Source of the DNA: a virus
Length of the DNA stretch: 33,391 nt
Virus record (IMG/VR): IMGVR_UViG_3300006803_000047
Span: 1 to 33,391 of that record
Strand: one strand, 5' to 3'
The notes under the pieces: generated by a model
Seen by the model: the letters and a program-made list of their open reading frames with translations, nothing else
Databases searched by the model: none
What the model was told of the DNA's origin: nothing
Part shown: piece after piece, positions 1 through 33,391 of the stretch
Layout of the letters: each line of letters starts with the position of its first letter
How positions within the stretch are numbered: position 1 is the first letter of the stretch
Translations under genes and position numbers: made by a program

Positions 1-1374
1 AACTTCGATGTATTTAAAAGTTAGCGACATTGTCTTACCCGTCTGTACCCATCTACCACTAACTTGTCCTGCGGCTACATTATTTGCAATTTTAATATCT
101 TCAAGCATCAGGTGAAAGGCCATACGCTCTTCTTCGGTCATACGCTTAAATATTTGCTTATGCTTAGTTGCAGCAATTTGCATATCATTAACCATTTGAT
201 TGGTTATGTCTTTAGAATCTTTGCTTAAAGCCTTAAAGGGATTATTTTTCCCTCTTATGCTAATATTCTTTGAGCCTAGAGCTCCTCTTGCATCGCCTGC
301 TGCAAGATTTTTATACTCTCCTGCCTCATCTCTATTTAATAGTTTAGCAGTTTTTGCCGCTTTTGAATACTGCTCAAGTTCCAGCTTTGCAGATCTAAAA
401 GATTCTTTGGAGGCAGTTGCTAGATCTTTTGTCCTTTCAGTTAGATTTTGCAGACCAGGAATAGCAGCCTTTAAAGGGCCTGCTATCAATAAGGCAAGAG
501 CGGCCCCTGCAAGTTTAGGACTTTTAATAAGTACGTCTGCAAAAGGCCCCGCTACGGCTGCAGCAAATCCCTTTACGGTAATTAAAATATCATCAAAAGC
601 TTTTCCGAGTTTATTGAAGTTATTCGGAGCTACTTGTGTGATTTCTAATATTCTACCGAACTTATCCTCAGCCTGAGTTAACACTTCGTTTGTTACAGCT
701 TGAGATCTTTGAAAACTATTCAACTCTCCACTAGTAATATTCATCTGCTTTTTATAGTTATCGAATGCAGTCTCAAGCCTAAGAATAATACCAAGTTCAT
801 CTAAGAGTTCTGGCTCGGCTTTAGTTACACCGCGAACTAAGCGGTTAAAAGAATCTGTGACGTCTCTTCCAAGAATAATAGAAGTAGACTTTGCTGCGGC
901 ACCTAAACGAGTTAATTGGTCTGCACTTAGTCCTGCAGCAACCCCTATTGCAGAGGCGCTTGAAGCATCCTGAAAGGAAATCTGAGCATCTGTAGCAGCA
1001 ATGATATCGTTAGTAAGAGTTCTCATTGCTATACCAGTTGAAGCGGCATAGGCAGTTTGACCAGCCTGGAGAGTTTGTAGATTACCTGCATCTTTTAAAA
1101 ATTGGAATGCAGCAGATATAGCAAATAATTGAGCAGCTAAAGTAGCATAGGCAGGCACAAGACCCCCCGAGATCCCCTGTGCCATTTTAGAAAAGTTTTT
1201 AGTGCTATTAGAAGAAGCTTGTGCTGCACCTTTTAGTCTACGATCAACCGTACCTACTTGCACACCCGCAGCTTGTGCAGCATCTGCAAGTTGTTTCTGA
1301 CTAAGTGCTACTTTTTTAGTAGTACCTTTGTCGTCAATAACAACGTCAATATATATCTTATTTCGTTTAGCCAT
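1..1374 (-). CDS. Tape measure protein, N-terminal 458 codons (cut by window edge)
   Basis: The frame is open from an ATG at 1374 to the window edge, so the C-terminus is missing. Tape measure proteins set tail length, fill the tail tube and help DNA pass into the cell. The visible part is Ala/Lys/Gln-rich and largely helical. It starts MAKRNKIYIDVVIDDKG, a short beta-rich lead-in common in this family. A hydrophobic stretch around LVPAYATLAAQLFAISAAF follows, and a second one, near the middle, reads GFAAAVAGPFADVLIKSP. The ATG overlaps the stop of the frameshifted chaperone gene (TAATG), the usual place for a tape measure gene. Identity is inferred from composition plus position directly after the chaperone pair, not from a specific motif. 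Confidence 0.85.
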   Translation of the reverse strand, partial: MAKRNKIYIDVVIDDKGTTKKVALSQKQLADAAQAAGVQVGTVDRRLKGAAQASSNSTKNFSKMAQGISGGLVPAYATLAAQLFAISAAFQFLKDAGNLQTLQAGQTAYAASTGIAMRTLTNDIIAATDAQISFQDASSASAIGVAAGLSADQLTRLGAAAKSTSIILGRDVTDSFNRLVRGVTKAEPELLDELGIILRLETAFDNYKKQMNITSGELNSFQRSQAVTNEVLTQAEDKFGRILEITQVAPNNFNKLGKAFDDILITVKGFAAAVAGPFADVLIKSPKLAGAALALLIAGPLKAAIPGLQNLTERTKDLATASKESFRSAKLELEQYSKAAKTAKLLNRDEAGEYKNLAAGDARGALGSKNISIRGKNNPFKALSKDSKDITNQMVNDMQIAATKHKQIFKRMTEEERMAFHLMLEDIKIANNVAAGQVSGRWVQTGKTMSLTFKYIEV

Positions 1375-2230
1375 TATCCGGTTACATTATGGGCGAAATT
1401 CTTACCACCGCCTCCTGCCGCTTGACTTTTTCGTTCTTCGGCTTTTCGTTTTCTTTCAGCTTTTTCAGCTGTATACCGCACTTTTATATTTTCATATACC
1501 TTACAAAAGTATACTATCTCTTTACGCTCGTCTACTACATCGTAAGTGTCAAGCAAGAAATTAACCGAGGACCATTCTTTACCTAAATAAGATCCTGACA
1601 TTCCGTCCCATCTATCAGATAATAGATTATATATATACAGAGCCGATTGTACCTCTACAGGAAATTCACTTATCTCTATAGGTAACTTATCTGGATCGGG
1701 TTCTTGCCCTAGCTGTTCACAAACAGCATAATATTTATCTATATCTATTACACTATCTGCTTCTCTCGTATATCTTTCAAGTAACGAGACTATTCTTGTT
1801 ACTTGTTCTGAGTAAAATTTTCCAAATCACCCACTGTTTCAGTAACCCAAGTATCAAATGTTCCGGAATTCTTCATTAATAATTCTGCGTTTTCTTGAGT
1901 AAAGTCTAAGTCCGCGTTAGGATCTTGCTGACTGATATCTACTAGTAGTAATTCTTCTAAATATGAGTACTTAAATCCTTTCCAGTTTTTAATTACAGCT
2001 TTAACATACTCATGTAGAAACCTATCATCATCTAGGATTTCTTCTGGTTGTCGGGTTCTTTTATCGAATTTTGTAGTTAAACATTTTTTCCTAAGCTTTA
2101 ATAGCTCTTCTCGGGCTAAATAGCATAAGTCTACTGTCATTCCTGGACACCCAGGAAATTCAATAGATACGGTCTTACTAGGGGTCATTAAACTAGCAAG
2201 AGAAATTGGCGCTTTAACATTATCTGTCAT
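1374..2230 (-). CDS. Tail assembly chaperone G-T fusion made by -1 frameshift (285 aa)
   Basis: This is the long form of the tail chaperone, equivalent to lambda gpGT. Translation would begin at ATG 2230, run in the G frame to the slippery site at 1814-1820, slip back one base, then continue in the overlapping frame to the TAA at 1374-1376. The T part is about 146 residues. It has no start codon of its own near its beginning, and its first in-frame ATG is only at 1601, so fusion is the best explanation. The T part begins YSEQVTRIVSLLERY. It ends in a charged helix rich in Lys, Arg and Glu, followed by a Gly-rich tail. By analogy with lambda, T recruits tail tube subunits to the tape measure. 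The length of the slipped product is deduced from the sequence, not measured. Confidence 0.75.
1799..2230 (-). CDS. Tail assembly chaperone G (143 aa)
   Basis: This is the short form of the tail chaperone, which in related phages coats the tape measure before tube assembly and is absent from the virion. The frame could be extended to a GTG at 2278. However, the ATG at 2230 has an AAGGA sequence just upstream, and the strong promoter at 2281-2309 predicts a transcript starting near 2274, downstream of that GTG. The protein starts MTDNVKAPISLASLM. It is a compact mixed alpha/beta protein with an acidic C-terminal half. It sits between tail tube and tape measure genes and overlaps a second open frame shifted by -1, the hallmark arrangement of this gene pair. 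Confidence 0.8.
   Translation of the reverse strand: MTDNVKAPISLASLMTPSKTVSIEFPGCPGMTVDLCYLAREELLKLRKKCLTTKFDKRTRQPEEILDDDRFLHEYVKAVIKNWKGFKYSYLEELLLVDISQQDPNADLDFTQENAELLMKNSGTFDTWVTETVGDLENFTQNK
1814..1820 (-). promoter_or_regulatory. -1 ribosomal frameshift slippery site A AAT TTT
   Basis: In the G frame the minus strand reads GAA AAT TTT ACT. The heptamer A-AAT-TTT fits the canonical X-XXY-YYZ rule, so both tRNAs can re-pair after a one-base backward slip. It lies four codons before the G stop codon. The frame entered by the slip stays open for 146 codons up to the tape measure start. No pseudoknot was modelled. Confidence 0.75.
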
Positions 2231-2280
2231 TAAATAGTTCCTTGTATAAGTAGAAAGTAAATTGATTTTTCTTATCACAT

Positions 2281-2309
2281 AGTATAAAGTATACCAGGAG
2301 AAAAGTCAA
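2281..2309 (-). promoter_or_regulatory. Sigma-70-type promoter for chaperone/tape-measure operon
   Basis: On the minus strand there is TTGACT (2304-2309), a 17-bp spacer and TATACT (2281-2286). Each hexamer has one mismatch to consensus. The predicted start is near 2274, giving a leader of about 45 nt before ATG 2230. The spacer contains CCTGGTA at the same position as in the promoter at 9898-9926. Confidence 0.75.
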
Positions 2310-2336
2310 GAAAAATTTTTGGAGGGTGAAGTAAAT

Positions 2337-2359
2337 AAAAGGGGCTGAACGCCCCTTTT
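2337..2359 (-). terminator. Rho-independent terminator after tail tube gene
   Basis: A perfect inverted repeat AAAAGGGGC / GCCCCTTTT surrounds a 5-nt loop. It lies 28 bp past the tail tube stop. Read on the minus strand, the stem is followed by TTTTATTTAC. It sits immediately upstream of the chaperone promoter, so it separates two transcription units. The symmetry of the A and T tracts could also allow termination in the other direction. Confidence 0.8.
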
Positions 2360-2387
2360 ACTTACTTATTTTATAAAGTATTAACTA

Positions 2388-3545
2388 TTACTCCCCAAGG
2401 TATGTAATAGTAATTTCATCTGCTGAGTCTAAGCTACTAGGTAACGCATGGAACGTAGTTTCTACTGAAATAACATCCTCAATACTATGCGCGGGCACTT
2501 CTAAGTGACACCTAGGCATGCCTATAGTGCATGAAGGAGCTCCTGCCCCACCGATGCCAAAAGTAACACTCATTTGATTAGTAACCACAGTATCTGCTGC
2601 AAGAATGTCTTGGAACAGCTGAGCACTAGAATCTCCTTCTGCATCTAAGTAACAAGTAAAGCTACCAGAAATAGCTCTAGATCCTGTAATATGACCCAGA
2701 GGTTGATTAATAGAGCATAAAGTTTCCGGAGTTAAAAATGTTAAGTTATTTTCAATCGTTAAACTACCGCCTGTAAGAACTAAACTATAAGTTGTATTCC
2801 CGCCGCCTAGGTCACCGACTACAGCCAAACTAGTTAGTCGATTTCTAATGAAGTTTCCACTATTATCAATACCCGTAGTAATAAGATTATTAGAGCCTCC
2901 TCCAGTAACGTCTGGCCATCCGCCCGAGCCCTCTGCTACATCTGTTTTATCTTCTACTAGAGAACCGAAGCCTGCCCAGGTAATTTGAGCAATACCTTCA
3001 ATATCAAAATCGATAGAGGCAGAGTTAGTAACGGCATTACTAATTTTATATACCGTTTGACCTGAAGCCTCCGAAAAAGAAGCAGATGCTGGATCAGTGC
3101 CGCATGCTCCAAGAACCATCCATAAAGTAAAAGTACCTAAAGTGGTTTTGTTAGAGCTCGTGAAGTCAAATACAGTAGTGTTTGCTGTAGCTTTAGAAAC
3201 TCCCTCTGTAAAAGCACCCGTAGTATCAGTGTACGCTTGGTTGCCAGAAATCATGTTAGCCCAAAGAGCTTCTTCGATTGCTCCTAAACCGCCAGCGCCA
3301 TCTGCTCCACCGTTAGGTCGAATATACGTAGTAAAGCTCCATTCTGCAGGGGCATAAGAGTCAGTAAACATTTGTCTAGCGCGTCTTGAGATACCCGCAG
3401 CATTGGCCGCCTCGTTTAGTGTAATTTCAGATGCGTTAGTTGCTTGAGAGAAAGAAAATCCATCAAGGATTGGTAACTCCCAAACGTCATTGCCCATCTG
3501 TAAGTATGCTTTAGTATTTCTACTAAATTGTAATACTGATGCCAT
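2388..3545 (-). CDS. Major tail (tube) protein, 385 aa
   Basis: This is the probable tail tube subunit. The ATG at 3545 has a GGAG ribosome site 9-10 nt upstream. The protein is beta-rich and Gly/Ser/Thr-rich with little Lys, as expected of an abundant virion protein. It starts MASVLQFSRNTKAYLQMGND and contains a Gly-rich loop region near residues 205-255 (GSGGWPDVTGGGSNN and LGGGNTTYS). That loop may separate the tube fold from an added domain, because 385 residues is longer than many siphophage tube proteins. The gene lies between the tail terminator gene and the chaperones, is followed by its own terminator, and precedes a new promoter. All of this fits a highly expressed tube gene. Assignment rests on context and composition. 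Confidence 0.75.
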   Translation of the reverse strand: MASVLQFSRNTKAYLQMGNDVWELPILDGFSFSQATNASEITLNEAANAAGISRRARQMFTDSYAPAEWSFTTYIRPNGGADGAGGLGAIEEALWANMISGNQAYTDTTGAFTEGVSKATANTTVFDFTSSNKTTLGTFTLWMVLGACGTDPASASFSEASGQTVYKISNAVTNSASIDFDIEGIAQITWAGFGSLVEDKTDVAEGSGGWPDVTGGGSNNLITTGIDNSGNFIRNRLTSLAVVGDLGGGNTTYSLVLTGGSLTIENNLTFLTPETLCSINQPLGHITGSRAISGSFTCYLDAEGDSSAQLFQDILAADTVVTNQMSVTFGIGGAGAPSCTIGMPRCHLEVPAHSIEDVISVETTFHALPSSLDSADEITITYLGE

Positions 3546-3609
3546 AGTTGTAATCTCCTATGAAACTTGAAAAGGCTTGAACTTGAATATTTATTCGTGT
3601 CAGCATTTT
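3546..3609. other. Short intergenic leader before tail tube gene with triple CTTGAA
   Basis: This 64-bp gap holds three CTTGAA copies on the plus strand, two of them in tandem, just upstream of the tail tube ribosome site. No convincing promoter hexamers are present. Its function is unknown and the repeat may be chance. Confidence 0.3.
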
Positions 3610-4065
3610 CTAATAACGAACCTCAATGAGCAGTTCTCCAACTCCGTAAGGCTCTAATACTCCTTCATCAGTATCTATACTGATGACTGAGATTTGATGA
3701 GTATATTGTATAGACCCCAGTTTATCGAGGTATTCTAATCTAGAGTTAGTTTCTATAACTGTCTCTACGTCTTCGAGAAGTTTATCTAATGCAGATACAG
3801 CATCTTCTTCTCTAACATAGCATCGTACAATAACAGCTAAGTACCTATCTCTATATCCTCCACCTTGATACTCTCGTCGTTCAGATCCTGCATTTAAATG
3901 AATAGCGGGGAAGTCTTCAACTTCGTCCCAAAATTTCAATCTAGGACTAACATTATTATATACGTTAGTATAAAACTCTCCTGTACCATCTATAGTTTTA
4001 AGTGCAATCACTAATGCTTCTACAATAGACTGTCTTCTCGTTGCGTATTGGCGTGGGTATGCCAT
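3610..4065 (-). CDS. Tail terminator / tail completion protein, 151 aa
   Basis: This small alpha/beta protein probably caps the tail tube and joins it to the neck. It begins MAYPRQYATRRQSIVEALV and contains an FPAIHL segment followed by a long beta hairpin and a helix (DAVSALDKLLEDVETVI). It ends in a strand, GVGELLIEVRY. This order, helix then strands with an F-P-A motif and a late helix, resembles gpU/gp17-type tail terminators. Its start overlaps the previous gene's stop as TAATG, and AGGAGG lies within that gene's last codons, so the two are probably translationally coupled. The gene sits directly before the tail tube gene, the standard position. No catalytic motif is expected. Confidence 0.65.
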   Translation of the reverse strand: MAYPRQYATRRQSIVEALVIALKTIDGTGEFYTNVYNNVSPRLKFWDEVEDFPAIHLNAGSERREYQGGGYRDRYLAVIVRCYVREEDAVSALDKLLEDVETVIETNSRLEYLDKLGSIQYTHQISVISIDTDEGVLEPYGVGELLIEVRY

Positions 4066-5309
4066 TATACCCTCCTAGTGTAAAATCTGCCTATGGCAAA
4101 TTGTGCCGCAATCTCTCTAATTGAAAGATCAATAATCTTTCGCGGATCTCTATCGGGGTCCTGTTCAAAAACTTCGTAAGGATTTCTTCTGTAGCTATAT
4201 CCTATACTGGGGAAGCCTTTTGCAGTTTGTGTAATATCTGTTACATTAACACTACTGGCGAATCTACCCGAAACGTAGTTTAGTCTAGGGGACCCCATAT
4301 TATTTGCAACTACTTTTGGAAGTTGCTGATTTAAAATACCTAACATCTCCAAAGGACTACTAGAGACTCCTTTTGTTCTGCCAGCGACGGGAGCCTTCGC
4401 TTTAGACTTTTTAACTCTTTTAATTTTAGTTCTTCCGCCTGTCATTTGTTTAACGGAAGATTTTGCTTTAGTTCTCACCCTGCCTTTTATTTTCTTTTTA
4501 GGGTCAATCATAGCTAAACTCTGTTCTGTGAGTTCTTCGATAATACTAGGAGAACCTTTCAGATTTGCTATATTCTCAAAGCCTGGGCTAGACGTAAGAT
4601 CAAAAGAAGCGTCTGTAACTACTTTTCTAAATAAATCCCCTACCATACCGGCTAGTCTACCTTTAAATTGGTTTATATCTTTTGGCTCAAACTCTAGCTC
4701 TAAAGTGCCTTTAATACCTGTTAGTAAATGTACGTCTTTAGTGTATTGTGATTTTACATTATACCCTGAGTTAATAGAGTTCTCTAATTTATCAAGTATA
4801 GTATCCCACGCATCCTCACCTTTTTCTGTTAAACTATCAATTTCTTTTGCTACAAAATATAGAGCTTTTACAGAGTCCCTTCTTGGGTCACCCTTATCCA
4901 TAGCGCTTAATGTAGCAGATAAAGAAGCTCTAAGAACACTTATATTTTTATGCCCCAACTCCTGACCTTCCGCTATTTCAGGAAATAATTTTTTTAAAGT
5001 ATATGCTTGTTGTTTAAAATTAGCTCTACCAAATTCTGAGTGAGACCTATTGTTAACAGAGGCTGCCGTTCTAAGGGCGCTTCTAGGTTGGAACGTTTGA
5101 CCTTCAAATTTAAAAGTATTAGCACCCGCCTTATGCGCTTTATTAGCCGCAAGTGTAAATTCTTTAAATCTCTTTACATATTCTTCTTGTAATTCGAATT
5201 TTTGTCTTATTAGCTTATTTTGGTCAATAGCTCTTCGCCAGTATTTAGCTCTAATATAGCGACCCCCTATCATTTGGGCAACTAGCTGATTTAAAGTTTG
5301 CGTAGCCAT
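4065..5309 (-). CDS. Large neck/head-tail joining protein of unknown family, 414 aa
   Basis: I do not recognise a specific family. The gene sits between the gp6-like connector and the tail terminator, where HK97-like phages encode a small head-closure or gp10-like protein of about 100-150 residues, so this one is unusually long. The first 280 residues are helical and charged. A strongly basic, low-complexity linker follows at about 270-320 (KKKIKGRVRTKAKSS and GGRTKIKRVKKSKAK). The last 85 residues, beginning near SPLEMLGILNQQLPKVVANN, contain VSGRFASSVNV and IGYSYRRNPYEVFEQ and look like the true neck domain. The basic segment could contact DNA or the inner neck. The start is shared with the connector's stop as TAATG. 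Confidence 0.55.
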   Translation of the reverse strand: MATQTLNQLVAQMIGGRYIRAKYWRRAIDQNKLIRQKFELQEEYVKRFKEFTLAANKAHKAGANTFKFEGQTFQPRSALRTAASVNNRSHSEFGRANFKQQAYTLKKLFPEIAEGQELGHKNISVLRASLSATLSAMDKGDPRRDSVKALYFVAKEIDSLTEKGEDAWDTILDKLENSINSGYNVKSQYTKDVHLLTGIKGTLELEFEPKDINQFKGRLAGMVGDLFRKVVTDASFDLTSSPGFENIANLKGSPSIIEELTEQSLAMIDPKKKIKGRVRTKAKSSVKQMTGGRTKIKRVKKSKAKAPVAGRTKGVSSSPLEMLGILNQQLPKVVANNMGSPRLNYVSGRFASSVNVTDITQTAKGFPSIGYSYRRNPYEVFEQDPDRDPRKIIDLSIREIAAQFAIGRFYTRRV

Positions 5310-5887
5310 TAAAAATTCTTATATAGGTCTAAGACTCTTTTTATATGATCTGGAAATGCTGGGTTGTTTGCATTCCCCCCAGAGCGAGCATTTTCAATAC
5401 TAGCCCCTTGCAATGTTTGTCGTTGCTTATGTTCATCTTTCAAGTAGTATGTAACTAAATCTGCTACTGCTAATAGTAAATCAGCAGGAGTAGCTGCATA
5501 TCCAGCACTATAAGTGACTAGTACGGATCCTGGACCTTGGGGCCAGTATTGGTACTTTGTAGGAATACGTATAACACTATCTGTTTTAGTATCTAAATAA
5601 TATTCGTTAGAGTCTAAAATAGAGTAATTTTCTGTAGGACGCCTCCTTTCTTGAATTTCAACTATTGTGTTAACAGGACTTTCAGTAAGTTGAAGAAAAG
5701 TAGAATCCCATGTTAAAGAAAAGTCTTCTACTTTGTTCACTGTAAAATAGTCAAGAATAGAGTTACCACAGTAAGTTTTTACTAATTGACTCACAGAAGG
5801 AATGAAAATTTCCAGCTTTACATCTTCTTTCGTTGATGATATGCCTTCAATTTCTTTATATTTATCTATAGTAATTAAATCAGTCAT
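5309..5887 (-). CDS. gp6-like head-tail connector protein, 192 aa
   Basis: This is the adaptor ring expected to dock under the portal. The N-terminal part (MTDLITIDKYKEIEGIS) and the segment VLVTYSAGYAATPADLLLAV followed by a helix with LVTYYLKDEHKQRQ are typical of HK97 gp6-like connectors. In these, a Y-x-A-G-Y motif and a helix pair lead into a poorly ordered tail. It follows the capsid gene after a hairpin terminator and overlaps the next gene's start. No strong ribosome site is visible before the ATG at 5887, unlike its neighbours, and no clear promoter lies between the hairpin and this start. Expression may depend on read-through. Confidence 0.8.
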   Translation of the reverse strand: MTDLITIDKYKEIEGISSTKEDVKLEIFIPSVSQLVKTYCGNSILDYFTVNKVEDFSLTWDSTFLQLTESPVNTIVEIQERRRPTENYSILDSNEYYLDTKTDSVIRIPTKYQYWPQGPGSVLVTYSAGYAATPADLLLAVADLVTYYLKDEHKQRQTLQGASIENARSGGNANNPAFPDHIKRVLDLYKNF

Positions 5888-5914
5888 AATATATAGTCAA
5901 TTAGTAAAAACTTG

Positions 5915-5935
5915 GGGGGACAATAGTTGTCCCCC
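5915..5935 (-). terminator. Hairpin terminator after capsid gene
   Basis: A perfect 9-bp inverted repeat GGGGGACAA / TTGTCCCCC has a 3-nt loop. It lies about 24 bp beyond the capsid stop. On the minus strand the stem is followed by CCAAGTTTTTAC, so the U-run starts a few bases after the stem. It probably lowers expression of downstream neck genes relative to capsid. Confidence 0.7.
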
Positions 5936-5958
5936 GAAGTAAAAAGTTAATTTTAGTT

Positions 5959-7377
5959 TTAAGATGCAGCGTTAAAAATTGCTTTAGTAACAGCAGCTTT
6001 ACCACCAGTTGAGGCAAACAACTCATCAAAGCCCAAGTGTTGCGTAGCAACAAGCACTCGACGCTGTGCAGAGACTTCATAGTCTTGCTCAACAGTGATT
6101 CCACGAAGACGTGGAATAATGAAGTTAGAGGTGTTAACACAAAGTGCACCACCAAAAGTATCTTCAACATCAGCGCCCATGTTGTCAGAAAGTACAACAG
6201 GAGAACCATACACACGACCAACTTGACCAGTCAAACGCACAGCCAAATCAGAACCGACTTCATCAACAGTTTGGAAGTCAGTATCTTCTAAGAGGTCATA
6301 GTATTTATCTTGAGAAACAATATAAACTACATCTTGAGGGTTTAAGCCATAAACACCCATACTTCGACGGCATTTAACAAGCACATCAGCGCTGAAAGTA
6401 AGGTTAGCAGCAACTTGTGCACCCCAGCTCGCGCCAGGTGCAGCCATAGCTTTCAAACCAGCGATATTTGCGCCGTTACCGCCAATAATGGCACTATCAA
6501 CAGAACGAGCATGTGAACGTGCGATACCAGCAGTCAACATAGGCATAATGTTAATCAGTACTTTCTCATCGATATAGTTATCGAGGAAAGAAGTAGAGAT
6601 CAAACGATCTACTTGAACAACCTTTTGCTTTGCTTCGTAAGTATTGTTAGAGTTACCACGGTTAGCGATATCACTACCAGTACCATTGTCAGCAGCATCA
6701 AGTGCATTGCCCCACTTAGCCAAATTAGTATCAGTCTGAAGCGGCAATACTGTAGATTGACTTTCGACCTGCATTTCTTTAAATAAAGCAGCAGTACGTA
6801 GCTCTAACATGATTTCCTTTTCGATTTGAGTAGAAACTACTACATCGATACCTGGCTCATTTTGTCCGCCCGTAGCTGTGTAAGTAACACCAGCTTTTTC
6901 AAGAACAGACTTACCATAGTCGGTGTTAAAGCCCTTGCCAGTGATAACACCAACAAGATGAGCTTGCATCAATTCTTTAGCATGGGGCTCAAGACCTTGC
7001 TTAGAAGAACGATCAGCAAAAACGCCTTTTGATTCACGCATTTTAGTGATTTCTTCTTCTTTTTCTAAGAGGTCTTTTTGAAACTTAGCAATAACTTCAG
7101 CTTGGTTAGCCTCTGAAGAAGCCATTTTTGCTTCAAAATCAGCCATCAATCGTTCAGCACCAGACTGTACACCGGAAGTAATAGCAGATTTAACTTGCTC
7201 TTCTTGTGCTGCTTTAGCATCTGCTTCTTGTGCTGCTTTTTCTGCAGCTTCTTGTGCTGCTTCTTGTTCAACAGCTTTAACCTCGGCTTGCTTCATTGCA
7301 ATTTTAGCAGCGGTTTCTTCCGCTACCTTTTTAGCAAAAGCTTCCAAGTCAATTTCTGAGTTTTTAACGTCAGACAT
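5959..7377 (-). CDS. Nested in-frame product: scaffold plus capsid without protease (472 aa)
   Basis: Inside the fusion gene, codon 206 is an ATG (7377) preceded by AAAAGGAG with a 6-nt spacing. This is better than the ribosome site at the full-length start. Translation here would give MSDVKNSEIDLEAF onward: the coiled-coil scaffold and capsid domain without the protease. A capsid needs hundreds of coat subunits but few proteases, so a strong internal start makes functional sense, as in the nested lambda C/Nu3 genes. The start signal is seen directly. That it is used is an inference. Confidence 0.6.
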   Translation of the reverse strand: MSDVKNSEIDLEAFAKKVAEETAAKIAMKQAEVKAVEQEAAQEAAEKAAQEADAKAAQEEQVKSAITSGVQSGAERLMADFEAKMASSEANQAEVIAKFQKDLLEKEEEITKMRESKGVFADRSSKQGLEPHAKELMQAHLVGVITGKGFNTDYGKSVLEKAGVTYTATGGQNEPGIDVVVSTQIEKEIMLELRTAALFKEMQVESQSTVLPLQTDTNLAKWGNALDAADNGTGSDIANRGNSNNTYEAKQKVVQVDRLISTSFLDNYIDEKVLINIMPMLTAGIARSHARSVDSAIIGGNGANIAGLKAMAAPGASWGAQVAANLTFSADVLVKCRRSMGVYGLNPQDVVYIVSQDKYYDLLEDTDFQTVDEVGSDLAVRLTGQVGRVYGSPVVLSDNMGADVEDTFGGALCVNTSNFIIPRLRGITVEQDYEVSAQRRVLVATQHLGFDELFASTGGKAAVTKAIFNAAS

Positions 7378-7992
7378 TTCTATCTCCTTTTGTGCGCTTT
7401 GCGCGGGTTCCGGTGTGTCACTAGCTACGCTAGAAGTATTAACTTCGTCTTTAGCCAGAGACTGACCGGCTAGATCCACACTATTTTTAAAAAAAGTTTT
7501 TTTGAATTCATCATATTCATCAATAGAATCAAATGATTTCGCTAGCGAAAAAGTAGCTGCCTGATTGCAAGGTACGGAAACTACCGATACCTCGAACAAC
7601 TCAGCGTCCTTAATCTGTAATCCATCGGTTTCTTCTAGGTAATCCGCATCCTTGACTCGGAAACCAACAGAAAAAGCTCCAAGAATGCCTTCCTTAATCA
7701 ACATAGCTACATTATCAGGAGCAGACTTACTTATTTTCGCTTTAAGTTCCAAACCATTGTCTGTAACTTTAAGACCAGTAGCACGCCCGATCGGTTTATT
7801 GTAGTCGTGATTAAACAAAATTATAGGGTTTTTCTCAAAATTATGAAGGCCCCCTTTAGTCCAAGCGCTCGCATCAATTATATCATTTGCACGATCAGTA
7901 TCATTTGTACTTGCCATTCCACAAATGTGAACGCCATCGTCATCTTCGCTTAAAGATTTAAACGTAGATGTAAAATTAAAAATCTTATTCAT
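5959..7992 (-). CDS. Prohead protease-scaffold-major capsid fusion, 677 aa
   Basis: One reading frame joins three head functions. Residues 1-160 look like an HK97-type (S78) prohead protease, with a candidate catalytic His62 in NHDYNKPIG, Ser108 in GAFSVGF and the conserved run ELFEVSVVSVP at 131-141. Residues about 205-335 form an Ala/Glu/Gln/Lys-rich coiled coil resembling the delta/scaffold region. From about 335 to the end is an HK97-fold capsid domain, with an N-arm (GVFADRSSKQGLEPH), a TATGGQNEPG loop and a late PRLRGITVEQDY strand. The frame continues upstream to 8115, but ATG 7992 has GGAG 8 nt before it and the upstream part overlaps the 111-aa gene. ATG 7995 is an equally close alternative. 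The protease presumably cleaves the scaffold during maturation. Confidence 0.85.
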   Translation of the reverse strand: MNKIFNFTSTFKSLSEDDDGVHICGMASTNDTDRANDIIDASAWTKGGLHNFEKNPIILFNHDYNKPIGRATGLKVTDNGLELKAKISKSAPDNVAMLIKEGILGAFSVGFRVKDADYLEETDGLQIKDAELFEVSVVSVPCNQAATFSLAKSFDSIDEYDEFKKTFFKNSVDLAGQSLAKDEVNTSSVASDTPEPAQSAQKEIEMSDVKNSEIDLEAFAKKVAEETAAKIAMKQAEVKAVEQEAAQEAAEKAAQEADAKAAQEEQVKSAITSGVQSGAERLMADFEAKMASSEANQAEVIAKFQKDLLEKEEEITKMRESKGVFADRSSKQGLEPHAKELMQAHLVGVITGKGFNTDYGKSVLEKAGVTYTATGGQNEPGIDVVVSTQIEKEIMLELRTAALFKEMQVESQSTVLPLQTDTNLAKWGNALDAADNGTGSDIANRGNSNNTYEAKQKVVQVDRLISTSFLDNYIDEKVLINIMPMLTAGIARSHARSVDSAIIGGNGANIAGLKAMAAPGASWGAQVAANLTFSADVLVKCRRSMGVYGLNPQDVVYIVSQDKYYDLLEDTDFQTVDEVGSDLAVRLTGQVGRVYGSPVVLSDNMGADVEDTFGGALCVNTSNFIIPRLRGITVEQDYEVSAQRRVLVATQHLGFDELFASTGGKAAVTKAIFNAAS
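7384..7391 (-). promoter_or_regulatory. Internal Shine-Dalgarno AAAAGGAG within protease-capsid gene
   Basis: It is complementary to the 3' end of 16S rRNA and sits 6 nt before an in-frame ATG. The encoded residues there (QKEIE) lie in the linker between protease and scaffold domains, exactly where a domain boundary is expected. Confidence 0.65.
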
Positions 7993-8320
7993 CATCTTTC
8001 TCCACCTTCTTACTAGCAGTAAATCGCTTAGTAGGAGCAGGCTTAGCTGGAGCTTTTTTAGGGGCAGGCTTAGCTGGAGTCTCCGCAGGAGTATGAGCAA
8101 TGCTAGCTTGATCATATACCAAAGGGTGTCTCCTAATAAGAGCAGTTAATACTCTTGCCCACCTACCATTAAAAATTTGAGCTAATTCTCTTCGTGTCAT
8201 AGGACCGCTAGTCCCTAGGGCTAGATACTCGTCATACGTAATAGGTTTTGTTACCCCATGCTGAATAAAATGAGCATAGAGTTTGTCTAAGGACGCAGTT
8301 GTTTGTCGTCTAGTAGCCAT
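7985..8320 (-). CDS. Small head-region protein of unknown function, 111 aa
   Basis: I do not recognise a family. The first 75 residues are helical and basic and look like a small winged-helix or helical-bundle domain (LDKLYAHFIQHGVTKPITYD, then RRELAQIFNGRWARVLTALI). The last 30 residues are a low-complexity Pro/Ala/Lys tail built of repeated PAKPAPKKAPAKPAP. The gene sits between portal and protease-capsid genes, starts 2 nt after the portal stop with GAGGA as ribosome site, and its end overlaps the capsid start. Co-translation with head genes suggests a head or packaging role. The N-terminal domain could bind DNA, and the basic tail could bind DNA or a partner. Confidence 0.6.
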   Translation of the reverse strand: MATRRQTTASLDKLYAHFIQHGVTKPITYDEYLALGTSGPMTRRELAQIFNGRWARVLTALIRRHPLVYDQASIAHTPAETPAKPAPKKAPAKPAPTKRFTASKKVEKDDE

Positions 8321-8322
8321 TA

Positions 8323-9516
8323 TTAATTTTCCTCATCTTGTGTTACAGGTCTTCCGCCTTCTGACGGGTCTACTGCACTTCCCGCAATGTTTGCGGGTAC
8401 TCTTAGATCATCATATCCTTCTACTTTTTCAAATCCTAGATGTTCTCGTGCCTCATTAGGAGAGATAATGCCAGTATTAACTAAGGAAGAATAATATTGA
8501 GCTGAATCACGCAGCTCTGGTTGTAATGCAGGTATATTAGTTGCATCTTCTGTTATTTCGAATCCAAAAAATCTTTCAAAAGCAAAGTTAATTTTGCGTA
8601 CTATAGGAAGTATAGTTTCTAGATAGTATAGTCGCATATTTGGACGAAGATTAGCATTGTTGCCAGAATCTAGTAAAATAGGGGGTACACCTAAAGCCTT
8701 TAAAATAATTTTTTCATTTTCAGAAATAGCAGACTGAAAATCTAATTCTTTAAAGTTTACATTTGAAATTGCATCAATCTCAATTCCTCCATCTAAAATT
8801 AGAGGGCGTCGGCCTCCTGCATCAGGTCTGTACCTTTGCTGCCAAGAAGCTAGCATTCTCTCTTTAATTTTCTCGGATAGAGTGTTAGGGCTTTTTAATA
8901 CTAATCCTGGTACTGCTCCATTTTTAAAAAAATTATCTTGAAAGTCCCGCATAGACTTAGTTAATACCATAGTACGTAAAGCAGGCTTCAGTCTAGAAAT
9001 ACCTCTATAGATAGAATAGAAAGAATTGTCTTTAATGTGAATAATTTCATTTGGGTTATAGCGAACATTTTCGTTGAATGTGTAGTGGTCTACATAAGTA
9101 GTCTCACTAGAGTGTATAATCATTTTGCTAGCGGGTAGATGATACATGTGTACGCCATCAAAATAAATAAATATATTGCCGTCTAATAAAAAGTCTGTAA
9201 CTAGATTTCTTTTAAAGGAGCTAATATCCTGAAAAAGATTGGGTTCTTTATTCAAAAGCAAAGTCAGCTTGGCTCTTTTTACTCCCTTATAAGGATTATT
9301 AATAGGAATGGGCGGGCCAACCTTGGTAGTAATCTCAGACACATCATCAACTATCATATTTACTCCTCTATTGACAATTTCTAATTGCTCATATGCGAGC
9401 TCATAGGAATATGTCATTTCACGTGAGGATTCTACTTTATGATCGTAGTATGGCTGAGCAGGATTAAGTTTTTCTTCAACCTCTTCCCGACCAAGAATTT
9501 TATTATACCAAGCCAT
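8323..9516 (-). CDS. Portal protein, HK97 type, 397 aa
   Basis: This is the dodecameric ring at the capsid vertex through which DNA enters and leaves. The N-terminal helix-rich part carries LAYEQLEIVNRGVNMIVDDV, typical of the start of this family. The stem and clip regions include KSMRDFQDNFFKNGAVPGLV and the conserved ILKALGVPPILL, followed by NANLRPNMRLYYLETILP. Length is close to the usual 380-430. The C-terminus is acidic. The start overlaps the HNH gene by 14 nt, so the two are co-transcribed from the promoter at 9898-9926. The large terminase gene lies just upstream, as expected for partners in packaging. Confidence 0.93.
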   Translation of the reverse strand: MAWYNKILGREEVEEKLNPAQPYYDHKVESSREMTYSYELAYEQLEIVNRGVNMIVDDVSEITTKVGPPIPINNPYKGVKRAKLTLLLNKEPNLFQDISSFKRNLVTDFLLDGNIFIYFDGVHMYHLPASKMIIHSSETTYVDHYTFNENVRYNPNEIIHIKDNSFYSIYRGISRLKPALRTMVLTKSMRDFQDNFFKNGAVPGLVLKSPNTLSEKIKERMLASWQQRYRPDAGGRRPLILDGGIEIDAISNVNFKELDFQSAISENEKIILKALGVPPILLDSGNNANLRPNMRLYYLETILPIVRKINFAFERFFGFEITEDATNIPALQPELRDSAQYYSSLVNTGIISPNEAREHLGFEKVEGYDDLRVPANIAGSAVDPSEGGRPVTQDEEN

Positions 9517-9883
9517 TTTTTTCTCTTTGAATCTCTACCCATCTCTGCTGCTTTTTTGCCGTGTGCAGAGGGGGATTTCTACCGTATATACTATGTAACT
9601 TTAAATGGTGCATGTGGCAAATAGTTACAGTATAATCGTATAATTCTTCAATGTGTTCATTAATAAACTCATCTCTAAACTCTCTTATATCTTCTTCGAA
9701 GTACCCTTTTTCCTTCATCCAACCTTGTAATAGAGGGCTAAGGCTGTAAAAATGATGAAAATCTAATTTTACAGTATCCCCGCAAATATAACACTCCGAG
9801 CCTTTATCATATCTAGCTTTGGCTTTATCTCGAATATATTTTATCGGGTCTCTTTTTAATTTCTCCATTTTATAAAATACCAA
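9503..9883 (-). CDS. HNH endonuclease-like packaging protein, 126 aa
   Basis: This small metal-binding protein has an HNH-like pattern: Cys31-x2-Cys34, Asp41-Phe-His43-His44, Cys89-His90 and His92/His93/His97. The region DFHH is the likely catalytic His strand, and the later H-L-K-L-H helix supplies metal ligands. HNH proteins encoded between terminase and portal, such as HK97 gp74, support cos cleavage and packaging by the terminase. The best start is TTG at 9883, which has GGAAG 6 nt upstream. The first in-frame ATG, at 9868, lacks a ribosome site. The perfect promoter at 9898-9926 starts just upstream, so the leader is very short. It could alternatively be a free-standing homing nuclease, but its position in the head operon argues against that. 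Confidence 0.75.
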   Translation of the reverse strand: MVFYKMEKLKRDPIKYIRDKAKARYDKGSECYICGDTVKLDFHHFYSLSPLLQGWMKEKGYFEEDIREFRDEFINEHIEELYDYTVTICHMHHLKLHSIYGRNPPLHTAKKQQRWVEIQREKNGLV

Positions 9884-9897
9884 TTTTTACTTCCGAA

Positions 9898-9926
9898 ATT
9901 ATAACGTGTACCAGGTACATTGTCAA
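9898..9926 (-). promoter_or_regulatory. Perfect-consensus sigma-70 promoter for head operon
   Basis: On the minus strand TTGACA (9921-9926) and TATAAT (9898-9903) are separated by exactly 17 bp. All twelve hexamer bases match consensus. The predicted start is near 9891, just before the HNH TTG start at 9883. The spacer holds a palindrome listed separately. Confidence 0.85.
9907..9919. promoter_or_regulatory. Candidate operator palindrome inside promoter spacer
   Basis: TGTACCAGGTACA is a perfect dyad with 6-bp arms around one central base, lying entirely between the -35 and -10 boxes. A protein bound here would block RNA polymerase. Half of it (CCTGGTA on the minus strand) recurs at the same spacer position in the promoter at 2281-2309. 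The binding protein is unknown. Confidence 0.5.
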
Positions 9927-9950
9927 CTACTATTTTTAAGCAGGTGCTCA

Positions 9951-11255
9951 TTAAAACCCCGAATTGCTAGTTTCGAATGAATAGAGAGCATACCTTATAG
10001 CATCCGACATATGAGAAGCCCTATTATGCTTAGGTTTTTCTCTAAGTAAATTAGGGTTAGGGTCCCACTGGTACTGGTCTAAAGCAGCTAAGGACTCTAA
10101 ACATTTTTGAGATACTAATAAGTTATCATTATCTACTATAGCTGCTACATGTGATATACCATCTAATAATGATTTTTTTGCATTAATAGTACTAATATCA
10201 TAATTCTGTGCAAAATCAAATCTAGTTTGCTGAGCAGCTGAATCTATATAAATATAATCAATATCCCACTTTTGAATTAATTGCTGAATTTCAATAGCAT
10301 GCTGCTCTGTAGTTTTTTCAGCGTCCATATATTCGTCTAGTAGGTAATATTTCTCTTCGTCCCAATCATATCCTATAACGCAAAAAGCAGTAGGATCCCT
10401 GTACCCTACGTCTAATCCAGCAAAAACATCCATATATCTAGTATTAATTCCCTCTAGATTTACTGTACATTTTTCATAATCGAATTTCCAAACCTGACCC
10501 TCGTAAGTATTAAAGTCTGCCTCATACTCCTGTCTAAATTCTGCATCAGACATACTTTTTCGAGCTTCGTTAATATCACTCTCTGTCATTCTGGGGTTAT
10601 CTAGATAGGTAGCCTTTACGGAGGCCCACTCTAAGAACTCATCATTGTACCCTCTATCAAAAAATTCTGCGAACCAATTGTTACGACCCCGAGGGGTAGA
10701 AATAAACAAAGCTTTAGAGTTGTCTTTATCAAGAGTGGGCCGAAGTGCGACATTAAAGGCATCCCTGCCATCTGCTAACGCTGCTTCGTCAAATATAATA
10801 AGGTCGTAACTTCGACCCACGCATGAATCAACTTGATTTACAGACCCCATTCTAATAGTAGAGCCGTTTGATAGTTCTATAACTTTGTCTTTTGCGTTGT
10901 CTTTTGTAACCTCGAGATCAAAGTGTTTTATAAGGTTTCTCTGTAAATCAAAAGAAATTTGAGATAGAGCATAGTTAGGAGACATAATTAATATATTAGA
11001 GCTAGGGACTAAAGAAACTAATTGCCCAATAATATTAGCTATATAAGTTTTACCCTGGCGCCTAGAAACAGCTGCGCAAACAAATCGATACTTAGGATTA
11101 TTTATAGCATTAATAATTGCCATTTGTGAGGGTAATGCGGACACCCCCAACATCTCTAAATAAGGATCTATTGGCAGTTTTAGAAACCTAGTTGTTTTTT
11201 CGAGTTCAACTATTGAGTCTGTTATTACATCCTGTCTACTGACCTGTACTGTCAT
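9951..11255 (-). CDS. terL: Terminase large subunit, 434 aa
   Basis: This is the packaging motor ATPase and nuclease. The ATPase part has a Walker A-like loop SRRQGKT (residues 64-70), Walker B DLIIFDE (151-157) and the coupling motif FISTPRG (184-190). The nuclease part has RNase H-fold acidic residues at Asp282 (AGLDVGYRDP), Asp338 (YIYIDSAA) and Asp418 (SHMSDAIRYAL). The length suits the family. The SRRQGKT loop, with Arg before Gln-Gly-Lys-Thr, is the variant seen in many phage terminases. It has its own promoter at 11298-11326, and the ATG at 11255 is preceded by AGAGAGA. The likely small subunit is encoded 20 kb away, which is unusual. Confidence 0.95.
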   Translation of the reverse strand: MTVQVSRQDVITDSIVELEKTTRFLKLPIDPYLEMLGVSALPSQMAIINAINNPKYRFVCAAVSRRQGKTYIANIIGQLVSLVPSSNILIMSPNYALSQISFDLQRNLIKHFDLEVTKDNAKDKVIELSNGSTIRMGSVNQVDSCVGRSYDLIIFDEAALADGRDAFNVALRPTLDKDNSKALFISTPRGRNNWFAEFFDRGYNDEFLEWASVKATYLDNPRMTESDINEARKSMSDAEFRQEYEADFNTYEGQVWKFDYEKCTVNLEGINTRYMDVFAGLDVGYRDPTAFCVIGYDWDEEKYYLLDEYMDAEKTTEQHAIEIQQLIQKWDIDYIYIDSAAQQTRFDFAQNYDISTINAKKSLLDGISHVAAIVDNDNLLVSQKCLESLAALDQYQWDPNPNLLREKPKHNRASHMSDAIRYALYSFETSNSGF

Positions 11256-11297
11256 TTTAGTTATCTCTCTTTAGTTCTCTTTTTATTTTATATAGCT

Positions 11298-11326
11298 ATG
11301 CTATCACTTATTGACATAATTGTCAA
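11298..11326 (-). promoter_or_regulatory. Sigma-70-type promoter for terL
   Basis: On the minus strand a perfect TTGACA (11321-11326), a 17-bp spacer and TAGCAT (11298-11303) are present. The -10 box matches 4 of 6 bases. The leader to ATG 11255 would be about 36 nt. The -35 box is half of a 20-bp inverted repeat. Confidence 0.6.
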
Positions 11327-11328
11327 TA
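11309..11328. promoter_or_regulatory. Inverted repeat over terL -35 box, candidate operator
   Basis: TATTGACATAATTGTCAATA has two perfect 8-bp arms and a 4-bp centre. It covers the -35 box of the terL promoter and places a second TTGACA on the opposite strand. No good -10 box follows on the plus strand, so a repressor site is more likely than a divergent promoter. Confidence 0.45.
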
Positions 11329-11338
11329 TATATTTTTG

Positions 11339-11364
11339 AACACCTTTAGGCATACCTAGGTGTT
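11339..11364. other. Imperfect hairpin after the 101-aa basic gene
   Basis: AACACCT and AGGTGTT, with an inner AGG/CCT pair around CATA, form a stem with a small bulge directly at the 101-aa gene stop codon. No U-run follows in the direction of transcription, so it is not a standard intrinsic terminator. It may protect or attenuate the transcript. Confidence 0.4.
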
Positions 11365-11669
11365 TACCATTTGACCTTATTAGCCCAGTAAGCTGCGGAG
11401 AGTTTACCCTTTGCTATATTACGAGCATGACGAGCCTTAAAAGATCTTCGCCTAGCCGCGTAAGAAGCACTTTCCCCTTTCTTTTTAGGGGAACCACTAA
11501 CTCCTTGCTGACCAAAGCGTATTGTTTTAACTTTGGTACCTACTTTAGCAACAACTACATGAGACTTTTTAGGGTGTTTTGGAGTTCTTTTTGCTTTATT
11601 AAATTTACTTACTCCGGCTCTTTTTAATGCCGGGTGTTTCTTTTTAACGCTTCTTTTTTTTCTTGCCAT
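11364..11669 (-). CDS. Highly basic small protein, 101 aa
   Basis: This Lys/Arg-rich protein has few acidic residues. The first 45 residues are low-complexity (MARKKRSVKKKHPALK). A middle strand pair (VGTKVKTIRFGQQGVSGSPK) is followed by a helix-rich end, SYAARRRSFKARHARNIAKG, finishing SAAYWANKVKW. From memory, the C-terminal pattern resembles small conserved proteins of marine phages, but I cannot name a characterised family. Its strong positive charge suggests nucleic-acid binding, for example a DNA-condensing or packaging factor. It lies just upstream of the terL promoter and overlaps the preceding 53-aa gene by 26 nt in another frame. Confidence 0.75.
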   Translation of the reverse strand: MARKKRSVKKKHPALKRAGVSKFNKAKRTPKHPKKSHVVVAKVGTKVKTIRFGQQGVSGSPKKKGESASYAARRRSFKARHARNIAKGKLSAAYWANKVKW

Positions 11670-11805
11670 TTTTCTTTTTCCTTTTTTTAAACCCCGCCTT
11701 CATAAAAGAGTAGGCTTTAGCAGATATAGTAGATTTCTTTTTAGATCTACTTATTCCTTTCTTTTTCCTACGATTTATATTTGCGTACAAACCCCGAGAA
11801 GCCAT
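11644..11805 (-). CDS. Very basic mini-protein, 53 aa
   Basis: This short gene runs from ATG 11805, one base after the previous stop (TAGATG), with AAAAGGAG 8 nt upstream. The product begins MASRGLYANINRRKKKGIS and ends in a run of Lys/Arg (KKRKKKNGKKKKKR). It has one aromatic-rich stretch, SAKAYSFMKAGF. It overlaps the next gene by 26 nt in another frame. Function is unknown. Charge and its basic neighbours suggest nucleic-acid binding. The good ribosome site and tight coupling make it a credible gene in spite of its size. Confidence 0.6.
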   Translation of the reverse strand: MASRGLYANINRRKKKGISRSKKKSTISAKAYSFMKAGFKKRKKKNGKKKKKR

Positions 11806-11886
11806 CTATTTTCTCCTTTTTTTAGTTTTACGTTTTTTCTTTTTACCACAAGGTTTTCCATTATGATATTTATTAAGTAAGGTCAT
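11806..11886 (-). CDS. Possible basic micro-protein, 26 aa
   Basis: This open frame starts with an ATG that overlaps the preceding stop (TAATG) and ends directly before the 53-aa gene. The peptide starts MTLLNKYHNGKPCG and ends in KKKKRKTKKRRK, so 13 of 26 residues are Lys or Arg. Its 3' end carries the ribosome site of the next gene. It could be a real micro-protein, or a coupling ORF whose translation delivers ribosomes to the next gene. With only 26 codons, coding status is uncertain. Confidence 0.45.
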   Translation of the reverse strand: MTLLNKYHNGKPCGKKKKRKTKKRRK

Positions 11887-12134
11887 TAAAAAATGTTTCC
11901 TTTACCAAAGTCAATATTATTACCGATATTAATATTAACATCACTAGTAACAGCTTTGGGCTTTTCTTTTTCTATAAAACATTCACAAGGTGCGCAAGCA
12001 CACGTTTCACATAAGGCTTCCTCAGTGGGATGCCCCGCATATTCTTTCGCAGCCTCTTCAGACTTAAAAAATACAGTGGAGCCCTTACCATCTGATACAT
12101 GCCATCTATTTCTAATTTTTTGAATATTTTTCAT
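11886..12134 (-). CDS. Small Cys-cluster protein, 82 aa
   Basis: I do not recognise this protein. It begins MKNIQKIRNRWHVSDGKGST, where the pattern R-W-H-V-x-D-x-x-G and the later F-K-S-E-E-A-A-K-E-Y resemble small single-sheet domains. Five cysteines are clustered at residues 42-52 (CETCACAPCEC), suggesting a bound metal ion or disulfides. The end is Asn/Gly-rich. A longer frame from a GTG at 12152 exists. However, AAGGA sits 7 nt before the ATG at 12134, and the previous gene's stop overlaps that site, so 12134 is preferred. It is the first of the four small genes leading to the basic mini-proteins. Confidence 0.65.
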   Translation of the reverse strand: MKNIQKIRNRWHVSDGKGSTVFFKSEEAAKEYAGHPTEEALCETCACAPCECFIEKEKPKAVTSDVNINIGNNIDFGKGNIF

Positions 12135-12144
12135 ATCAAAGTCC

Positions 12145-14775
12145 TTATTCACTTATCAGCAATTCATAACTGCCGATTCCGCCCCCAAATATGGGGAATA
12201 TAACAAAATCGCTTTCAATACCAAATTGAGTCTTTCCACTTGAGTCTTGAAAGAATACAAGATTTGAAAGCTCTTGTGTAAATATAAGTGTTTCTGCCAC
12301 CCTTGGTTGAGTAATTGTTCTAAAATACGATATTCTATCTAGTCCTATAATTATATCTATAGTACCAAAATCTACCGTTCCTAGAGTTAGAGTCTCAAAA
12401 TTATTATTTTCGATAGGTATTGTTATATCTACAGAGCTAAATTGAGTTAGTATTGTGAAAAAATATCTATCGAATCCTGTAGTTATGGAAGTTTTACTAG
12501 TATCTAATATTGCATTATTATTAATTATATCCTGCCCAGACCCCCCACCTAAGTAAGTACTAGAATTTTCAATTTGAATTTCAATTTGGGCAGGTAGTAT
12601 ATTATTTGTAAAATTTCTTTCATATGTAGGCCGAACTTTAGTCTCTATTAGTACTCTACTCTGTAGAGGAGAGGGGCTAAAAAATTCTCTTGAAGACACG
12701 GCTACCCTTAAGTTTTGTAGCTCTGGGCTTTCTCCCATAGGTATAATTGGACGAAGTACTGTAAAATCTATACTGGTAGGCTCTCCAATATGAGTAGCTC
12801 GATGAGATATATCAATAGGCACAGGAATACTAGCTATTGGTAAGTAATCGTATTTAAGTTTGTTTGAGCCTAATTGATCTCCTAGCCAAGGTCCCTTTAT
12901 CTCAAATTTAACAGGTTGTAGCATTATAACTTTTCCAAGATCTGGTTCCGGAGCTTTAGAGAGGTCATAATCGATGGCGGGAGTAGTAGGAAGATCTAAC
13001 TGCCCGAATATCTCTATTCCTGCTTGCTGATTATCACTTAAAATATTAGTGTTTTGATCTTCATTATTTTCCCAGCTTCTAAGTATTTGCTGATACTGTC
13101 CTGTAGGCTCTGCTTCTGGGTCGAGCAATATATCAGAAGTATCCCAAGTATCCGCTATAGTTATTTTAAAGAAACTCATATAGAGATTCTGACACATTGC
13201 TTCACGATCTTCAACAAAAGGGCTTATATTCCAGGATAAATAAGTATCTTTATTATGATCATAGTTAGTTATTCCAGAATTTGCTGAACAGATCTGTTCC
13301 ATAGTAGTCTTTAACTCAAGATTCTTAGAGAAAAAATAATGTAGTCCTGTTTGAAGGTCTAGAATATAGATAGTCTTAGCTATTTTAGAGTTTGTAACAG
13401 GAGGGAAAAAATCATCTATATCTGATACAGTCGCCTCATCAAAGACAGCCATATTATTAAAAGGATTATTACTATCCTCTATAGCCCTTATATCAGAAGT
13501 CTGTACTCCTGTACTTAGGAGGCATGCAGAGCTTTCTCTCTCAACCTGACCAGTATCTCTAACTCTTCGCCTTAGTTGAGCCCTCCCATCATGATTTAAA
13601 TCTGGGAAAGATTGAGGCACATCCCCTAATCGAGGGATAGGAATTCCAGAAAACGTAGTAGACATACCTATGATAGCATCAAATGTAAAAGGATAATCTC
13701 CCTCGTGGGATGAGGTATTAGTAGTTTTCAAATGATCGAAAGCTACTCTAAGGTACCTACTCCTCATAGCAGCTCCCGGAATTTTTACCCCCATACCATG
13801 ATCTTGAGGGTAAGTTGAAGTATTACCAATAAAAAGTACTCCATATTGTCCAGATTCCTCTGTATTAAAGCCGTACCCAGTACCAAGATATTGTCTCGAA
13901 GGCCTCGCCCCTGGATTCTGACGAGACATAGTGTATTCTAGTCCTCCTACAATACTACTAGGCCTAAGTAAGGGCTCTACTGCAAATTGAATATTATCAT
14001 ATAGAAGGGATACAGGACCATCCTGCCACGAATAATCTCCATTAGGATAAGTCGTACCAAAAATGTCTGCATTATTAGTCAATTCTACTATTCTATAATA
14101 CTCTGTAGTAGTTCCTACTGCTGCACTTGGTACGTACCCTGAAGGCTGTGGATTTGCTGTTTGAGCCCACGTTGCGTCATAAGAAACAGATATATTTACA
14201 CTTGAGGGAAATGATTGCGTAATATCAGGGGGTATCAATTCTCCATCCATAACCTGAATAGTTGTTAAACCTTGAATAGCTTCTGGGGACCCAAACTCTA
14301 AGACCGAGAAACTTACAAATCTAGTAGGATCCTTCTGTGTAATAATATCAGAGTACTGATTATTCCAAGCAGTATAAGATACATCTGCAAAAACATCTCT
14401 TACATTTACTAAAGACTCTCCTGACTTAAAAGCATAAGGAGAAAATACTCCGTGACGAGCATAGCCATAGCCAAGTGAGATAGTGTCGAACTCTACCTCA
14501 ATTGGGGTCTGAGTACTTGCGGAACTAAGCACATTAATCTGAGCTTCAGTGGTGGAATAAGAATTAATAAATCTAATAGAACTTGCTCCAGTAACTACTT
14601 CTGTACTACTAAACTCTGTCTGAACTGACTCTCTCGCATCGGGACTTGGAACTACTAATATCGTAGTTTCCGTATTACTCCAAGTATTTGGGCGATCAAG
14701 AGCTGACGGAGCGTATTGCTCCGTCAGAATATCGATTTGAGTTATTACTTTAGAAGTAGCTACTGAAATAGTCAT
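12145..14775 (-). CDS. Large beta-rich virion protein, presumed tail/adhesion component, 876 aa
   Basis: I do not recognise a family. The protein is rich in Ser, Thr, Asn and Ile with short alternating hydrophobic stretches, typical of beta-sandwich or beta-helix virion proteins. No signal peptide, membrane segment or enzymatic motif is visible. It starts MTISVATSKVITQIDILTEQ and ends with a Gly-rich beta motif, FPIFGGGIGSYELLISE. The gene sits in a tight run with the 643-aa and 112-aa genes and the giant fibre. The gap to the gene upstream is 3 nt, and its stop overlaps the ribosome site of the 82-aa gene. Context suggests a baseplate, fibre-attachment or capsid-decoration role, which is an inference. 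Confidence 0.6.
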   Translation of the reverse strand: MTISVATSKVITQIDILTEQYAPSALDRPNTWSNTETTILVVPSPDARESVQTEFSSTEVVTGASSIRFINSYSTTEAQINVLSSASTQTPIEVEFDTISLGYGYARHGVFSPYAFKSGESLVNVRDVFADVSYTAWNNQYSDIITQKDPTRFVSFSVLEFGSPEAIQGLTTIQVMDGELIPPDITQSFPSSVNISVSYDATWAQTANPQPSGYVPSAAVGTTTEYYRIVELTNNADIFGTTYPNGDYSWQDGPVSLLYDNIQFAVEPLLRPSSIVGGLEYTMSRQNPGARPSRQYLGTGYGFNTEESGQYGVLFIGNTSTYPQDHGMGVKIPGAAMRSRYLRVAFDHLKTTNTSSHEGDYPFTFDAIIGMSTTFSGIPIPRLGDVPQSFPDLNHDGRAQLRRRVRDTGQVERESSACLLSTGVQTSDIRAIEDSNNPFNNMAVFDEATVSDIDDFFPPVTNSKIAKTIYILDLQTGLHYFFSKNLELKTTMEQICSANSGITNYDHNKDTYLSWNISPFVEDREAMCQNLYMSFFKITIADTWDTSDILLDPEAEPTGQYQQILRSWENNEDQNTNILSDNQQAGIEIFGQLDLPTTPAIDYDLSKAPEPDLGKVIMLQPVKFEIKGPWLGDQLGSNKLKYDYLPIASIPVPIDISHRATHIGEPTSIDFTVLRPIIPMGESPELQNLRVAVSSREFFSPSPLQSRVLIETKVRPTYERNFTNNILPAQIEIQIENSSTYLGGGSGQDIINNNAILDTSKTSITTGFDRYFFTILTQFSSVDITIPIENNNFETLTLGTVDFGTIDIIIGLDRISYFRTITQPRVAETLIFTQELSNLVFFQDSSGKTQFGIESDFVIFPIFGGGIGSYELLISE

Positions 14776-14778
14776 TTA

Positions 14779-16710
14779 TTAAATATCCACACTTGCAGTA
14801 ATGTTAGAGAATCCTGCACTATTAATAAATATATCAACATCGATAGGGTCAGATGCACTCGTGGTAACAGTAGTAATAGTAGTACCTCCAGTGAAAGTCA
14901 TACCAGTTCCTTCAATTAGCAATTTAACATCTGTAGAAATTCTAGCCCCTTGTGCATTGTACGCACTAACTGCTACCGTACTCGCAATCTGTGCTCCTGC
15001 GTACGTGTAGCTAGTAGCAGCCGGAGTTACTGTTACAGTAAGAGGCAAACTAGGAGTTAGCAAGTGCAGTTCTGGATAATTTGTGCTACCTAAAGAAGTA
15101 CTATCTTTAGTGTACCAAATTCTATCAGTACTGTCTCTACCAATACTGGTTATTTTATAGGATAAAGTATTTGCTGTTTCCCATCCAGTAGCTGAGTTAA
15201 AAGAAATAATTAAAAAACTATAATCGTCATTAAGACCTATAAGCGTTTCTTCATCGTTTAAAAATATATGCGACTGCCAAGGAAATGGTAATACCTTCTT
15301 ACTATGAAATGTAAAGAGCCGAGGATCTGCAGCATCAATTTTCCAAGTTAATAGGGTTTTTATTGTATCATTAGTGGCATAATACCTAGGAGCATCAACC
15401 CAGATAAGCGTAATATATCTTTCCCCATTAAATTCAAATAAATGATGAGTAACGATAGAAGTGTTGTTATAAGAATTGTTCTCCCTAAACATCCCCGGAT
15501 ATAGACTATTGTTAATGACAGCATTCCAAGCATCAACACCGCTGGATTTACCAGTAAATCCTACAGATTGTCCTGCTCCTGCCTGCATTATAACATCAGT
15601 TTGTACAGTGAAGGAATCATCCGTAGTATCCCACGTCCATAGATCGGGGTGATAGTCACTATTATCGTCAATATAAACGGCGTACCAAAGTTTTGTGTTT
15701 CCTGTACCATCTCTAGGGTCAGTCATAGTTCTACTAGGTTTAGTAGGCACATGATATGGGCTGGAGTTAGCAAAGTTTCCTCCGGATGTAGTACCATCAC
15801 TCGTTAAATCATTTACATCTAGTCCTCCGGCTGATCTGGCCGTCGCCGACATCGCAGAACCAGTTATCATGGTAGTCACGGTCTGCTGGTTCGTGCCCGT
15901 ACACTTATATATGGTCGTCCGATAGGCGCTGCTCACGTTGCTGCCGGGGCTATAAGAGTTATAAACGTTCACAAATATAGGCTGAGCATCAACACTGCTT
16001 ATTCCTAGGAAAGAAGTAGAGGTATAGTTAGTAAAAGCATAGCCTGAGGTGAGGTTTTGAACGCCTGGCCAGTTAATATTGTACCCTCTCATTATCCTAT
16101 CGGTGTACCATTGATTAGTGGTATTATAGAACCTATATAGACCCCCTATCTCATTACCCGGACTGTGATAATATAACCAATAAGAAGAATTTCCCGGTCG
16201 AACGATGCTGGTCAGAGAGGGTTGATAACTCACGCCTCCGGAAAAAGCAATATCAGTTAAGTCTTGAGACTCAGATACTCCGAGACTCGTCAAGGTTACC
16301 GTGGCGCTCTCGGCCTCAGTGCCGGTCCAGGCGAAAACTGCATCAGAGGACCCATTATTCATAACAAATACGTCAGCTTTAGCTTTATAATTTCTATCCA
16401 TAGACATCCAAAACTTATGCTGATGCAAATTTAGATAGGTCGTGGGGGTCGTGTTGGTATAATTATCAAAACCCACGTAGTCTTTTGATAGAGCCATCTG
16501 GTAGCCCGGCCTATTATAAGACTGCCTGTTACTACTTGCTATACCATTTGAATTAGAGGTGGTGGTTGCAAACTTTTTATTGTAGATAGGGCTTAGAGTA
16601 GAAAAGTCATGCTTATAATCAAATAAATATAAACCATCATTTGAAACTCGTGGGTCTTCTAGGATTACGAACGCGGCGCTTGATCCTTTATAATCATAAA
16701 TTTTAGCCAT
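14779..16710 (-). CDS. Propeller-like virion protein with C-terminal Ig-like domain, 643 aa
   Basis: The first 540 residues are Trp/Tyr-rich and beta-rich, with repeated segments such as YQPSLTSIVRPGNSSYWLYY, KLWYAVYIDD and ERYITLIWVDAPRYYA. These look like blades of a beta-propeller that has no metal or FG-GAP signature. The last 95 residues (PSLPLTVTVTPAATSYTYAG onward) look like a bacterial Ig-like (Big) domain, common in phage adhesins. The ATG at 16710 has GAGGAGG 8 nt upstream, within the end of the previous gene. Parts of the gene, about 15830-15960 and 16190-16340, are visibly more GC-rich than the surroundings. It is probably a host-binding or accessory fibre protein; no enzymatic residues are evident. 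Confidence 0.6.
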   Translation of the reverse strand: MAKIYDYKGSSAAFVILEDPRVSNDGLYLFDYKHDFSTLSPIYNKKFATTTSNSNGIASSNRQSYNRPGYQMALSKDYVGFDNYTNTTPTTYLNLHQHKFWMSMDRNYKAKADVFVMNNGSSDAVFAWTGTEAESATVTLTSLGVSESQDLTDIAFSGGVSYQPSLTSIVRPGNSSYWLYYHSPGNEIGGLYRFYNTTNQWYTDRIMRGYNINWPGVQNLTSGYAFTNYTSTSFLGISSVDAQPIFVNVYNSYSPGSNVSSAYRTTIYKCTGTNQQTVTTMITGSAMSATARSAGGLDVNDLTSDGTTSGGNFANSSPYHVPTKPSRTMTDPRDGTGNTKLWYAVYIDDNSDYHPDLWTWDTTDDSFTVQTDVIMQAGAGQSVGFTGKSSGVDAWNAVINNSLYPGMFRENNSYNNTSIVTHHLFEFNGERYITLIWVDAPRYYATNDTIKTLLTWKIDAADPRLFTFHSKKVLPFPWQSHIFLNDEETLIGLNDDYSFLIISFNSATGWETANTLSYKITSIGRDSTDRIWYTKDSTSLGSTNYPELHLLTPSLPLTVTVTPAATSYTYAGAQIASTVAVSAYNAQGARISTDVKLLIEGTGMTFTGGTTITTVTTSASDPIDVDIFINSAGFSNITASVDI

Positions 16711-16711
16711 T

Positions 16712-17050
16712 TTATTGTACCTCCTCTAATTCAGCATCTGGAAAAAGATCTAAAAAAATCTCTACTCCTTGCTCTTTTGATGTGATAGGATTCTTATAGG
16801 TTGCTCCTCTACGTGGATCGTACATAAATCCTTGCATCGAACCAAAAGGACAGGTATGCTCTTCGTGCTCTTCATCATCGGCCTCTGTTAAAGGACTAAA
16901 ATGTATCTCCCATAAACCATCGGTTAAACTTACAGTTGCTAAATGGTCGTGAGTACAACGCTCTATAGCAGCACTGCCGTCCTCTAATATCTGTACTTGT
17001 CCATCTTCTCCTAGGACTGGTACAGGGTAACTTATAGTATAATTGCTCAA
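16712..17050 (-). CDS. Small acidic protein of the fibre cluster, 112 aa
   Basis: The start is a TTG at 17050 with a strong AAGGAG 7 nt upstream; that site overlaps the stop of the giant fibre gene (TAAGGAG). The product starts MSNYTISYPVPVLGEDGQVQ and is strongly acidic (ADDEEHEEH). It has a His/Cys pair region (ERCTHDHL and EHTCPFGSM) that could bind a metal. I do not recognise a family. Directly downstream of the fibre and upstream of the propeller protein, it may be a fibre chaperone or a small attachment component, an idea based only on position. Confidence 0.65.
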   Translation of the reverse strand: MSNYTISYPVPVLGEDGQVQILEDGSAAIERCTHDHLATVSLTDGLWEIHFSPLTEADDEEHEEHTCPFGSMQGFMYDPRRGATYKNPITSKEQGVEIFLDLFPDAELEEVQ

Positions 17051-17061
17051 AATTGATCTCC

Positions 17062-20000
17062 TTATGAGTAAATGAACTTAATGGACAGGTTAGTACCTGG
17101 CCCAGATATTATGTCAACAGTTATTTCATCCGCAGGCCCCACTACAACTCCCGCAGTAAAAGCAGCTTCAATGAAGGGAGCCGCGGGGGGTATAACAAAT
17201 TGCTGAACCTCAGCACCACTTCGCATCACAGAAAATATTAGAGAGGCACCAGAAGGTTGATCAACTTGTGCTCGTATCTCATGTAATGTTATCGTTTGTT
17301 GAGGTTGAAATAACTGTGTTCCAGTTAGTGGTCCTGTAAACTGTCCGGCTCTAACCAAGTAGAACGCATTGGTTCTCTTTAAGTTATACCATATAGTTCC
17401 TTCCCACACATATAAAACGCCTGTGTCTTGTGCAAAAGATAAATCCCCTAAGTTCCCTATTGCAGGAAAAGAGTTTCTAGTTGCATATACAACGGCAGGA
17501 CTAGGAGTAGGCGTAGCTTCCCAAGTATCTGTGTTCCCGTTATATTTTAATACATCCCCATTATTGGGGGTTGTTGGTATTGAAACATTAGATAGGTCTT
17601 CTAATGTATCCACATTAGATGTACCTACTATTGCTAATTCAAATTTATTTGTTCCAGTATCGTATATTAATCCTTGACCTTGAGTAGCTCCTACAGCATT
17701 CACATCTGTTAAGTCTGTTAGTGCAGCCGCGAACTCTATAGTTGTAGGAACCCACTTATCTTGATCATTGTATACTAAGTACTGTCCTTCTGTAACTCCA
17801 GTCAAATCTACGTCTGTTAATTCTGATACGGCTGTTGCTACGGTTCCGGGCTCCCACTCACTACTTGTGGAATTATACTGCAGGAATTGATTATCAGTAA
17901 CTCCCTCTAGATTTACATCGGTTAAGCCATCTAAACTAAACTCATTATCTACTGCGCTCCATTGATCTCCAATAGTATTGTATACTAGTATCTGACCTGT
18001 AGTTGGAGTAGATACACTGCTACCCATATTACTTAAAGAATCAAGAGCTCGTTCAGGTATACCCGCCTCCCACTTAGAGGTATTCTCATTCCAAATTAAA
18101 GTTTGAGATGCTGTAGGAGCTACAGTAGTATCTATATCTGATAGATTAGTAGTTGCTAAAGTCCCATTTGACCATATTCCTTCAGAGTATAATAAAAGAT
18201 CGTTGTTTTCAATGTCAGCTAAACTAATATCTGTTAGACTGGGAAGAGACACATCTCCAGGAGACCAAGTACTAGTAACACTATTATACTGTAGGTATTG
18301 TCCATCTGTAGGAAATAATGTAAAAGTGTCTACATCTGTTAAATCTCCGATACCTGCAATAAGTGACGCAGTGCTATCAGAGTCAAGGTCAATATTACTA
18401 GTATTAGAACTTACTAAAAGCTCGGTTTCAGATACAGCTCGTCCTATCTTTCCGAAGCCTGTAGCTCCAGGGAATAAGGTTCCATCTACAGCTACGTAGT
18501 AATTAGCCCCGGGTATAAGCCCTGATAGTGCAGAAACAAAACCAGAACCTGTAATAATAGTAGTAGTATCTCCAGCTAAGTAAGCACCCTCTGAAATACC
18601 TACCCAATCTGCGGCCTTGCTAGAAATAGATATATCATTCAAATTATAAGTTATTGCCTGATATCCTGTAGAGTATACTAATCTAGTTTTAAAGAGGGAT
18701 GCACAGCTGCCTACACTTGAAGTAGTCTCACTTGCTAGTAGAATTCTCGATGCGATATCAAAAACTCTGAAACCCTTATTAGACCCGTATGTTACAACTA
18801 AAGTTTTTTCATTCGCAGAAAGAGACTTCTGCCCATAATCTAAGTAAGCAGACCCAGAAGTATATAAAAGTGTGCCATCCAGCAGGCTATGAATGTACAG
18901 GTAGCCTGAATAAGTACTAGCTACAATTAAGTAATTACTATTTATCGCGATAGTATCTGCATTGTAATGAGGTACTTCTATAGTACTTACTAAATCATAG
19001 GCATAATCATATATATAAGCAGTTGCAGAATTAAGCCCGTCCTGTAAGACATCATATATGAGAATTTTACTACCGTCATCAAGCATAGCTACTTGTGTGC
19101 CAAAACTTCTAGAATTTACGGCAGAGGAATTAGGATGTTCAAAAGTATGTACTAGGTTTCCTGTATACGCATTAAATAAGAACGCCCTACCTAGAGATGC
19201 ATTACTAATAGGATCTCTATAGTTTTTGTCCCCCACTAAAAGGAAGTTTCCTTGAAAATCTATAGACTTTTGATGGTAGCCAAAGCCATTTGAAGTAGTT
19301 CTAGAGGGATCGGGGTGCTCAATTGATCTTAAGTACTCTCCAGTAGTACCTTTATAAATATGAACCTTACCCTTGCCATTAGCATAAGGATTTTCAGCTG
19401 CTATAATAGCTACTAAGTCCCCGTTTGTGGCAACAGTATTACCAAACTGCTGGTAGGTATAGCTAGTAGGAGGATATAGTACCTGTAACAATTCTCCGGA
19501 ACTAGCACTATATACAAATGCTTTTCCTGTATTTGTAATTCCTGGTAGGTCAAATTCAGGATTACCTGCTACTATTAAATCTTCATATATATCAATTGAT
19601 CTACCGTAGCCTGAGAGAGAAATATCCTGAAAGAAGTCATTTTCGAATACTGCAGTCCCTGTTATTTCCTCCGTACCCCGTATTTGAGCTACTTTAGAGT
19701 TATTAGTTATATAGACGGGCTCGCCCGCAGCAATAGAGCCTTCAGCCTCTATATTTATAAAGTTTCCGAAAACATTTCTAGCTACTGTCCACTCAAGCGC
19801 TTCACCGTCCCATTCAAGAATATCTCTATCAGTTTTAAATACATTTGTATTTACATCAGTTAATTCATCGAGAGTTGATACTTGGGAAAAAGTTTCAGGC
19901 ACCCACTGTGAGCCGTTCCAAGAAAGACTTTGCCCAACAGCTACATTAGAAATACTAACATCATTTAAGTCATTAAAAGCAAAAACATTAGAGTACCCAA

Positions 20001-23000
20001 TATCGGTAGCTTTCCATTTTCCACTCAAAGACTCAAATACCAAAGCTTGGGTATCTTCTGGAGGTGTATCAATCAAAGATACATCATCTAATTCAGTTAT
20101 ACTAGTTATAGTAGATACGAACTTACCTTCCCAGAATTGACCATTCCATGTTAAAGCATGGGAGGGGGTAAGACCACTAGAAAAATCTACGTCGCTAAGG
20201 TCTGGCATAGTAGCTACGCCAGAAATACTGCCGAGTATTAATAGTTGTTGACTATTTGTTGCAATACCTACTAAGCCATAATCAGTTGTATTTGTCGTTA
20301 GTGTACCGTCAAAGTTCGCGTAGTAATAGGTAGCAGGAACTAATCCTGAGTATACGAATGGAGTAAGCCCCCCAAGAATAACAACTTCCCCAGTCTCTCC
20401 TTGAGTCATAGTACCCGCTGCGATACCTATCCACTCACCTGCATCAGAACTAATAGCAGATTCACTTACATCGAATAGATGTACAGCTCCACGATCAATT
20501 GCAGGATTTTGCTGACTACCAGCGCTGAGATCACTATAAGGAGCGCCTGCTATAGCTTTTCCTGCGGGGGTTATAGCAACAGCCGTTCCCATTCTTTCTC
20601 CGGAAGGAGATACATTGTATCCAGGGTTATCAAAACCTCCATAATAAACAGGGGGAGCAGCATTAGAGTATACATGAATTTTTCCGGAATCAGGATAACC
20701 CTCTTTGCCAGTTTCTGAGCCTATTACTATCTGGTACTCCCCAATAGCTACGGAAACGCCAAACCTATCACCTATTGCTTCTGGGCTTTGAATAGTATGT
20801 AGTAGGGCCCCTGTAGTAGCTGAAAAGATATAAACTATGCCTTGATTTGCATTGTATCCAGGTGCTCCGACTATTATTTTTTCTGGCCAGTAAGCTAGTA
20901 CTGTTCCGAAGCCTTCTGAATCAATATTAGGATTTACTAAAGTTGCGATACTAGCAGTAGTTACACGATTTCTTATATAGATTCTACCAGTACTTAGAGT
21001 ACCTCCGGTGTCCTCGGAGGGAGCAGAAATAATTACGGACGAAGGCGTGATACTAACTACAGAACCGAAAGCATCTCCAGCGGGGGTACCCTCATCGTTA
21101 GAATTTTCAAATATTTTACTAGGAGGAATAATTGGCCATTCCTCCTCTTCTACGTCATATGAGTAACCATCAAGGTCATTAAAATCATATAAATAGGCTC
21201 TTCCCGTATTAAAGCTAGTAGGGCTATCGTAGCCTGGTGATCCGATTAAAATGGCAGTGTCATCTATAGATACAGACGCTCCGAAGTTGTCATTTGCATT
21301 TTGATTAAAAGGGCAGGGTATTATGTATACTAAACTACCAGTAGATATTCTAAAAACATATACTATGCCTGTCTGCACGGCTCCATTTATTGTTCCCTTA
21401 GGCGCACCTACTGCTAGGTAATCTCCGTAAATACTTATAGACTCTCCAAAGTATTGATTGGAAACATTTGCAATAACTTGGTAGCCCTCACGCGGGGGAT
21501 AGAAAGTTCTAACAGGAGCGTCAGTAACTGCATCATATACAGTTACAACTCCGAAGTAACTTCCAACACCCTGTGCTGAGGCTCCTGGAGCAGAGACTGC
21601 GTAATAATCACCCTGATGTGTAATAACTGAGCCAAATAACGCATAGTTACTTGGTACAGATGCAGGTATACTTGCAAGGAATGCGCCAATAGATATTTCT
21701 ACATTTTTAAATTGTCCTGTATTTCCATATAGTACTATGCTTCCTTCAGTTATATTTTCGGAAGCTACTCCTGTAATTCTCTGTCCTTCGGGTAAATCTG
21801 TTGGTCTCCATGTTGCCCCATCGAATTGTAGTACTTGATCTTCTAAAGGTGGGATAGTATCTAAGTCTACGTCTGTTAAATCATTTATTATAGCTACATT
21901 ACTAGACCCCGTAGCTGCATTAACCCATGACTGGGCTACTCCATTCCAAGTTAGAACTTGCCCTGACTGAAGTAAATTAGGTACTGGTAAAAATACATCA
22001 TCCAGCTCTCCAATATTTGAGACCCCGCCAGAAACTGCGCCTGTTACCCAGCCTGAACCATTCCAAACTAATCCATCTCCAACTTGTGGGGTAACACTTG
22101 TTACGTCGTTTAAATCATTAAGTACATTTACTTGATCAGCAGTATTAGACTCTACGTCACCTGTTATAAGTAGTGTATTTGGACTAAGCGCCTTTCCTAT
22201 AATTCCATAAGGAGAAAGTGTGAGGGTATATCCTCCGTCTACTTGCAAATAATAATTACTGCCTGCTTCCAGCCCAAATAAATTTTTTGCTACTCCTCCG
22301 AATAGCGTAACGTTCCCAACCTCTCCATCAGCAATATCTTCAAACGCTATACCTATCCATGCGTCAGCATTGGTGGTAATTTGAGAATCAAAAGTTACAA
22401 CAGCGCCAGAATTAAAATCACTACTAATTGTATTTCTAACATAGGGAGTACCTACATGATATAAGTCATTAAAGCCCTGACCTCCAATAGCTACTGAGTA
22501 ACCGAACTGCTCATTAGTAGAGTCCCCATATATATTAGGATTAGAGAAGATAGCTTCTAATTGACCTGAAGTAGCATCCAGTAAATAAGCTTTACCAGCA
22601 TTAGTATACTTCCCGCCAACATAGCCCTGCTCTTCATAAGTTGCTCCAGCTAAGAGCTTGCCCTCTTTCATATCTACGGACCAACCAAATCGATCTCCGG
22701 TTGTAGGGTTATTATAACTATTAGGATTAGTAATTACAGTTCGGAAATCTAGTGTATTCAGATCCCATATAAATACTCTGCCCTGGTCGTACCCCTCAGG
22801 GTAATCTGTATCCGAATCATAAGATCCTATAGCTAAAAGATTTGGATAAACTTGATCCCACTTTAAAGCACTTGCGAAATTATAACTAAAGCCGCCACCT
22901 AATCCAGGATTTGCTATATAGGCTACTTGTACAGGATCGATTTCCTCGTTAGAAATATCAAATATATATACGCCACCCTTGGTAGAACTTGGCCCTTCGT

Positions 23001-26000
23001 TCTTGCTAGCAACTGCAAGGTATTGTCCAGTACTATTTAAAGCTACTTTCGTACCAAACTGGTCATTATATGAGCCGCCGGTCTCATTAGGATTTGTTAT
23101 AATATGAGGAAATTGGGCCTCGCCAACAGCAGGAGACGGATTAACTATGTATACTACTCCGCTATTGATAGCTATGTTACCAGAATCAAAGGGAGCTCCG
23201 ACTGCTAATCTTTCACCTCCAAGAGATATTGAATGTCCAAATTGACTGTTATTGGGGCTATAAGACTGTACGGACCCAAATGTTGCTAGGCCGGGGTGTA
23301 CTATTTGGCTAGTTATAGCATTAGTAGTACGATTATAAAGATATACTGCTCCAGTTTGGTAGTTTAGTCCTGAATCTTCGAAAGGCGCACTAATCGCAAA
23401 TAAATTACCATGTATTGCTAAGCTAAATCCAAATCTATCATTTGCTGGGGAGGAGTTTATATTATTATTATTAATAGTTGCTTCTAGAAATCCAAGCGCA
23501 TCATATACATATACTTTACCCGAGTCGATCTCGCCTGTCTCATCTTCTCTATCCGCCGATACGAGCAGCTTATCAGTACTTGCTGCAAGACTATAGGCAA
23601 AAAAGTCATTTGAAGCAGTACCAAAAGGAGTTGGATTTTCTTTGTACCAGGCAGGCTGAAAAGGAGACTGGCCTGTTCTACTAACAGAGCCATTCAAATT
23701 GATAGAAACTACCTCTCCCTGTAGAATGTCTCCTTCGGCTATAAAGTCTTCAATGCCTCCTGAGTGCCCGTTTCTAGGATACCATCTATTAATGGAGGAA
23801 TCCCAGGTAAGTACTTGTAACTCTTTAGGAGGGTAAGAAATAACATTGACATCTACTAAATCGCCAATGAAAGCTGCGACAGCATCCCCTGTAGGTCCAG
23901 GAACCCAGTTACTGCCATCCCAAAATAAGCTTTCGCCAGCCTCAGGTACATTTCCTCCCGTAGTTGTATCTACATCTCCTAAAGAGCCTAAACTGATTGT
24001 ATCAAGACTGGGAGACCCCGGTCTAAAGACGGAATCAATAGCATTCCATACTAGTGTTTCACCCTCTAAGGGATTATTACCAAGACTCGTAATGTCTACC
24101 TCATCTAAACCGCTTAAACTTGTTACTGTAATGTTGGCAATGAGTTGAGGTTCCCACTTACTTGTAATAGAGTTATAAGCTATTACATCAGCCTCAGTTG
24201 GAGCCTGGGTTTGTAAATCTACATCTGTTAAATCATCAAGTGAAGCAACCCTAGATACCGCCCCTGGAATCCATTTATCCTCCTCAAGATTATAAACTAA
24301 AACATCGTTACTTACTGGCGTAATCTCTTGTAAGTCTACATCTGTTAAATCATCAAGTATAAATACATTTGAAGTTCCAGTCTGTTGAGGTATCCATTTA
24401 TCTAAAATAAAACTATAGACTAAAGAGTCTCCGTGCTCTAACCCCGCAGTATTAACATCACTTAACTCATTAAGAACAAAAGATCCTTGAGGAATATAAT
24501 TCGCAAGAGCCCAATGAGTTCCAGTCCATTGTATACTTTGACCAGGAGTAGGGGAGGCTACAGAAGTATCCGATAGCCCACCAAACGTAGTAATATTACT
24601 ATATCCAATTGTTTTTGGAGACCATCTATTATTTGCACTATCCCACACCAATCCTTGGTTATTAGCCGGAGGCTTAGAAACAGTATCCACATCTCGAATA
24701 TCGTTTAAGTAGCTTACACCGGTCTCAGCGCTTACTACGTTACCTGTAATTAAAAGCTCAGTTTCTGCGGTAGCTTTACCCAAAACTCCGTAATCTGTTT
24801 CGGTAAGAGTTAAAAAGCCTCTACCATCTAAATAATAGTTTTTATTAGTTTCCAGCCCTGATACAAATTTATTAACAGAACCTACTGTTGTAACAAGTAC
24901 ATCTTTATTATCTGCTACTAGTCTATCTTCTTCTACTATACCTACCCAATTGTCTGCATTACTAGTTAAGAATGAAGAACTTGAAAAAGTATGAATTTCT
25001 CCTACCCCTGCAATAGTTAAGCGAGGAGCTCCAATAATAGTATAGTCATTAGTTACTGCAAGACTGTAGCCCCAATTAATATTAGTGTCTGTAGGATTTT
25101 TAAACTCATTTAAGAATCTCCCAGTGTTTACATCAAATATGTAAACAGTACCCCAGCTAGTGCCTATGGTTCTTTCATCAGTAGCTGATGCTATTATATA
25201 GTCGTTAGATATAGCTACTGTATTACCGAACTTATCTGCTCCTCCTGATATATTCCTATCTGGATTTGTTATAGTGTAGTTAAAGTCTCCGGTAACAAGG
25301 TTATATACAAATATTTTACCCCCTTCTGAATTAGGGGCTCCTACAACTAGCCTACCGCTAGTTGATATACCCATCGAATTACCAAAGTTCCCTTCAAAGT
25401 TATTCGGGCTGGTTAAGGTATAGAGTAATCCGGCTGTAGCTGCTTGGTATACTCTGACTTCATTATTTAAGGGATGGCCTATAGCTATGTAGCCAGAAGC
25501 ACCTACAGCTACAGACTGGCCCCATCCTGTAATAGAAGGAGTAGGGCTTTGAATAGAGTGTAGTAGGTTGCCTGTTGCAGGATTGAATATATAAACAACC
25601 CCCGTATTATTATCAGATAAATTTATAGGCTCTTCAGTTATAGCTGAGACAACAATATAATCGTTGGTAATTTGTACTCTATTACCAAATTGGTCATCTA
25701 GAGTGGACGTAGATAGATTAGGATTTTCAATAGTTTCTGATAATGTAAATCCAGGTAAATCATATATGTAAATTCGTCCAGCATTGCTATTATAGCCAGG
25801 AGCACCTACTACAAAGAAATTGTCTGAGATAGATACTGATTCACCAAATTTTGTTGCAAGCCCTGGAGTTGGATTAGTAATGACCTGTAACAGTGAATTA
25901 GTAGAAGTATCGTATATTTCAATTTTACCCCCAGTAGTTGAGTTTTCAAACCCGGGAGCTCCAACAATATAGTAGTTATCTGAAACGTATACCGATTTTC

Positions 26001-29000
26001 CATAGTAGTCAGAAGCTGAAGAAGGAGTAGCTGTTGTGGTAAATAAGACTGATTCAGAACTAGAAACTTCTCCTACTTTCTCTACCTTTCCATCTGACCG
26101 AAGAGCAACTAAATCTCCTAGAACTAAGTCTTCGTGAGGTACATAGTGTGCCAAGCCTTGGCGCTCTGTAGGTCTCCACTGTCCTGTAGGCTCATCGTAC
26201 TCTAAAGTATTTCTGCTCTGTGGAAGAACGGTTTGAAGGTCTACATCGCTTAAGACAGTTAGACCGATATCAATTACTGCCCCTTCTACGCTTCTAGTAA
26301 TCCACATCTGTGTTTCTGGATCCCAGGATATAAAGTCCGCAGTATACGGATTTTCGAGGTTAACATCGTCTAGATTTTCTAGTTTAAGCCCAATTCCATA
26401 ACCGTCATCATTATTAAATCGAGTTGTTATAAAACCACTACCGGTCCATTTTACAAATCTTGAAGTATTTGCTGTTCCAATAGGAACATCCGTAAAACCT
26501 CCAACAGGAAATTGATCTAACTCAAATACATTTAAGGCATTAAGATCTTCTAAGGCTCTTGGTATTTCAGCACTGTTCCAGCTACTACCGCTCCAAATCA
26601 GAGCATCTAATGTAGATGGGCTAGCGGCATTAACATTTAATAAATCGCCAATCTCATCGGGAAAATTCTGAGCAGTCCACGCCGAACCATTATAAACAAG
26701 ACCCTGGCCTGAAGTAGCGCTGAGTACACTAACATTAGAAAGATCTGTAAGTTCTAAAGTGTTTACACTCTTGATAGTCTCAACTATATCTTTTTGTATC
26801 CACTGTCCGTTATTGCCTGCTAGTACCGAATTTTCTGCGACAGTACTATAATCAAAATCTTGTAAATCGTCAGCAGTCCAGGAGGGGGTTATGTTCTCCA
26901 TTCGAATACCAAACTCTACATTATCTACATATCGAAGAATTTGACCTGTATCACGATTGTCTATACGAACATCAGTTAGTGAATCAAGGGAAGTTGCAAG
27001 TTGAAGATCTTTAGTTGTCCATTTTTCAAGTTCTGCATCCCATACTAAAAGCTCTCCATCTCGAAGCAATCCTGGTTCAATAGCTGTATCTTTTAATTCA
27101 TCTAAGCGAATATTTACTTCTATCGCTTTATCTACGCTTTCTCCGAAAGTGACAAAATCCCCGTGCTCTAAAACATCAATATTCTTGTTTACAGTAACAT
27201 ACAAAAGATTAATATCTATGCTTGTAACTTTAGGCGCATCAATAAGTCTTGGTGAGATTACATAATCACCAATTTTTACTTCGTCATCAATTTCGGACTG
27301 AACTCTTATAAGGGTCCCATTTGTTTGCCCCTTCGAGGCTTGATTTTCAAAGTATACTTCCTGTCCTACAGATAAAAGCTCTGCGGCGCGAGTGGGATTG
27401 GTAATATTAACAGAGTCAGTACTGCCGCCGTCAACCCCGTATATATAGACATACTCAACCTCACCAAGCTCATCGTATGCTATAATATTCATACCCGAGT
27501 CGACTAAGGGAAGACGATCCTCTGTGAAATTTATTGTTACTCCGCCAGCACTAAAAGAAGCAATAGTCATAGGGCCTATGGGACCCGCGTCTTGGTCATC
27601 AAGAACTAAAGTGCCCTCCCCTCCTGTGGTCTTTACAGGTATAACTATATTAAAAGTTATTACTTCTCCGGGGATTACTTGAATTGGGTAGGATACTGTT
27701 AAACTTAAGCGATCTGCTGAAATACCCGTAATAACAGGATATTCTGTAATGCTTGATACGTATACTGCAACGCCCGGTACCACGCCTTCGGGAAGAGCAG
27801 GTTGTGTAAGAATAGTATCATATTCTCCTGGAGACATAGTAGGAGATACTACTATTCCCTCTGTACCCGCTACGTTTTGAATAACAGGAGGGGTACCAAA
27901 AGCACAAACAGCTCCTTGAGGGATTGACACTGAGCGGGAAACCGTAACAGATAGGCGATCTTCAGCAATTGATAGTATAATTGGAAAAGGTTTCGGTAGT
28001 AAGGCAACGTTATCTACAATGTCACCTGGATGAACATTTCCTGAAATTACGTCGGTAAACCCAATTATTGTACTATTACTATAAGTTTGATCAACAATAC
28101 CTTGCCCTGTCAAGATTGCGTCGTCTATACTATCTCCCTCTTCAAGAGGAGGAATTACAATAGTATCGCCATCTTCTGTTTCAACAGTTCCCTCACTACT
28201 TCCTCCACCAGGAAGAGGCCCTACGGGGGAGCCCTCATTATTGCCACCACCACTACCGCCTCCGGAAACAGTACCAGGTACCCATTTCGCCGCCTCGCTA
28301 TTCCATACTAGTGCCTGACCATTTATTGGAGCAGTAGCTGTTGTATCTACGTCGGAAAGACTGTTTAAGTTTCCTGCAATTGAAATAAAACTATTTACCC
28401 ACTTTTGAGTGGTTCCGTTCCATACCAGTGCCTGACCTGTTATAGGGCTGGCCCCTATAACTGTATCTGGGAGCGCGGAGATTGGAGGTATTGAGGGCGC
28501 ATTTGGTACCCATTTTTGACCCTGCCACTGCAAAAAATGGCCTGTGGATCTAGGGTACGATTGATCATCCATATCAACATCTAAAAGGTCTTCTAGTTTA
28601 GAGGTTAATTCGAGGGACTGAGACAACCATTGTCCGGCTTCGCTTGAATAAGTAAGCACATGTCTATCTTGCGGAATTAGGATATTAACGTCATTCAGCT
28701 CATTAATGCTTACGCCGATTTCGGCAATAATATCATTAATAAGTTTTGGAACCCATTCTGTATTAAAGTCGTCCCATGCAAATAAATGAGAGTTTGGAAT
28801 ACCCGTATTGTAATTAGTAAAAGTATCTACATCAGAAAGATTATTAATTTCTCCCTGTACCTCTGCGTAGGCTGGAACCCAATTTTGTTTATTAGTATTC
28901 CACTGCAAAAATTGTTGAGACTGAGGAGCTACAGATTTTGTGTCTACGTCTTCAAGCTCATTTAAGCTTTTGGGTACACCACTAACATCTGGGTTTGGCT

Positions 29001-31269
29001 CAATATCTCCAGTAACTAATACTTTATTACCTGCAACAGCTATTCCTATAGCACCACTGCCCACATCACTAGTACGTAGAGCCCCTCTATATATACGAGA
29101 GTTATCAATATAAATTTTGGTTCCTGGTACTAGTACTCCCCCAATACCTCCTGCAAAAGAGGTTGCCTCGGAGGTTCCACCAAGAATAGTAATTTGTCCA
29201 GTATTCCACTCAGGAAAGCCACTCTGCGGGTTAATAGGAGAGCTAAAACTTTCGTCTGCTATGCCGAACCAATCTCTAATATTAGTTATAGGATTAGTAC
29301 CAAAAGTAATAGCTTTAATACCGCCTGGCTGAGTTAGAGGAATAAGCATACGGCTTTCCTCTTTATTAGTTAGCAATACAGGCCATAGTTGGTCTGTAAT
29401 CAAAAATTCAACGTTAGAGTCATCAGAAGCTTTAATTGCGTCGTCCGTATCTACAATAGGGTAGCCACCGAATTCGGAGAAAGTAAGAAGCGTAGAATGT
29501 AAAGATACATTCCCGAGTTGGTCTTCTCTTCCCCATACAATAGTAGCACCTCGGGTGTCTTGAGACCCTATAATTGCTGGATCTATATTACTCATCTTAT
29601 AAGGAGTTTCTACAGAATCCTGGCCATTTTCAAAGGGATAGTGAGTGTATTGCGCGCCTGTATAGTTTGTGTTAGTAGTACCATTATTTGAGTTAGTAAA
29701 TCGAGTTATCCATCCTTGAGCAGGTACAGTATTTGTTCTTCTATAGGCTACCCAACATTCTGAACCACCCTTCATGAGAGTGACAAATGGGGTAGTCATA
29801 TTATCCCAAATACCGCGCGGAGTTCTAAAAGTGAGGAACAAGCCACTGACGATAGTGACAAAAGACCACCCAGTACCAAGCTCGTCAATAAATACACTTA
29901 CATGACGATTTCCGATACTATTGTAAACAGTATGAATCTGATATACTTCTTTTGTCGTAAATGGAATAGGCGGCTGAAAAAGCAGGTCTAAGCCATCGAG
30001 TTCTGCCAATCTTCCCACACCAGTACCAAGACTCTCTTGGTCCGCATAATGAAAGACAACATTTCCACTCGCTGTATCACAAGATACTGAATGAGTACCA
30101 ATAGGGGAAGATAAGGAAAAGTCAATTGGAAACTCAGACATAGTTACTGAGAAGCCTGCGAGAGTAATTACTCTTGCATACCCTATATTCGTAATTGAGT
30201 CTCTCCATGCAAATACTGTTCGTGTAGTTGCAATATCGTAAGAGACTGAAAATTCTCCACCAATGTTTTCACCAAAGTAGTGTATAGTAGGGTCGAGAGT
30301 TATTTCTATGCCTTGGTCATCTAATTCCCCTACTCGAAACTCTCCGTCTCCTGTAGTATCATTGATGTACGCAATAATATACTTTTCTTGGGCTGTGCAC
30401 CATATTGAGTGAGATTGAGAGCCTACTGCGGCTCCGAGACTTATACTCTGCCCAAATTCAGGATCAGCATATTGAATTGGAAAAGCTACAGTTTTACTAG
30501 TATCCTGAAGTCCGATGGTAACAGCACGACCTGCACTAATAGTTTCTCCAGCCGCAGCATAGACTTCCATTTTTCCTACAGTAGATGGAGTTCCTGCTAC
30601 CCAAGTGCCAGCATCATAAATTAAGCTTTCACCATCAACAGGAGGATTAGTTGTAAGATCTACATCTTGTAAACCATCAAGGTTTAAAATTGGAGTTGCT
30701 GGTACCCATTCAGAGCCATTAAACGAAAGAAGATCGTTTGTAATGGGAGGAGTAGTTGTAAGGTCTACATCTGTAAGGCCTGCAAGGTAAATATTACTAA
30801 GTGCGCCTGTAGTGACAGTCGTCCACATCTCGCTATCAGCATCGTAAGCAAGAATCTGACCGTCAGAAACGGAAGATACGTCCACATCTTGAAGAAAAGA
30901 CATGGTAGGAACTGTAGGGATATACTCACCTAAGCCATCGTAAACTAATACGCCTGTATATGTTCCAGACGCAGAAACGTCTGTGAGGTCGCTGGTAGAA
31001 TAAGGATTTGCTGCATGATATGCGGCAATGTATGAAGTGATCGCAAATTCAGTAGGAACTACCTGCTCAGGAGTTTGAGAGGATAGAGTAACATCATTTG
31101 TAAAGGCGATTACATCTAGAACTCCATCTGTAAGAGTTCCAAAAGTGAGTGTACCAAACTGAGCGTCATCGTTAGCTTCATACTTATTTGCATTTAAATA
31201 AGTAAAGTTTTCATCGAGCTCATCAAAAGTAAGTTCAGTACCTTTTACAAGGCGGAGGGTTAAAGCCAT
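17062..31269 (-). CDS. Giant modular tail fibre/adhesin, 4,735 aa (about 0.5 MDa)
   Basis: A single uninterrupted frame of 14.2 kb fills over 40% of the window. The N-terminus (MALTLRLVKGTELTFDELDE, then NFTYLN) matches the short attachment motif found at the start of many phage fibres. The chain then has about 40 copies of a 40-50 residue repeat with the pattern L-x-D-L-T-D-V-D ... P-x-x-G-x-x-L-x-W-x ... W-V-P. Interspersed are five large cassettes. Four contain seven-bladed FG-GAP-type beta-propellers; the first has a different propeller-like domain. A Gly-rich linker (28180-28265) leads into beta-barrel-like repeats at 27130-28160. The last 140 residues form a beta-sandwich-like tip. No enzymatic site is visible. 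It probably binds host surface polymers or proteins. Only CTGGA is seen before ATG 31269, a weak ribosome site. Confidence 0.85.
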   Translation of the reverse strand: MALTLRLVKGTELTFDELDENFTYLNANKYEANDDAQFGTLTFGTLTDGVLDVIAFTNDVTLSSQTPEQVVPTEFAITSYIAAYHAANPYSTSDLTDVSASGTYTGVLVYDGLGEYIPTVPTMSFLQDVDVSSVSDGQILAYDADSEMWTTVTTGALSNIYLAGLTDVDLTTTPPITNDLLSFNGSEWVPATPILNLDGLQDVDLTTNPPVDGESLIYDAGTWVAGTPSTVGKMEVYAAAGETISAGRAVTIGLQDTSKTVAFPIQYADPEFGQSISLGAAVGSQSHSIWCTAQEKYIIAYINDTTGDGEFRVGELDDQGIEITLDPTIHYFGENIGGEFSVSYDIATTRTVFAWRDSITNIGYARVITLAGFSVTMSEFPIDFSLSSPIGTHSVSCDTASGNVVFHYADQESLGTGVGRLAELDGLDLLFQPPIPFTTKEVYQIHTVYNSIGNRHVSVFIDELGTGWSFVTIVSGLFLTFRTPRGIWDNMTTPFVTLMKGGSECWVAYRRTNTVPAQGWITRFTNSNNGTTNTNYTGAQYTHYPFENGQDSVETPYKMSNIDPAIIGSQDTRGATIVWGREDQLGNVSLHSTLLTFSEFGGYPIVDTDDAIKASDDSNVEFLITDQLWPVLLTNKEESRMLIPLTQPGGIKAITFGTNPITNIRDWFGIADESFSSPINPQSGFPEWNTGQITILGGTSEATSFAGGIGGVLVPGTKIYIDNSRIYRGALRTSDVGSGAIGIAVAGNKVLVTGDIEPNPDVSGVPKSLNELEDVDTKSVAPQSQQFLQWNTNKQNWVPAYAEVQGEINNLSDVDTFTNYNTGIPNSHLFAWDDFNTEWVPKLINDIIAEIGVSINELNDVNILIPQDRHVLTYSSEAGQWLSQSLELTSKLEDLLDVDMDDQSYPRSTGHFLQWQGQKWVPNAPSIPPISALPDTVIGASPITGQALVWNGTTQKWVNSFISIAGNLNSLSDVDTTATAPINGQALVWNSEAAKWVPGTVSGGGSGGGNNEGSPVGPLPGGGSSEGTVETEDGDTIVIPPLEEGDSIDDAILTGQGIVDQTYSNSTIIGFTDVISGNVHPGDIVDNVALLPKPFPIILSIAEDRLSVTVSRSVSIPQGAVCAFGTPPVIQNVAGTEGIVVSPTMSPGEYDTILTQPALPEGVVPGVAVYVSSITEYPVITGISADRLSLTVSYPIQVIPGEVITFNIVIPVKTTGGEGTLVLDDQDAGPIGPMTIASFSAGGVTINFTEDRLPLVDSGMNIIAYDELGEVEYVYIYGVDGGSTDSVNITNPTRAAELLSVGQEVYFENQASKGQTNGTLIRVQSEIDDEVKIGDYVISPRLIDAPKVTSIDINLLYVTVNKNIDVLEHGDFVTFGESVDKAIEVNIRLDELKDTAIEPGLLRDGELLVWDAELEKWTTKDLQLATSLDSLTDVRIDNRDTGQILRYVDNVEFGIRMENITPSWTADDLQDFDYSTVAENSVLAGNNGQWIQKDIVETIKSVNTLELTDLSNVSVLSATSGQGLVYNGSAWTAQNFPDEIGDLLNVNAASPSTLDALIWSGSSWNSAEIPRALEDLNALNVFELDQFPVGGFTDVPIGTANTSRFVKWTGSGFITTRFNNDDGYGIGLKLENLDDVNLENPYTADFISWDPETQMWITRSVEGAVIDIGLTVLSDVDLQTVLPQSRNTLEYDEPTGQWRPTERQGLAHYVPHEDLVLGDLVALRSDGKVEKVGEVSSSESVLFTTTATPSSASDYYGKSVYVSDNYYIVGAPGFENSTTGGKIEIYDTSTNSLLQVITNPTPGLATKFGESVSISDNFFVVGAPGYNSNAGRIYIYDLPGFTLSETIENPNLSTSTLDDQFGNRVQITNDYIVVSAITEEPINLSDNNTGVVYIFNPATGNLLHSIQSPTPSITGWGQSVAVGASGYIAIGHPLNNEVRVYQAATAGLLYTLTSPNNFEGNFGNSMGISTSGRLVVGAPNSEGGKIFVYNLVTGDFNYTITNPDRNISGGADKFGNTVAISNDYIIASATDERTIGTSWGTVYIFDVNTGRFLNEFKNPTDTNINWGYSLAVTNDYTIIGAPRLTIAGVGEIHTFSSSSFLTSNADNWVGIVEEDRLVADNKDVLVTTVGSVNKFVSGLETNKNYYLDGRGFLTLTETDYGVLGKATAETELLITGNVVSAETGVSYLNDIRDVDTVSKPPANNQGLVWDSANNRWSPKTIGYSNITTFGGLSDTSVASPTPGQSIQWTGTHWALANYIPQGSFVLNELSDVNTAGLEHGDSLVYSFILDKWIPQQTGTSNVFILDDLTDVDLQEITPVSNDVLVYNLEEDKWIPGAVSRVASLDDLTDVDLQTQAPTEADVIAYNSITSKWEPQLIANITVTSLSGLDEVDITSLGNNPLEGETLVWNAIDSVFRPGSPSLDTISLGSLGDVDTTTGGNVPEAGESLFWDGSNWVPGPTGDAVAAFIGDLVDVNVISYPPKELQVLTWDSSINRWYPRNGHSGGIEDFIAEGDILQGEVVSINLNGSVSRTGQSPFQPAWYKENPTPFGTASNDFFAYSLAASTDKLLVSADREDETGEIDSGKVYVYDALGFLEATINNNNINSSPANDRFGFSLAIHGNLFAISAPFEDSGLNYQTGAVYLYNRTTNAITSQIVHPGLATFGSVQSYSPNNSQFGHSISLGGERLAVGAPFDSGNIAINSGVVYIVNPSPAVGEAQFPHIITNPNETGGSYNDQFGTKVALNSTGQYLAVASKNEGPSSTKGGVYIFDISNEEIDPVQVAYIANPGLGGGFSYNFASALKWDQVYPNLLAIGSYDSDTDYPEGYDQGRVFIWDLNTLDFRTVITNPNSYNNPTTGDRFGWSVDMKEGKLLAGATYEEQGYVGGKYTNAGKAYLLDATSGQLEAIFSNPNIYGDSTNEQFGYSVAIGGQGFNDLYHVGTPYVRNTISSDFNSGAVVTFDSQITTNADAWIGIAFEDIADGEVGNVTLFGGVAKNLFGLEAGSNYYLQVDGGYTLTLSPYGIIGKALSPNTLLITGDVESNTADQVNVLNDLNDVTSVTPQVGDGLVWNGSGWVTGAVSGGVSNIGELDDVFLPVPNLLQSGQVLTWNGVAQSWVNAATGSSNVAIINDLTDVDLDTIPPLEDQVLQFDGATWRPTDLPEGQRITGVASENITEGSIVLYGNTGQFKNVEISIGAFLASIPASVPSNYALFGSVITHQGDYYAVSAPGASAQGVGSYFGVVTVYDAVTDAPVRTFYPPREGYQVIANVSNQYFGESISIYGDYLAVGAPKGTINGAVQTGIVYVFRISTGSLVYIIPCPFNQNANDNFGASVSIDDTAILIGSPGYDSPTSFNTGRAYLYDFNDLDGYSYDVEEEEWPIIPPSKIFENSNDEGTPAGDAFGSVVSITPSSVIISAPSEDTGGTLSTGRIYIRNRVTTASIATLVNPNIDSEGFGTVLAYWPEKIIVGAPGYNANQGIVYIFSATTGALLHTIQSPEAIGDRFGVSVAIGEYQIVIGSETGKEGYPDSGKIHVYSNAAPPVYYGGFDNPGYNVSPSGERMGTAVAITPAGKAIAGAPYSDLSAGSQQNPAIDRGAVHLFDVSESAISSDAGEWIGIAAGTMTQGETGEVVILGGLTPFVYSGLVPATYYYANFDGTLTTNTTDYGLVGIATNSQQLLILGSISGVATMPDLSDVDFSSGLTPSHALTWNGQFWEGKFVSTITSITELDDVSLIDTPPEDTQALVFESLSGKWKATDIGYSNVFAFNDLNDVSISNVAVGQSLSWNGSQWVPETFSQVSTLDELTDVNTNVFKTDRDILEWDGEALEWTVARNVFGNFINIEAEGSIAAGEPVYITNNSKVAQIRGTEEITGTAVFENDFFQDISLSGYGRSIDIYEDLIVAGNPEFDLPGITNTGKAFVYSASSGELLQVLYPPTSYTYQQFGNTVATNGDLVAIIAAENPYANGKGKVHIYKGTTGEYLRSIEHPDPSRTTSNGFGYHQKSIDFQGNFLLVGDKNYRDPISNASLGRAFLFNAYTGNLVHTFEHPNSSAVNSRSFGTQVAMLDDGSKILIYDVLQDGLNSATAYIYDYAYDLVSTIEVPHYNADTIAINSNYLIVASTYSGYLYIHSLLDGTLLYTSGSAYLDYGQKSLSANEKTLVVTYGSNKGFRVFDIASRILLASETTSSVGSCASLFKTRLVYSTGYQAITYNLNDISISSKAADWVGISEGAYLAGDTTTIITGSGFVSALSGLIPGANYYVAVDGTLFPGATGFGKIGRAVSETELLVSSNTSNIDLDSDSTASLIAGIGDLTDVDTFTLFPTDGQYLQYNSVTSTWSPGDVSLPSLTDISLADIENNDLLLYSEGIWSNGTLATTNLSDIDTTVAPTASQTLIWNENTSKWEAGIPERALDSLSNMGSSVSTPTTGQILVYNTIGDQWSAVDNEFSLDGLTDVNLEGVTDNQFLQYNSTSSEWEPGTVATAVSELTDVDLTGVTEGQYLVYNDQDKWVPTTIEFAAALTDLTDVNAVGATQGQGLIYDTGTNKFELAIVGTSNVDTLEDLSNVSIPTTPNNGDVLKYNGNTDTWEATPTPSPAVVYATRNSFPAIGNLGDLSFAQDTGVLYVWEGTIWYNLKRTNAFYLVRAGQFTGPLTGTQLFQPQQTITLHEIRAQVDQPSGASLIFSVMRSGAEVQQFVIPPAAPFIEAAFTAGVVVGPADEITVDIISGPGTNLSIKFIYS
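18389..19760 (-). repeat. Fibre cassette E: split beta module with FG-GAP propeller
   Basis: It opens with NFINIEAEGSIAAGEPVYI and closes with DWVGISEG ... GANYYVAVDGTL ... ETELLVSS. Between lie seven propeller blades, of which several have lost the FG pair (GYGRS, QFGNT, GFGYH, SFGTQ, NADTI, DYGQK, GSCAS). It is the most degenerate of the four propellers. Boundaries are approximate. Confidence 0.75.
20219..21782 (-). repeat. Fibre cassette D: split beta module with FG-GAP propeller
   Basis: It opens with ITGVASENITEGSIVLYG and closes with EWIGIAAG ... ATYYYANFDGTL ... QQLLILG. Seven blades are marked by LFGSV, YFGES, NFGAS, AFGSV, GFGTV, RFGVS and RMGTA, usually followed by a V-G-A-P or I-S-A-P turn and a V-Y-V-F strand. 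Boundaries are approximate. Confidence 0.8.
22145..23765 (-). repeat. Fibre cassette C: split beta module with FG-GAP propeller
   Basis: It opens with IEDFIAEGDILQGEVVSI and closes with AWIGIAFED ... SNYYLQVDGGYTLT ... NTLLITG. Seven blades are marked by FFAYS, RFGFS, QFGHS, QFGTK, NFASA, RFGWS and QFGYS. Boundaries are approximate. Confidence 0.8.
24720..26158 (-). repeat. Fibre cassette B: split beta module with FG-GAP propeller
   Basis: It opens with YVPHEDLVLGDLVALRSDG and closes with NWVGIVEED ... KNYYLDGRGFLTL ... TELLITG. Seven blades are marked by YYGKS, KFGES, QFGNR, GWGQS, NFGNS, KFGNT and NWGYS. This is the most regular propeller, with blades of about 55-60 residues. Boundaries are approximate. 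Confidence 0.8.
28990..30580 (-). repeat. Fibre cassette A: split beta module with a different propeller
   Basis: It opens with VYAAAGETISAGRAVTIG and closes with DWFGIADE ... GTKIYIDNSRIY ... NKVLVTG, the same bracket as cassettes B-E. The insert lacks FG-GAP signatures. Instead it has blades with inner strands such as KYIIAYIND, TRTVFAWRD and GNVVFHYAD, alternating with outer strands such as GRLAELDGLDLLFQPP. Boundaries are approximate. Confidence 0.65.
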
Positions 31270-31272
31270 TTT

Positions 31273-31560
31273 CTATCCAGTAATTACTAATGCTGCTATT
31301 CCAGCGGTAATCAATCCTGTCACAGCGATCCATAATAATTTAGTAATGCTCTGCAGAATGCGGTCATGAGAATCAAGGTCTCGTGAAGTGACCGATTGCA
31401 TAATTTCTAAGTCGGTAAGTCGTGATTCAATTTTGTCTCTTGAACTTCCGAGGTCTGAAATTTGCTCTTCTATCCTTGCTAAAGCAACTACAAGCTCTGT
31501 GAGCTTATCAATTTTATTCTCTATGCGGTCTATACGGTTATTCTGTAGTTCCAGCTCCAT
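31273..31560 (-). CDS. Coiled-coil protein with C-terminal membrane anchor, 95 aa
   Basis: Residues 1-70 form a charged helix with heptad spacing (NRIDRIENKIDKLTELVVAL). Residues 74-93 are a single hydrophobic membrane segment (LLWIAVTGLITAGIAALVI). This build matches XhlA-like or holin-accessory proteins of phages, which sit in the inner membrane with the coil in the cytoplasm. A lysis-related role is therefore possible, but no endolysin or spanin is visible in the window and a tail-associated membrane role cannot be excluded. It overlaps the end of the probable terS gene by 23 nt and is followed 3 nt later by the giant fibre gene. The ribosome site is weak (GATGGA about 13 nt upstream). Confidence 0.65.
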   Translation of the reverse strand: MELELQNNRIDRIENKIDKLTELVVALARIEEQISDLGSSRDKIESRLTDLEIMQSVTSRDLDSHDRILQSITKLLWIAVTGLITAGIAALVITG

Positions 31561-32008
31561 TTAATAGTTTTTCCATCAACTTGCCGTAGTTGCCTTGCCC
31601 AAAAGGGATTCCTTCATTTATCTGAACATTGGTTTGACTACGAATAGCCGTTGATTGAGCTTTCTCAAGCTCCGCGAGTGCTTTAATCTCGTCCATTCTC
31701 ATTTTATGTGCCATCATCATAAGATCCGCAAGGTCTTTTGATGTGTACATTCCACTTTCTTGAGCTTCTTCAAGCTTTGCACTAATAATTTCATCAAGTA
31801 CTGAGGCTATATTCCCTCTGTTTCGATACCCCATGTCTAGATATACAGTATCAACGTATTTTTTTACTTCTCGAGTATTTAAAATTTCTACAATTCGTGA
31901 CTCTGGTACCGACATATACGCACATACGTCTTTAATGTTACCGTATTGTAGGTAACAATTAGCTACTTCAACTCCTTCAGGAGATATTGTGGAAACTTCT
32001 TTTGACAT
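31538..32008 (-). CDS. Probable terminase small subunit, 156 aa
   Basis: It is all-helical with three parts. A helix-turn-helix-like N-terminus (residues 10-45: ISPEGVEVANCYLQYGNIKD, then VCAYMSVPESRIVEIL) would recognise DNA. A central helical hairpin (65-118, including SKDLADLMMMAHKMRMDEIK) would form the ring. A short tail carries TNVQINEGIPFGQGNYG. This plan fits small terminases, which recognise phage DNA and load the large subunit. The frame extends to a TTG at 32044, but that triplet is part of the promoter -35 box, so ATG 32008 is the earliest reasonable start. The predicted transcript begins about one base upstream, so the mRNA may be leaderless. It could instead be another HTH regulator. 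Confidence 0.55.
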   Translation of the reverse strand: MSKEVSTISPEGVEVANCYLQYGNIKDVCAYMSVPESRIVEILNTREVKKYVDTVYLDMGYRNRGNIASVLDEIISAKLEEAQESGMYTSKDLADLMMMAHKMRMDEIKALAELEKAQSTAIRSQTNVQINEGIPFGQGNYGKLMEKLLNGAGTTE

Positions 32009-32015
32009 GACATAA

Positions 32016-32044
32016 ATTATACAGTAGGAGATATCCGTTGTCAA
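32016..32044 (-). promoter_or_regulatory. Perfect-consensus sigma-70 promoter for terS/fibre operon
   Basis: On the minus strand TTGACA (32039-32044), a 17-bp spacer and TATAAT (32016-32021) are all exact. The predicted start near 32009 is next to the ATG at 32008. It probably drives terS, the membrane protein and the giant fibre gene. Confidence 0.8.
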
Positions 32045-32063
32045 GAAATATTTTTAAGATGGT

Positions 32064-32081
32064 GGAGGCCCGAAGGCCCCC
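32064..32081 (-). terminator. UUCG-loop hairpin after torF-like gene
   Basis: On the minus strand GGGGGCC-TTCG-GGCCTCC forms a very stable 7-bp stem (one G-U pair) closed by a UUCG tetraloop, 8 nt past the torF-like stop. The downstream sequence ACCATCTTAAAAATATTT is only partly U-rich. It ends the torF unit just before the terS promoter. Confidence 0.65.
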
Positions 32082-32088
32082 AGACCAA

Positions 32089-32667
32089 TTAGAAGTTGTA
32101 AGAGAGTTCTACAACGTGTGTTTCTTCCGCTACACCAGTATCAAACTTGTATCCGAGGGAGAAGTGCTCAAATGAACGTGCAATTCCTACACCGGAATGG
32201 TCAGTACCTGCGAAGGCAGTAACATCGAAGTCCGCAATTTTTCTAGAAACGCTTCCCACGTAGTATTCAGCCTGTGTTTCCAGGTCATGATAGACGTATG
32301 CAGAAAACATACCATAACTTGCGCCAAAGTAGAGCTCCTGTGCTTCGTCGCTCAACTCTACCGCGTCACCGTAGTAGTCATACTGTAGGTATCCAAAGTC
32401 AACCGACAGGGAATCCGTAAGTTTGGGGGCGAAACCAACGAGGTAGTTTGCCTCCGTAGAAGCTTCAACACCTTTCAAGGTTGACGCCCAGAAAGTTCCA
32501 TACAATCCGGCATCACTTTTCGCTGTAAGAGAGACTTGGAGCGCGGGGTCTTCCTCCGTTTGCGTTACTCCTCGAAAAACATATTGTGAACTTAAACCAA
32601 TGCTTCCAGAAACTTCAGCAAGTGCTTCGCCTCCGAAAATCAACAGTCCCATAATTAAATACTTCAT
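32089..32667 (-). CDS. TorF-like outer-membrane beta-barrel protein, 192 aa
   Basis: It has a signal peptide (MKYLIMGLLIFGGEALA, cleavage likely before EVSG). The mature start GSIGLSSQYVFRGVTQTEED matches the signature S-x-x-Y-V-F-R-G-V-x-Q of the TorF/TIGR02001 putative porin family of proteobacteria. Alternating strands follow, including FGYLQYDYYG and YFGASYGMFSAYVYHD. It ends in a terminal Phe (VVELSYNF), the signal read by the outer-membrane assembly machinery. It is a single-gene unit with its own promoter, AAAGGAG ribosome site and terminator, at the edge of the morphogenesis block. It is most likely a host-modifying cargo gene that changes the cell surface, for example to exclude other phages. 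That role is inferred. Confidence 0.8.
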   Translation of the reverse strand: MKYLIMGLLIFGGEALAEVSGSIGLSSQYVFRGVTQTEEDPALQVSLTAKSDAGLYGTFWASTLKGVEASTEANYLVGFAPKLTDSLSVDFGYLQYDYYGDAVELSDEAQELYFGASYGMFSAYVYHDLETQAEYYVGSVSRKIADFDVTAFAGTDHSGVGIARSFEHFSLGYKFDTGVAEETHVVELSYNF

Positions 32668-32685
32668 TAACTTCTCCTTTTTTAC

Positions 32686-32697
32686 TTTCTCGAGAAA
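32686..32697. promoter_or_regulatory. Palindrome TTTCTCGAGAAA in torF leader
   Basis: This perfect 12-bp palindrome lies in the leader of the torF-like transcript, about 7 nt upstream of the AAAGGAG ribosome site. Another TTTCTC follows at about 32704-32709 and can pair with the central GAGAAA. It could be an operator or a leader RNA hairpin affecting translation. Confidence 0.4.
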
Positions 32698-32727
32698 TTC
32701 ATAGTTTCTCCATTATTATTAAAAAAT

Positions 32728-32756
32728 AGTATATAATAAAATTTTTCGAAAGTCAA
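32728..32756 (-). promoter_or_regulatory. Sigma-70-type promoter for torF-like gene
   Basis: On the minus strand TTGACT (32751-32756), a 17-bp spacer and TATACT (32728-32733) use the same hexamers as the chaperone promoter at 2281-2309. The leader to ATG 32667 would be about 54 nt. A TTTCGAAA palindrome lies directly after the -35 box. Confidence 0.75.
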
Positions 32757-33008
32757 GAACAATTTTTCCAATCTTCCGAAGTCTCTTTCCCTCTTCCAGA
32801 TAGTTTTTTCTCGTTTTTTCGAAATTGGTTAATTTTTTCCAGGGGACTTTCAAAAAATACGAAAAAACGCACCCGTATCAGCTTTTTCGATTTCGATTTT
32901 TTGGATTTCTCTTTGTGGTTTACGTGAGGATGGGCGCGAGCGCGACCATTATCACTGGGTCTTATAACCGCCCCCGCCTACTATCATTCACAATGATGTA
33001 GCAAAAAG
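32757..33008. other. Non-coding divergent region, T-rich then GC-rich
   Basis: There is no convincing gene here. The first half is T-rich on the plus strand, with two identical TTTTTCGAAA copies (32742-32751 and 32815-32824) and a related TTTTTCGATTTCGA near 32883. The second half is more GC-rich (GGGCGCGAGCGCG near 32932) and contains a small dyad ATCATT-CAC-AATGAT just upstream of the first sigma-54 motif. Confidence 0.5.
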
Positions 33009-33026
33009 TTGGCACGGTCTATGCAT
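33009..33026 (+). promoter_or_regulatory. Sigma-54 (RpoN) promoter P1
   Basis: TTGGCACGGTCTATGCAT has the required GG (33011-33012), ten bases, and GC (33023-33024), and matches the TGGCACG-N4-TTGCA consensus in all but one position. The predicted start is near 33036, on top of the first NtrC-like site. No ORF starts nearby, so it would give a leader of about 240 nt for the gene at 33279. Confidence 0.7.
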
Positions 33027-33035
33027 AGAGGGGGC

Positions 33036-33050
33036 GCACCACAATGGTGC
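33036..33050. promoter_or_regulatory. NtrC-like site 1
   Basis: GCACCACAATGGTGC is a dyad with 6-bp arms GCACCA/TGGTGC, matching the known NtrC target pattern GCACCA-N3-TGGTGC. Its centre is about 207 bp upstream of the predicted P2 start. Confidence 0.65.
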
Positions 33051-33056
33051 AACGAC

Positions 33057-33071
33057 GCACCATAATAGGGC
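33057..33071. promoter_or_regulatory. NtrC-like site 2 (weaker)
   Basis: GCACCATAATAGGGC keeps the left arm exactly and 4 of 6 bases of the right arm. It is centred 21 bp from site 1, two helical turns, so proteins on both sites would lie on the same DNA face. Confidence 0.5.
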
Positions 33072-33076
33072 GGCCC

Positions 33077-33089
33077 TAACCTGTTGATA
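33077..33089 (-). promoter_or_regulatory. IHF consensus site 1
   Basis: Minus-strand TATCAACAGGTTA is an exact fit to the IHF consensus WATCAANNNNTTR. It lies between NtrC-like sites 2 and 3. IHF bends DNA to bring enhancer-bound activators to sigma-54 polymerase. Confidence 0.5.
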
Positions 33090-33132
33090 TTGTTAGAGTT
33101 TTTCTAAATTACTATCATATTGATTGAAATCG

Positions 33133-33149
33133 TGCTCCATTATGGTGCA
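33133..33149. promoter_or_regulatory. NtrC-like site 3
   Basis: TGCTCCATTATGGTGCA has a full right arm (TGGTGCA) and one mismatch in the left. Its centre is about 109 bp upstream of the predicted P2 start, almost the same distance as the main NtrC site of E. coli glnAp2. Confidence 0.6.
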
Positions 33150-33191
33150 GCCACACCCCTAAAATAAGGCTCTATCCTGGGCAGGCGCGCG

Positions 33192-33204
33192 TAACCTATT
33201 GATT
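33192..33204 (-). promoter_or_regulatory. IHF consensus site 2
   Basis: Minus-strand AATCAATAGGTTA again fits WATCAANNNNTTR exactly. It is centred about 52 bp upstream of the predicted P2 start, between site 3 and P2, where IHF sites are often found in sigma-54 promoters. Confidence 0.55.
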
Positions 33205-33222
33205 TATAAGGGAAAGCAAAAG

Positions 33223-33240
33223 TTGGCACGACTCCTGCAT
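33223..33240 (+). promoter_or_regulatory. Sigma-54 (RpoN) promoter P2
   Basis: TTGGCACGACTCCTGCAT has GG (33225-33226), ten bases, and GC (33237-33238). The predicted start is about 33250, giving a 29-nt leader with AAAGGA at 33264-33269. It shares the upstream context GCAAAA(A)GTTGGCACG with P1. Confidence 0.75.
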
Positions 33241-33278
33241 ATATATAGATAGAAAGAAAAATTAAAGGATATAAAATC

Positions 33279-33391
33279 ATGACAAAATATACACTCTGGA
33301 GTGAGGTACAACGCGCTGATTTCTTGCCAGAAGACGGCAAGAGCTATCGCAAAATCGGGCAATATGTTGTTGCCTGTTCATTCGATGCTAT
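33279..33391 (+). CDS. Start of an unrecognised rightward gene (37 codons visible)
   Basis: The ATG at 33279 is preceded by AAAGGA with 9 nt spacing, and the frame stays open to the window edge. The visible part begins MTKYTLWSEVQRADFLPEDG and continues with a basic and then hydrophobic stretch (KIGQYVVACSFDA). It is too short to assign a family. It is the only clear plus-strand gene here and the one expected to be driven by the sigma-54 promoter P2. It probably opens the non-structural half of the genome. Its base composition is slightly more GC-rich than the structural block. Confidence 0.7.
   Translation, partial: MTKYTLWSEVQRADFLPEDGKSYRKIGQYVVACSFDA

Follow-up and report, generated by a model that had tools for sequence, protein, structure and literature searches.

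A giant modular gene between the terminase genes of a viral contig, encoding a candidate adhesion fibre with integrin-like propellers

The giant gene and its locus

The window, by which we mean the whole stretch of DNA analysed here (33,391 bases, the full length of its IMG/VR record), carries on its minus strand a single open reading frame of 4,735 codons that lies among head, packaging and tail genes. The initial annotation had placed an intact frame of this length at 17062–31269 without stating a strand, and we recovered exactly that frame. Read on the plus strand, the same bases contain 278 stops, and 50 residue shuffles of the protein produced no repeat domain above 10 bits; together with the open minus-strand frame, these controls rule out a chance or wrong-strand reading. 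The predicted protein has a mass of 506.5 kDa, a pI of 4.06 and 0.1% cysteine. The features around it are listed below in the order in which the minus strand is read; identities refer to G012, a near-complete relative on a 95.8-kb contig, unless stated otherwise.

32089–32667, minus strand: 192-aa protein scoring 58.5 bits (cut-off 24) against Gcw_chp, a Pfam family of bacterial proteins with no known function; adjoins terS
31538–32044, minus strand: terminase small subunit (phrog_3802, 1.3e-37); left border of the block
31273–31560, minus strand: 95-aa holin/XhlA-like gene directly upstream of the fibre gene; a weak assignment (weak phrog_689/1193, sub-threshold XhlA)
17062–31269, minus strand: giant fibre gene, 4,735 aa; ATG start, single frame with no internal stop
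16712–17050, minus strand: 112-aa downstream gene; begins with TTG, preceded by AAGGAG; counterpart 38% identical
14779–16710, minus strand: 643-aa downstream gene, block member; phrog_20698/22549 at its C-terminus; 54% identical
12145–14775, minus strand: 876-aa downstream gene, block member; no family match; 42% identical
9951–11255, minus strand: terminase large subunit (phrog_2, 4.4e-48; 51% identity with Vibrio T5-like phages); bounds the block on the right
5959–8115, minus strand: head protease and major capsid protein as one 718-aa frame

The neighbours of the giant gene are TerS, TerL, portal, the protease–capsid frame, adaptor, terminator, major tail protein and tape measure. Judged by TerL homology and by the gene order from terS to the major tail protein, the window belongs to a T5-like head and packaging lineage. 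The protease and capsid are two genes in phages PG07 and fuchur and single frames of 672–681 aa in G012, L040 and L079. Rfam and tRNA scans of the window gave no matches.

The two terminase genes lie 20.3 kb apart, and the fibre gene with the three genes downstream of it makes up a block of 18–19 kb. Among 80 terminase relatives the terS–terL gap could be measured in 24, where it spans 1.1–6.4 kb and contains homologues of neither the fibre C-terminus nor the 643- and 876-aa proteins. In fibre-bearing relatives the fibre is followed by genes of 92–112, 586–649 and 849–901 aa. On the TerL tree the fibre must have been gained or lost at least twice, a single event being allowed in 0% of bootstraps, although recombination at terL could also contribute to this patchy distribution. 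The relative L010, whose terminase is sister to that of the fibre-bearing G008 (L121/G008), has a 2.8-kb gap without the fibre, so that the pair, with and without the block, offers a natural comparison for block exchange.

Rod repeats, cassettes and end domains

Using a profile HMM trained on the giant protein's own repeats, we scored 39 copies of the pattern L-x-x-L-x-D-V-D...G-x-x-L-x-W...W-V-P, in agreement with the roughly 41 counted earlier once the uncertainty over degenerate copies is allowed for. These repeats fall into seven rod groups (R1–R7) separated by six cassettes (C1–C6), one more than the five originally described, and the two ends are formed by domains of their own:

30991–31269, minus strand: N-terminal domain, residues 1–93; LRxVKGTELTFxELDxNFTYL motif; 67% identical in G012
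30580–30990, minus strand: rod group R1, residues 94–230; 4 repeats (HMM, as for all rod groups)
28966–30579, minus strand: cassette C1, residues 231–768; C-terminal frame domain in common with C3–C6 (hhalign to the C5 frame)
28264–28965, minus strand: R2, residues 769–1002; 6 repeats
27067–28263, minus strand: C2, residues 1003–1401; Gly-rich linker and a region of variable length; no FG-GAP match
26167–27066, minus strand: R3, residues 1402–1701; 6 scored repeats and further degenerate ones
24709–26166, minus strand: C3, residues 1702–2187; predicted FG-GAP propeller in a split frame domain (Pfam FG-GAP_2; own-profile blades)
23767–24708, minus strand: R4, residues 2188–2501; 8 repeats
22123–23766, minus strand: C4, residues 2502–3049; predicted FG-GAP propeller, 7 blade matches
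21790–22122, minus strand: R5, residues 3050–3160; 3 repeats
20206–21789, minus strand: C5, residues 3161–3688; predicted FG-GAP propeller, 7 blade matches (AlphaFold2 and Foldseek)
19780–20205, minus strand: R6, residues 3689–3830; 4 repeats
18352–19779, minus strand: C6, residues 3831–4306; predicted degenerate FG-GAP propeller in a frame domain of the C3–C5 type
17503–18351, minus strand: R7, residues 4307–4589; 8 repeats
17065–17502, minus strand: C-terminal cap domain, residues 4590–4735; the most conserved module (79% identical in G012, 44% in L121)

The beads-on-a-string layout proposed in the initial annotation thus holds: rods and globular domains take turns along a single uninterrupted gene, and its homologues keep them in register. 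Profile searches of repeats and heads, suggested there as a check, identified four of the heads as FG-GAP propellers and matched the rods to phage structural families. Specifically, the rods match phrog_677, 'baseplate wedge tail fiber protein connector' (1e-23), and phrog_9627 (1.2e-79), and a profile search of annotated phage proteins found the repeat in Salicola phage SCTP-2 gp17, in the S-MbCM6 connector and in the putative tail fibre of a Mesorhizobium phage (Cp1R7A-A1). Modular rod repeats are therefore common to the giant protein and to annotated phage fibre and structural proteins; they are absent from the 1,348 ORFs of the 80 relatives with the same terminase.

By sequence profile, the four heads C3–C6 are integrin-type FG-GAP beta-propellers. 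They match Pfam PF14312 (FG-GAP_2) at E=2.6e-76, with 252 bits against a cut-off of 23 over 16 stretches, and a profile derived from blades of the window itself finds seven blades each in C4 and C5, six in C3 and three in C6. The sequence profile of the FG-GAP heads alone also matches integrin alpha-X (E 0.0013). All four are flanked by an N-terminal piece, 'AEGxIxxGxxV', and a C-terminal frame piece, 'WIGIAxE...G.T...GGV...SGLxPGxxYYxxxDGxLT...YGxIGxAxSxTELLITGxV'. C1 carries the same C-terminal piece (hhalign against the C5 frame, probability 97.8, E 9e-13) and a recognisable N-terminal one, and because both pieces are common to them, C1 and the C3–C6 heads seem to be different inserts in one split frame domain. 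C2 holds a GGGSGGG linker and a region of 321 aa in G012, 399 in the window and 590 in L121. Its size range apparently comes from the copy number of a unit resembling ISxDRLxITVxxxVxVxxGxxLxF (L121 residues 265–854, window residues 1003–1401).

Structure prediction, also proposed at the outset, succeeded in part. We ran AlphaFold2 on C5 with its flanks as a monomer, using eight paralogous or homologous rows, and obtained a propeller with pLDDT mostly 80–93 over most of the ring; C5 is the sole propeller with a usable model. In a Foldseek search of the PDB, integrin alpha chains took all the listed top places (E about 1e-15, probability 1.00, 15–17% identity), which supports an integrin-type propeller fold for the modelled C5. 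Among its matches to viral models were the cyanophage S-TIM5 'virion structural protein and packaging' and the Agrobacterium phage Atu_ph07 'hemagglutinin'. Much of the rod group after C5 fell below pLDDT 50 as a monomer, and the model of C1 was unusable (pLDDT 34); the strand pattern of C1 hints at a propeller, and we build no claim on it.

The first ~40 residues of the protein resemble the starts of short proteins on other contigs, and the N-terminal domain is probably a virion anchor. A counterpart of the C-terminal domain (42% identity) closes a 685-aa protein of another phage, encoded at 8369–10426 of L151 in a run of structural-looking genes; a search of 84,980 bacterial and archaeal genomes found no homologue of this domain. 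At the sequence level, no receptor-binding or lytic domain was recognised in the giant protein, and no credible solved relative was found for the rods, the N- and C-termini or the 643- and 876-aa proteins.

Conservation, integrity and selection

Contigs with five IMG sample numbers, one of which may share the window's source, reproduce the giant gene collinearly over 2,475–4,735 codons. One spans the entire frame with 2 differences from the window; the others are 2–3% diverged over 2,475–4,175 codons, and in one of these the alignment shifts once, by 3 bases and in frame. At greater distance, G012 encodes a complete homologue of 4,647 aa in which all cassettes and all rod groups keep register with the window (51.9% identity across 4,577 positions), and L121/G008 encodes one of at least 4,070 aa (cut by the contig end) that is ~35% identical overall and 29–51% by module, its modules again lining up with the window's once the end of C1 is reached. 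Short-read assembly can go wrong at long internal repeats, and the initial annotation had listed a chimera of misassembled repeats among the findings that would overturn its reading; since the five other sample numbers are collinear and one module order is kept in homologues at 52% and ~35% identity, we rule out a chimera of several repeat-containing genes, whose probability we regard as negligible.

The inference that so long an open frame implies selection was borne out: against the 2–3% diverged copies the gene is under purifying selection, with dN/dS of ~0.2 (dS 0.074, dN 0.017, ratio 0.23 for one contig pair over 3,570 codons). Comparing heads with rods, we found no consistent rise of dN/dS in the heads, a result that speaks against very fast change over short periods. 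Over longer distances, the fibre is 52% identical in G012 compared with 85–91% for the neighbouring TerS, TerL, portal and major capsid proteins, suggesting that it evolves much faster than its packaging neighbours, as is often seen in adhesion proteins. In one contig pair, synonymous divergence was 0.18 in R4 (window 23767–24708) and 0.015 in R7, a contrast that suggests mosaic recombination inside the giant gene.

Proposed function and comparison with known systems

We consider it probable that the giant protein is an accessory adhesion fibre attached to the virion of an uncultivated marine siphovirus whose head and packaging genes are T5-like. An adhesion filament fits because the protein joins rods, beads and conserved ends, is 52% identical where its neighbours are 85–91% identical, and is patchily present. 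In such a fibre, the short N-terminal domain would anchor the filament to the virion, the LxDVD repeats in groups of 3–8 would act as flexible or rod-like spacers, the four integrin-type propellers and C1 would be carried as beads, each inside the common split frame domain that joins the rods, and the conserved C-terminal domain would cap the tip. Several adhesive surfaces on one long filament could then provide multivalent, reversible capture of the cell surface before a separate tail-tip (J-type) protein commits the particle to infection, and the fibre with its three downstream genes would travel as an exchangeable block between terS and terL. Virion presence, attachment point, oligomeric state and receptor binding are parts of this model that we infer. 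Host binding by the heads, as initially proposed, should be read in the same way, the near-complete relative G012 having a separate J-type tip fibre.

Downstream of its tape measure, G012 encodes a tail-tip cluster of minor tail proteins, a tail assembly protein and a J-type protein, a relative of 'central tail fiber J' of 1,874 aa with an S74 chaperone. Because this cluster is complete and separate, the giant fibre is probably additional to the tip, and an additional, exchangeable adhesion fibre beside the tail tip is the most likely arrangement. G012 also has a second large-protein cluster (556, 733 and 780 aa) far from its head and tail genes, at 1482–9062 of L138 (G012 80001–95808), one protein of which matches phrog_1645, a virion structural protein.

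Several observations count against the adhesion-fibre reading: the sequence shows no known receptor-binding or lytic domain; the rods modelled poorly as monomers; the tip is conserved, unlike classical receptor-binding tips, which vary most; the heads lack a consistent dN/dS rise over the rods; and the genes sit in the packaging and head block, away from the tail-tip genes. At 79% identity the C-terminal 146 aa are better conserved than any other part, and a fold-and-cap or conserved-ligand role suits them better than that of a variable receptor tip. The position of the block between terS and terL, within head and packaging genes, and the separate tail-tip cluster of G012 would also suit a filament attached to the head or neck, such as a whisker or capsid fibre, that raises particle capture by cells or surface layers. 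The jumbo phage Atu_ph07 bears hair-like fibres on its head and tail sheath, and its relative AP-J-162 encodes an integrin-like 'hemagglutinin' (PMC11242549). Gene position, however, does not fix an attachment site, and no capsid-binding domain was recognised in the N-terminus; we hold this alternative to be unlikely, if worth keeping in view. Combining both ideas, a horizontally exchanged four-gene terS–terL cassette might equip T5-like marine phages with an extra ~0.5-MDa filament, mounted on the head or neck and bearing at least four integrin-type propellers, giving multivalent long-range adhesion independent of the tail-tip receptor-binding protein, a proposal that we put forward as speculative and rather doubtful.

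A 507-kDa protein of repeated modular units might instead be a precursor that proteolysis cuts into several proteins, as precursor processing occurs in other phage structural proteins; a Pfam search matched no self-cleaving chaperone or protease domain in it, and we judge this improbable. Slightly less credible still is a protein that the infected cell displays on its surface or secretes, for instance for superinfection block or cell–cell binding: integrin-like FG-GAP propellers are common in surface proteins, but the N-terminus, MALTLRLVKGTELTFDELDENF, shows by inspection no hydrophobic signal peptide, and where its repeats or propellers recur in phages, the annotation is that of a virion structural or tail protein. 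Should the giant protein prove to be an adhesion filament, multivalent host capture could be tested on it in an abundant lineage of marine phages, as could the swapping of an adhesion module at a fixed terS–terL site, for which close relatives that have and lack the block allow comparison.

The length of the fibre is not unprecedented: the earlier yardstick of 1,000–1,300 residues is too low, and structural proteins that match or exceed the fibre in length are known from other phages. The Synechococcus phage S-MbCM6 protein YP_007001806.1 (7,022 aa, T4-GC_108) is likewise a giant marine-phage protein annotated as virion structural, with an FG-GAP propeller of five scored blades at residues 4453–4705; its N-terminus differs from that of the window's protein, and its gene lies in a myovirus, within the T4-like baseplate cluster. 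As a profile search found no LxDVD rod repeats in this protein (S-MbCM6_080) and the window locus is terS–terL rather than a baseplate cluster, membership of T4-GC_108 is ruled out. The Sinorhizobium phage Phosso proteins XYS97267.1 and XYS97266.1 (3,692 and 3,162 aa) carry FG-GAP arrays with 36 and 17 blade matches, but lack LxDVD repeats and belong to a jumbo phage of a soil alphaproteobacterium. A Sinorhizobium jumbo phage has also been reported to encode both a 4,455-aa structural protein and a 'hemagglutinin' similar to human integrin (PMC11242549). In the literature that we could search, where phage FG-GAP fibres hardly figure, we found no description of several integrin-type propellers threaded on rods in one phage chain, nor a published one of a fibre block between terminase genes.

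Smaller phage proteins resemble single parts of the fibre. Cyanophage S-TIM5 gp54 (YP_007006169.1, 407 aa), annotated as a virion structural protein, is a stand-alone seven-blade FG-GAP propeller without rods and ten times shorter; Salicola phage SCTP-2 gp17 (1,910 aa) has 37 rod-repeat profile matches like the window's rods, but they are near-continuous and without FG-GAP heads; and the T4-like 'baseplate wedge tail fiber protein connector' (phrog_677; S-MbCM6_081) has three rod-repeat copies in 409 aa and no heads. Outside phages, the integrin alpha-subunit headpiece has the FG-GAP beta-propeller fold in common with the window's heads at 15–17% identity; integrin alpha is, however, a eukaryotic receptor whose thigh and calf domains the window lacks, and a shared fold is no proof of shared function.

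The T5 L-shaped tail fibre (pb1/Ltf) is encoded among the tail genes and ends in a self-cleaving chaperone; the giant fibre has no S74 match and lies between terS and terL, and we reject its identity with pb1/Ltf. At the level of the locus there is a parallel with the T5-like phages (Demerecviridae, for example Vibrio phage vB_VpS_PG07), which have the window's order of TerS, TerL, portal, protease, major capsid protein, adaptor, terminator and tail tube and, in Vibrio members, a TerL 51% identical over 97%. They differ in that terS and terL nearly touch in PG07, with no fibre block between them, and in that the window's relative G012 has lambda-like tail-tip proteins.
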